Of a DNA stretch of 64,000 nt, positions 1-64,000 are shown in pieces. The stretch spans positions 97,367,491 to 97,431,490 of the forward strand of contig CM037595.1 of the NCBI GenBank assembly GCA_021018995.1. Direction: 5' to 3'. The stretch comes from Chloranthus sessilifolius. Its lineage: Eukaryota; Streptophyta; Magnoliopsida; Chloranthales; Chloranthaceae. The notes under the pieces are model-generated. The model was not told the origin of the DNA and made no database searches. It worked only from the letters and a program-made list of their open reading frames with translations. The first letter of the stretch is position 1; each line of letters opens with the position of its first letter. The position numbers and the translations under genes are program-made.

Positions 1-228
1 CATGGCGAGTGTGGAGAGGACCATTCCAAATCCCATTCTTTGGAGCATTGTGAACTCACCTTTATTCCCCCTGAGCTGTCGGATCGAGGGGACGATGAAA
101 CGATTGTAAATGGGTATCCAGAGGGCGAGGGCGAGCAAGTTGAAGATAGTGAAGGTTGCTATGGGGATCTGGAGATGTCCTATGTATCTATCAGATTGAA
201 GAGCTTGAATGACTACGTAGGTGGATTG
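1..228 (-). pseudogene. NPF (NRT1/PTR) transporter gene fragment
   Basis: Read on the minus strand, this piece gives one open frame with the signature of the NPF (nitrate/peptide transporter) family. It contains VVIQALQSDRYIG, then LQIPIATFTIFNLLALALW, IPIYNRFIVPSIRQL, and LQRMGFGMVLSTLAM. In NPF proteins this is the DR.IG...IP block and the two following membrane helices around the late cytosolic loop, roughly residues 350-420 of ~580. NPF proteins are plasma- or vacuolar-membrane proton-coupled transporters of nitrate, peptides or hormones; the substrate cannot be told from this part. The gene would continue off the left edge toward its C-terminus. On the N-terminal side the frame meets a stop codon at 229-231, where Gln would be expected, and the family similarity ends there. 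A short duplicated segment (about 173-195 repeated near 240-267) follows. In this family the region normally lies inside a long last exon, so I read it as a truncated gene copy. Family assignment is from memory of the motifs. Confidence 0.7.
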
Positions 229-1499
229 TTAGATAGGGGATATGTATCTATCAGATGTCCTATGTATCAATCACCTCAATTTCTTATTGGCATTAAATCA
301 AACACCTTAGGGGCAAACATCTTTTTAAACAAAACCAATCCAAACTACAACTCCAATTTACTTCTAACAGTAAATTTTTCCATCTAATATTAGGTACCTA
401 GCAATTTAGCCATCAAATTTTCAAAATGAAAAACAGAAAGCTCTCCTGCTTTCCCTATCTTCGCCTATAATCAGAAAAGGAAATAGAAAACTGTCCTTAC
501 TTTTCAACCAAGAAACCAAGTCCTTAAGTATGCCTACACTACTCAGTCTCCAAGGCATAAAAGACAACCCTGTTATACACCTATCATTCCTCAATATAGA
601 ATAAAAGAAATACAAAAAAAAAAATTACACATGAACATAAACCAGTGAACATGGTGATTTGAACATTGTAATTTCTAATGATAGTTCAAAAATTGCACCA
701 ACAGACTACATAAATGCGGGGTCAATTCGATAATTAGGAGCCAATAATGTTTTGATCTCTTGGTTATGGCCACTCCAAGCAGCAACAAATAATTGGACCG
801 CCCATATTGATTAGTATATATATCAAAAGGTGGTTAAAAGATTCTGTGCCATTGTATGAATAAAATTGAAGCCCAAGAGAAACTTACCGTCTCTTGTAGA
901 GATCCCATACAAATTATTTGTTGGTAGACAAATTTCTTGAAATAAATTGAAATAAAAACCCTAAAAATCAAATTTCTTGAAAAAATACAAACAATTTTTG
1001 AGAGTAGAGCATCAGTGTACCTATTATATCCTCGTTTTGTTGGGAGGATCGGAGGAGTAGTAGCGTCGTTGACCAGAGGAGCAGGAGTAGCAGTGTCGTC
1101 ACCCGCCTCGCGGAATGGAGAGAGAGAGAGAGAGATGCTATGTGTTTTTTCATGCTGGAGGGGAGATTGGGAGAGGGAGAGAGGGGGGCTCTGGCTATTA
1201 TTTCTGGTGGGTAGAAGAAGACAAAGAGGTTTTATTTCCTGGTGGGTAGAAGAAGCTGAAGATTAATTAGGGATCCCGCGCAATTTCTTTTAGAAAGTAA
1301 TATTTGGGCGCCTAAATATGGTTTAGAAAACTAAGGTCACGGGTTCAAGCTCTCTTAGATGCAAAAACGAGATTTAAGAGGGCCGTTGTATTTCATAAAC
1401 CTCAGTTTTGGGCCATTGCATTGGTTAATTTTTTTGCAACGGCCAGAGACCATGGTTGATTTTAAGCAACTGGTATTGTTTATTCCTCATTTTCACGTA

Positions 1500-1500
<1 letters not shown>
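229..1500. other. Intergenic stretch, no supported gene
   Basis: AT-rich sequence after the NPF fragment. It starts with a short direct duplication (copies of a TATGTATCTATCAG core near 181-195 and 241-255). A GA-rich run lies near 1,118-1,190. No protein family is recognisable in any frame; the short open frames look like chance. Confidence 0.5.

Positions 1501-1502
<2 letters not shown>

Positions 1503-1552
<50 letters not shown>
1503..1552. repeat. (TA)n microsatellite
   Basis: Uninterrupted TA dinucleotides for about 50 bp. A second run of about 29 bp lies at 1,843-1,871. Confidence 0.97.
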
Positions 1553-1553
<1 letters not shown>

Positions 1554-1589
1554 TTAAACAAACAGAGGAGGGGCTCCTGAGAGCTTCTC

Positions 1590-1839
1590 ACGCTATTCCC
1601 TCCTTCTATTCTTCCTCTCTCTACATTTCTCTTTGGTCTTTTCTCTCTTTCTATTGAGTTTTCTCTTTCTCTCTCTAAACCTCTTTTAGAGGTTGGGCCT
1701 GTCTCATTCTCTCTCTAAGCTTCTCTATTTACAAGTGGAGCCTGTCTCATTTTCTCTCTCTAAACTTCTATGTTAAAGATTGGATGTCTCATTTTCTCTC
1801 TCTCTAAACTTTTGTATTATTCATTTGCAAATATTTATA

Positions 1840-1875
<36 letters not shown>

Positions 1876-1937
1876 ATTTTTGTTTTGCAGGCGAACCCAG
1901 AGGAGAAGAAAGGTTGGGTCAAGTTCTCTGCTCTCTC
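1590..1937. repeat. CT-rich repeated block left of the chromovirus
   Basis: Pyrimidine-rich sequence in which a 'CTCTCTCTCTAAAC' module followed by 'GAGGTTGGGCCTGTCTCATT'-like text recurs three to four times. A TA run and a TTTTGCAGG motif, like an intron 3' end, follow. Related text (ggttgggtct, ctctctctctaaac, TTGCAG followed by GATG) recurs right of the chromovirus at 15,010-15,600. The element therefore landed inside an older degenerate repeat. Its function is unknown. Confidence 0.55.
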
Positions 1938-4155
1938 TGTGACAGCCCGGATTTCGGCACCCCGAAACCCATGCCATCAGCACGATCATCTTGACCGTGC
2001 CCCTTAGCTAAGCATGGAACATTGGTATATCAAGCACAGAATTGAAATAGTAAATGAAACTGTGAAATTTAAATCTATATAAAAGCATTTCTCAAAAGAC
2101 AGTTCTACCCTCATGCCTCTGCATGAATTGAGAACCGATCCGAACCATCGATGATAGCAAATCATAATGGATGGTTCGCCCCAAAAGAACAATCCCAATT
2201 CATACATGTATATTGTTTAGCCAAAACAAGGCTTGACATACCAAGTCGTACAAATCTCTATCCAAAAGCCCTCAAAGCGGCACAACGGAGTCCTCTAGAA
2301 GAAGTCCTCAGGAGGTGGCTCCAACTCCTCTCCGGCCGCAAGGTCCGACTCACCGGGGTCAGCGTCTCCTGAAGCCTCGGCAGCTGCTAGTAGTGGACTT
2401 GCGACGTATAGTCTATAAGGTGAGCTACATCCTAGCTTAATAGGGAACAAAACACAATTGAACATATAAATTATTACTCATATATATTCTATGATATGCC
2501 ATGCATGATGCGTCTATGCAGTCACTGATGAAAACAGTTAAAAAGCATTACATTTTACTGGTAGTTTACTCATGTCTTTATTTATTCATGAATGATGCTA
2601 AAAAGGCCTAAAGCAAAACTTAAACTTTAAACTTAAGTAATCCCCGAGCAATATAGCATCGAACCCCGATGAGATACCCATCATCGTCATCTATATAGAC
2701 ACTTTTAACGTATTCCCTGGGAATACAAATAGTACCCAAGCCCCTTTCCCCTGGGGATTGGTGGCGGGGTTTCACTTGTCTCAAATCAACACCCCTGGGG
2801 TGTGCTTACTGTGTACGGATAAGCCTCCGCACTGGCCTACGGTTTCACTGCCGTATTGGTCACGAATATCCTGTCGTGTCAGTCGTGGATATCCCGCCAC
2901 GTCGGTGGGGTACCCTATCAAACCTCAAATAACAAAAATATCGGTGCCTTACATATAGTTATTTACCGTGTAAATGTGCTATCTTATATCAGTTAGGCCC
3001 TATCAAATATGATCCAATCTTGGATACATCCCTGGGATGTATCCATTCACTTGTATCACACCTGATGCTCTTATCTCTTTACTTCTTCATCCCCTGGGGA
3101 TGACTCATTATGATTACTTTTATTGATGTCACACACACACACTTTTCCCAACTCTTTAAGAAATAAAACATTTGGAATTTCAAATCTATATCACTACATA
3201 CATGCTCTTGTAAAATAAGGTACATGTTCAAGGAGTTCTCTACCTCAAGTCTTCGTTTGATCAATGCATCAAGGTCCCACGTGGCTCCTTGTGCACTTGC
3301 TCACACATACCACCTATGGTACCACATAACATGTGAAACACATAATAAGGATGCAATAAAGGAGGTCCAAGACCCCCCAAAGATCTTAAAGTCAAACTCA
3401 GAAGTCAACATCAATTGTCCCAATCGATTAATCGATTTCCAAAATCGATTAATCGAAAGTCAATATCGATTAATCGATTCTCAAATCGATTAATCGAGAT
3501 TCCCATTCGATTAATCGAAACCCAATTCAATTAATCGAAATTCCCTGCTCTATCAAGTTGATTCTCAATTCGAGTAATCGAGTTTCCAAAATCGATTAAT
3601 CGATCCCAAATCGATTAATCGAAATTACAAATCGATTAATCGAATTTTCATTTTGATTAGTCGATTTCATCAAGCCCATTTCTTTTTTTCACTGGAGTCC
3701 ACTGTAGGCTCCCAGTCGATTAATCGATTCTCAATTCGATTAATTGAAATCCAAAGTCGATTAATCGAAACCCAATTCGATTAATCGAAATCGGGGTCCT
3801 CTGACTTTTCAGCTTCTTGGCCAATTTTGATTAATCGAAACCCAATTTTGATTAATTGAAATTGCCAGATTTTACCCCCTTCTGGCTGTTCTTCCAATTC
3901 TTTCTCCATTTATTTTCTTTCTTTTTCTAAGCCTTTTTACCCTATATTTTACACCATTCTAACTACGATTAACCTCCCATATCTTATGCATTTAATTCAC
4001 AAGAAATTTACCTCAATCAAATCTCAATTTGATTAGATCTAGTGGTTGGAAAGGCTAGGGTTCCAGCTTTGGCTCTAACGGATCCAAACCGTGTCGAATC
4101 CGGCTTTTATCGCTTGAATCCCCCTTCCAATCAGTTGCAATAACTCCTCTCTTTA

Positions 4156-4191
<36 letters not shown>

Positions 4192-4455
4192 TTACTCTCC
4201 TCAACAACCAAGATATAGATTTTAGGGTTATTAAACCCTTTTATCTATCCCCTTCCTTGTGTGTTGAGCACATACACCGTTGTAGGTGTATGCGACTTCA
4301 CATTCACATCACACACCACACAATCTCTCAAACCATCACATCTCATCCGTTCATCACACTCTATGTCAACCATTGAACTCCTAATTGGTCAAACCCGGGA
4401 CCAATCGGGCACGAATCTCGAGGTCACTGTTTAACGTAATTTTTCAGAATATTAC
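1938..4455 (-). repeat. 3' LTR of the chromovirus
   Basis: Starts TGTGACAGCC at 1,938 and ends ...CAGAATATTAC near 4,455; it aligns end to end with 12,524-15,008. It carries about 11 exact CGATTAATCG palindromes plus decayed ones (3,422-3,862) and a CT run near 4,161-4,190. The purine tract lies just outside it at about 4,456-4,472. Confidence 0.95.
3422..3862. repeat. TCGATTAATCGA palindrome array, 3' LTR copy
   Basis: About 11 exact CGATTAATCG cores and at least five decayed ones in 440 bp of the LTR. Several cores intact in the partner LTR have TG or CA in place of CG here, as expected from deamination of methylated cytosine. Confidence 0.9.
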
Positions 4456-4472
4456 TTCCTCCCCACCTTAGG
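4456..4472 (-). promoter_or_regulatory. Polypurine tract of the chromovirus
   Basis: On the coding (minus) strand AAGGTGGGGAGGAAG directly precedes the 3' LTR. This is the expected plus-strand primer position. Confidence 0.75.
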
Positions 4473-4766
4473 AATTTTTGTCCTCGAAAATAACCCAAAG
4501 TGCGTCGGTCGGGGTCTCTCCCACCCCCCCCCCACACTCGCAGGTGAGGTGGTCGAGTAGACTCAGACGCATTCAGATCGTTACAAATACCAGCATAGAA
4601 TTTAAATTTGACGAATTGGAACAATTTACACAAAAATTTTGCTTTGTATTTATAATTGAAACCTTTTACAATGCCAGATAAGTTGGCGTACAAAACAAAT
4701 CTACAGGTATATAATCAAAATGTAAAAATAAATACAAGACTCGAGTCCCTCGCCAGGTGGTGGGTG

Positions 4767-6417
4767 CTACTGGTGGGTGGTGAGTTGCTGTGGCTGCGGT
4801 GGTGGAGACCGTGCTGGCTGAGTAGGCGGAGGTAGCGGCGGTTGTGACAGGAGCGTCTCTATCGGCGGAGCGGATGTAGATGTGGAAGGAGTCACGTCAG
4901 TAGTGGCGGTGGTGGGATGGAAAATGGGACCTCTGTGGAAGGCGGTCCGTCCCGCAGTCCACTCCTCCTGAGCGAGATAGCGGTGGTAGTCTGTCGGGTA
5001 GATGTAGCGGAGGGTGTGGAACATCAAGAAGTCCATCCTCCGGTTCATCCGATCGTTGTTGGCCTCCATGCGAGCCAACACCTCGTCGATGGTAGGACCG
5101 GATGGAGCGGCGCGTCCGCGGTATGATGAGGTGGGTGTAGCGTGAGTGAGAGGCGGTGTCGTGTGTGTGTGGTATGAGAGGTAGCCCTCTCCACTGATGG
5201 CTCGGCCGGGTGTGCCCCACCCACGGGTGGGTCCTGTTGTGGTGGTGGGGGTGGTGGCGGTGCGACTGCTGCTGCTGCTGGAGCGGGACCTGGAGCCGGT
5301 AGGGTCCGCTTGAGCAGGTTGTAGCTACGGGTCCATGAAGACTTGGAGAACGTCTTCACGCAATTCGTAGCCCTCACCTCGTGAGGTGAGATAGTGTAGG
5401 AGGGATCGTTGGAGTAGCACTCCAACATGCTCGAGATGAGGCAAGCGTAGGGCATCTTCTCCTTGGGCCGGAGGTTGCCCTTCATTAGTTTGCCCTTGAT
5501 GTACCTCATCCCTCAAGGATGACCATGGTGGCGTCGAACCACCGGCCACAGAAGGCCGCATAGAGTGCGTGTTGCACTCGGTCCACGCGCTCGGTATCGT
5601 GGCGCATTGGGTAAAGGTTGCACTTGATCACCGAATCAAGCATCCACATATAGTGGGAAAGGTCAACCCTCTTTATGGAGGATCCCGACCCCTTTTTGCC
5701 GTTGGTCATGCGGGTCATGACCTCCTCGAATCGAGGGTCCTCCTCAAAGGGTGGGAATAGGGTGGTCTCAGGGGTAAAGTCGAGGTAGCACTCAAGCACC
5801 TCGTGGACGTGGCGACGTGTGATCGTGTAGTCTCGACCCTCGATGGTGGTCTTGATCACATCGTCCGTCGGGCCGTCCACAAGCCCCTGGTAAAACAATC
5901 TCACCAATCTAGGGTAATAGGAACCCCGGATTGGTTTGAGAAGGTTGCCGAGACCGGCATTGTTAAGGTAAGTTCGAGCCCATTGGGTCTCACCCGACAC
6001 ATCGGGATTTGTGAAAAGGGTAGGGTCGATGAGGTACTCGACCTCAAAAGTCTTTGCGGCCCACCATTCATTAGGTTGCACCACGTTAGTGGGTGGTGGG
6101 GGCATGGGCGTGGACTCGCGGAAAGACTCGCGCGAAGATGCGCTCGTCGAACCAGAGGTGGTCTTCAATGCCGACGGTGATGGAGTCCTCACCGGCGATG
6201 GGGTAGGTGGTGGTGGTGCGGCGTTCTTACGCCGGACCGGTAGCTTAGAGGTTGCCTTCCTTGAAGACAATCGGGTTTTAGGCGGCATTTTGACGAAGTT
6301 TCCGGTGAAAACTAGGGTTTTCGACTTGAAATTGAAGAAATACGCGAGCCTAGGGTTTACCTTAGGTTTCGGAGGCGAATGCGGGCGATTGCGGATGCGA
6401 ATCGGCAGAAAATCCAA
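4767..6417 (-). mobile_element. Extra ORF between integrase and 3' LTR
   Basis: A coding remnant on the same strand as gag-pol. The N-terminal part is basic and Pro/Ser-rich (MPPKTRLSSRKATSK, then a PPPPTPSPVRTPSPS stretch). It is followed by a conserved-looking domain with WARTYLNNAGLGNLLKP, YYPRLVRLFYQGLVDGP and DYTITRRHVHEVL. This resembles the 'putative plant transposon protein' domain often found in plant retroelement ORFs (recalled, not searched). The C-terminal third is Pro-rich with LARMEANNDRMNRRMDFL. The function of this family is unknown. The ORF is broken. A third ORF here is not part of the textbook chromovirus layout, so it may be an acquired accessory gene. Confidence 0.72.
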
Positions 6418-6536
6418 ACCCTAGATCGCTCGATCGGTTGGAGAAGAAGGAGAAGAAGAACGCCCAAATTAACCCAAAGCCCAATTGATTTCGAATGGGA
6501 AATAAAATCCCCAATTTTATATATATAGGCTCCGGC

Positions 6537-7264
6537 TCGATTAATCGAAATCCAGAATCGATTAATCGAGATTCAAAACTAGGTTAAGCCGCGCAAAATC
6601 GATTAATCGATTTCCCAAATCGATCAATCGAAAGTCAAAATCGATTAATAGAAATCGTATCCGTTTAAAAATTTAAGTTTTTGAGCTCACTGGCGCTAGC
6701 CAGTCGATTAATCGAAATCCATTTCGATTAATCGAAATTTCAAAATCGATTAATCGAAATTCTCTTCGATTAATCAAAATCGTGCAGTCCCTTCCAAAAT
6801 TTTCAGGATTCTTTAAGTTATTCGATTAGTCGAACTATGGTTCGATTAATCGAAATCTCAAATCGATTAATCAAATTCCACCTCGATTAATCGAAATTGT
6901 TTCTCTGACTCCAAATTTTCCTAAGTTCCTTAAGTAAATCGATTAATCGAACTTCCAGTTCGATTAATCGAAATCTCCTCGATTAATCGAAACCTCCTCG
7001 ATTAATCAAAATTTCATTTGTTCATTCCTAATTTCTTCTAACATTCCCAGTATGTTCGATTAATCGAACATGTAGTTCGATTAATCGAATTCCCAATTCG
7101 ATTAATCGAATTCCCAAAATCGATTAATCGAATTCCCAAAATCGATTAATCGAAATTATAAATCGATCAATCGAAATTGCATTCTGTGTCTGTCCTAACT
7201 CTTATCCAAATTTCCAGTCACTGGCACATGCCAGTCGACTAATCGAACAAAATCGATTAATCGG
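6537..7264. repeat. TCGATTAATCGA palindrome array, internal copy
   Basis: Between the integrase end and the extra ORF there are about 17 exact CGATTAATCG cores plus several one-base variants, spaced irregularly by about 15-60 bp. The spacers are simple AT-rich text such as AAATCC or AATTCCC. The core is a perfect inverted repeat. The array contains no open frame worth noting. Confidence 0.9.
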
Positions 7265-7530
7265 TTTTGCCCAATTTCTGCAGATTTTCAAATTCTTTGG
7301 TTCTTTGATTACTTTTGGTAGTTTTGACATCAAATGGCTCATAGTTTTATAGAAACACATACACTTGGTCATGTGCATACAAAATCTGTTCTTTAAATCA
7401 TACTTTGATCAAGACTTCCATTGATTTACAAGTGTTGTGAAAATCCACAAACATGCTTGTGGTTTACATTGGATTCTCACGTCGTTGGAAACAAGGCTAG
7501 ATATTGTTCTTTCACATCGGCCTCTCATTC

Positions 7531-8560
7531 CTAAGTAGCCTCTTCCTTTGGATGATTGTTCCACCGAACAAGCACTAAGGGAATCACCTTAGTGCGCAGT
7601 ACTTGTTCCTTTCGATCCAAGATTTCCACTGGTTCCTCTATCATGCTCATGTCATCACACATCTCCATAGGTTGTTTCCCTAACACATGAGATGGATCGT
7701 TCACATACTTTTTGAGCATCGATATGTGGAAAATGTTATGTACCTGATCAAACAGCGGTGGTAAGCCAATGCGATACGCAACTTCACCTACGCGTCCCAA
7801 AATTTCAAATGGTCCAACATAACGTGGGCTTAACTTCCCTCTCTTGCCAAATCTCATTACGCCTTTCATAGGTGACACTTTCACAAGCACGTGCTCACCC
7901 ACTTTATAGTCGACACTAGTCCGCTTGATGTCGGCGTAACTTTTCTATCTACTCTGTGCTGACTTCAGCCTTTCTCTGATTATTCGAACGACGGTGGCGT
8001 TGTCTTCAAGTAGTTTTGGGCCTAAAACAAATTTCTCGCCTGTTTCTTCCCAATTGAGGGGTGATTTGCATCGTTGTCCATACAGAGCTTCATACGGTGT
8101 CATGCCAATGCTCGTTTGGAAACTGTTGTTGTATGCGAATTCGAGCAACGGTAGATACTCATCCCAGTATCCTTGCATATCTAGCATGCACGCTCTGAGC
8201 ATGTCTTCTATCACTTGGTTCACTCGCTCTGTCTGCCCATCAGTTTGAGGATGGAAAACTGAACTAAAATCTAGTCGTGTTCCCATTCCTTCTTGAAATT
8301 TCTTCCAAAACTTGGACGTATATAGTGGATCACGATCTGAAACTATGCTGCTTGGAATCCCGTGTAGTCTTACTATCTCCTTCATATATAAGTCTGCCAA
8401 TCTTCCTGCCGTATACATCGTATTGTACGGCAGAAAGTGCGCTGATTTGGTCAATCGATCTACGACGACCCAAATGGCATTGTGTCTCTTAGCGATGCAG
8501 GGCAATCAACAATGAAATCCATCGAGATCGATTCCCACTTCCATTACGGGATTGGTAAAG
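7531..8560 (-). mobile_element. Chromovirus integrase core and chromodomain-like tail
   Basis: The integrase catalytic core is at about 8,000-8,500: VVVDRLTKSAHFLPY, then VSDRDPLYTSKFW, VFHPQTDGQTERVNQ and FAYNNSFQTSIGMTPYEALY, which give the D,D,E pattern of the family. Downstream, to 7,531, are the GEHVLVKVSP...GPFEILGRVGEVAYRI module and then VLRTKVIPLVLVRWNNHP, which matches the chromodomain-like end of chromovirus integrases. That domain is known to steer insertion toward particular chromatin. The region is broken, and the tail is followed by the palindrome-rich 3' region. Confidence 0.9.
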
Positions 8561-10860
8561 TAATAGTCCAATAGTCGGATGTCTATGATCAATCTTCACT
8601 TGCTGACAAGTCAAACACCGTGACACATATTTGGCCACGTCTTGCTTCAAACCTCTCCACCAGTAGTTCTTTTTCAAGTCTTGGTACATTTTGGTGCTAC
8701 CAGGGTGGATAGCATAATTTGACTTATGGGCTTCATCAAGAATGGTTCGTCTTAGATCGACATTGTCAGGAATGCATAGACGACCCTTAAACAATAAAGA
8801 ACCATCTTCTTTAACTGAGAAGTCCAAACTGATACCTTCACTCACGTCTTGATGAATCTTTGTTAATGCCGAATCTTTCATCTGTAGATCGTGGATATGC
8901 TCGAATATTACTGACTTTGCCGATATGTTAGCCAAAAAGGATCCGGTAGCTTTTGACTCAATGTTCGCATCGTAGACTGCCAGGTCTTCCAATAATTTCC
9001 ATCGATGCATACCCAAAATCAAACAAGTTAACTGAGCTGAACCCTTCCGACTCAATGCATCGGCTACTACGTTCGCCTTGCCTGGATGGTACTGTATGGA
9101 GCAATCGTAATCCTTGAGGAATTCCATCCATCTGCGCTGTCTCATGTTGAGCTCTTTCTGTGTAAACAAGTATCAGAGGCTCTTATGATCGGTGAAAATT
9201 TCAAAAGTCTCACCATACAAGTAATGTCTCCAAATCTTCAGTGCAAAGATGACTGCTGCTAGCTCCAAGTCATGAGTCGAATAATTTTTCTCGTGTTCTT
9301 TCAGCTGTCTTGATCCGTAAGCTATCACCTTCTTGTGTTGATTGAGTACACAACCCAAACTGTTGTATGATGCATCGCTGTACACGACGTATCCTCCACT
9401 GCCTGAAGGAATAGCTAGCACTGGTGCTAAAGTGAGTCTCGTCTTGAGTTCTTGAAAACTCATCTCGCATGCCTCACTCCACTCAAATCTTGAATCCTTT
9501 CGTGTCAGCTTTGTGAGAGGTCCCGATATCTTTGAAAACCCCTCGACGAAACGTCGATAATAGCCTGCTAAGCCCAGAAAACTTCGGACATCGGTCACTG
9601 TCTTTGGTTGCTCCCATTTAACCACAGCTTCTATCTTTCTTTGGATCTCTGGTGACACCATGCTTTGAGACGACATGTCCCAAAAAGCTAACCTCTTCCA
9701 ACCAAAACTCACATTTGCTGAGTTTGGCATACAATTGGTGTTCACGTAGCGTCTGTAGGGCAATCCTCAAGTGTTCTTCATGTTCCGTCTTGGATTTGGA
9801 GTATATCAATATATCATCAATGAACACTACGACGCAGGAGTCCAAGTGTGGTTTAAACACTTGGTTCATCAGATCCATAAACGACGCCGGAGCATTCGTC
9901 AACCCAAACGGCATCACAAGGAATTCATAGTGTCCATACCGTGTCCTGAAAGCTGTCTTCTGGATGTCCTCTGCCTTGACTCGCAACTGATGGTATCCAG
10001 ATCTCAGATCGATCTTCGAAAAATACCTTACTCCTTGCAGTTGATCGAACAAATCGTCAATTCTAGGCAAAGGGTAGCGGTTCTTCACAGTGAGTTTGTT
10101 TAATTGTCGATAGTCAATGCAAAGCCGCATTGACCCGTCTTTCTTCTTGACAAATAAGACCGGTGCTCCCCATGGAGACACACTCGGTCTGACAAACCCC
10201 TTGTCCATAAGCTCTTGTAGTTGTTCCTTCAACTCCTTTAACTCAGCAGGAGCCATTCGATATGGCACTTTTGAAATAGACTCCGTTCTTGGCGCTAAGT
10301 CGATGGTGAATTCTACTTCTCTCTCTGGAGGTAATCCAGGCAATTCTTCTGGACACACGTCGGCGAAGTCTCGCACAACTGCTATCTCAGAGATGATGTT
10401 CTTTTCTTCCTTGTTCTCCTTTAAGAAAGCCAAGTATCCACTGCAACCCTTTCTGATCATTTTCTCGGCCCTTACTGCTGAGATCAGTGGCACAGATGAC
10501 GACCTCACTCCTTGGAATCGAAATGATCTTCTTGTGTTGGGTCTGAAAATGACTACCTTGTTCTTGCAATCGACGGTTGCACAAGATCTTCCAACCACCA
10601 TGCCAAGGATCACATCAAACCCTTGCATGTCTAAGTATCAACACTTCCAATTCATGCACCTCTAGGTCTCGAACTGCTACAATGATGGATTTGCAAGCTA
10701 ACTCCGTGTCCACTAACTCTCCAGTCGGAATAGACACAGATAGGACGAAGTCCAACGCCTCTGGAATAATCTTCATCTTTTTGGCGAAACGTGGAGTGAC
10801 GAATGAGTGGGTAGACCTTGGGTCTATCAACACTCTAGCGTCATATCCAACGAAGCACCT
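8560..10860 (-). mobile_element. Chromovirus protease, RT and RNase H region
   Basis: Minus-strand pol remnants. The aspartic protease area is near 10,620-10,860 (LIDPRSTHSFV in the place of the D-S/T-G site). RT is at about 9,650-10,430, with [42 protein letters not shown] and the catalytic block [12 protein letters not shown]. RNase H spans about 8,900-9,560, with [24 protein letters not shown] and [13 protein letters not shown]. An integrase zinc-binding segment ([19 protein letters not shown]) begins near 8,600-8,720. These enzymes would make cDNA from element RNA in the particle. The order is typical Ty3/gypsy. The region is broken in several places and is not functional as it stands. 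Confidence 0.93.
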
Positions 10861-11042
10861 TTTTCATATATAGTTAAAGTACCTATAGTATACATACATA
10901 CATACAATAATTTACACATCAATTTACACCCCTAATTCACATATAAATTTAGTATTGAGAAAAAGAATCTATACAATTCCTAATGCATGCACCTTCTCTA
11001 TCTAAAATTTTAATGAAATGGAAATTTTCTTTAATTTAAAAG
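10860..11042 (-). other. AT-rich spacer between gag and protease
   Basis: About 180 bp of AT-rich sequence with CATA repeats separates the gag and protease remnants. Its composition is clearly unlike the coding sequence on either side. It begins, on the coding strand, with a GTGAG-type motif and ends with AAAAAG, so it resembles a plant intron; a later small insertion is the alternative. Confidence 0.5.
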
Positions 11043-12432
11043 AGTCTCACCTTGGATGACGTCATGCACGTTCCCTGCTTCCTGAGCAGTGACTGCATAG
11101 GCTCTCCCCTGAACGATCGGCTTCCTTGCTTGAATGGGTCGTGGTGCTGCAACTGAAACCGTCTTTCTTTTATCCGTCTCGGGGCAATCCTTGATCAAGT
11201 GGCCCACCTTGCCACATCGGAAACAACCCCTAGTCCCCGCTCTGCAATCCACTGTTCTATGAGGCTTGCCACACTTTGCGCAAGTCTCCCGAGGTGCGGA
11301 AGAAACAATATGAGAACCCTGTGTGATAGTGGCGCCAGTAGACATGGCAGGGTTCTCATATTGTAAAGGTCTCCCGACGCAAGTAATGGAAACCTCTGTT
11401 GGTGTTGTTGTTGCGCCGGCCTTCCAAAACCTCCATGAAACTGTGGTCTCTGATTTTGGGTCACGAACCTCGGCTTTTTATTCACTGGTTCATAGGTCCC
11501 CGTCCTTCCTTGTTCATTTCCTCCTCTCTGCTGCTCCCTCTGTCTATATCTGTTATTGTTCTCCTCTTCTACAACCAACGCCTAACTCATGACCTCTTCA
11601 TAGGTCCTTAACTGAAATGGAGCTACGCCTCCCCTAACCTTAGGCTTCAAACCTTACTGAATCCTCTTGGATTTCATCACGTCGGTAGTGACGTAATCCG
11701 GAGCAAAACGGGCAAGTCGTAGAAACTCTACCCCATATTCTCTCACTGTCATTCTCCCTTGCGCTAACTGTAGAAATTGTATCTCAAGCTGATTTCTCAC
11801 CACTTCCGGAAAATATTGTTTGTTGAACTCCTCAACAAACTCCTCCCACGTCCAAAGCAACTCTGGGGTCTCCTGAGCCCTAGTCCGTATCACGGACTTC
11901 CACCAAGGCCCAGCCTCCGCATCCAACATATAAGCTGCCCATCTCACGCTCTCATCTTCTGTGCATGTCAGCACGCTAAAGACTTTCTCCATCTCCATAA
12001 GCCGGCTTCGGCGCCATGGTGTCTCACCAGAAAATGAAGGAGGTCTCATCCTCCTAAACTCGTAAGGATGAGGGCACAGGAGCATGGTCCTGCAGTGGTG
12101 TAGGTGTGGTCATTGTTGTCTTGATGCATGAGCTGCAAAGGATGCAGCTTGTTGTGCCATGGCAGCTGCCATAGTCTCCATAGTATGCATCATCCTTTGT
12201 CGCTCCTCTCTGTCTTCTTGTCTCTCTCTCACCCTCTCCTGTTCTCTTAGATCTTGATCCTGACGATCTCGATCCTCTTCATCATGCTGTCTACTACTAC
12301 TGCCCCCTGGGGCCTCAGTACCTCCTCAAGGCACTCTATTAGTAGGTGAGATGTAATCATCTCCACTCGTGAACTCCTCTGTTGGCCTCCCCTTGGTCGG
12401 CCTCTTCCTCTAGATGACATTTGCGGCTGCAT
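11031..12432 (-). mobile_element. Chromovirus gag region
   Basis: Minus-strand coding remnants of gag. An Arg/Gly-rich N-terminal part (RGRGRPRGGQQRSS) lies near 12,250-12,430. The capsid domain follows at about 11,650-12,090 with the typical AEAGPWWKSV, WEEFVEEFNKQYFPEVVRNQ and LARFAP text. Then come a Gln/Arg-rich linker and one CCHC zinc knuckle, CFRCGKVGHLIKDC, at about 11,170-11,230. Gag would form the virus-like particle and bind element RNA through the knuckle. The layout and size match chromovirus gag. The reading frame is broken, so this is a fossil. It is followed on the coding strand by an AT-rich spacer and then protease. Confidence 0.88.
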
Positions 12433-12509
12433 TTGAAACTAAAGTTTCGTTAGCAGAAGCCCCTATGTTCTGACCAAAAGAACGATTGTCAGAATTGCTA
12501 AAAGAAATA

Positions 12510-12522
12510 GCTTTGATACCAA
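12510..12522 (-). promoter_or_regulatory. Primer binding site (tRNA-iMet type) of the chromovirus
   Basis: Immediately inside the 5' LTR the minus strand reads TTGGTATCAAAGC. This is a close match to the TGGTATCAGAGC site that plant retroelements use to prime on initiator methionine tRNA. It fixes both the LTR boundary (12,524) and the element's orientation. Confidence 0.85.
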
Positions 12523-12523
12523 C

Positions 12524-15008
12524 TGTGACAGCCCAGATTTCGGCACCTTGAAACCCGTGCCATCAGCACGATCATCTTGACCGTGCCCCTTAGCTAAGCA
12601 TGGAACATTGGTATATCAAGCACATAATTGAAATAGTAAATGAAACTGCGGAATTTAAATCTATATAAAAGCATTTCTCAAAAGACAGTTCTACCCTCAT
12701 GCCTCTGCATGAATGGAGAACCGATCCGAACCATCGATGATAGCAAATCATCACGGATGGTTCGCCCCAAAAGAACAATCTCAATTTATACATGTACATT
12801 GTTTAGCCAAAACAAGGCTTGACATACCTAGCCGTACAAATCTCTATCCAAAAGCCCTCAAAGCGGCACAACGGAGTCCTCTATAAGAAGTCCTCAGGAG
12901 GTGGCTCCAACTCCTCTCCGATCGCAAGGTCCGACTCACCGGGGTCAGCGTCTCCTGAAGCCTCGGCAGCTGCTAGTAGTGGACCTGCGACGTATAGTCT
13001 ATAGGGTGAGCTACATCCTAGCTCAATAGGAAATAAAACATAGTTGAACATATAAATTATTACTCACATATATTCCATGATATGCCATGCATGATGCGTC
13101 TATGCAGTTACTGATGAAAACAGTTAAAAATCATTACATTTTACTGGTAGTTTACTCATGTCTTTATTTATTCATGAATGATGTTGAAAAGGCCTAAAGC
13201 AAAACTTAAACTTTAAACTTAAGTAATCCCCGAGCAATATAGCATCGAGCCCCGATGAGATACCCATCATCGTCATCTATATAGACACTTTTAACGTATT
13301 CCCTGGGAATACAAATAGTACCCAAGCCCCTTTCCCCTGGGGATTGGTGGCGGGGTTTCACTTGTCTCAAATCAATACCCCTGGGGTGTGCTTACTATGT
13401 ACGGATAAGCCTCACGCAGCCGCCTACTTCATTGCCAGATCGGTCACTTGGATATCCCGCCGTCAGGATATCCCGCCACTCAAATAACAAAAATATTTGC
13501 CTTACATATAGTTATTCACCGTAAATGTGCTATCTTATATCGCTTAGGCCCTATCAAACATGATTCAATCTTGGATACATCCTCGATGTATCCATTCACT
13601 TGTATCACACCTGATGCTCTTATCTCTTTACTTCTTCATCCCCTGGGGATGGCTCATTATGATTACTTTTATTGATGTCACACACACACACTTTTCCCAA
13701 CTCTTTAAGAAATAAAACATTTAGAATTTCAAATCTATATCACTACATACATGCTCTTGTAAAATAAGGTACATGTTCAAGGAGTTTCCTACCTCAAGTC
13801 TTCGTTTGATCAATGCATCAAGGTCCCACGTGGCTCCTTATGCACTTGCTCACACACACCACCTATGGTACCACATAACATGTGAAACACATAACAAGGA
13901 TGCAATAAAGGAGGTCCAAGACCCCCCAAAGATCTTAAAGTCAAACTCAGAAGTCAACATCAATTGTCCCAGTCGATTAATCGATTTCCAAAATCGATTA
14001 ATCGAAAGTCAATATCGATTAATCGATTCTCAAATCGATTAATCGAGATTCCCATTCGATTAATCGAAACCCAATTCGATTAATCGAAATTCTCTGCTCT
14101 ATCAAGTCGATTCTCAATTCGAGTAATCGAGTTTCCAAAATCGATTAATCGATCCCAAATCGATTAATCGAAATTACAAATCGATTAATCGAATTTTCAT
14201 TTCGATTAGTCGATTTCATCAAGCCCATTTCTTTTTTTCACTGGAGTCCACTGTAGGCTCCCAGTCGATTAATCGATTCTCAATTCGATTAATCGAAATT
14301 CAAAGTCGATTAATCGAAACCCAATTCGATTAATCGAAATCGGGGTCCTCTGACTTTTCAACTTCTTGGCCAATTTCGATTAATCGAAACCCAATTTCGA
14401 TTAATTGAAATTACCAGATTTTGCCCCCTTCTGGCTGTTCTTCCAATTCTTTCTCCATTTATTTTCTTTCTTTTTCTAAGCCTTTTTACCCTACATTTTA
14501 TACCATTCTAACTACGATTAACCTCCCATATCTTATGTATTTAATTCACAAGAAATTTACCTCAATCAAATCTCAATTTGATTAGATCTAGTGGTTGGAA
14601 AGGCTAGGGTTCCAGCTTTGACTCTAACGGATCCAAACCGTGTCGAATCCGGCTTTTATCGCTTGAATCCCCTTTCCAATCAGTTGCAATAACTCCTCTC
14701 TTTACTTTTTTTTTTTTTTTTCTCTCTCTCTCTCTCTCTTCTTTACTCTCCTTCAACAACCAAGATACAGATTTTAGGGTTATTAAACCCTTTTATCTAT
14801 CCCCTTCCTTGTGTGTTGAGCGCATACACCGCTGTAGGTGTATGCGACTTCACATTCACATCACACACCACACAATCTCTCAAACCATCGCATCTCATCC
14901 GTTCATCATATTCTATGTCAACCATTGAACTCCTAATTGATCAAAACCGCGACCAATCGGGCACCGATCCCGAGGTCACTGTTTAACACAATTTTTCAGA
15001 ATATTACA
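12524..15008 (-). repeat. 5' LTR of the chromovirus
   Basis: Begins on the plus strand with TGTGACAGCC and ends AATATTACA; it matches 1,938-4,455 over its whole length. It carries 14 or more exact CGATTAATCG palindromes (13,973-14,410), a T/CT run near 14,708-14,740, and short CA and TA tracts. Because the element reads on the minus strand, this right-hand copy is the promoter-side LTR. Confidence 0.95.
13973..14410. repeat. TCGATTAATCGA palindrome array, 5' LTR copy
   Basis: About 14 exact CGATTAATCG cores in 440 bp, at the same places as in the partner LTR but with fewer CG losses. Confidence 0.9.
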
Positions 15009-16100
15009 CACACTCTCTCTCTCTCTAAACACTCCTCTCTCTGCAACCAGTCTCTCTCACTAAAAATATATATATAATATAAAACAGTGAAGTTTGAGAG
15101 TGGGGCTGGTTGGGACTTGGGTCTCTCTCTCTAGAAACTAAATTTCTCACCTATATCTCCTATTGTGAGAGTATATTATATATATATATATATATAATTT
15201 TAATCATTATTCGTGATTTTAGTTGCAGAGATGCGGGAGCAAGTAGAAGAACTACAAAAAAATAAATTGGATTTTTTACTAAGCCCACACACTAATTTCA
15301 TATATAAGCATTAGTAACTAATATTTGAAAACCTTTACATCTGTCTATATATACTCTTATTTTAACAAATGAACCAGTGGAGAAGGACGTTGGGAGGTTG
15401 GGTCTTTACTCTCTTCTCTTTAAATTTGTGTTAGAGGTTCGGTCTTCATTCTCTCTCTATAAAATTTTGTCACTAAGCTTCTCTCTCTCTACACTTCTCT
15501 CTTAGTTTCAGTGAGTTTTCTCTCAGCTCTATCTCTCTGCTCTGCTCTCTCTCTCTCTCTTTTAAATTTCTATTGGGTTCTCTATTGCAGGGATGTGTAA
15601 GCAAAGCAGGAGAAACAAATATAAGAGGGATTCGTCCAAACTAAACACCCTCAAACAACATCATAAACATGCACAAGCATTTATATTTATAAATCTTTTG
15701 ATCTCTCTCTCGATATATATTTATACTTTTGTTTTGGAGTTGAAGAATGCAAGTCTCTGTTACAAAGACGTAAGACAGAGATTAGTGGGAAGAGAGTAGT
15801 GGGAAAAGAAGGAAAATTGGGGATTAGATCTAGTGTAATCATAAACACGTTTATATATATATGCTTCTACCTCTGTTTATTTACACTTCATTTAAAACAA
15901 TTATAAGACAGAGAGGAGGGTGTTACCTGGGAAGAGGAAGGCTAGGAAGCGGCTTCAATGCAAACACAATATTCCGAGTGCATATGTATATAATTATATG
16001 TATAATCTATATTAATGAATTTAGAATATTATTTTATTTATTTATTTATCATCTTCTTCCTCCTTAAAAGTGTCATTAATGAAGCTCAAGACAAATATCT
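15009..16100. other. CT-rich and TA-rich flank right of the chromovirus
   Basis: Degenerate repeat land: several CTCTCTCT runs (15,010-15,050, 15,480-15,565), a TA run at 15,177-15,196, and two segments ending in pyrimidines plus TTGCAG followed by G(A/G)GATG (near 15,222 and 15,588). The same modules occur left of the element at 1,590-1,930. No gene is supported. Confidence 0.5.
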
Positions 16101-16111
16101 TTTTCTTATTT

Positions 16112-16345
16112 TCAAAAAATAACTGAATATTTTAAGATCGATCGAGGGACACCTATCTGTTGGAGCGTGCACGTGAGTTCAGGTTGGCGTTGATCGATAG
16201 TCGGAGCATCAATTTTGAAGCGGTTGACGGGCTTTGTTTCTCCGCCGCTTGTACAACAATCACCCTCATTGTTGCCGCTTGATTCGGCACTACAAGGTGT
16301 GCTTGGAGATGGTGAGTTCACAAATGTGAACCACAATATCGCCAT
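16112..16345 (-). CDS. Hypothetical short ORF, 77 codons, weak
   Basis: A minus-strand frame beginning MAILWFTFVNSPSPSTPCSAES and rich in Ser/Pro/Thr. About 200 bp of CT- and AC-rich sequence without long open frames precedes it and could be a 5' leader. I recognise no family, and base composition is only slightly richer in GC than its surroundings. It could be the first exon of a lost gene or a chance frame; I lean to the latter. Confidence 0.2.
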   Translation of the reverse strand: MAILWFTFVNSPSPSTPCSAESSGNNEGDCCTSGGETKPVNRFKIDAPTIDQRQPELTCTLQQIGVPRSILKYSVIF

Positions 16346-16879
16346 GGGTTGAGTGTTAGAGAAGGAGATGATGTCGTGGCTGGTATCAAGAAGGGAAATG
16401 TAAAAGATGTTGTGATTGATGTTTGAGCCAATGAAGGAAGTGAGGGGCAGCCGGCTTGGGGCAGCGTGTAGATGAAGGAGATAGGGTGGTTGAGAGCTTA
16501 GAGAGAGAGAAAGAAATAAAACTTTACAACTCTCTAGTCTTGTGTGAGTATTCAGGAGAGGTTAGAAAGTGAAATAGAAAGAGAGGTAACCCAATAGGAA
16601 ATGTTGACTTTTCAACAAGGTAAGAATCTAAAAGGACTTTAATTTATTTGTAAAGCAAGGATGGGCCAAGGTGGCCTTAGATTTATTTGCCACTCATAGC
16701 TAATAATTTTTCAAATCAATGGGATTATATAAAAAGTAAAAATTTTAAGTTGCCTAAGGCAACAAATTTGGGTGAATTGCTCTCAACTAAAGTGGTAGAA
16801 CCCTATTCAAAAACCTTCCTTTCTATTATGGTGTGGGTTGGAATACTGTGCGGAGTATACACACGAAGTTCGGTGTTCC

Positions 16880-17085
16880 ATTACATCTCATGCCATCAGA
16901 TAACCCTTTTAAGATCCGGGTCATAACAATCCCATATCAACCGTTTAAAAGCCTTGCGTCTCCTCTTATAAGATTATGAGATCCTCCACTTATTGGTAAT
17001 TGGTTTGGGATAATCTCAAACCTATCATGATATTAGAACATGCCTTTCTCAACTCCGGCCTTTCTCAACTCCATGTCACCGAGTT
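16880..17085 (-). repeat. Possible TRIM-like LTR fragment
   Basis: The minus strand reads like the short LTR and primer-site area of plant miniature retroelements: CCAATTACCAATAAGTGGAGGATCTC-type text with a degenerate TGATATTAGAACATG sequence next to it on the plus strand. Both the match to a primer site and the ends are poor, so this is a tentative call. Confidence 0.25.
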
Positions 17086-17331
17086 ATAGACAATACGTGC
17101 ACTTATAAGTTATATAAACCTCCTATTTTGTTTCCCATTAAATACCATTTGTTATTTACAGGTGCATTCCCCTCAAATCCAAAAGAATCGGAAATTACAA
17201 ATAGCAAAAAAAAAAAAGAAAAAAAAAGGCATTCCGACACCTTTTTTAACCATGCCGGAATAGAGCAGCCGAAATTTCAACCATCCGGCACCGATATATC
17301 CGATACGAAAAACCTACCCAAACCGCACGGT

Positions 17332-18725
17332 TTAAGCGTCCTTCTCCATCGCCGTTAAATCGTAATAACTCGGCGCTTTTCTACTACTGTGCAATCTAAG
17401 CAGACCGTACAACTTCCTAAACTCACTGAACGCTTTCAGTGAAAACCACTCCTGCTGGCTCCCCGTCAGAGCGCCCGTTCCCCGATCCGTTCTCATGCGT
17501 CGATGAGCTCTTGCTCAACCCTCCGAGCTTCCCCGACACCTTCCGCGCACCGTCCGATGGCAATGCAGTGACGACCGATTTCAAAGCCCTACTCGGGGAG
17601 CTCCGATTCGCAATTAGAACCTCGGAAACCTCGGCGGGGCTCAAACTGGCTCCGGTCTGAAACACCTCCTCGATTTGCGGGAACAGCTTGTGATCTTTGA
17701 CTCCTAAATAACTCGTCGCCAGCGTTTTAAACAACGAGAAATCGCATAACGAGAAATTGATGTGAACGTCCAATCTCCCGGGTCGCAAAATATCGGGATC
17801 GATGTTGTCTTTACTGTTCAGTGACTCGTTTTTCTCCGCAGCACGAGAAACTGCCGTCCATGAAGTTTAGAATCATAAGCTAACCTTTCGCTGCAATTTC
17901 TCGTCGCCTAGGAATCGGTCAAGGTCTTCGATGACGATCACCGATCTGCTAGTCGTTTGTAGCAGCAGCGATTTCAAATCGGAATCATCGGCGACTTTTG
18001 ATAAATCGATGTCGTAACAGAGGAATTTAGCCATGGTGGCGACGAAGCTGGTTTTTCCGGTACCTGAGGGTCCGTACAAGAGTTAGTTTCGCTTCCAAAC
18101 TCGGCCGAGTTGGTGGTAGAACTGCTTGGATTTGAGGAACGATTCCATATCGGATTTGATTTTGTTTTTCAGATCGGAATCCATGGCAATAGTTTCGAGA
18201 GTCGACGGTTGAGTAAAAGGAACAGATCTCCACCGTCCGTTGCCGCTGTTCGTCTCCGAGTTGGCGAAGATCTTTATCTCCTTCTTTCCTTGCTTGATCT
18301 CGTCAGAAATTGAGTGGATATGTTGGAGATAAGGCCTTAGAATTCTTCGTTTATCTTTCCTTCGGATCTTCAAAACGAATGTTTTCTCTTGTTTAATCCA
18401 CAAGATTTCGGCGCGAAGGAACGAGTCACGGACTATCTGGTCCGAGTCGAGTTGGAGGAAGATCTCGTTCGTCTTTTCACCGGAGAAAAGGTTAGCGAGA
18501 TTGGAATCTTCGATCGAAGCTAGAGAACTCAAGTAAGTGGAAACCAATCTGTAGAGAGGATTCTCTTGGAAATTATCATTGAATTGTGGAACTTTGTAAG
18601 ATTGCCACAGATGAAACCAGTCTTCGATCTCTCTCCACCTGGTATTCAGAAGAGAGGATTAATCGGACGATCGCAAATCCGCCGGCACTCGCGAAGATGA
18701 AAGCATAAGGATTGACGAAAAACAT
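17332..18725 (-). pseudogene. BCS1-like AAA-ATPase (At2g46620-like), broken
   Basis: Nearly the whole single-exon gene is present, about 464 codons, close to the usual size. The start is the ATG at 18,723-18,725, giving MFFVNPYAFIFASAGGFAIV, a membrane anchor. The AAA-associated domain follows (WFHLWQSYKVPQFND, VSTYLSSLASIEDSNLANLF, IRRKDKRRILRPYLQHIHS). The ATPase core has Walker A GPSGTGKTSFVA near 18,055, Walker B SVIVIEDLDRF near 17,930, and DPDILRPGRLDVHINFSLCDF near 17,790. The C-terminus is FRKLYGLLRLHSSRKAPSYY, with the stop at 17,332-17,334. It is broken by a frameshift near 18,645, an in-frame stop just before Walker A at about 18,083, lost or shifted sequence after Walker B (about 17,800-17,900, where the sensor segment should be), and a frameshift near 17,425. 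Such proteins are membrane-anchored ATPases of mitochondria or ER; the exact role is unknown. It looks recently dead, or affected by base-calling errors. Confidence 0.88.
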
Positions 18726-19070
18726 GATTCAGGTCACTGGGAATCGGTGGAGATGGTCCGATTTGTATGTAGAGGGCAAAAGATGGTGTTTTTTTGGAAT
18801 TGGGAGGATTGATTTGGTCCTTATATGATGGGAATTGAGAAGGGTGTCGGTTTCCTACTCCTTTCTTTAAAATATATTTTTTTATTCTTATTTTATTATA
18901 TTTTACTATCCACACTTAAAGGGATGTAAGTTCAGTATTTCTGTATACCGAATCGAATCAAACCCAAAATTTTTGGTATTCAGTTCGGTACACCCCAAAC
19001 TGAAACCAAATCAAAACCCATTTGGTTACATTTTTTTTTTTTTTGAAATCGAAATCGATTTGGTTTGGTT
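18726..19070. other. Upstream region of the AAA-ATPase remnant
   Basis: AT-rich; it would hold the promoter of the minus-strand gene. A TTCGGT/ACCGAA-rich segment begins near 18,925 and leads into the tandem repeat to the right. No clear TATA box could be chosen. Confidence 0.4.
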
Positions 19071-19074
19071 CGTT

Positions 19075-19640
19075 GTAGGTAAAATACCCTTTTTTTTTTT
19101 TTTAGGACATCTTTTCATTTTTTTGGGTTTTTTTTGGGCTTCAAGCCACCCAAACCGAACTGAATTGGGGTTCGGTTTGGTTTGTGTCAATTTCGGTTCG
19201 GTTCAATGTTTTTTTTCGAAAATGAAACCAATTTTGTTCGGGATAGAGTAAAAATACCTATTTTTTTGTTTTTTCGATTTTTTTTTGGATTTTTTTCGCT
19301 TTCAAGCCACATAAACCGAATCTAATTGGTTTGTCGGGTTTCGGTGTGGTTTGGTGTAGGTAAAATACCTATTTTTTTATTATTTTTGGATATTTTTTTA
19401 GCTTTTTTGATTTTTTCGAGTTTTTTTCGCTTTCAAGCCCTCCAAACCGAACTGAATTGGTGTTCGATTCAGTTTGTCAGGTTTCGGGGTAAGTAAAATA
19501 CCTAGATTTTTTAATGTTTTTTTAAGGTATATTTTTTATTTTTTCATATTTTTTTTCGCTTTCAAGCCACTCAAATCGAACTGAATTGGAGTTTGACTCA
19601 GTCCAATTTGTGTTGGATTTCGATGCGATTCGGGACCCTC
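19075..19640. repeat. Degenerate tandem repeat, unit about 135 bp
   Basis: Four to five diverged units. Each runs GGTAAAATACCTATTTTTTT, then a T-rich stretch, then CGCTTTCAAGCCAC, then AAACCGAACTGAATTGG and a TTCGGTTTGG-type end. The 'CTTTCAAGCCAC' anchors recur near 19,140, 19,300, 19,430 and 19,560. Confidence 0.75.
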
Positions 19641-20450
19641 GGGTTTTATTGCGATTTCAATTTATTTTTATTTTATTATTTTATTATTAAATAAGAGAGG
19701 AGAGAAGAAAAAGAAGAGAGAAAATATGTTATTTTAATGTTTAACTATTGTTATAATAGTAGTTAAATTAAATTATTATTGTAGCAATAGCTATTTATAC
19801 CGGGTGAGATGACTCTCCTTTCCGAGCTCAAATTGTCATCCTTTTTGAACGCTATATTGCATATAGCGAGTGGTATGGCGAGCGAGAACAGACGAGAGAG
19901 AGAGAGAGAGAGCATGTATCCAGCGTACATAATTCATGTTGAGTAGATGCTTCATTTGTTACTTTTGTGCTCATTAAATAAATTTTGAGGAAATTTATAG
20001 AATCAACGTTTAGGATTGAGCTAATTTGTAGAAAATATTAGAGGCAATGCCTAAGAAGTGAGCATAATGCGGTCAGCTAAGGCTGTCAACCCTGTGGGTG
20101 GACTCGGGACTCGGGACCCGAGACCCGAGACCTGATACACGACCTGAATTTTTTATGGTCGGGCAGTTAAATTTGACCGTCAGGGCGGGTTGGACAACCC
20201 AACTCCCTAATCTATGGGACCGACTCTCCTAATCGGCAATTAAGCACCAAATGATATTTAAATGATCATACACCATTTATTGGCTTATGATCTTAAAAGT
20301 TCGTATCATCAAAGTGACATATCATCAATTGAAGCGCTAGGAGTACAAAAATGACACTTTTTAAGAGATTCAAATCGTTTGACATGTGCATTCTAATATC
20401 AAAGGTTGCTCTTAATTTTACCAATTGAATGGTTTACATCTACTTATAAA
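19641..20450. other. Intergenic, degenerate repeats
   Basis: AT-rich, with a GA microsatellite near 19,890-19,912. A segment at about 20,085-20,230 is rich in GGGACTCGGGACCCGAGACC-type short repeats and resembles an end of a hAT derivative. No gene is visible. Confidence 0.4.
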
Positions 20451-21199
20451 TAGGGCCCTTAATGGGCCGGGCACCCCGGATTTTAGCCTGCACCCAACTT
20501 GAAAAAAGTGGTATTTTTTATTAAGCAAATCCGGCTCGATATCCGGATCAGGCTAAGCATGTTGCAACCTGGATGAAATCGGGCGGGACTGCAATTGAGT
20601 GTTGCAACATTCGGCTCGCACCCGGCCCGAATATTTTATATATATATATATTATAATTTTTTTATATAGTTAAATATAATTTACTTAAATGTCTTGAGAT
20701 TAAACTGTTGAATAGTTTAAACTTTGGGCATTTAAGTCAAAAGCAATAACCTTGCGCATATATTTTTTGGTTGGACAAATTGGATGGCTTGTTAATAGAT
20801 TTTCAAGTAACCGCTGTCCGTTATAACCATTGTGTAACAAATTAAAATAAATATTTGAATAAAATCATGTACCTAAGGCTTTATAATGGTAATATAATTA
20901 TTTTATTAAAATTTTAACCTTCTTTAAACTTTTATTAGAAAAAAAATAATCAAACCCAATTTTATTAGAAAATACAGCCCCCCAAAAATAGCCCAATCAA
21001 ATTTTATTAAAAAAAAAAAAGTCGAAAAAAAGTTCGAAAAAATACCCAAGCCAGGCCCAGCCCGGTAGGGGCCGAGATTGGGTTGAGTACATCGTAACCC
21101 AGGTTAGGGCCGAGCTGAAAAAATTGCGAACCCTGCCCGAATAGGTTAGGGCCGGATTGAACCCTAACCCGGCCCTAATCCGGCCCATTGAGAGCCCTA
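20451..21199. mobile_element. Non-autonomous hAT-type element, 749 bp
   Basis: The ends are inverted repeats, TAGGGCCCTTAATGGGCCGG on the left and the reverse complement of TAGGGCTCTCAATGGGCCGG on the right. They are flanked by an 8-bp target duplication with one mismatch: CTTATAAA at 20,443-20,450 and CTTATAAG at 21,200-21,207. Eight-base duplications define the hAT superfamily. The inside is AT-rich and has no transposase, so it would have needed another element's enzyme. A left-end relative lies at 30,178. Confidence 0.85.
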
Positions 21200-21379
21200 C
21201 TTATAAGCATAATCATTTCGTTGGTACATGTTCCAATCAGATAGAAAATTTAGAAGGATCATAGATGTGTGCCAAATGGTACAATCATAAATCACACTTC
21301 AATGGTGTTAGATAAAATGTAACATTTTAATGATGAAAGATAATTTAAACACCATTTAGGGTTTAAATGTGGGTCGGAT

Positions 21380-21381
<2 letters not shown>

Positions 21382-21431
<50 letters not shown>
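21382..21431. repeat. (TA)n microsatellite
   Basis: About 50 bp of uninterrupted TA. Confidence 0.97.
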
Positions 21432-21433
<2 letters not shown>

Positions 21434-21866
21434 CATGGAAATCCATGATTATATACGGGCAACCAAAAAAGGGCGACTTGACCATTGGCAGCCGTACAGT
21501 CAATTAGTCGATTCGAGCAAAAATTTAGGTTTGCTCAATTCTTTGGGCATTAACATTCGAACCCGACCCGAGAGGTCAAAGCTTATATGCTCAACCCGAC
21601 CTAAAAAATAAGGTTAGGTTATATTTAGTATGTATAAAGCATCGGATTGAGTCGGGTGAACCAATAATTTGCTAGGTTGATCTAACTTAAAAGTTGGTCA
21701 GCTATTCAAGCATGACTCGCCCCAATGGGTCAAATTTATATGTCGAACTCAATTAAGAAGGGTTGGGTGTTTCAAGTATTGGGCTGATCCTGCCCTTTAC
21801 TGTCCTTAAGTGTCCGGTAGAGACATGACTTGTGTGATGCGTGGATCATGAGTGTCATATGGAAGT

Positions 21867-21990
21867 TTGTGTTTGAGATTCCTCTTTGGAGGCAAAGAGC
21901 AACCAACTTAAAAGAGTTAAGAGCACTTATAATCAAACACAATCTCATACCAAGTGTTGCTCTTTGCCTCCTACGAGCAATCACAAACAC
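21867..21990. repeat. Inverted repeat, about 35-bp arms
   Basis: The left arm, near 21,867-21,903 (GGAGGCAAAGAGCAAC core), is repeated inverted at 21,956-21,990 with about five mismatches around a ~52-bp loop. It is probably a worn fold-back or MITE. Confidence 0.7.
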
Positions 21991-24900
21991 AAACATTAAT
22001 GCCTTGTTTGACAAAACTCATGGGAAGTTTTTTTTTTTTTTACTTTTCATGGGTTGGTGAAAAAAAAAACTCATGGGAAGGTTTTTTTTAAATAAAATTA
22101 TGAGTGTGTAAAACTTTTTTGGCCAACCGTTTAGCTAATAAGTTGTAAAATTTGATGTGCTACCGTTTTCCTCTTGGATACTATTGTCGACGGCAAACGT
22201 ATTTTTTCCGGTGGCTATGATTCACCGGCAATGGTATCACAATTGCCGACGACGATACTATTGCCGACGACGAATATATTTTTTCCTGCATATCAAGTTA
22301 TAATCCGTCGATAATGTTCTCTTAACGGTCACTAACCGTTCTAATCACTGGCGACCATATTTTCTTTGCCGGCCGTCTCTTACCATCAAAACTAAAATCA
22401 AATCGAGCTGAATCAGTTTGGTTCGGTGTCAGTTTTCATTCAGTTTAGATCCGATTCAGAATACTCAATTTTCAGTATTTTTTTGCCCCCTATGTACTAC
22501 ATGAACATGCTCTCTTTTGGGATGTGTACCATTTGGAATCAAAATCTGATCGTCATTGTAGGCAAGATCTCAAGATATATTATGCCAAAGACTAGTAGGA
22601 AGAAAAACAATATGCATCATCCAATTTAAAGCAATCAACGACTTAAGTACACGCAACCCGAGTTTAAAAGGTACCATAAACCATTCAAGTATACAACTAA
22701 CCTCTTGCAAGGCGAAAAATAAAAAAACTTCTCGCAAGGTGATGAGTGCTAAAAGTTAAAACTGAAAATAAAATATAAAGCGAGGGTTAAACCGAAAATC
22801 GGGTTTACAGAAAAGGACAAAGCTAGATTTGAAGGGAATCCTTCCTATTTGTCAGATTCAAAGCAGTAAATGTATGTTGGCCGGAGGAGATGGGGCGAGG
22901 TTAGAATTTTATAGTGCAAATAAATAGTACGATTATGAGGTGAGGTTGCATGTAAACCGTCTGATATAAAGGCTATGATCTACAGATCTACGACACAAAA
23001 GAGTGGTGCAAAAGTCAATCTCTATCATATGATTCGATACAATCAACTGTTGAATCGGATAATTGCTTTAGAGTGCTTTGAGTCATATGATAAAGATTAT
23101 GCTTGGTGCCATTCTTTTCACTTATAATCTTTAAATTATGACCTTCAAATTAATTGGCTAAGATGGTTGGGTTACATTTATTGGCGTCATTGTTGTTATG
23201 TATTGTTCTTTGAAAGCGCACACGTCCTAGACCCCTTGAAGACTATTGATTGCTTTGGATCAGATGAGGGTGATTGTTTTTCACCCCAATCGTCCATAGA
23301 ATGGATCTTAAGATCATGTAACACCTATCAAACGGTCAGTTTGTAATTTCATGTGTCCCTAGTCCCCAAAATATGGCCCTAAAGTCATGTTTGAGTATGA
23401 TATGTGCTATATGATTGAAGAGTCATATTTTGGGTATCGATGATATAGGAAATCAAAAATTGACCGTCAGATTGATGCACCATGAACCCAAGATCTATTT
23501 TGTGAAAGATCTTTGTTAGAAAAGATCTCCATCATCTGATTCGAAGAAATCAACGTTTTTTTTAGGGGTCTGAAATGTAGGCGCTTTCAGAGAACGCGTG
23601 GGCGCGAAGAAAGAGGTATTGACATGTGTGCCACATTAACAAAAAATTGAGCGTTTGATGATAAGCTCATGGTCTCAAGATCCATTATATGAAAAATTAT
23701 GGTAAAAAAAAACCTCGATCGATTGGTCCGAAGCAATCAAACGATTTTAAGTATGAAATACTCGAGTTGAGAAGAACAAATTTCAGGTTGTAAGGGTGGC
23801 CACCTAAATTTCTCAAAGCATTTAGCCTATGTCGTGGGCGGAAAAAAGTTTCAGCTAAATTTTGGCTGGAACTTTTGTGTGAGTTTTTTTTCTATAAAAC
23901 TCTCATTTGTGGGTCCCACTACATTGCCAAACACTTGCATTTTTTATTTTTGTGGAAAATTTTAAATTTCCAGCAAGTTTTTGCCAGAACTCGTGTTAAC
24001 AAACAAGGTAAGAGATGCAAAAGAGTAGTATGTGTGGCTAAAATGCCTATCATGAGGTAAATATCTAATTAGTGGTAATGGGCTATGCTTGGGCTAAAAA
24101 ACCTTTTACATATGGGTCGGAGTCAAATCGGGCGGATTTGAAAATTAAATCACATAAATGCAACCCCAACCTTAATCCATTACCAAGCGATCATTAAGTA
24201 GGAATGAGTACACAGATATGGTGATAAAGCTTGTTATTGGTATTGTTTGGTGTGAGATCTAAAATGGCGGCTTGATTTTGCTCCCCAAGGTTACGGGTGC
24301 TAAACGACTCCCCTTAGGTTATTCGAATGTAATTGGTGTGTATAAATCGTGAAATAATTGTGGCAAGTGATAACACCCAATAGGGATTAGTCTAAGTCCA
24401 TGTATGATATCAACTTACACCGTATCATTCCTAGATAATGTTCCATCAAATCACCAAAGGCATGTACTTTTTTGGGCAAAAAGTGGATTTGGCGCACTAC
24501 AAAGTAGTTTCAATGAAGGATCAAAATACAGGATTAGGTTTTCATTCCAGCCGAAATCGAAATTTTGGTCGAAAGCTTTTGGGTCACGCGGAAATTTTGA
24601 TGCCTAAATTTTATTTTATTATTATTTTTAAATCCAAAATATCAGCCTATAACTTCAAATTATCACCCGATAATTTGCTGGTTCGATATTTTGCCCTTTC
24701 GAGATTTTATTTCGGTGGAGTCTAAATCCATATGTTTCGACCGAAATTTTGATTCATGATTTCATTTCAAAATGCCTTAATCCTAATAAAAATCACTTTA
24801 TGAGCATGATCCGTAGCACTATCAAATAAATTATAATAGCACATGTCTGTCTCTATACACCAATGGGTGCATGTGTTGAGTCATCAAAGCTATCGAGGAA

Positions 24901-25615
24901 CTCGCCAAAATATGGGTAGTTCTATTCGACTCTTTTAATTAATGAGGGCGTTCTTACACTGCAAATCAGTTGATCGCTTTGAATTTTACAATGAAGATTA
25001 ATTTTCATCTCAATCTTTGACATAATCAATCTTGATGTCATGAGTGTACAATCAAACGATCAATTTTTTATTTTACAAAACACATATTCTAAAAGAATGA
25101 CTCAAAAATTATATGGCATACATCATATTGAACATGTTATTTTTTGGGGGATTTATGTCATGTGAGCGAAAAAATTAACCTTTGATGATATGCTCATGGC
25201 AAGATCAATTGTGTGGAAGATTGGGATATAAATCGATCTCCATCGACAAATTCAACACAACAGTGAACAGAGCTACCCCCAAAAGATTGCCTAATTAAAA
25301 GAGGGGATCCATTACTTGCACACACGAGGTCGGTCCAAGCACACAGTTAAAGCAAAGAATTATGACAGCCCAGCATTACACTAATGTTGGTCAAGCTCAT
25401 TATTAGTACATATAATCATGTCCATGAAAAGATGGAAATCATTGTCCTTTAATATTGACGATTGAAAATGATATAAATCCGTTCAAAGAGATAAAATAGT
25501 TCAAATTATTTAATGAATGTTATCTTTGGCTCAATTAAATTTAATATATTAGCTGTCACTAAAATGAGTTAGATTGTTGAAAATCATATGGAGCATGCCC
25601 TAAAAATGAGAATAT
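21991..25615. other. Intergenic stretch with worn fold-back repeats
   Basis: No gene is recognisable. Text of the type 'AGATCTTGAGATCAT', 'CACCTATCAGACGG' and 'GGAATCAAGATCT', known from the fold-back element at 25,737-25,925, recurs in fragments at about 22,930-23,110, 23,240-23,560 and 25,190-25,260. A short GCCGACGACG-rich block lies near 22,190-22,270. Near 24,480-24,780 there is GAAATTTTGGTCGAAA-type text like the CAAGGATC MITEs. Confidence 0.45.

Positions 25616-25678
<63 letters not shown>
25616..25678. repeat. (TA)n microsatellite
   Basis: About 63 bp of TA with one TT interruption. Confidence 0.95.
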
Positions 25679-25680
<2 letters not shown>

Positions 25681-25736
25681 GATCATCGCTTAGTGTGATC
25701 TTGATCGGTCAAACATGTAAATCACAATATTTTATA

Positions 25737-25925
25737 AAATAGATCTTGAGATCATAGCGCACCTCTCAGACGGTTAGATCTTAATTCCATGTGGCATAAA
25801 TCCCCAAAAGTGATTGTGATTATGGCTGCACCTATCATACAATCACTTTTAGAGATGTGTGTCATGTGGAATCAAGATCTAACCATCCGATAGGTGCGCC
25901 ATGATCTCAACATCTATTTTGTGAA
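25737..25925. mobile_element. Fold-back element, ~85-bp inverted arms
   Basis: The arm at 25,737-25,822 (AGATCTTGAGATCAT ... CACTTTTG side) returns inverted at 25,844-25,925 with modest divergence around a ~20-bp centre. The same family appears at 42,057-42,361 and in fragments across 22.9-25.3 kb and 29.0-30.0 kb. It is coding-free. No convincing target duplication is seen. Confidence 0.7.
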
Positions 25926-26123
25926 AGATTGAGATGAAAAATTATCTCCATCCTCTGGTTCATGATAGTCAATGGTTTTTTATGATTAGAAACCATCATA
26001 AATTTGAATGAAAAGTCACGTGGACCAAAATTCTAATAAGACTTAGACCCATCACTTTGCTCAATCTTATAGAAATAATATCGATATCTAAGCAGCCGCA
26101 GGCTCAGAATTTTCTCACACGGG

Positions 26124-26455
26124 CATAGTGACAAATTTTGTTTTCGGAAACATTTCAGTAGGGGGTTATTTCAGATAAATTTTGAGAAAAATTCGAAAAG
26201 TTTCGGAAAAATTTTGGGGAGTACAAAAAATATTAAATATAAATTATATTTAAACTTCATAAAAATTTTATTTATTATTTTAAAAATGACAAAAATTAAA
26301 ACAGATTTATTAATTTTGGTGAAATTTCATTAATTTTGGCGAAACTTCAGTGATTTCAGAGAAATCATCGAAATTTCGCTGAGAGTTTCGCCTGACCCCT
26401 GTTTTGATAAATTTCAAAGAAATTTTGGAGAATTTCAGATAAATTTGTCAGTATG
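26124..26455. mobile_element. hAT MITE, CATAGTGAC family, copy 1
   Basis: A 332-bp element with terminal inverted repeats CATAGTGACAAATTT and CATACTGACAAATTT (one mismatch). It is flanked by CACACGGG and CTCATGGG, a weak 8-bp duplication matching at 6 of 8. The body is AT-rich with GAAATTTCG-type subrepeats. It is inverted relative to copy 2 at 29,450. Confidence 0.8.
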
Positions 26456-26472
26456 CTCATGGGTGGGCGCAC

Positions 26473-28713
26473 TGTGACGGGGCCAATACTCGAGCTTGTA
26501 GCATGGTGCTTGGGGCACGACATGTGGTGCCAGGAGTGCACGCGACATGGGGCCAAGTGGGCCTGGCGACGTGATCGCTTCTTGAGGAGCGCTGCGATCG
26601 CATGTGGGTAGGATCTTGGAGGCGACACCAATAGGTTTGATGTTCTCCTGTCATTCGGGTCGAATGATTGTTTTACCCCTCTATGTGGGAGAGGAGCTGG
26701 AGAGTTGCCTTCCACCCACACGGGGCCTTGCGTTGCTAGAGGGGGCGCAAGTGTCTCCTAGGCCTAAAAGGGTGGGTCTAGGATGTTGACGCAGCGATGC
26801 CGTGTGCCACCCAAGGGAGGTTGATGTGTGGCTCCGGACTACGCGTTGCGGTGCATACGGGTGGGCAACCTCGTGAGAACACCAGAACGTTGTGTGGGAC
26901 TCAGTTGAGCATTATAGCATGTGGGCCAAGGATGAACGGGTGCTAGTAATTCGGAACTCACACGAAGGCAGGCTGCGTGGGACTCAGTTGAGCATGCGAG
27001 CGCGAGGCACAAGGCTGTGGGCTTGGTTCGGTATGTGAGCAAGACATGATGGCATGGGGAGCTGCATGCCAAGACTGCTGCGAAGCGAGATACTAGTGCA
27101 AAGGCAGTGGTGAAGCTTGAGAGCAAGCGGTTTAGCACAAAGCAAACGAAGGTCATGTTGGGAGAATTCCCGTCCTCTAGGCGGGTGGTATCAGAACTGA
27201 TGTGTAGATGGGTTGGCTTCGTTGCATGCGGTAGCGAAACACCGTGTGGGTTAAAAGCGCGTCGAAGGACGCTCCGCGACTATTGGTATCAGAAGTAGGC
27301 TGACTTAGTGCAGCGTGTGTTAAGTGTCACACGGGACTGAGGTTGCGGAAGTGCGACCCCGTGACATTTTGGTATCAGACCCAAGTTCGATCAAGAAGTG
27401 ATGATGCTATTGAGTAAATTGGTGCGGAGGCACGCGGTGTGGTGTCAAGAGGGCATGCGACATCCATGAACAAAATTGGTGTCAGCAGTGACACGCGGTG
27501 TGGTGTCAAGAGGGCACGCGACATCCCTGAGCTAGTTAACAGGTGAGGGCCTTGTGACAGCAGAACCAAGTTGACTCGGCCGGTGTGCGGTGGGGAGCTA
27601 GTGGGAAGGTGCGAACCTAAAGAACTAGAAATGTGATGCTAACAGGTTGGGAGGAGTTGGCGGGGTCGGTTCACTGCGATCATACGTCAACGAGGACGTT
27701 GACATTTATGGAGTGGTGGAAAATGTGACGGGGCCAATACTCGAGCTTGTAGCATGGTGCTTGGGGCACGACATGTGGTGCAAGGAGTGCACGCGACATG
27801 GGGCCAAGTGGGCCTGGAGACGTGGTCGCGCTGCGAGGACGCGACACGGTCGCATGTGGGTATGATGCGGGAGCGACACAGTCGCGGCACGGACGTGACA
27901 CAGCCAAGGTGGGCTAGCGATGCAGGAGGCGTTGCGGTATGCCAAACCAATAGGTTTGAGGTTCTCCTGCTATTCAGGTCGAATGACTGTTTTACCCCTC
28001 TATGTGGGAGAGGAGCTGGAGAGTTGCCTTCCACCCACACAGGGCCTTGTGTTGCTAGAGGGGGCGCAAGTGTCTCCTAGGCCTGAAAGGGTGGGTCTAG
28101 GACGTCGACGCAGCGATGCCGTGTGCCACCAAAGGGAGGTTGATGTATGGCTCCGGACTACGCGTTGCGGTGCATACGGTTGGGCAACCTCGTGAGAACA
28201 CCAGAACGCTGTGTGGGACTCAGTTGAGCACGATAGCATGTGGGCCAAGGATGAACGGGTGCTAGTAATTCGAAACGCACACGAAGGCAGGCTGCGTGGG
28301 ACTCAGTTGAGCATGCGAGGGCGAGGCACAAGGCTGTGAGCTTGGTTCGGTATGTGAGTAAGACATGATGGCATGGGGAGCTGCATGCCAAGACTGTTGC
28401 GAAGCGAGGTACTAGTGCAGTGCACAGGGTGAAGCTTGAGCAAGCCAAGTTTAAACACAGTGGTGTAAACGAGCGTGTCGTAAGGGGCATGACATAGTTG
28501 GATGGTAGGCCGCGAAATAGAGGTAACCGTGTTAGGGGAGTTTCCGTCCTCTAGGCGGGTGGTATCAGAGATGATGTGTAGATGAGTTGGCTTCGTTGCA
28601 TGTAGTAGCGGCTGGTTAAAAGCGCGTCGAAGACGCCTCATGATGGTATCAAGTAGGGGACTTAGCGCACGTGTTAAGTGCCGCATATGAGGTGTTGAAG
28701 TGCGACCGTGACA
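26473..28713 (+). mobile_element. Coding-free LTR element, copy A
   Basis: Two long direct repeats surround a short middle. LTR 1 is 26,473-27,366 and LTR 2 is 27,724-28,713 (TGTGACGGGG ... GTGACA). The ~357-bp middle starts with TTTTGGTATCAGAC, a tRNA-iMet-type primer site, and ends in the purine-rich GGAGTGGTGGAAAA. There is no gag or pol, so it is a non-autonomous element that depended on another element's proteins. The LTRs are unusually GC-rich for this window. The middle also holds a short tandem duplication (GGCACGCGGTGTGGTGTCAA type) near 27,428-27,525. Flanks CGCAC and CTCAC agree at 4 of 5. Confidence 0.88.
27367..27379 (+). promoter_or_regulatory. Primer binding site of copy A
   Basis: TTTTGGTATCAGA directly after the LTR end GTGACA; it matches the initiator-methionine tRNA site. 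Confidence 0.85.
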
Positions 28714-29449
28714 CTCACCAAATCGGGGTTCGACAATAATTCGACGAGGTTTAAATTTGGAAAAATCCGGTAAATCCGAGAAGTTTGAAGAAATATTCGG
28801 AGGAAAAATCACTAAGAAAAATTAAAATAAAAAAATAAAAAAATTATAAATTATAAAAAAAAAATTAAAAATTTTAGTAAGTCACAACATTTTAAAAAAA
28901 TTCGAGAATTACTCAAAAATAATTCTCGAGCTTTTCAAAAATTCGGCGATTTTTGTGACTATAGGGGGCCACTAAAAAAGTGAGTTACTATTGAGTAAGT
29001 GGTACAATTCAAGAGACTTGATACTCAAGTCACTTTTAAAAATGTGTACCATATGGAATCAATATTTGTACTCTTTAATTGGTGCACCATAATTTAAAGG
29101 TTTGTGATAAAAAAGATTAATTTGATTCAAAAGAAGTAAAAAAAAAAATTATAATTAAATACGGGATATTACCTAAATCTAATATACTGACCGTATTGAC
29201 AGTACAACAAAAAATTGCCGCTATTAGTCCTGACGTAATCAAAAAAATGCTTTAATAGCAAGTGCCGCTGAAACCCTTTATTTTTGTAGTGTGAATTGGA
29301 TAATGGAGATCTCTTTTTCTTTTGTCCAATCTCTTACACAATAGATCATGAGATTAGAGCTGTCAATTCAAATAGAACGCATAGTTCAATGAATTAGTAT
29401 TGGTGTGAGCGCCAAGAGTACTCAAATCATATTTTAGATGCGCGCCACA
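28714..29449. other. AT-rich intergenic stretch
   Basis: Contains AATTCG-type low-complexity text and a fragment of the GATC-rich fold-back family near 29,000-29,130. No gene is visible. Confidence 0.45.
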
Positions 29450-29790
29450 CATAGTGACAAATTTCTTTGAAATTCTCTAAAATTTCTTCGAAATTTATCG
29501 AAATAGGGGTCAGGTGAAACTTTTGGCGAAATTTCGATGATTTCCCTGAAATTGCTGAAATTTTATTATTTTATGCAAAATTAATGAAATTTCACCGAAA
29601 TTAATAAATCTTTTTTAATTTTTGTCATTTTTAAAATAATAAATAAAATTTTTATGAAGTTTAAATATAATTTATATTTAATATTTTTTGTACTCTCCGA
29701 AATTTTTTCGAAACTTTTCGAATTTTTCTCGAAATTTATCTAAAATGAACCCTTACCAAAATGTTGCTGAAAACGAAATTTATCACTATG
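29450..29790. mobile_element. hAT MITE, CATAGTGAC family, copy 2
   Basis: A 341-bp element with inverted ends CATAGTGACAAATTT and CATAGTGATAAATTT. It is bounded by a perfect 8-bp target duplication GCGCCACA (29,442-29,449 and 29,791-29,798), diagnostic of hAT transposition. It is largely the reverse complement of copy 1 and has no coding content. Confidence 0.93.
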
Positions 29791-29798
29791 GCGCCACA

Positions 29799-30177
29799 TG
29801 GAATCATCATGTGTACCATTTATAGGTGAGTCATGATCTAAACTTCTTTGGTATAAAATGCTAAGAGTAAAAATGATATTTATCATTTAGGCCAATGCTA
29901 TCAAATGTTAACGGGCACCATATGAATCTAAGATACTATGAATTTTAAATGACTTTTGACTGCTTTGAATCGAATGATGGAGACCATCTTTTGACTCAAT
30001 TTTTTGCACCATAGATCTCGATATCTTTGGAACCAGATCACACATAATACACGGTTATCTACATATTGCATACCTCCCAAAATTGACCAAAGTTCAACGA
30101 TCTTCGATGCAGGTTACATAACTAATACCTACTTTCTTCTAATCAAATAATTTGATTTTCAAACTTGTGACTAGAAG
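29799..30177. other. Intergenic, fold-back fragments
   Basis: Contains worn pieces of the GATC-rich fold-back family; no gene is seen. Confidence 0.4.
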
Positions 30178-30290
30178 TAGGGCTGTAATGGGCCGGGCCG
30201 GGTTTTCATCTGGCCCATTTTTTAAAAAAAAATTTGGGCTTAGCTCGGTCCGATTAGCTATCCGGGTCGGGCTTAGCCCGTTTTTAGAAT
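30178..30290 (+). mobile_element. hAT-derivative end fragment
   Basis: Starts TAGGGCTGTAATGGGCCGGG, the same terminal sequence as the element at 20,451. It continues in CCGGGTCGGGCTTAGCCC text until it is replaced by copia-type LTR sequence. Only one end is present. Confidence 0.6.
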
Positions 30291-31000
30291 TATCGGGATT
30301 TCACTTGTGTCTTTTCAGATAAGAGTAAAAGGAAAAGTCGATTCCACTTGTGTCTTTTCAAATTTATTGTGAAGAGATACCAAACTTATGTCTTTTCATA
30401 TTTACGGTGAAGAGATAAATCCAAATCCAAATTTCAAAAGACATTTCTTTAGGTTGATAATATTATAAGCTTGCCATTGAATTATTATCAATATATATAA
30501 TGATAATTATAAACTTAATTTTGAAACAATAAAATATATATTACTATACTAATATATATAACAATCCCCCACTTATTTCAAAATAAAAAAAACTGTGTAT
30601 TAGAGCGATCATACTAAGCATCATCAGAGGTACCAATCGGTTTAAACCTGTGACTAGTACATACAACTCAAAGTTTGTAAGGATTTAAGTAGCTTATAGC
30701 CTTGAACTTAAAACCTGTCTAACAAATCGGAATTACATATACACTTACTATGACCTAAATCATTAGTGACATAAGGTCTGCGCTTTACATCAATGCGTTA
30801 AAATCCTGATTTCATGAGTATCTTAGAGAGCTGATCGAATCTCTGTTGAAGTGGTGATAGCCTATTAATGCTTATTTTTTCTAAATTTTATTTTTAAGTC
30901 TTCTTATTTTAATAAAGAACAGTTTAAGTCATCGCCCACATCATGTAAATTTATTATATCTACTATTAAAAAATGTATCTTACCAGGGCTCGTTATCGTT
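30291..31000 (-). mobile_element. Ty1/copia-type 3' end fragment (LTR start plus internal part)
   Basis: In minus orientation. The LTR part 30,291-30,563 begins (minus strand) TGTTATATATATTAG. The purine tract GAAATAAGTGGGGGAT lies just outside at 30,564-30,579, and internal non-coding sequence follows to about 31,000. The LTR text is shared, inverted, with the copia-type LTR at 58,873-59,690 (repeated AAAAGACACAAGTG motifs). It is a truncated fossil; copia assignment rests on the LTR and purine-tract style. Confidence 0.55.
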
Positions 31001-31090
31001 GCAGGGATACAGACTATAGTAAACAATACAGTGTGATTTAAACTAATTCAAGGAAAACAGACTACAATAAACAATAACATTAGGAGACTA

Positions 31091-31092
<2 letters not shown>

Positions 31093-31146
<54 letters not shown>
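31093..31146. repeat. (TA)n microsatellite
   Basis: About 54 bp of uninterrupted TA. Confidence 0.97.
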
Positions 31147-31151
<5 letters not shown>

Positions 31152-32091
31152 AGAAATAAATAAGTTAAACGGTGCTAACGTGGAAAAGGCTTGGCTTAGA
31201 GCTGGCCTTTTGCATAAAGAATGAAACTATAGGGCCGTTTTTGCAATTAAGTAAAATTATAGGGCCAAAAATGTAAATTTCCCTAGATTGAACATTAGTT
31301 ATGATAAACATGAGTTTGAACATTAGGGTATAAGAGGATTAGTATGCAATAATTAGGATTTGTCATTTATGTTTCTTTTTCCGTTGCTTATATGTGCATT
31401 TGTATTATTCTTTTGCGAAACTTTGAACTATGTTACAATGAATATACGGCCTAAGATCTTACAATCAAGGATTGTGAGGACTCGAGTCGTTACACTTATG
31501 ATCTATCGTGAAGACGTAGCAATTCAATTCCATATTTTTCCTAAGATCTGTCCCGATAAAAACACCATATTTTTCTTTGATTTTATATATAAAATATCCG
31601 GTTGGGTTGACCTGTCCTGATTTTTGCCCTATCTAAACCGACTCGACCCAACCTCTTAGTCAACCTGACTTGGCGGGTCAAGGATATACCCGAAACCTAA
31701 CCCGACCTGAAGCCTGACCCAAAAGCCCGATCCGACCAAGTAAAAACCCCTATTTCCTGTGATTTTATTTATATAATTTTTTAGCCTGTACGACCAACCA
31801 AAGTTTTGTGCAACCCAACTCTTTAGTCTGCCTGACCCGAATTTTCACGGTTATATGTCATACCGAATCCGAAAAGTTGTCTCGACCTGATAAAACCCCC
31901 TTATTTTCCTTTTGATTTTATGTATAAAATATTAAGTTGGGTCGACCCGAACTGACCCGATCCAACCTTTTAGTTGACTCGAACCGACGGACGGGTCAAG
32001 GGGATTTGCCCGACCTTACCCAAAACCTGGTCCGACTCAGTAAAAACCCCCAATTTTCCTTTGATTTTATATATAAAATTTCGGGCAAGGT

Positions 32092-32264
32092 CAAGGATCA
32101 AAATTTTGGCCGGAATGATCGAAATTATCGGTTTTGGTCCACACTGAAACGATAATTTGGGACCGAAATTTCGGTCATAGAATATATGGGTTTGAAATTA
32201 TCGACCGAAATTTTGGTTTCGATCCCCTCCGAAACCGAAACGAAAACCGAAATTTTGATCCTTG
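32092..32264. mobile_element. hAT MITE, CAAGGATC family, copy 1
   Basis: 173 bp with inverted ends CAAGGATCAAAATTT on both sides. It is framed by a perfect 8-bp target duplication GGCAAGGT (32,084-32,091 and 32,265-32,272). The inside is GAAATTTCGG subrepeats. It is inserted inside the tandem repeat. Confidence 0.93.
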
Positions 32265-32408
32265 GGCAAGGTCGACCAAACCTGACCCAACGTTTTAGTT
32301 GAACTGATGGGTTAAGTGTATTTGCCCTATCCGACCCGGCCCGTCCAAAAACCCTGCCCAACCCAAATATCAAAATCCCAACCCAACCCAAAAAAGCCAC
32401 ATATTTTC

Positions 32409-32413
<5 letters not shown>

Positions 32414-32474
<61 letters not shown>
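32414..32474. repeat. (TA)n microsatellite
   Basis: About 60 bp of TA within a tandem-repeat unit. Confidence 0.97.
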
Positions 32475-32477
<3 letters not shown>

Positions 32478-32962
32478 TGGGTCGCGTGGAACTGATCCAA
32501 CTCAACCTTTTACTCTACCTGACCCAAGGGGTCAGGGTATTTGCCTGGCCCAACCAGAAAACCGAACCCGACTCAATAAAAATATCCTATTTCCTTTGAT
32601 TATATATATATATAATTTTGGGCCGATCGGAACCCATTTTTGCACGACCCGACCCAACTTTTCAGTCTATTCGACCCGATGAGTCAAGTGTATGTGCTTG
32701 ACCCGAAAACCCCTAGCCTATTTTCTTTGGATTATATATATATATAATATCGGGTTATGTCAGGTTAGATGCCTCATGCCCGATCTGACCTGATGGGTCA
32801 AGCTTATCACTTATCTGCTCGAAATGGTAAAAACATCGAGTCGGGTGGGTCGAGTATCGGGTTGACCGACCTATTGGCAGCCTTATATTGCTTACTAGTT
32901 GAAAAGATTGTGTACGAAACCTGTGCAATATGTCGGGAGTGATCAGAGGATGTCTGATGCAT

Positions 32963-33159
32963 CAAGGATTAAAATTTCAGCCGAAATGACCAAAATTTCG
33001 GTCGAAATTATCGGTTTCAGTCCACACCGAAACGATAATTTGGGACCAAAATTTCGGTCATAAAATATATGAGATTGAAATTATCGGCCGAAATTTCGGT
33101 CCAAAATTTCGGTTTCGGTCCACTCGAAACCGAAACGAAAACCGAAATTTTGATCCTTG
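32963..33159. mobile_element. hAT MITE, CAAGGATC family, copy 2
   Basis: 197 bp. Ends are CAAGGATTAAAATTT and the complement of CAAGGATCAAAATTT. The 8-bp flanks TGATGCAT and CGATGCAT match at 7 of 8. Confidence 0.9.
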
Positions 33160-34578
33160 CGATGCATTGAGTGATGGAATCTAAATGGATCTGACGATCC
33201 GACCATCCAAAATTAAGCCTAAAGATCTAGGCGCACGATCAATCAAAAACAATAAATTTATAACCTATAAATATGCGCACCTTGAGCGTTAGCCATCGAT
33301 AGTTGGTTGCTGATCTTCAACCACGTTCTCGCGTTCAATGTCTCCTAGCACAATGGGGATGCTCTCGCCAATAGGGAGGATTGAATTCTGTCGAGCTATC
33401 GTTGGGACCAGGCACCCCTTATATTTATAGCCAAAGAGTCCTATCCCATTAAGGACTGAAATTGCTAATTGTAGTGTGATTAGAAATCACAATCATACCT
33501 TAACTGAAAGACTTAACAACCAGTTGCCTATTCTCTTCAAACTCACCAGAATAGCAATTGTACATCTCAAGGTTGATCTTATACCATTCACTGGTCAACG
33601 GGTTTGACCATAGTGATGGCCACCAAAATAGGAACTTCTTACATTGAGTGCAAAGTTGGTGGAAGCTACCCTACATTGAATATTCTTTACCATTATTTTG
33701 ATATTTATTTGTTGGGTTTTAAAGGTTTATGCAATGGGGTTTATTAAAAGGGGCAGTTACTTGCACACACTTTTCAAGTGATTGCACCGTATTGCATCAG
33801 ATTGCACCAAATTTAAAAGACTTGAAGTTTGGCAACCTCTACTATGTGAAAACATCATCTAAGCTGTTTGATTTGAGGGCCATGATTTAAAGATATCAAT
33901 TACAAAAGATTAGAACAAAATATAATTTTTATCTTTTGATTAAATGCATTCAAAGGCTATTATATAATTCAATAGTTGACTACAATAGATCATATGACAA
34001 GTATCGTGTTTTGCTACAATTTTATGTCCCAGTGGTTTATTATTAATCATGAACTTCAAATCAGACAACTCATATTGCATTTTTACATATCACATGCCCC
34101 TAAAATACGAAGTCTTTATTTAAATTCGGTGCAATCACTTGAAAAACGTGTGCAAGTAATAGCTCCCTTACTAAAATTGACTGTTTCCGTATATTTGTAT
34201 CGACTAAAAATACTCTTTTTCAGTGTTTTCTTATATTTGTATTGACTAAAAATACCCTTTTTTCAGTTGGAGAACAAATTTTTTTGTTTAGTACCATAAG
34301 AGTGGAATTGTAATTTTAGAGAAGTCATTTCTGACAACATAATCAAATGAAGGAAATACTATTTCCAAAGGAAATCAAATCTCAAGAAATTAGTATGAAA
34401 CTGTCAATTCGCCTAGAAGAACTCAATTCCTAGTTATCAGAACTTTGCACGTAATTTTTACTTGTAAAAGTAACGTTACTTGCAAAATTAACATTTCCTT
34501 ATCAAGTTAACATTTGTTTTAAGGCAAAATTAACATTACCTGCAAAATATTAATGACTAAATTACCTGCAATTTGAAC
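33160..34578. other. Intergenic stretch, no supported gene
   Basis: Around 33,280-33,600 there is text that looks like transcribed non-coding retroelement sequence (including CTTATATTTATAGCC), but I cannot place it in a family. Fold-back fragments lie at about 33,750-34,160. Confidence 0.4.
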
Positions 34579-34788
34579 CAAGGATCAAAATTTCGGTTTT
34601 CATTTTGATTTCGGAGGAGATCGAAATTGAAATTTTGGACCGAAATTTCGGCAGAAATTTCGGCCAATAATTTCAATCCCATATATTCTATGACCGAAAT
34701 TTCGGTCCTAAATTATCGTTTCGGTGTGGACCGAAACCGATAATTTTGGCCGAAATTTCGGTCATTTCGGCCAAAATTTTGATCCTTG
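34579..34788. mobile_element. hAT MITE, CAAGGATC family, copy 3
   Basis: 210 bp, inverted relative to copies 1 and 2. Ends are CAAGGATCAAAATTT on both sides. The 8-bp flanks ATTTGAAC and ATCTGAAC match at 7 of 8. Confidence 0.9.
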
Positions 34789-34914
34789 ATCTGAACTTTG
34801 CACGTAATTTTTCCTTGTAAAAAGTTTGTTCTTCTGATCACAAAATGAGCTTGTAAAATCGCTTTTTTAGTGCATTTTACACATTACATCCAAACGAACA
34901 ACGCGTGTAAAATA

Positions 34915-35430
34915 TGTGTCTTCAAAGCCCAAAACTTTTGAAAACATATGATTTGTTTCCCCAATTTTTAATCAATTAGAAATTTGGGCAAGATGTCTAA
35001 GGATCGGAATAGGGGTTTTCAAAAGCCCCTATTTATGCCAAGACTCTGGTTTTTACATATTGGAATCCAAACCTCTGAGTTTTACCCCTATTTATGCAAA
35101 ATTGGAAATTTGAGCAAGAAGTTTGGATCAGAAACATGGGGGCATTCAAAGCTCAAGACCTTTGATTTTTACACTTGAGAATCCAAAGGCTCTGATTTTT
35201 TGTCCTAATTTATGAGATATTAGAAGTTTCGGCAGGATTTTGGGAATCGAAACATGGGTTTTTTTTTTTTTTTTTTTTGAACGTGGAACATGGATTTTCA
35301 AACCCCAAATCCTCTGAATTTTACAAATTAGTCAATTAAAACCTGTTTTTGGCCCCAATTTATGACAACTTAGAATTTTGGGCGAGAAGTTTGGAATTGG
35401 ACCATGGGTTTTTCAAAGCCCACGCTTGAA
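34915..35430. repeat. Degenerate tandem repeat, unit about 125 bp
   Basis: About four units built from 'AATTTGGGCAAGAAGTTTGG', 'GAAACATGGG', 'TTTTCAAAGCCC', 'CCTCTGATTTTTACA' and 'CCCCTATTTATG'. Unit anchors lie near 34,979, 35,100, 35,225 and 35,383. A T-run interrupts the third unit near 35,257-35,278. Confidence 0.75.
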
Positions 35431-35896
35431 AGAGAAGAAAAAACACACAACAAATTTTATATCAGAGTTAGGAAGACCTAACGGAGAAGACAACCTGGTT
35501 TGATGAGTTTGGTATGAGTGACTTTTGACCAAGTGATCTTGGGGACCCTTCTCCTCAGAAATGAATCTCTGCTGGGTCTTTTCAACCAGATATGCTATAA
35601 GAAAAATCTCTGCTACACTTTATTGCTACAGATTACTCGATATCAAAAACTACTAGCATACATAATTAGATGTGTTATTCAAGTAACATACTTCTTATTT
35701 GGTACCCGAAACTATCTAGCAGATCAGCATATGTGAATTGGTCACAACCATTAATCCATAACAGTCAATAAATGATAAATCAATGGTATTGATGAGCATG
35801 ACCACCATCTTCAGTACAAAGCCCTATACAGTATTATTCAGTAACCAGTATAAAATCCAAGTCTCTCTCTCTAAAATTCTAAAATGGAGAGTACTG
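35431..35896. other. Intergenic stretch, no supported gene
   Basis: AT-rich unique-looking sequence. No family is recognised in any frame. Confidence 0.4.
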
Positions 35897-36835
35897 TGTC
35901 ACGAGGTTGCACTTCTGCAACCTCAGTCCGATCTAACGTCATTGCGCTTAGGTCAGCCTACTGATACCAATATCGGGCGTCTTCGACGCTGCCACACTAA
36001 CTCGCGGTGCTTCACTATCGCATGCAACGAAGCCAACCCATCTACACATCAGCTCTGATACCATCCGCCTAGAGGACGGGAACTCCCCCAACATGGTTAC
36101 CTCTATTTCATGGCCTACCACCCAGCTTATCGTGCCCCTTACGACACGCTCAATTGCACTACTGTGCTAAACTTTGTCTGCTCAAGGTTCACCCTGTGCA
36201 CTGCACTAGTACCTCGCTTCGCAACAGTCTTGGCATGCAGCTCCCCATGCCATCATGTCATGCTCACATACTGAATCAAGCCCACAGCCTTGTGCCTCGC
36301 GCTCGCATGCTCAACTGAGTCCCACGCAACCTGCCTTCGTGTGCATTCCGAATTACTAGCACTCGTTCATCCTTGGCCCACATGCTGTCGTGCTCAATTG
36401 AGTCCCACGCAACGCTGGTGTTCTTCTCGCGAGGTTGCCCAGCCATATGCACCGCGACGCGTAGTCCGGAGCCATACATCAACCCCCCTTGGGTGCCATA
36501 TGGCATCGCTGCGCCAACGTCCTAGGCCCACCCTTTCAGGCCTATGAGACACTTGCGCCCCCTCTGGCAGCGCAAGGCCCTGGGTGGGTGGAAGACAACT
36601 CTTCAGCTCCTCTCTCACATAGAGGGGTAAAATAATCATTCGACCCGAATGGTAGGAGAACCTCAAACCTATTGGCTTGACATACCGCAACACCTTCTGC
36701 ATCGCTAGCCCACCTTGGCTGTGTCGCGTCTGTGTCGCGACCGTGTCGCTCTCGCATCCTACCCACATGCGACCGTGTCGCGTCCTCGCAGCGCGACCAT
36801 GTTGCCAGGCCCACTTGGCCCCATGTCGTGTGCAC

Positions 36836-38624
36836 TGGTGTGATATTTTTAATGTGATGTTTTACTCGCAAGTGCACGAATCGGTTTGTATATAGTGAGT
36901 GCGGAGTACGAGATCGTTCCCACGAGGACTAATTTTGAAAGACCTAAAAGAGACAAGCAATTCTAGAAATCTACTAAGATCTAACAGTATTCTACCAGTC
37001 TTATGATTTAAGCGGTTGATGAGATGGTAATTAATGACTACAAAAATAAAATTCAATTGATAATTCAAAAGGAAAGGTAAAGATGATGATAAAGATGAAG
37101 ATACTAAATCCTCCCATCTTTGGTCCATTCTTCCCGTAATATAAATATAAGGATTAAATTATGAGATATTCCATTGGTAACAAACATCTTTTATGGAAGA
37201 TCAATGGTCAACACCCTAATAGGTTCCACATTGCATCCCTGCAATCAGGATTTAAATGATTTTCATATATAGATCTGAGATCAAGGGCATGGCTAGGCAC
37301 ACATGATCTCAGGTTCAAATAAAAATCATCCCCAAAGTGGGTGAAAATTCCAACAAGAATACCACTTATAAATCTGAAATCAAGGGCATGGCTAGGCACA
37401 CTTTATTCAGATTAGGGAGTATTTAAGATAAAATTATCATTACAGATCCAAGATCCAGGGCATGGCTAGGCACACTCGATCCCAGAACATAATCGTAATT
37501 AGATCCACACGATGAAAGCAAAAAGACTATAACAACGATTGGGTAAAATTACCGTCACAGATTTGAGATCCCGGGCATGGCTAGGCACACGCAATCCCTG
37601 TTAGTGGCAGGGATTTCATCCGTTCATGATAGCACAACAACCATAAAATAAAATCTCATATTTTAATCCTAAATTTATATTATTAAAAATACATCCCTCG
37701 GATGGGAATCATTAGATCCCCATCCCTATGAATTTAGCCACACATATTGTAATTAAATGACATAAATAAATAAAGAAGGGAAAATAACATTAATTTAAGA
37801 AATTAAAATTACCTCAAACTTCAAAAGAACTTACTTTGATCCAAAAGTACGATGATCTTCAGAAACGAAATTAATGCAGGAATAAACTTTGAATAAAATT
37901 TATAAATTGAAGGGATGAGTACTGAAAAATTAAAGGAACAAAGCTCTCAAAAAGGAATAATAAAACTTCCCTATTTCTATGTCTAACTATGAAAAATAAT
38001 GGCTAAAAACTAAGAACTCTAAAACTAAAATTAATTCTCTAAAAAAAAAATCTCCCTCTTTTCGAAGTGTTTGAGTCGCTTTAAATAGACCCCTCGTCGC
38101 GGGAGTCTCCCAAGCCATAATTTTAGGGTCGATTAATCGACCAGGGAGGGTCGATGCATCGAGCCGCCAAAAAGTCCCAAAAATTAGCTTTACAGTGTCA
38201 GTTTCGTATCAGACTCTGACTTATCCTCGATTAATCGACCCCAGAAATCCGTGAAATTCAGCACTTTCTCTGTATCAGACACTACTTCGGTATTTCAGCC
38301 ATAACTTCCTGTCCCGAACTCGGATTGAGGTGATTCTTGCACTGTTGGAAAGCTGACGAAAAGATCTACAACTTTCATGTTTTGACAATTTCATAATTCG
38401 GCCGTCTTGAAGGTCCACATTTAGCCGCAAGTCGCACCAAGTTCTCGATTATCCAAAGTTGCAGTGTTTTGACATTATATTCAGAATTCTTGGACTGTTT
38501 TCTATACTTGGCTTGTATTTACCTGAAACACTTCAAATCTAATCATTCTCATCAGATAGCCTTCATCGGACAGCTAAATATAGGTATTTAGGGGTGAAAT
38601 ATCATCATTTTTCAGTACTCATCA
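36836..38624 (-). mobile_element. Solo LTR, Athila-like Ty3 family
   Basis: A 1,789-bp single LTR (plus strand TGGTGTGATA ... ACTCATCA) bounded by a perfect 5-bp target duplication TGCAC at 36,831-36,835 and 38,625-38,629. It shares its start (CTCGCAAG, ATGAATCGG-like and GTGCGGAGTACGAGATCG text) with the LTR at 54,955-56,520, so it is the same or a sister family in the same orientation. It is what remains after the two LTRs of a full element recombined. Inside are four copies of a GGGCATGGCTAGGCACAC segment (37,285-37,590) and palindromes at 38,127-38,142, 38,151-38,162 and 38,227-38,238. Confidence 0.93.
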
Positions 38625-39030
38625 TGCACTCCTGGCACCACATGTCGTGCCCCAAGTACCATGCTGCAAGCTCGAGTATTGGCCCCGTCACATCCTCTAC
38701 CACTCCATAAATGTCAACGTCCTCGTTGACGTATGATCATAGTGAACTGACCCCGGCAACTCTTCCCAGCCTGATAGCATCTCATTTCTAGTTCTTAGGT
38801 TCGCACCTTCCTACTAGCTCCCCACTGTCACCCCGGCCGGGTCAACTTAGTTCTACTGTCACAAAGCCCACACCTGTTAACTAGCTCAGGGATGTCGCGT
38901 GTCCTCTTGACACCACACCGCGTGCCTCCGCACCAATTGTTCATGAATATCGCGTGCCCTCTTGACACCACATCGCGTGCCTCCGCACCAATTTGCTCAA
39001 TAGCATCATAGCTTATGGATTGAACTTGAC

Positions 39031-39042
39031 TTTGATACCAAA
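39031..39042 (-). promoter_or_regulatory. Primer binding site of copy B
   Basis: The minus strand reads TTTGGTATCAAA just inside the LTR that begins at 39,043. It is the counterpart of the site in copy A. Confidence 0.75.
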
Positions 39043-40030
39043 TGTCATGGGGTCGCACTTCTGCAACCTCAGTCTCGTGTGGCACCTAACGGCGCTTAGG
39101 TCACTTACCGATACCAACAACATGGATGGCGTCCTTCGACGCTACCAGCTGGTTTCGCTACCGCATGCAACGAAGCTAACCCATCTATACATCAGCTCTG
39201 ATACCACCCGCCTAGGGGACGAGAACTCCCCCAACATGGTTACCTCTATTTCGCGCCCTACCATCCAACTGTATCGTGCCCCTTATGACACGCTCGTTTG
39301 CACCACTGTGCTAAACTTGGCCTGCTCAAGCTTCACCCTGTGCACTGCACTAGTACCTCGCTTTGCAACAGTCTTGGCATGCAGCTCCCCATGCCATCAT
39401 GTCTTGCTCACATACCGAATCAAGCCCACAGCCTTGTGCCTCGCGCTCGCATGCTCAACTGAGTCCCACGCAGCTTGCCTTCGTGTGCATTCCAAATTAC
39501 TAGCACTCGTTTATCCTTGGCCCACATGCTGTCGTGCTCAACTGAGTCCCATGCAGTGCTGGTGTTCTTCTCGCGAGGTTGCCCAGCCGTATGCACCGTG
39601 ACGCGTAGTCCGGAGCCATACATCAACCTCTCTTGGGTGCCACACGGCATCGCTGCGTCGACATCCTAGGCCCACCCTTTCAGGCTTAGGAGACACTTGC
39701 GCCCCCTCTGGTACGCAAGGCCCCGTGTGAGTGGAAGGCAACTCTTCAGCTCCTCTCCCACATAGAGGGGTAAAACAGTCATTCGACCCGAATGGCAGGA
39801 GAACCTCAAACCTATTGGTTTGACATACCGCAACGCCTCCTGCATCGCTAGCCCACCTTGGCTGTGTCGCGTCCGTGTCGCTCCCGCATCCTACCCACAT
39901 GCGACCGTGTCGCGTCCTCGCAGCGCGACCACGTCTCCAGGCCCACTTGGTCCCATGTCGCGTGCACTCCTAGCACCACATGTTGTGCCCCAAGCACCAT
40001 GCTGCAAGCTTGAGTATTGGCCCTGTCACA

Positions 40031-41683
40031 ACTGACTCCCTCTCTCTCTCTCTCTAAACCTCTGCTCAAAGATAAAACCCTAGAAATCGAAACCTGAACC
40101 CTAGATTCAGCCAAATTACTCTACATTTGTCTCCAAACCCACATGGATCCTCTAGTTTCCCATGCACTAGATTATCACTATGGATGTCACCTTCAATCTC
40201 TTCTTCTGCTTCTCCCCTCATCGCAAGGCGCAATCCATTTCCGAGAGCGGGCGCATGAGAGAGAAATCAAGTGGTTTTATAGAGACGTTGGAGCTGGGTG
40301 CTATGTTTGGGATTTGGTATCTCTTCAATATATATTTCAATATTTATAACAAGTAGGTTGGTCTCTGTTTATTTCTTTTTTCCCTTTAAACATTGCATGG
40401 TGAATTGGTGATTTTATGTCAAAAATTTGATTTTTAGTGGTTTTTAAAAATTTATTATATTAATTTTTATTTGTATATGATTGAAGCTTGAGATTTCTCA
40501 TAAATTTAATTGAAAAAAAAAATGAAAAATAGAAAACTGGTGGCTGAACCGGAAATGCATTGAAGGGGGCTTTTAAAAGCTATAGTAAAAAAGGGGGCTC
40601 TTGTAATAAAAATAGCCGTTGTGGGAGACGGTGGACGATTGCAGGTAATATTATGGCATTACGAGGCCTTAGGCTTGTAACGCAAATAAATTACAGGCAA
40701 TGAGTACAGTATTTTACATGTATACATTACGGTGAACTGAGCAACTAAGTCTCATAATATATCCGACTGTTGCCCCTAAAATCACCATGTTACACGTAAT
40801 TTTTCAGGAGTACGGCGAAACGGACATACCCTTAGTATATTTCTTTCTTGATTTGGTTAACATATGCTTAAAGGGAAATTTTTTTATTAGATGCATATGG
40901 CGAATCAAATGCGCCCTCACCTATTTAGATATTAAAACAAAGAGATGCTTTAAACACACATGGTACAAATCACAATAACAAATATAAACCAAAAAATTAA
41001 AAAGATACAATACTATCCACTCATATGCTATAAGCTGATAGTGCATATTAGAAAAGTAGATGTAAGAGGTCGGGTTTCAGAAGAAGGAAAAGGATGCTGC
41101 TCACTCATAGTGCTACCGCGTTCTGCATGCCCCATAGTATCTTAGGTTGATTTTGAAATTAGAATTATTACATGAATTATGTTTTATCTATTAATAATAA
41201 TCAGTGCAACTTGTTTCTTAAACGGATCGTGTTCTGATCCTAATTTCTTGATCTGACCCGGACATGACCCCGACCCTGTACCTTATATTTTAACATAATG
41301 AATGGTGTTCAGATCTTAATTTCTTGATCTTATCCGATCTCGTACCTTATATTTTAACCTAACAACACGACCCTTGTTTTTATCAAATAGGACGTGTCGG
41401 GTTTGGGTTGACAGTGTAAATAATCTAGTTGACTTTGACCCAAACCCGTACCCAAACCGACCCGACCCACTTGCGGACCTAAGTAATAGTAGAAGCTAAA
41501 CATAATCAATATAAAAAATTTAGTTATATATATATATAGATATATATATTTCTCAATTCTTCAAATTAAAGAAATTATGTGGAAGTCAAAACTCTAACAT
41601 CTTTATTAACCAAGAGAAGTTACATTTTCTTCCGACAGAAATCTTTTATTGAAGCTAATGGAAGCAATCCCCTAACCCAAGTG
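40031..41683. other. Intergenic stretch downstream of the O-methyltransferase exon
   Basis: Opens with a CT run and AAACCCTAG-type motifs (telo-box-like) near 40,076-40,103, then a 68-codon open frame at 40,143-40,349 with no recognisable family. The segment at 41,220-41,470 is rich in GACCCGACCC text like hAT derivatives. No gene can be supported. Confidence 0.45.
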
Positions 41684-41986
41684 TCACATAGTTTTGTAAA
41701 ATTCCATGACCCAATTGTTATAAACAAAATGGAGAGCTCTAAAACCAGCAAATCCAGCTCCCAGCGCCAAGGCTTCAAACTCTTTCTTGGTCCTCTCTTT
41801 GCCTCCTAGATTTTGGGCTAACATGATTAGATCCAGCTGGAAAACGCCATTAGCGGCGTGATTAGTCTCAGGGAAAACTGGAAGAATCGACTCCACAACG
41901 ATCACCTTTCCCGAGCTCGGTAGAGCTTGATAGCAATTCTTGAGAATTTTCAAGCAGTGCTCATCACTCCAATCATGAAGTATCGA
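41684..41986 (-). CDS. COMT-type O-methyltransferase, last exon
   Basis: One open frame of about 100 codons on the minus strand, ending at the stop 41,684-41,686. It gives [19 protein letters not shown], then [20 protein letters not shown], then [34 protein letters not shown] and VMEFYKTM. These are the C-terminal motifs of plant caffeate/flavonoid-type methyltransferases: the HDW motif carries the catalytic His, and KVIVVE and GGKERT are family hallmarks. These cytosolic enzymes move a methyl group from S-adenosylmethionine to phenolic hydroxyls. The exon begins after TTTCAG (AG at 41,987-41,988), a good splice acceptor just before the HDW block, where plant COMT genes commonly have an intron. 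No upstream exon is visible to the right within the window, where over 20 kb of transposons lie. The frame is unbroken, so it is either the end of a gene with a very large intron or a stranded exon. Confidence 0.85.
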
Positions 41987-41988
41987 CT

Positions 41989-42518
41989 GAAAGTTTAAGG
42001 AAGATTAATTGAATAAAAAAACCGAAGATTCTTTCCGCACAACTGATGGTTCCACCTTTAACACGATTGACTTACTTGAACCAAATGAAGGAGATTGTTA
42101 TTCATCCCATTCTTTTATATAATAGATCTTGAGATCATGGCTCACCTATCAGCTGGTCAGATATTTATTCCACATGGAACAAATCCCAAAAGTTGGCCAA
42201 GAACTCTTCTCATGGTATACCGGGATCACTGATGTCTGCCACGTGGAATCAAAATTTGACCGTTTGATAGGTGGGACACGATCTTAACAATCTATTGTAT
42301 AAAAGATTGGGATGAAAAACAATCTTCATTATTTGTTTCAAAGAAGTCAGCGGTGTTAATGGTGTAGTCATCAATTGCATGAAAAGAAGATAAAAGGAAG
42401 GCTATTTTTTAATTGAAATAAGAAAAACAACCCTCTTTAAAAGATGATTTTCATGTTCTTTTAAAAAGGGATGTTTTTCATGTTTCACAGAGCAGCCTCC
42501 CCTTTTTTCTTCCTCCAA
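41989..42518. other. Intron-side sequence upstream of the O-methyltransferase exon
   Basis: Non-coding; holds the fold-back element at 42,057-42,361 and then short unique sequence with TTTTTCATG repeats. Confidence 0.55.
42057..42361. mobile_element. Fold-back element, ~140-bp inverted arms
   Basis: Starts TTAACACGATTGACTTACTT and ends with the inverse of TTAACACCGTTGACTTCTTT. Arms run about 140 bp each with moderate divergence. It is the same family as 25,737-25,925. The outermost TTA/TAA may be the target duplication, as in PIF/Harbinger, but I cannot settle the superfamily. It lies in the presumed intron of the O-methyltransferase. Confidence 0.75.
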
Positions 42519-43392
42519 TGTGACGACCAAGACCCACATGCCACAAAATTGCCTGGTTTAGGCCCCGCCTCGATTTTGTTTCTGGCATGGGCTTAAGTCC
42601 CCACCCCAAACGCTTCATGACATGTAGCATTCACAATCACATATAGCCTACGGTCAGGACTTTTCTCTATCCGCATCTCTGATACCATTCTGATGACCTA
42701 GACCCACATGTCACAATATTGTCCGGTTATGGGCTTATGTCCCCGCCCCGATTTTGTTTCTGGCATGGGCTCAAGTCCCCACCCAAAACGCTTCATGACA
42801 TGTAGCATCCGTAATCACATATAGCCTAGGGTCATGACTTTTCTCTATCAAATGTGGGACTATTACAGCCTCTCACCTTACAGAAGAGCCGCCCTCGGCT
42901 CTGATACCATTCTGTGACGACCCAGACTCACATGCCACAATATTGTCCGATTCTGAGCTTAGATCCTTCCGCCCCGATTTTGTTTCTAGCATGTGCTTAA
43001 GTCCCAACCCAAAATGAGTCATGACATATAGCGTCCGCAATTAGATATAGCCTAGGGTCAAGACTTTTCCTATCGAATGTGGGACTATTCCAGCCTCCCA
43101 CCTTATAGAAGAGTCGTCCTCAGCTCTGATACCATTCTGTGATGACCTAGACCCACATGCCACAATATTGTCCGGTTTTGGGCTTAGGTCCCCCCCCCTC
43201 GATTTTGTTTCTGGCATGGGCTTAAGTCCCCATAAAAAATGTGTCATCCGTGTATTAGAGCACACAACGAAAGATATTGCCCAGTTCTGGGCTTGAGTCC
43301 CCTCCCCGATTTTGTTCTTGGTAAGGGCTTAAGTCCCCATCCAGAATGCGTCATGACATGTAGCGTTTTCAATCACATATAGTCCAGGATCA
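42519..43392 (-). mobile_element. Tandem array of TRIM units
   Basis: Four to five copies of a ~178-bp LTR (minus strand TGTAATAGTCCCACATT ... GGGTCGTCACA), separated where complete by only about 45 bp. That middle (42,868-42,912, and about 43,093-43,137) carries a perfect TGGTATCAGAGCC primer site and a purine tract AAGGTGAGAGGC. Unit starts on the plus strand are near 42,519, 42,690, 42,913 and 43,138, with a rearranged last unit to about 43,390. This is the TRIM plan (terminal-repeat retrotransposon in miniature), non-coding and dependent on other elements. The chained LTR-middle-LTR form suggests unequal exchange between LTRs. Confidence 0.88.
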
Positions 43393-43399
43393 AACTCTA

Positions 43400-44480
43400 A
43401 TGCTTCTTCAAATTCCTCTACCATCCCTATGGTGGGTCTGGGACCTGCTATTCCGGTAGGGTATGGTGGTAAAGGCACCTGATGGATATTTGCATGCTGA
43501 TTTGCTTGGGTGGGTACAGGGGGAATGATCTTTCCAACATCGATTAAATCCTGGATTGCATGCCTTAATGGGAAGCAACTATCAGTTGGGTGATCCAGAC
43601 CCTGATGAAAATTGCAATATGTATTAGGGTCAAAATTATATGGAATCGGATTGGGAGGAGGTCGTAGTTGGAGCGCAGCTACTAATTCCTTTTCAATTAA
43701 TAAAGGTAAAAGTACACTCAAAGATTACCCTAAGGGTGTTATTATTGGGCTGGGTGTTTGCAACATTTTGTACCTCTGCCCCTGTTCTTCTATCATTTCT
43801 GTGCTCGGAGAACCTCCTAACCCCGCTGGGCCCCCTGGATGCATTCTTGTTCAAACGCCCTTCTCTGATGGCATCCTCACAGTGGTTGGCATTCCTTACC
43901 AAGTCCACAAAACTGAACTGCTGCGGGTATACAAGGAAATCTGAGATCACTGGCAGGGTATTCTTTGAGATTATTTCTATCTGCTCGTCGTCAGGTATCC
44001 GGTTTCTGACTTGGGCTGCCAGTGCTCTCCAATGCTCTAAGTAATCGCTGAAGGTTTCATTAGAGTTCTGCTTCAATCGGGCTAGATCTGACTTGCGGGG
44101 CTCAATGTCTATGTTGTAGACATATTGCTTTTGGAATAGATGATTCAAATATTTTCACGTCTTCATCATGGATGGTTCTAGGGATGTGAACCATCTCAGG
44201 GCCGGACCCGTCAAACTCTTCTGAAAGACTTTTATTAGTAGTCTCTCATCCTCCCCTTATTGGCACATGTCCCCACAATAGGACTTGAGGTGTGCGATCG
44301 AGTTGCCTGTGTCATTGTACTTGTCGAATGCCGGCATTTTGAATTTTGAGGGTAGGGAGACCTCAGCAAATAAGCATAAATCCGTGAAGTCTGTGGTGTG
44401 GATTTCAGCACCACCCATCTTCTATAATTGCTTCTGGATTTTATCCAACTGTTCTTTCAGCTGTTCTGACTTCTTCGACA
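43400..44480 (-). mobile_element. Gag region of the Tat-lineage element
   Basis: Capsid-type text includes LTGPALRWFTSLE, LFQKQYVYNIDIEPRKSDLA, NETFSDYLEHWRALAAQVRN and FVDLVRNANHCEDAIREGRL. It is followed by YCNFHQGLDHPTDSCFPLRHA, a zinc-finger-like module typical of Tat gag. It would package the element RNA. Broken fossil. Confidence 0.8.
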
Positions 44481-44499
44481 TGGGGCCGTCTTCTCAATT

Positions 44500-46283
44500 A
44501 TTAGCCTAAACTCACTTTGGTCTATCAGGGGTGGGGTAATTACAGGTGGAGGATTGGCATTGGTCTTTGCCCCAACATACGCCCCACTGTTTCTGATCTT
44601 GTCCTCCTCATACTGTTGGTCTACATAGGGTGTAGCGAGGGCGAGATTTTCATGTTGATGTATGGATTGGATGGGATTGGACTGGATGTGGGTTGGGTGA
44701 TCCCCTTGAATGTAAGAGAAGTGTTGTGGGGTGATGGGGTGAGTGGTAGTTTGGTTTAGGGGTGGGGCCTGAAGAGGCCATTAGGTATGGGGGAAAGTTT
44801 GGAGATGGTCTTGGGGTATGGGGCCATGAGAAAATTGGGTTTGGGGTATGACATGACCCGGGTGTGAAGGTTGGGGGTGGGTGGAATGTTGGGGGTATTG
44901 TGGAAGGTATGGGTGTGGGGCCTCAAGGTTTGGGCCTTGTTGGGTTTGGGTGTTGGCTAGGGATTTGGAGGGTATTGGCCCATTAGGCTTTGATGGGTAT
45001 AGCCCATTAGGCTTTGGAGGGTTTGGGGCATGGGCCATTGGTGGGTTTGGGCCATGGGCCCTTGATGGGTTTGAGCCATGGGTCCTTAGTGGGTCTGGCC
45101 CATTGGGCCTTGGTGGGTATGGGCCATGGGTCCTTGATGGGTATGAGCTATAAGGTTTTGGGCCATGGGGCATGTGGGAAATGGAGGTTTGGGCCATGGG
45201 GTCATGGGGCATGTGGGAAATGGAGGTTTGGGCCATGGGGCCTTGGGATATGGGGGTAATGGGGGTTTGGATGGTGTGGATTATGGGGGGTTGATAGGGG
45301 TCATGGGAGAATGAGGCATGGACCCTTGATGGGTCCGGGCCATGGGCCCTTGATGGGTGTGAGCTATGGGGTTTTGGGCCATGGGGCCATGGGGCATGTG
45401 GGAAATGGAGGTTTGGTCCATGGGGCCTTGGGGTATGGGGGTAATGGGGGTTTGGATGGTGTGGATTATGGGGGGTTGATAGGGGTCATTGGGGAATGAG
45501 ACATGGAGATTGGCTAGGGTATGGGATGGGGTTATGGATATGGGGTGTGGAGGAGAGGAGACATTTGGGAAGCCTTCCACATGGAGTAGGCTTGGAACAT
45601 CTCCTCCATCATGGTCATGGAAGGAGGGTTGGATAGAGATGATGGATTTAAGGGGTGATGGGGTATAGCCGGGATGGGTGTGGAGGATAAATTGGGCATG
45701 GCCCCGGTAAAATCAGGCATGACTCGGGTAAGTGATGGAATATGGGGTGGATAGGAGGGATGATCGGATGTATTGGGTATGTTTTGGGATGATGGGGGGT
45801 ATGGTGTGGATGGGTGAGAAAAACCGAGCATGGCCTCGATAAAAATGGGCATGACCCAGATAGATGGGGGATTTGTGTGAGGTTGGATAAGGCGAAAGTG
45901 GTATATGTGAATGTGGGTGGATCGGGTCTATAGGGGGAAGATGGGAAATGGGGTATGGATGTGGATGGGGAATATCGGGTTGGGCTTGGAATGGATGTGG
46001 GTGGAAGATGGGGTTGATTTGGCATGGATGTGGATGGAAAGTGGGATGGGTTTGGCATGGATATGAGAGAAAAAATGGGTATGGTTTGGGCAAAAGATGG
46101 AGAATTGGGGGAGAATTTTGGATAACTTAGGAAGCGGTGGATGGAAAAATAGGGGCGCCAAAGGGGTCGGAAATGGCAAAGGGTGATTGGATGAGAGGGA
46201 TAGTGGTGAAAATTTTTCCCGAATGGGAATGGGTTGGTGGTGGAGATGAATCGAGATCGGCATAAGCCGGGTCCACTGCCCAC
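44500..46283 (-). mobile_element. Pro/His-rich repetitive coding stretch of the Tat-lineage element
   Basis: Long minus-strand frames very rich in Pro, His, Ser and Gly, with units such as SISHMPHGPMAQ and HGPNPPMAHAPNPPKP. At the DNA level it is a minisatellite of CCATGGCCC-centred units. A segment near 45,160-45,300 is repeated almost unchanged near 45,395-45,490. It sits between the leader and gag and may be a variable N-terminal extension of gag. It is low-complexity sequence, so overlapping frames on both strands look open. Confidence 0.6.
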
Positions 46284-47392
46284 GACATCATTTGTTGGCG
46301 GGTTGGGTACGGGTGCCTTGGATAAGGCCTAAAAAACTTCCTCTTGCTTCCCCTACGAGATGATGGAGGGCAAGATGATGCCGTTATGTCGGCACCAGAA
46401 AAGACTCTAGTTTTTATTTTATTTTTTCTTTTTAATTTTTTTTAATTTTTTTAAGTGAAAAGAAAGGTTCCGAGGCCTTGGAGTTCCCTTCTCGGGTGGT
46501 TTTCGTACCCTAATTTAGGACCTGCGGTGATGATTCTGAAGCACTTTGGAAGAATCAAAGGAAGAAGACTTTTGATCTATTAAAGGCATGAAAATCGAGG
46601 CAAACGACCCGATCCCTCGAAATGAGTCAGAAAGAAGTTACCTTCTTTTGACTGACGGGGGCGTATTGGGTGTTGGAGATGGCAGGGCCCAAACAGAGCC
46701 ACTAAGACACTAATCAGGGGACTCAGGATATGGAAAATACAACAGATTCGAATTGTTACTGCTCAAAACTACACTGGTGCAACTAATACATGTGCCAGGT
46801 CAAAAATGCTAGATTTAAAGCTGGCATAACTATTAGTTGCGCTAGTGTACTGTTGAGGCATTTTGCATTGCCGCAACTAATAGTTGCGCCAGAGCAATTT
46901 GGCTCTCCAGTGTATTTGACAGCAACAACTTTAGCTCGGAATTGGTCTCCAAACTGGTTTTTTGTGGAAGCTGGGCTTCCGGGAACTGATTGATTTTTAG
47001 TGAATCGTTCTCTCCTCACCGAACCTAAGGGTTTGAGTCTAGTATAACTCGCTAGCGTGCTCCCCAACGGGTTTTAAGCTTGTAGGAATGGAAACTCACC
47101 CGATATAACTCCGGTGCAAGTGCCTTCTCAGATACTAGGTGAGCTGAGACTATTTTGGATTATCACCACTAGGGGTTGCCGCCATACTAAGACCCAGGTG
47201 GTTGTATGTGTGCTTAAACCCAACCCTTTAAAAATTTACCCCGTAAAATAAATTGATTAAGTTTCCTATCTTGGTTCAATTTTAATTATTTTTTTTAAAT
47301 CCTTTTTTTTTGAAAGTTTTCTTTAGTTCAAAGAACGGGGGTGATGATCCCGTGCTGCCACTACGTGCCGACGTCCATTGTTGGAATATGCT

Positions 47393-47590
47393 TGTACAAG
47401 TAGGCCCGCAAATCGACTAAGGCACTTTAAATGATGAAAATTTAAAAAAAATTAAAAGACAATGCACAAGTAGGCCAATCAATCAGCTAAGGCACTAAAA
47501 TGATGGAAAAGTAAAGAAAATTAAAAGATAATGCGTAAGTAGGCACGCCAAATGGCTAAGACACGTAAACGACGTAAAAGTAGGGGTAAG
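47393..47590 (-). repeat. Leader tandem repeat, three units of about 63 bp
   Basis: Three copies of 'CAAGTAGGC...AAATC..CTAAGGCAC' followed by AT-rich 'ATGATGAAAA' and 'AAAATTAAAAGA' text; copies start near 47,394, 47,467 and 47,536. Confidence 0.75.
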
Positions 47591-47710
47591 TAAAATGACG
47601 TAATCGGAGGGGTGAGTAAAAATAAAAATAAATAATAGTAACAAAAAGGTTAGTAAAATAAAAAATTAAAGGGCCAAGTTCAAGGGGAAGCTCTACTAGC
47701 TACTCCCCAG

Positions 47711-47721
47711 TAGAGTCGCCA
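47711..47721 (-). promoter_or_regulatory. Primer binding site of the Tat-lineage element
   Basis: TGGCGACTCTA on the minus strand, followed by CTGGGGAG. This is the usual Tat/Ogre site, attributed to tRNA-Arg. It lies two bases inside the LTR. Confidence 0.8.
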
Positions 47722-47723
47722 TC

Positions 47724-49250
47724 TGTGCAACCGTGAGATTTTTGACGATCCCCATCGCGGCGATGCGCTCTCTAATGAAAAAAAATAGAGTCGCCACCCA
47801 GAGCTTTTGGTGTCCCGAGAAACTTATATCATTTTTATAAGTACCGAAGTGCGACAAATATGACTCTGAATCTGGTCAACACCAAAGGTTCTTGGGTAGG
47901 GGCTTCGGTTATTGATTAGGAAGGTGTTAGGCACTCAATCAACCCGCTTAATGCTGTCTCTACTTATGGCCAAAATAAAAATAATACAAAAGAAAAGAAA
48001 AAGGCTTTCTCTTGTCAAAGGAGCTTGAAATCCTATTTGTGCCCCTCCGTTCCTACAGAAAATTCGGCGGCGTAATGGCACAAATGAGAGGATGGAGGAA
48101 TGACCGAGAAGGTAGAGGAATAGAGAGGAGAGCCGGAGCTCTCGGGCCCTTGTTGCACCATTGGGGAGCCTTATGTTGGCTTGCTTTGATGAGCTTTTGA
48201 AGGCTTGAATGATATGAAATGAAGTTCTAACCTCTAAGGCTTGCTAGCTAAGAAGTAGAGAGGGAAGGTAAATGGGTAGCATATACTTAAATTAGGGGAT
48301 CTAAGGTGAAAAATATCACTCAAAAGAGGTTTTAGAATTCTGATTTTTGTGTGGGAATGGTGCACCAAAGGGAGAAAGATCTTCTCACTTTAAGCTCTTT
48401 CTCTCTTAGGTAATTTTCTTAACCTTTAATCCAAGGGGAGGGGGGTTCTATTTATAGGAAAAGGGTGGATTAGGAGGCTACTTAGATGCTAATTGGGGTT
48501 AGCAATTATGTAATCTCTAATCTAAGGTTTCGTAGGATTTTGAGAGCTTGGAAATGTGTGAAGGTGGTTCTAATGGTGGATGATTGGTTGGTATTTCAAA
48601 TCAATTAAAGGTTGTAAATAGGCACTAAAAGGGTCCAACAGAACTAGCAAAACACACTCCAAAGATCAAGGTGGTCAACAAGTCAAACCCCAATCTCGAT
48701 TTTCGAGATAAAAATTAGAGGTCACTGTTTATATGCATGGCGCAACTATTAGTTGTGCCAGGCATATGCATAGTAAAACAGTCCATGCACAGTGGCTTTG
48801 GGAAGTTGATTGCCCGCGGGGGGACCCACCTATAACTGGCGAAACTATTAGTTGCGCCAAGTAAAAAACTTGAATTTCTGTCTAATTTTTTAAATACCGT
48901 AACTTTTGATATACAACTCCGATTGAGGTGATTCTTAGCTCGTTGGAAAGCTGGAGAAGTTCTCTTTCCAATGATATATGATTTGATAGTAATATAAGAA
49001 CTCAGCTAGTCCTAGTGTACCACTCTTCATCCATTGCCCGAGAAGGTTAGGTTTAGGGTTCGGAAGGGGTTCTAAGGGTGGTTGGGATTGGTTTATAAAG
49101 GTTCGAGGGTAGGTTCCTAAGGGATCTAGGGTGATTCTTAAGGGTTTGGGGTGATTCCTAAGGGTTCCATACATGCCATCAAAAGCTCGAAAATATGCTT
49201 CTCTTGAAATGTGTTTCGATCAGGCCTTGGGCCAAATTTGGGTGTCTACA
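47724..49250 (-). repeat. 5' LTR of the Tat-lineage element
   Basis: On the minus strand it starts TGTAGACACCCAAATTTGG, a very common start of Tat-type LTRs, and ends GGTTGCACA. It includes two near-palindromic 21-mers (GGCGCAACTATTAGTTGTGCC at 48,739-48,759 and a relative at about 48,837-48,858). Cytosine runs occur near 48,815. Confidence 0.85.
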
Positions 49251-51700
49251 CCTTGAATGTCGTTCGATAAGCCCAAAGTGAGTCGTTCAATTTTAACGAC
49301 CAATCTTTCTGGCTTGACTTTATCGTTTTCTCTAAAATGCGTTTGATTTCTCGATTCGATACCTCAACTTGTCCGCTGGTTTGAGGGTGGTATGGTGTAG
49401 ACACTTTGTGCGTAATCCCGTACTTTTTCATGAGTTGTCTGAACACTTTATTACATAAGTATTTTCAACCATCACTAATGATTGCGAGTGGAATACCAAA
49501 TTGGGAGAAACTTGTTCCTTGAGGAATTTTATGACCACCTTGTGGTCATTTGTCTTACAAGCTATGGCCTCAACCCATTTAGATACATAATCCACAACAA
49601 CGAGGATGTACAGGTTTTTGAAAGAATTGGGAAACGATTCCATCAAGTCTATCCCCTAGACATCAAACAATTTTACTTCAAGAATATGATTTAGCGGCAT
49701 CATGTTTCGCTTTGAAAATTTTCCCAACATTTGACAATTGCTGCATGAAATACAATGTTGGTAACAATCTTTGAAAATCATTGGCCAATAGAAACCACTT
49801 TGAAGAATCTTTGTAATGTTTTTTCATGAACTGAAGTGTCCTCCACAGGACAACTCATGGTAGAATGAGATTATATCTGATTGTTCGAATTCTGGAATAC
49901 ACCTCCTGATTATCTGATCGGGATAATATTTAAACAAGTACGGGTCCTCAAAAAAATAGTGCTTTACCCATGCTAGAAAAAGAGTTTTCTCATTCTTGCT
50001 CTAGTGATGTGGTACTTGATCTGTCACCAAATAGTTAACCAGATCCGCATACCATGGTGCATGCTCGATGGCAAATAATTTATCATCGGGAAAGTTTTCT
50101 AAAATTTGAATCAGATCGTCAAATTTTGTAACAATAATTCAAGATAAGTGGTCAGCCACCATATTTTCAGATCTCTTCTTTAATTTCCAAATCAAACTCT
50201 TGCAAGAGTAAAATCTATCTGATCAAACTAGCTTTTGCATATTTCTTCACAAAGAGATAGTGAAGAGAAACATGATCTGTAAACACAATAACCTTTAATC
50301 CCAATAGGTAGGATTGAAATTTTTCCAGCGCAAAGACTACAGTCAGGAGTTCCTTTTCTGTGGTGGAGTAATTAAGTTGTGCATCATTTAGAGTATGACT
50401 CGCATAATAATGATGCGCGACATTTTCTCCACCCTTTGTCCCAAAACAACTCTAATTGCGTAATCATATGCATCGAACATGATTTCGAATGGAATAGTTC
50501 AATCTAGAGATTGGATTATAGGAGCTTGGATCAACTCAGCCTTGATGATTTCAAAGGCTTTTTAACATTTTTCATCGAAAATGAATGGAACATCTTTAGT
50601 GAGCAGATTGCACAGCGGTCTCGCAATCTTGCTAAAGTCCTTTATAAAACGCCGATAAAAACCAATGTGTCCGAGAAAAGACCTAATCTCTTTAACCGTT
50701 CATGGGAGTGGAAGATTTGCAATCAAGCCCACTTTTGCCTTATCCACCTCGATGCCTCGGGACGATATGATATGTCCCAGAATAATACCACTTTGTACCA
50801 TGAAGTGGCACTTTTCCTAGTTTAGCATAAGGTTCTTTTCCTGTCATCTTTCAAGAACCATAGATAGGCGGTGCAAACAATCACTGAAATTAGCTCCAAA
50901 AATAGAGAAGCCATCCATAAATACCTCTAGAAACCTTTCGACCATGTCAGAAAATATACTCAGCATACATCTTTGGAATATAGTCGGAGCGTGGCATAGG
51001 CCGAAAGGCATCCTCCGTTACGAGAAAGTTCTAAAAGGACATGTGAATGTCGTCTTCTCTTGGTCCTCTAGTGCAATGACTATCTGATTGTATTCAGAGT
51101 AGCCGTCAAGGAAACAGTAATACTCAATGCCCGACCAATCTCTCAAGCACTTGATCGATGAAGGGGAGAGGAAAGTGATCCTTCTATTCATTGGATTAAT
51201 TTTCTATAATCAATACACACTCTCCAGCAAATTTGAACCTTTGTTGGTACTAGCTCATTCTCCTCATTCTTTACAACAGTAACACCAGACTTCTTGGGGA
51301 CCACCTGCGTTGGGCTAACCCATTTACTGTCAGAAATAGGCTATATAATTTCGGCATCCAGCAATTTAATTACCTCATTTATGACAACGTCTTGCATAAT
51401 TGGGATCAATCTGCGTTGCAGTTCTCTGGAAGGTTTAGCGTCTTCTTCCAAGTGAATACGGTGCATACAGACCGTTGGGCTAATACCTTTGATGTCCTTT
51501 ATAGACCACTCGATTGCATTTTGTGGTCTTGGAGCACTTCTATAAGTTGGTCCTCCTAGTCCTCATTCAATTTTGATGAAATTATCACCAGATGAGTTTC
51601 GCCTTCTCCCAAGTAGGCATAATTCAGATCAGTAGGGAGAGGCTTAAGTTCCAGCTTCGGTTTCTCTTCTTCCCTAGGCACTTCGTTCCTTACTTCTTCT
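49251..51700 (-). mobile_element. RT, RNase H and partial integrase of the Athila-like element
   Basis: RT/RNase H text lies at about 50,400-51,300 ([17 protein letters not shown] near 50,640, CHFMVQSGIILGH near 50,790). Integrase follows at 49,251-49,700 ([52 protein letters not shown]). The integrase stops at the Tat-element junction. Broken fossil. Confidence 0.8.
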
Positions 51701-51719
51701 ATGGCCTTAGCTTTTGGTT

Positions 51720-52330
51720 GTCATCCATCGTCTCCCAGGAGTGGTGTGGAATCCAACATCTCATTCACTTCTTGGATTATATGATCAACATCAATGTCCT
51801 CACTGAAATGAGCTAAACAAGCCTCTAGAGGATCCTTGAGCTCGGAAGCATAAAATGTTTTTTTCACAACATTGTCAATCATGCAGACTTGTGCATGTTC
51901 TTCATTCACTTCAGCTCTACAGTCATGTCCCCAAATGATAAGTTTATTATCTCATTCCGACAATTTATTAGTGCATTCGATGTTGCTAGGAATGGTCTCG
52001 CTAGAATCACCCGAACACTATTCTTCAGATTGAGGACAGGTTCAGTGTCAAGGACAATAGAATCAACTGGAAAGTAGGAGTCCACCTTGATTAAGACATC
52101 CTCCACTATTCTCCTGGGAATTTTAATTGACCTATCAGTTAGCTGAAGGGTCATTGATGTGGGCACGAGTTCACCCAACTCAAGCTCCTTGTAGACAGAA
52201 AATAGCAGTAAGTTGACACTCGCCCCAGATCTAGCAATGCTCGATCAATAAGACTCTCCCCTATGACGATTGAGATGGTAGGACATCTAGGGTCCTTATA
52301 TTTGATTGGGAATCTCCTTGTAACACTAAA
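51720..52330 (-). mobile_element. Protease region of the Athila-like element
   Basis: Includes GELVPTSMTLQLTDRSIKIP, RIVEDVLIKVDSYFPVDSIVLD and ILARPFLATSNALINCRN, the conserved text of Athila-lineage retropepsins. Broken fossil. Confidence 0.75.
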
Positions 52331-52339
52331 CTAACCTAT

Positions 52340-54120
52340 TCAGCTAGGAAAGCTTTCTTCGGGACATTGGTCTTTTTTTTTTATTGTGGCCAAGTCCTTT
52401 AAGAACCTCGCATAAGCAGGTACTTGTTTTATGGCATCTAGGAATGAGATGTTGATCTTTAATTGCTTGAACACTTCAAGAATCCCTTCTAGATCACGGT
52501 TCTTCTTTGGTGCCATCAGCCTTTGAGGAAACGGGGCTTTAGGCATGAAATTCTTTTCTTCTTCATTCTTCTCTTCAACCTTTTTCTTTTCTTCCACCTC
52601 TTCTTCAACGTCTTCGTTCTTCTCAGTTTGATTTTCAGGTTTCGAACTCTCATCCTCCTTTGGCACTCTCACATTGTTTTCGATCTGTCGGCCAGAGCTC
52701 AACGTCATGATTACCTTTAGTTGCTGCTGATTTTCATCATGCGATGAAGTTGAGGCTTGCTCAATAATCATCTACCCTTTAGGATTTGGGATCGGTTGGC
52801 TCGGGAATGATCCCTTCTCTCTCGCAGAGGAGTGTTGCCAATTGACCGAGTTGAGTCTCTATCTTTGATATCGAGGAGGTATTTGAGGGTATTGATTCTG
52901 AGGAGGACATTGTGCAGTGTTTCCCTAATGATTATTAAATCCAGGTGGCGGAAACACTTGTGCTTAGTTCTAGAAACCAATCAATTGTTGCGCGGGTTGA
53001 TTCTGATAGCCAAACTGCTTGGGTTGGCTTATTTGATTCTGGTTCTGGTGGTATTGATTTATGCCGCCGTAGTTTTGCTGTTGAAAATTCCCTTGACTGA
53101 AGTTTTGTTGGGGATAAAAGTTCATCATCTGTCCTTTGCCTTGGAATTTCTGTGGCTCTTGCTTCCATGAGGTTGAAGATGTTTCCAGCATTATGCCCAA
53201 AATTATTCAATGCATTCAATTGTTCAGTAGAATTTTCAGAGTAATTTTGCATTGAGGGGCAACCATCAACCGTGTGCATTGGACTTGCACAATAAGCACA
53301 TGGTTCAGGTTGCATATTCACAACACTCACATTTTTCTTCAGTTTCAATTCCTCAACTTGTTGAGTGAGGAAATCTATTTTTTCCATGAGATCAGGAGTC
53401 TCTTTTACCACAAATAACCCTCCCTTCTTTGTTGGGCTTCCCGCTTGGTCACGACCCTTGATTGGTTGATCACGAGTTTTTGTAAAGCCCCACTGCTAAG
53501 AGTCCTCAGCCAAGTTTTTTAGGAAATTATAGGATTCATTTTCCATAAGCCCAAGGAATCCTCTATTGTTCATTGATTTAACCAATTGGAGGTTGGCATG
53601 ATCCAATCCATTATAAAAACATTGGACCAACCTCTAGTTGGAAAATCCATGATGTGGGCATCTGTGTAGGAGATCCATGAATCTTTTCTAAGCTTCATAA
53701 AATCTTTCATCTTCTTCTTGTATGAAGTCACAGATTTCACGCCTCAAGGCATTAGTCTTTGCCATGGGAAATTTTTTTAAAAAGAATTTCTTCACCAACT
53801 GATACTATGATGTTATCAATCTAGCTGGTAAAGAATTTAACCAAGCTTTGGCTTTATCCTTTATGGAGAAAGGGAAAAGCCTTAGCCTTACAGATTCTTC
53901 ATTGAAGTTTTGATACACAGACGAACAGACTTCAATGAAGCGCTTTATGTGCATATGCCATTGAAGATAGGGAGAATTTGGATCACATTCGTGCGAATTT
54001 CAAATAGGCTGTCGGGTGTGAGTGGGTAAGTAAGGTGTGTTTGTGGTGATTCGAGCAAATAATTCCCTTAAAGTTGGTTCTTCTTCATTCCCATATGGGG
54101 GTTCTCCGTTTCCGTTTGTA
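52340..54120 (-). mobile_element. Gag region of the Athila-like element
   Basis: Minus-strand remnants include a capsid-like part, VVNMQPEPCAYCASPMHTVD with a CCHC-like zinc module, a Gln/Asn-rich tail (NFSQGNFQQQNYGGINQ), and an acidic KKVEEKNEEEKNFMPKAPFP linker with FLKDLATIKKK, typical of Athila-type gag-pol. Broken fossil. Confidence 0.75.
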
Positions 54121-54339
54121 GCTATCTCGACTTAATTAGAAATTTTGATCTCAACTTCAGGCCTTAACTTGGTCTCTTTTCGATTCGAGCGACAAGTGCG
54201 CTCGATCCCAAGAATAAAAGGCTCTAAAGATTTCCATTTAGAGGACCTAGTGTGCATACAAAGATCTAAAGACCTTAAAAGTTTCAACAATTTCAACAAT
54301 AAGAATATTTATTTATTTTTTTCTTTTCTTAATCGATTG

Positions 54340-54850
54340 AGACAGATTAATCAATTCAAATTTAAAATCAAAATTCAAATTCAAATTTAAAATTTAAAAT
54401 TTAAAATTTTAAATTCAAAATTCAAAATTCAAGACCAAAATTCAAATTCAAATTCAAAAGTTAAATTCAAATTTAAATTAAAAATTTTAAAATTCAAATT
54501 TTAAATTCAAATTAAAATTTCGTAAATCCAGAATATAACCCTAAAATGGCAATGAACTAAAAGAAATCCTACAAATCCTAAAAATTTTAAAAGGTAATAA
54601 GCTAAAAGGAAATAAACTAAAATAAACCTACAAATCCAAAAAAATCCTAAAAATCTTAAAAAATCCTAAACTAGAAATCCTAAAAATCCTACCAATCCTA
54701 AAAAGAATCCTACAAATCCAAAATTTAAAAAATTCCAAACAATTCAAATTTCAAAATTCAAAATTTTAAATTTCAAATTTCAAAATTCAAAATGTAAAAT
54801 TTCAAAATTTCAAAAAAACAATATTTTATTATTATTATTTTTTTTAAATA
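54340..54850. repeat. AAATTC/AAATCCT low-complexity leader
   Basis: Dense short repeats of AAATTC, AAATTT and CCTAAAAATC in the element's leader; no coding content. Confidence 0.8.
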
Positions 54851-54933
54851 GTAAAAATATTGATTTAAATATAAAAAAATTCATGAAATTAACTATCTAT
54901 TCCTAAAAATTATAAATTTTCTATGCCCAATCC

Positions 54934-54948
54934 CCAGCAACGACGCCA
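54934..54948 (-). promoter_or_regulatory. Primer binding site of the Athila-like element
   Basis: The minus strand reads TGGCGTCGTTGCTGG, close to the TGGCGCCGTTGCC site that Athila-type elements pair with tRNA-Asp. Confidence 0.8.
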
Positions 54949-54954
54949 AAAACT

Positions 54955-56520
54955 TGTTGTAATTTTAATCTTATTTTAAACTCGCAAGCACATGAATCGG
55001 ATTGTAGTTAGTGGGTGCGGAGTACGAGATCGTTCCCACGACAATTGATTAGAAAATTATCAAGAGAAAATAGAAATTAATCACAAGAAAAACTATAGAT
55101 CTAAAGCAATACTACACTAGTTTATACTTCTGAGCAGAGTGATGGATAAAATAAGGACTAAGCAATAAAATTAAATTGATTAGGATTGAAACAGGGGATC
55201 AGGATACTAACTCTTCCCATCTTTGATTTATCATTTACAAAATACAGATCTAATGGTTGAGATACAATATCGTCACAAGATGAAAAAAAATAAATATTAA
55301 ACTCAATCAAATATTTATGGAAAATAAATCGTTAAATCCACAAAATCAGATCTAAAGTATGCTCTTCCTACTGTCGCAAAGGAAATGAAGCAAAACATTC
55401 ACCGTAAAAGGGACTTCTAATGACGATAAATGAATTAATGCCGATAAATTAATGACATAAAAGAGACTTCTACCGTAAAAGAGAGACACCTAATGACGAT
55501 GAATTAGTGCCGCAAATATTATCAACCAACAATTCATAGTAGATTCCCTATTGCAAATCCGAGATAATGAGAGTGTGACTAACACCCCTATCTTAGATGG
55601 CAATCGAAAATTTGCTAATTCGGTCAGAGCAATTAAATATTAAAACCTCAAACATCTAATACACAATGCATCCGAACCATCGATCTATATTTTATAAATG
55701 AATACCTCGAATGGGGTTCATTAGATCAATAGATCCCTATCCTAAAAAATATTTAACTACTCATCCTAGAAATGAACAACATAATTGAAAGACAAGTTAA
55801 AATAAATATTAAAATACCGTAAAATGGTTCCAATAAAATCCACAAAAGCTTTAATCCAAGCGGGTACAATCTTCCTCAGTTGCAGAAATTGAAACTACTC
55901 TAAACTAGAACTAGGAAAATACAAAAACAAAACTTGAAAAATGGAAGAAGAAAACTAGAAGAAAGCAGGAAAAATTCCTAGAAAAAGAAAAATAAAAGCT
56001 AAGATAAAAGTTCTCCCCAAAACCCTAAACATTGCTTCGTTTTTATTGGGCACGGGCTGAAAAGTTGCCATTTAAAGGTCAATTCGATTGAATTCCAAAA
56101 TTCAATCGATTGACTTCAAGATCTGAAATTGGCGGGTTCAATTCGAATTTAAATTCAATTGATTGATTCTCATAACTCAATCGATTGAATTCAAAGTCAG
56201 ATTTAAGCAGCAGAGCAGGTATCTTAACGTCAATTGATTGATTTTTAGAGCTCAATCGATTGAGTTAGACTTATAACATTTTTAATTCTCTTCAGCAATC
56301 ACTGGATCAATCTATTCTTTCATGGATTTCAGTGTTTTCGTTGACTTCATAGTTTAAAGCTTCCATATTGTCTTTAATTATGCTCTTTTATACCTGCAAG
56401 ATCCAACGGTCAAGAACACCTGAAACTACTAAAATAAGTAAAAGCCGTCAGATTGATTTCATCGGATGGCTAAGTGTAGATATTAGGGTGCGAAATATAG
56501 TCATATTTCAGCACAGATCA
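54955..56520 (-). repeat. 5' LTR of the Athila-like element
   Basis: Plus-strand start TGTTGTAATTTTAATC, end GCACAGATCA, 1,566 bp. It is related to the solo LTR at 36,836-38,624 at both ends. It has CAATCGATTG palindromes at 56,103-56,112, 56,177-56,188 and 56,251-56,264, plus CAATTGATTG variants. Confidence 0.85.
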
Positions 56521-58333
56521 ATGAGCTCCATGGAACCTCATATTTCTTTCCTTGCAAATGGCCCAAGCAATGATGAATAATAGAACCCACTCCTTAAAGG
56601 AACACTGCTGATACGCTGAACTTCGAGCACCTAGTGACGAGAGGAACCAACAACACTCCACCATGTGACATTGTCGAAGGGCATGATCAATTGACTCATA
56701 TTTCACACAACATAGATCACAAATGGGCAATATAGATCCATTCTTTTTATGGAGGGCATTTTTTACCGGAAGGATATTCTTGCAAGCTCTCCATGCAAAG
56801 ATTTTCACTTTGTTTGGTAGGCGGATATGCCAAAGGTCTTTCCAAAAAAATTTCTCCATTGACAAACTCGGTGATGCATAAGAGGTAGTATTTTGATTTA
56901 TTTCCAATGTCACTTTGTATGCACTTTTAACAGAAAATCTTCCCTTTTTATCATAGATCCAAACTCTTTTGTCCTCTCTATTAGAGAAGTGGAAGGTGAA
57001 GGAGTGTCAACATCTTCCTGCAAAAAATAGTGCCACACAATCTCTTCACTCCACCGGTTTGGGGAATTCAAGATCAAATCAGAGACTAGTTCAACTCCTC
57101 CTATCGCCTTAGGAGTAATGACGAGATACGGTGAAGCTCTAGGGATCCATTTATCGTCCCAAATGTTTATCGACAATCCATTACCAACTCTCCAAATGAC
57201 ACCGCTTTTTATGATATCCCTTGTTGACATGATACTTTTCCATGTGAAGGAAGCATTAGTAGGGACTTTTGCAGTAAGGATAGATAAGTTAGAGAAATAT
57301 TTGACTTTTAAGAGACTACCAGACAAAGAGGAAGGAGACGAGAGATTTCTCCAAATTTGTTTCGCTAACATGGCCGAATTGAAAGCCATTAAGTCTTTGA
57401 AACCCATTCCCCCATCCTCTTTAGAGATACAAAGATCCCTCCAAGCCTTTCAATGAATCCCTTTCTTATTCTCACTATTTTCCCACCAGAATCAGACAAT
57501 AATAGAGGAGATTTCCTGCAACAGTGAAGCTGGAAGTTTAAAGCAGCTCATATAGAAAATTGGGATCGCTTGCACCACTGATTTGATCAGAATTTCCTTT
57601 CCAGCTTTAGACAATAAAGATCCTTTCCAACCTGTTAATTTTTGGTAGATTTTAGCTTTGATATCAACAAAGGAATTTCTTTTAGATCTTCCCACAACAA
57701 ATGGAAGACCCAAATATTTTTCTTATGGCACCAATCTTTTAATATGGAAGCAATTTTGAATTTTTCTCCGAAGATCATGTTAAACATTACTACTAAAAGA
57801 TAACGCCGATTTATCATAATTGACCATTTGACCAGACGCATCTTCGTATAGTTTTAATATGTTCACAATTTCCTCAAATTCAACTTCATCTGCCATATGA
57901 TAGATAAGGCTATCATCGGCGAAGAATAAGTGGGAAATAACAGGGGCACCTCTACAGATACGAATATCAGAGATTTTATGTTTTTGGACCAAGGAATTTA
58001 TGAGGAGAGGATTTCGGCACAGACAATGAAAAGGTATGGGGATAGAGGGTCCCCCTGTCTCAAACCTCTACTTGAAACAACATTACCCAAGATTTGTCCA
58101 TTAATAAGAAATTTAATAGACACAAAGTTTATACATCCCATGATCAACCTAACCCATCTTTCACAAAAACCTTATTTTATCAAACTTGTTTCAAGGAATG
58201 GCCATTCAACTCAGTCGTACGCCTTACTCATATCAAGTTTTAGAGAACGCCATCCATGTTTCCCTTTACGCTTATTTTTTAAGTGGTGGGCTACCTCAAA
58301 GGCAATCAAAGAGTTGTCAGTAATAAGCCTTCC
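56521..58333 (-). mobile_element. LINE (L1-type) ORF2, 3' part
   Basis: Minus-strand ORF2 remnants, in order: GRLITDNSLIAFE and LKLDMSKAYD of RT near 58,210-58,333; [11 protein letters not shown] and [13 protein letters not shown] near 58,050-58,120; the catalytic SHLFFADDSLIYHMAD near 57,905; then GWKGSLLSKAGKEILIKSVVQAI; GFKDLMAFNSAMLAKQIWRN; and the zinc-binding C-terminal domain (FWKDLWHIRLPNKVKIFAWR, CDLC, H...C) at 56,590-56,860. Several frameshifts and stops break it (for example an in-frame stop near 58,180 and shifts near 58,010 and 57,780). At 56,521 it is cut by the Athila-like LTR; at 58,333 by the 3.3-kb insertion. RT here would prime on nicked target DNA in the nucleus. Confidence 0.9.
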
Positions 58334-58871
58334 TGTAACGATCCATATTTCACTAACGCTGAATCGTTGACCTTTGATGACAAAACAATTACTTTGACCA
58401 GTTTGACCTGGGCCAGACCTTTGACCAATAGTATGGCCTAAGATTCTACTTCCCATTCGACATATATATCTCTTGTGCGGATATTTATAGCAAATAAATG
58501 ATAAATATTACATTATTTATTAAGTGGGTCGGTACACCTGAACACGAAACGGAACTCGGGTATGTACCAAAATCTGTGCCCAAATCTTATCCTGATTCAA
58601 TCAAACTTGTGGCCGAGCATGGGCGACTCCAAAACCCGAACCGAAGACTTAAATTGACCTACAACTCTATTTGTGCCATTCAAAAAATATATAAATAAAT
58701 AAATTATTTGTGTATGTGGTTATAAATAGAAGAAGCCCAAATTAAGACCTTATAAGTATTAACCAAGTACCCAACCGACCAAGCCACCTTCTACAATCTC
58801 AGCCTTCCTTCCAATTTTAACTTATGTTCCACCAGCTCTTATTCTAAGAACACACTAATAGGTATCCCTCA

Positions 58872-58875
<4 letters not shown>

Positions 58876-58935
<60 letters not shown>
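58876..58935. repeat. (TA)n microsatellite
   Basis: About 60 bp of uninterrupted TA. Confidence 0.97.
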
Positions 58936-58938
<3 letters not shown>

Positions 58939-59319
58939 TGTAGTAATATATATTTTATTGTTTCAAAATAAAGTTTATAATTATTATTATATATATTAAT
59001 AATAATTCAATGGCAAATATGTAAATATTATTTTCCTAAAGAAGTGTCTTTTCATATTTGAATTTTCTCTTCATCGTAAATGTGAAAAGACATGGCATCT
59101 CTTCACAGTAAATCTGAAAAGACACAAGTGAAATCTACTTTCTTTTTACTGTTATCTGAAAAGACACAACTCTCTGAAAAGACACAAGTGAAATCGATTT
59201 ATCTTTTTACCGAAAAGACATAACTCTATGAAAAGGCACATCTGAAATCTTTTCACCGTAAATATGAAAAGATACAAATCTCTTCACAGTGAAAAGACAC
59301 AATCTTTGAAGATTACCTC

Positions 59320-59328
59320 TATAAATAG
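59320..59328 (+). promoter_or_regulatory. TATA box of the copia-type LTR
   Basis: TATAAATAG in the expected middle of the LTR, upstream of the U5-like tail. Confidence 0.55.
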
Positions 59329-59625
59329 AGATCAGATCCAGGTTAAAAGATATACAACAGAAATAAGATATATTTATCTTTTTTTCTCTTTCATTCTTAT
59401 CATTTTTGTATTAGAAAATATGCCTGGCAGGTTCTTTTTCTAGAAAGTGCAATCTAGAAAAAAACATATGGTTCTTGGCAAGACCGCGCTCTATTGTATC
59501 CTGAAGGCAGATTCGCTGGGAACTCTATTGCATCTTCGTTTATCCAACGGAGTAAGGGCGCCTATTGTCTTTAAGACAGCGTAGTGAACTACGTGCCTCA
59601 GAGCCATTATCAATACCAAATATTT

Positions 59626-59673
<48 letters not shown>
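59626..59673. repeat. (TA)n(GT)n compound microsatellite
   Basis: About 15 bp of TA followed by about 33 bp of GT. Confidence 0.97.
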
Positions 59674-59675
<2 letters not shown>

Positions 59676-61649
59676 CTTAGCACTTGAACCAGGCCCTTCT
59701 CTCTGTATGAATAAGTTAAATTTCCCTTCTCTCACGTGACCTTCACACATCCCATTAACCTATGCGTGCCCTCTTGATTTAGAAAGGAGGGAAACTTAGG
59801 AAAGAAGAGTCCATTTACAACGCTTTAATTGTCAATTCCACTGCCCACTTTTGCACCTATTCTTTGATGAACACATGTCCGCTTCTTTCTTTTTCTCTCT
59901 CAACGATTTTTTTATAATTTATAATCAAGAAACGGAGATCTCCAACCATCCATTCTCTCGCAACCACATTAAAAGGCCCTTGCTCTTATAACCCTAAAGC
60001 ATTAAAGCTTCTCTTTCTCATCTCCTTCCAAGCCGAAGCTGCGAAATCTCTCAACTCTCTCTTCCATAATCTGAAGGACCCATGATCATAATAAATAGCC
60101 ATGGTCGTCTAACGACCCCTCGTGTTCTTTCCCATAGGAAACACCTCCCTTTCTCTAACAGTCTAACTCTCGTTTCTTTATATGTTTATCTCGTGCCCAT
60201 AGAAATTACAGCAACCCTTGACCTTATTTCACTTCATGTTCTCTTTGTGCCTTCTCTAAACAATATATAGCTCTCATGTCTCTTTAGTTTGGAATAGATA
60301 GCAGATAAAGAATAAGTTTTAGTGGTTCCGACAACCACTACTCCATCGACCTCCCTCGTCTATACAACAGTGATAACTATGGGATATAATTGCTGCCATC
60401 AATAGCCACCTACCGCTGCCATCAAAGCATCCATCAAAAGAGAGCCACCACCAACAATTTGTCTTGCGACGTTAGGATCCAAGGTAGGAGAATTTCAATG
60501 AACAATTACGTTTTAGACTTTAAATCATAGGCTTTAATGATGTATTTGAACCAAATGTATGATCATCAAAATTGAATTTGAACTGTTTGAATCTTATATC
60601 TGAACATTAGAATTATTGAATATAACTTGTATTGAATTATTGAACTTTGAATCATTAAACTTTGAACATCGAACCCTTTGAATTTGAATTTGGATTAGAA
60701 TGAGAATTATTTTATGAACCATTGAACCTATGTATTAGAACTTTGCATGTGATTTAAAGAGATTCATTTGAATCGAATCCTGTGCTTCGACACTTTTGAA
60801 CAGTTTTGACGGCCCATTTAACCGCACAAGTATCCCTTACAATGCAAGAGGCTTGAGCACTTAGAAAATTATTCATTGAATGACGATGGTTAGGAAGGGA
60901 TTCCTATCGGTAATTGGAGACTCTGATGCTATATATGTGCTAGTAATATTTAAGTTATATTTTTAAGTCATCATGAATTAAGAAGGCTGCATCTGAAATT
61001 TGATAATGAAACGATTTAATGAATACTCACAGGAAACCTAAGAAACGATGCTATCAAATCTCATATGAAACTAGAACTCAGAATATGTGCTTTTGAACTT
61101 ATGATATTTTTTGAATTTTGTTTTTGCCATTTAATTGCTTTTGAATGTGTCATCGAACTATGCATTGATCGGATAAGATGTAATTTGGACTTGAATTTTC
61201 TCTACTGAGCTTAGACTATTAGCTCACCTCGACAATATGTGTCACAGGTATAAAAGTAGTTTCATATCTCGAATTAGAAGAAGATTCCAACTTTGTACCG
61301 AAAGACGAAGCAAATCTTCCACCTGGGGAGTTTTATCCATAGATCCTTTTGGAGACTTAGACTTGGTATTGATTAGATGAACTCTTTGAGATAATTAAGA
61401 GTATTTTAGATGTTATGTGCCACTGTTTGTGTGACGAACAGCTGTTACCGATGGTTTTACTTTTAATTTTTACACTTTTGTTATGGACATTAGCAAATTG
61501 ATTTAGTTATGGATATTTCTGCATTCAATTTATTTATGATAGCTTGCTCACAAATTGATGTCAAAGAATTTCTGTAATTAAATTATGAATTATGATCTAG
61601 TGATCCGGAATTTCCATATGTTTCGGGTTGAAAATTTCGGGTCGTTACA

Positions 61650-63247
61650 CTTACAAGAATGCGTTCAATTTATTTCTTTTATAAATGACGTTGTACAGAC
61701 TAATAGGATGGAAGTTAGAAAGATGTTTTGGGCTTTTAACTTTAGGGATAAGGACAACATGAGATTTGTTCACTTCAGAAAGGTTCATATTACCATTCAA
61801 GTATTCTAGCACAAATCTAGACACCGAATTACCAACAATAGAACAGTAAGTTTGAAAAAACAAAGGAGTCATACCGTAAAGACCCGAGGAAGTAGTTGGA
61901 TGCATTTGGAAGGTTGCCTTATGAACTTTCGCAACAGTGAATTCCTTAATGTGGTTGATATTTTGTTCCATAGTAATACGAGGAGTAATGACGTCCATCG
62001 CTTCTTCAATTCTTGTAGGAGATGAAGACCGGAAGAGTTTCGAGAAATGTGTTGAAACCACCTGTTCGATATCTAATTTCGTTGTTTTCCATAGACTATA
62101 TTCATTAAGCAACCCATCTATGTGATTGGTTTTTTTCATTTGGGAGGCATTGGAATGAAAATACCTTGAGTTTTTGTCACCATGTTTAAACCAAAGATAT
62201 TTTGACCGCTGCAACCAAAACTTCTCCTCTTGTTCTAGCCATTTATCAATATTTTTCTTCAATAGAATTTCTTCTTGCCAAGATGCCATATCACTCCTTT
62301 TATGTTGAATTTATATAAGTCTCGTCTGTGCCATTTTAATCTTGCTTTGAATGTTGCCAAAGTTTGTTTTGTTCCACAACCGCAATTTTTGAGATATCCG
62401 TGAGATCTTACAACAAATACTAATCATGGAGTTTGTAGAACCAAAAGAATCCCAATTGTCGCGAATAATACCCTCACACTGGTCCGACTTTGTCCACATC
62501 GATTCAAATCGAAAAGGCTGCAAACCACGTTTCCACTCTCTAAATTAGATTGAACTTGGGAGATAAGCAGAGGGACGTGATCAGATTTGGAAGAAATAAG
62601 ATGGTAGACCTTAACATTTTGAAAATAGAGAAGCCAAGAATCCATAGCCAAAGCTCTATCCAGTCTTTCCTCGATGAATTTGTTCCCTTCTTGTATATAG
62701 TCCACGTGAATTTATAGCCTTCGTATCCTAGGTCCCTCAAACCACACCTATCAATTGCTTGCCGAAAACTATCCCTTCTTGTCTACGTTCTAGGAATACC
62801 CCCACGTTTCTTGTGAGAATATAGACCTTCGTTATAGTCACCCACACAAAGCCACGGGGTGGAGGAATTTCTGTTCAACTTTTCCAATAGGTCCCAACTA
62901 AGGTCTTTGTTGCTAGTTTCAGGAGCACCATTAAAACCTGTCATTTGCCACACTTTTTCTTCCATTTCCTCATAAATATGGACGTCGATATGGTTTCGGG
63001 ACATGGATTGCAACAACACACTTTTATCATCCTTCCAAAGGAAAGCTAAACCACCCGACCGGCTAACATCCACAAATATTCCATTTCGGAACCCCATTTT
63101 GAATTTAATTTTCTCCATGTGTCTCCGGCACAATTTTGTTTCTATAAAAAAAATAAAAACAGGATCTTCTTTCTGAATAAGTAATCGGAGTGCACGAACT
63201 GTCTGAGGGTTCCCAAGCCCTCGACAGTTTCAACTTAAGGTTTTCAT
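61650..63247 (-). mobile_element. LINE (L1-type) ORF2, 5' part: endonuclease and RT start
   Basis: ORF2 starts at the ATG 63,245-63,247: MKTLS, one stop in place of the usual Trp, then NCRGLGNPQTVRALRLLIQ and FIETKLCRRH, the classic plant L1 endonuclease start. It continues with GFRNGIFVDVSRSGGLAFLW, VWQMTGFNGAPE and STPWLCVGDYNE to about 62,783, then after frameshifts DLGYEGYKFTW, NKFIEERLDRALAMDSWL and SSKSDHVPLLI. The linker is FRFESMWTKSDQCEGIIRDNW, and the N-terminal RT part is EEKFWLQRSKYLWFKHGDKN, SRYFHSNASQ and SHVVLIPKVKSPKHLSNFHP. RT breaks off with NVIYK at about 61,680; about 25-30 codons are then missing before GRLITDN resumes at 58,333. At least three frameshifts. Dead. Confidence 0.9.
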
Positions 63248-64000
63248 TGTGTTTGGCAAGGTTGCTGAGCAACACTCGCCGATACATTTTTTTCTTCACA
63301 TTATTCAGTCATAGGGCTGGGACTAGAGGAGATACGACTAGATTTTTTCCTTGGTTGATACTGGGTGTCTGGAGTAGAAGCCCTTTTTTCTTTTATAGGA
63401 AAGCTCTTCCATCGGGGCATAACCAGCAGGGCTAGAGATTAAAGGAAAAGAGGAGGGAGAGTTGGGTATTGAGTTAATTATAGAGAGAGAAGTTGGAGAG
63501 GGGGAGAGGGGGAGGGCGACGGGTTGGAGGAGTGAGATAAGGGAATAATTTTAAAATTAGGGGATGGAGATAGGACGGTAGAAGTGTAAGGCTTTTTGGA
63601 TTGGGAGTTGGGTCGGGAAGGTGGAGATGAGGGCTGGGCTGGGTTGGAAGTAGAAGGGGGTTCCACGGGTTGGGCTCCCGTTGTGGGCTTTGGGGAATGG
63701 GACCGGTCCACAAGGTCAACAGATGGGGGGGGGGGGTCAAAAAGGAAGTTTGGTAAAATAGAAACACTTTCTGCGGTTATATTTTGAGAACGTGTGGGCA
63801 AAAAATGGGCGGTTACCCAACATTATCGGAACCCGAGCAGGGATTCTGCTCCATATTCTCCTCCGGATTCTCTTTGTGTAACACTTGGATCTTCTGTAAC
63901 GCCTCCACAGTAACCACATATGCAGCTGGCGACTCCTGGGAATCCGCAAAGTCCATGACCATATAGTCCAAATGTGGTTCTTTCTCGGAAGGAGGAGTCC
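63248..64000 (-). mobile_element. LINE ORF1 C-terminal, Pro-rich region
   Basis: Upstream of ORF2 on the minus strand is a Pro/Ser-rich stretch (PPPPSVDLVDRSHSPKP, PSSPPSRPNSQSKKP) at about 63,478-63,740. It is preceded by a run with DYMVMDFADSQESPAAYVV and followed by a basic tail with SYKRKKGFYSRHP near 63,370-63,420. This fits the linker after the zinc knuckle of plant L1 ORF1, which coats the element RNA. Frames are broken; a G13 homopolymer near 63,726-63,738 lies inside. The element runs off the right edge. Confidence 0.65.

What the first reader, a model, noticed from the sequence alone, without database searches (positions are those of the whole stretch)
3422..14410. Dense TCGATTAATCGA palindrome arrays in three places of one retroelement
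About 40 exact copies of the CGATTAATCG core, plus many one-base variants, occur in both LTRs (3,422-3,862; 13,973-14,410) and in the region after integrase (6,537-7,264), but not in gag-pol. The spacing is irregular and the spacers are simple, so it is not an ordinary tandem repeat: the palindrome is kept while the spacers drift. That suggests selection for, or copying of, the motif itself, for example as a binding site for a dimeric homeodomain-like protein, a template-switch site, or a chromatin signal.
Basis: partly seen in the sequence, partly recalled or inferred. Interest (0 to 1): 0.8.

Follow-up and report, generated by a model that had tools for sequence, protein, structure and literature searches.

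The report
Palindrome arrays in retrotransposon promoters
A plant retrotransposon carries dense arrays of a 12-letter palindrome in its end repeats and in front of an extra gene; the palindrome stays the same while the DNA around it drifts, and related arrays of other palindromes occur in other retrotransposons of the same plant, so these look like clusters of docking sites for a paired DNA-binding protein.

Summary
The arrays are real: 42 CGATTAATCG copies in three places, none in gag-pol; 59 near-exact 12-mers in the window against 0.22 expected. Genome-wide TCGATTAATCGA occurs 241,617 times against 55 for the reversed word. One correction: spacing is not irregular; most steps are 18-23 bp.

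In 28 of 30 copies a TATA box starts 10-12 bases after the last palindrome, ~250 bp before an extra ORF matching PF20167. Related ORFs in a Ty1/copia family and in Athila-like elements follow arrays of other palindromes.

Closest known: palindromic 'RM boxes' of Sireviruses (PMC2829016); here in Ty3/gypsy with a different half-site. Best reading: promoter-proximal sites for a dimeric DNA-binding protein, host- or element-encoded. Against the element's own PF20167 protein as binder: the palindrome does not track it, and compact elements with arrays showed none. A homeodomain is not supported.

The parts
12528..15008 (-). 5' LTR (boundaries approximate)
   Evidence: direct repeats, sequence read, LTR pair aligned
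13973..14408 (-). palindrome array of the 5' LTR: 17 sites with up to 2 mismatches
12510..12522 (-). probable primer-binding site (initiator tRNA-Met type, by recall)
   Evidence: sequence read directly
7534..12438 (-). gag-pol fragments in several frames: gag PF03732, RVT_1, RNase H, H2C2, rve (below cut-off), SH3_Tf2-1; no palindromes
6537..7264 (-). linker palindrome array behind pol: 25 sites with up to 2 mismatches
6514..6527 (-). TATA box; starts at the 10th base after the last palindrome
   Evidence: sequence
5506..6288 (-). extra ORF from its first ATG: PF20167 Transposase_32, 33.2 bits against a cut-off of 45; the coding region behind it continues in other frames (broken)
4455..4472 (-). 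probable polypurine tract
   Evidence: sequence read directly
1938..4455 (-). 3' LTR (boundaries approximate)
   Evidence: direct repeats, LTR pair aligned
3424..3859 (-). palindrome array of the 3' LTR: 17 sites with up to 2 mismatches

Best explanation
The arrays are promoter-proximal clusters of binding sites for a sequence-specific protein that binds DNA as a symmetric dimer, on two TCGAT half-sites around a 2-bp centre. One cluster lies in each LTR and one ahead of an internal promoter for the extra PF20167 ORF. Shown: dyad symmetry, conservation of the palindrome against drifting spacers, a dominant step near two helical turns, and (in the linker) an array followed by a TATA box. Inferred: that a protein binds, that it activates or shields transcription, and that sites arise by repeat duplication and are kept by selection on active elements. 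On who binds, I lean to a host factor, because element families that look unrelated (window, L081, L069-L071) share the TCGAT-NN-ATCGA type; the confidence given is for the DNA-site reading whoever the binder is.
For: Palindrome kept in 29 of 30 copies. 27 linker arrays: 98.3% identity at non-CpG palindrome positions against 90.0% in spacers and 90.0% outside. 7 LTR arrays: 97.7% against 75.9% and 78.5%. Sharp 12-bp symmetric profile, 728 sites. 176 of 381 distances between exact sites are 19-22 bp; a copia family with another palindrome also has 20-22 bp as its commonest close step, 70 of 202. TATA box 10-12 bases behind the array in 28 of 30 copies. TCGATCGATCGA pairs at exactly 21 bp: 3,480 places against 0 for the reversed pattern, with varied spacers in the listed places.
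Against: No binding, expression or methylation data. In the window's LTRs the nearest TATA-like word lies ~690-730 bp behind the array, so the LTR anatomy is less clean than the linker's. After insertion palindromes were not spared relative to spacers: 5 of 204 against 4 of 232, 89 of 2,039 elsewhere. Longer gaps (56, 58, 72 bp) are not whole helical turns. Aligners favour matching repeats, which can flatter the motif. The 30 copies share descent.
Confidence: 0.65

Rival explanations
1. Element-encoded regulator (a special case of the binding-site reading): the PF20167 protein binds the array of its own element and activates it or keeps off DNA methylation, as VANC proteins do for VANDAL transposons; protein and palindrome co-evolve.
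For: Arrays lie ahead of nearly all PF20167 ORFs looked at: 29 of 30, 29 of 30, and in most of 11 more. The palindrome differs between PF20167 lineages. Precedent: VANC binds short motifs arrayed in noncoding regions of its own element (PMC5735166, passages).
Against: Compact gypsy elements L069-L071 carry arrays and no PF20167 was found in what was read of them. Window and L081 proteins, same palindrome, are 25% identical; window and L074, different palindromes, 24%; the tree does not resolve them. No structural relative found.
Confidence: 0.2
2. RNA-level role: the arrays act as hairpin-forming RNA that feeds, or decoys, small-RNA silencing.
For: RNA of the linker array folds with z -13.0 (20 shuffles) and of the LTR array with z -9.4 (100 shuffles). 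Maize Sirevirus palindrome clusters attract small RNAs (stated in PMC10760457, passages).
Against: Strong folding follows from any palindrome array. It does not by itself predict a TATA box at a fixed place behind the array or one fixed word per array.
Confidence: 0.1
3. Neutral repeat expansion: slippage and template switching made the arrays and no selection acts on the palindrome.
For: Tandem Repeats Finder reports 19-22 bp units; tandem arrays between pol and the 3' LTR are frequent in Retand elements (PMC11963269, passages).
Against: Palindromes outlast spacers in the window's family and in the copia family: 85% against 73% in spacers and 82% outside. Neutral expansion does not explain why other families have arrays of other palindromes.
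Confidence: 0.05

Closest known systems
Repeated-motif (RM) boxes of Sireviruses, Bousios et al. 2010, PMC2829016 (abstract, passages, sections 9 and 11 read)
   Same: High-copy palindromes, different from element to element, clustered in the LTR and upstream of the extra (env) gene (77 of 79 linker copies before env); a TATA box close behind; flanks diverge.
   Different: Those are Ty1/copia with a CGG-CCG core (except Tnd-1); the window element is Ty3/gypsy, its half-site is TCGAT, its extra ORF matches PF20167, and its LTR has no close TATA box.
VANC anti-silencing system of VANDAL DNA transposons, PMC5735166 (passages read)
   Same: Short motifs arrayed in noncoding regions of a transposon family, evolving through tandem repeats, with different motifs for different families.
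   Different: VANDALs are DNA transposons and VANC binding was shown by ChIP and EMSA; here the motif is palindromic and no binder is known.
Tandem arrays and extra ORFs between pol and 3' LTR in Retand elements, PMC11963269 (passages read)
   Different: Those extra ORFs are mostly antisense and encode TRP28; here the ORF is in sense, matches PF20167, and the same palindrome is also arrayed in the LTR.
PF20167 extra ORF of an Athila element in sunflower, PMC11728184 (passages and section 9 read)
   Same: Sense extra ORF with PF20167; predicted nuclear there.
   Different: No palindrome array is described there ('palindrom' occurs 0 times in its main text).

Membership tests
Sirevirus RM boxes | Ty1/copia Sirevirus pol | tested here: not met
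   Window element has RVT_1, Retrotrans_gag and SH3_Tf2-1. The sister family with CACGGACGTCCGTG has RVT_2 (L072).
Sirevirus RM boxes | palindromic motif in high copy (at least 8) in the LTR | tested here: met
   11 and 14 exact sites in the two LTRs
Sirevirus RM boxes | further copies upstream of the extra ORF | tested here: met
   18-30 sites (up to 1 mismatch) ahead of the ORF in 29 of 30 copies, 4 in L065
Sirevirus RM boxes | CGG-CCG core | tested here: not met
   core is TCGATTAATCGA; met only by the copia family's CACGGACGTCCGTG
Sirevirus RM boxes | TATA box shortly behind the LTR array | tested here: not met
   nearest TATA-like word ~690-730 bp behind in the window LTRs; met at the linker array and about 80-120 bp behind in L069-L071
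Sirevirus RM boxes | multiple polypurine tracts | not tested
   none
VANC-type anti-silencing system | motif arrays in noncoding regions of the element | tested here: met
VANC-type anti-silencing system | element-encoded protein binds the motif and removes methylation | not testable with these tools
   no binding or methylation data
VANC-type anti-silencing system | extra protein related to VANC | not tested
   no VANC sequence was compared
homeodomain dimer site | ATTA half-site kept | tested here: not met
   sister arrays with centre CG lack ATTA; binding itself untested
PF20167 Transposase_32 | profile match above the curated cut-off | tested here: inconclusive
   window 33.2 bits against 45, E 5.9e-8; 7 of 8 members of the alignment match at E 0.01; copia homologue L010 66.7 bits

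The most novel reading that the evidence does not exclude
A portable module, a PF20167 gene plus an operator array of its own palindrome in the gene's promoter and in the LTRs, has spread through Ty1/copia, Tekay-like and Athila-like retrotransposons; the protein is the dimeric binder of the array and frees the element from silencing, an LTR-retrotransposon counterpart of VANC, with palindromes diversifying family by family.
Probability: 0.18. Interest if true: 0.88.

Novelty: new variant of a known kind. Interest (0 to 1): 0.58.

Why it matters
It carries a feature described for Sireviruses into Ty3/gypsy families, gives a concrete internal promoter for an extra ORF of unknown function, and supplies defined probes (several palindromes) for finding what switches these abundant elements on. 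In this genome TCGATNNATCGA occurs at 335,892 places, so any factor that binds it would meet a very large sink of sites.

Tried and rejected
Chance: rejected. Homeodomain reading: not supported, since the shared half-site is TCGAT. Structure of the extra ORF: single-sequence AlphaFold gave mean pLDDT 40, so no fold search was made. PDB profile searches gave nothing better than E 0.36. A protein tree to test whether palindrome and PF20167 co-vary was unresolved (2 of 12 inner branches well supported, long branches). L083's GGTTAACC array (5 sites with up to 1 mismatch, 22 bp apart) is not the top word of the unsupervised scan, which picks CAAAATTTTG there, so I do not count it as a firm further palindrome. 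L075 and L078 fail that scan and pass only with the word taken from L074; L082 is reached by 4 of 40 shuffles and L069 by 2 of 40. Random sampling of the genome for further arrays could not be done. Two planned counts, TCGATTAATCGA pairs and TCGATGCATCGA, did not complete. Rows dropped: L057, L058, L065 from the linker alignment (27 of 30 used); L009 from the copia alignment (29 of 30 used); 7 of 8 pattern loci went into the LTR comparison only where they hold an LTR array (L001-L005, L007 plus the window; L006 and L008 left out).
Full report
1. The observation. CGATTAATCG occurs 44 times in the window: 42 in the three named arrays (11 left LTR, 17 linker, 14 right LTR) and 2 at 38,130/38,228; none in gag-pol. 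With up to one mismatch there are 59 12-mers against 0.22 expected from 100 dinucleotide shuffles. The arrays are not irregular: 13 of 16 steps in each LTR and 18 of 24 in the linker are 18-23 bp, and Tandem Repeats Finder reports 19-22 bp units among others.

2. The element. It lies on the minus strand. LTRs of ~2.5 kb flank fragments of gag (PF03732), RVT_1, RNase H, H2C2, rve (below cut-off) and SH3_Tf2-1, so it is Ty3/gypsy; 'Tekay/Del-like' is my recall, and no chromodomain match was found in 7,534-7,944. Its frames are broken. Behind pol come the linker array (7,264-6,537), a TATA box starting at 6,527, and on the same strand an extra ORF from 6,288 that matches PF20167, 'putative plant transposon protein' (E 5.9e-8, 33.2 bits, below the cut-off of 45).

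3. Family test. A search with the extra ORF returned 130 scored matches out of 47,943 first-look candidates, the window's own copy included. Of the 30 fetched, 29 hold at least 10 exact CGATTAATCG; L065 holds fewer than 3 and 4 sites with one mismatch allowed. In 27 of 30 a TATA box begins at the 10th base after the last palindrome, in one at the 12th; L057 and L058 lack it. The computed ORF start follows 235-251 bp after the last palindrome in 28 of 30 (the codon there is ATG in 27 of 30). 29 of 30 have no palindrome downstream of that start within the locus; L058 has two. The copies share descent, so this is one anatomy seen many times, not 28 independent facts.

4. Motif against spacer. In 27 linker arrays, with all columns conditioned alike, mean pairwise identity is 98.3% at non-CpG palindrome positions, 87.2% at CpG positions, 90.0% in spacers and 90.0% outside. 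In 7 LTR arrays the totals over all pairs are 97.7%, 92.4%, 75.9% and 78.5%; between the window and the two most distant, L003 and L004, outside is 69%, spacers 63-69% and non-CpG palindrome positions 97%. In the window's LTR pair, which diverged after insertion, palindromes were not spared relative to spacers: 5 of 204 sites, all transitions, against 4 of 232 in spacers and 89 of 2,039 elsewhere. Limits: the LTR-pair counts are small, and aligners like to match repeats; but spacers inside the linker arrays are no more divergent than sequence outside.

5. Symmetry and step. The profile of 728 sites is a sharp 12-mer with weak flanks. Of 381 distances between successive exact sites in 29 loci, 176 are 19-22 bp. 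Longer gaps such as 56, 58 and 72 bp are not whole turns, so any phasing holds only between close neighbours.

6. Other families. The 30 best PF20167 loci (of 150 scored) have no TCGAxxxxTCGA, but 29 of 30 have GGACGTCC at least three times, centred in CACGGACGTCCGTG; the last site upstream lies 78-83 bp before the computed ORF start in 19 of 30, and 70 of 202 steps are 20-22 bp. The pol read beside one of them (L072) is RVT_2, Ty1/copia. There motif identity is 85% against 73% in spacers and 82% outside, 29 loci. I then fetched 11 more PF20167 loci, chosen from the list mostly for differing match limits. L076, L077, L079, L080 and L082 carry GGACGTCC. L073, L074, L075 and L078 carry CCTCGCGAGG: 8, 9, 6 and 9 sites with up to 2 mismatches against shuffle maxima of 3, 2, 3 and 2. 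L081 carries TCGATTAATCGA, and L083 five GGTTAACC sites 22 bp apart. An unsupervised scan beats all 40 shuffles in 8 of the 11, in L083 through another word; it fails in L075 and L078 and is weak in L082. In the same scan of 22 window tiles the three that hold the arrays score 16-25; the others score 1-12. 'Athila-like' for L074 and L081 rests on integrase residues by recall.

7. Arrays without the extra ORF. L069/L071 (probably two ends of one element) and L070 are gypsy elements (Chromo match in L070) with TCGATCGATCGA arrays about 80-120 bp ahead of a TATA-like box. No PF20167 was found in L069-L071 with 15 query proteins or a profile, but 3.2 kb between L071 and L069 and the far end of the L070 element were not read.

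8. Genome counts, word against reversed word: TCGATTAATCGA 241,617/55; TCGATCGATCGA 42,168/84; TCGATNNATCGA 335,892/967; CACGGACGTCCGTG 2,526/2; TCGATCGATCGA pairs at exactly 21 bp 3,480/0, with varied spacers in the listed places.

9. Mechanism. A symmetric word, sparing of the word against its spacers, a step near two helical turns, and a place ahead of a TATA box fit clusters of sites for a dimeric DNA-binding protein. The window's LTR is less clean: its nearest TATA-like word lies ~690-730 bp behind the array. The binder may be a host factor or the extra ORF. For the ORF: arrays sit at nearly every PF20167 ORF looked at, and the palindrome differs between lineages. Against it: arrays occur without it, and the palindrome does not track the protein (window and L081 25% identical with the same palindrome; window and L074 24% with different ones; tree unresolved). 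RNA of the arrays folds strongly (z -13.0 and -9.4), but that follows from any palindrome array.

10. What is known. Bousios et al. 2010 (PMC2829016; abstract, passages, sections 9 and 11 read) describe palindromic repeated motifs in Sirevirus LTRs and upstream of env, absent from the other Ty1/copia elements they compared, with a TATA box shortly behind; they could not conclusively identify an internal promoter. PMC10760457 (passages) reports later work linking maize Sirevirus palindromes to small RNAs and says that cis-regions in several elements are arrays of sometimes palindromic repeats; the 2016 paper it cites is not held. VANC (PMC5735166, passages) is the nearest functional model. My searches listed no paper that I could recognise from title, abstract start or passages as describing such arrays in Ty3/gypsy elements with PF20167; the library holds openly licensed papers only, and most listed papers were not opened.

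11. Verdict. The feature is real, shows selection on the palindrome, and is a known kind carried into new territory: a new variant, interest 0.58. Organism and host-factor identity remain unknown.

Noticed in passing
window 38,080-38,240: Another locus with GTCGATTAATCGAC-type sites at 38,129 and a TCGATTAATCGAC site at 38,227 (98 bp apart) and TCGATGCATCGA at 38,151, about 40 bp from a CTATTTAAA word on the minus strand; pairs 98 bp apart recur at C1:458,878 and C1:468,621.
   Followed up: partly
window 26,369-34,751; L083:1816-1989: A different dispersed palindromic repeat, CGAAATTTCG (7 exact in the window) with CCGAAATTTCGG and CAAAATTTTG variants; nature unknown.
   Followed up: no
L083:5-720: PF20167 ORF directly behind what looks like a primer-binding site, i.e. 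in the position of gag rather than behind pol (sequence read, by eye).
   Followed up: no
window 26,473-28,610 and 36,011-39,968: Nested, partly inverted copies of one repeat: direct copies ~3,143 bp apart and inverted copies 88-95% complementary.
   Followed up: no
window 42,563-43,407 and 45,121-45,507: Short local tandem duplications, 72-93% and 60-90% alike.
   Followed up: no
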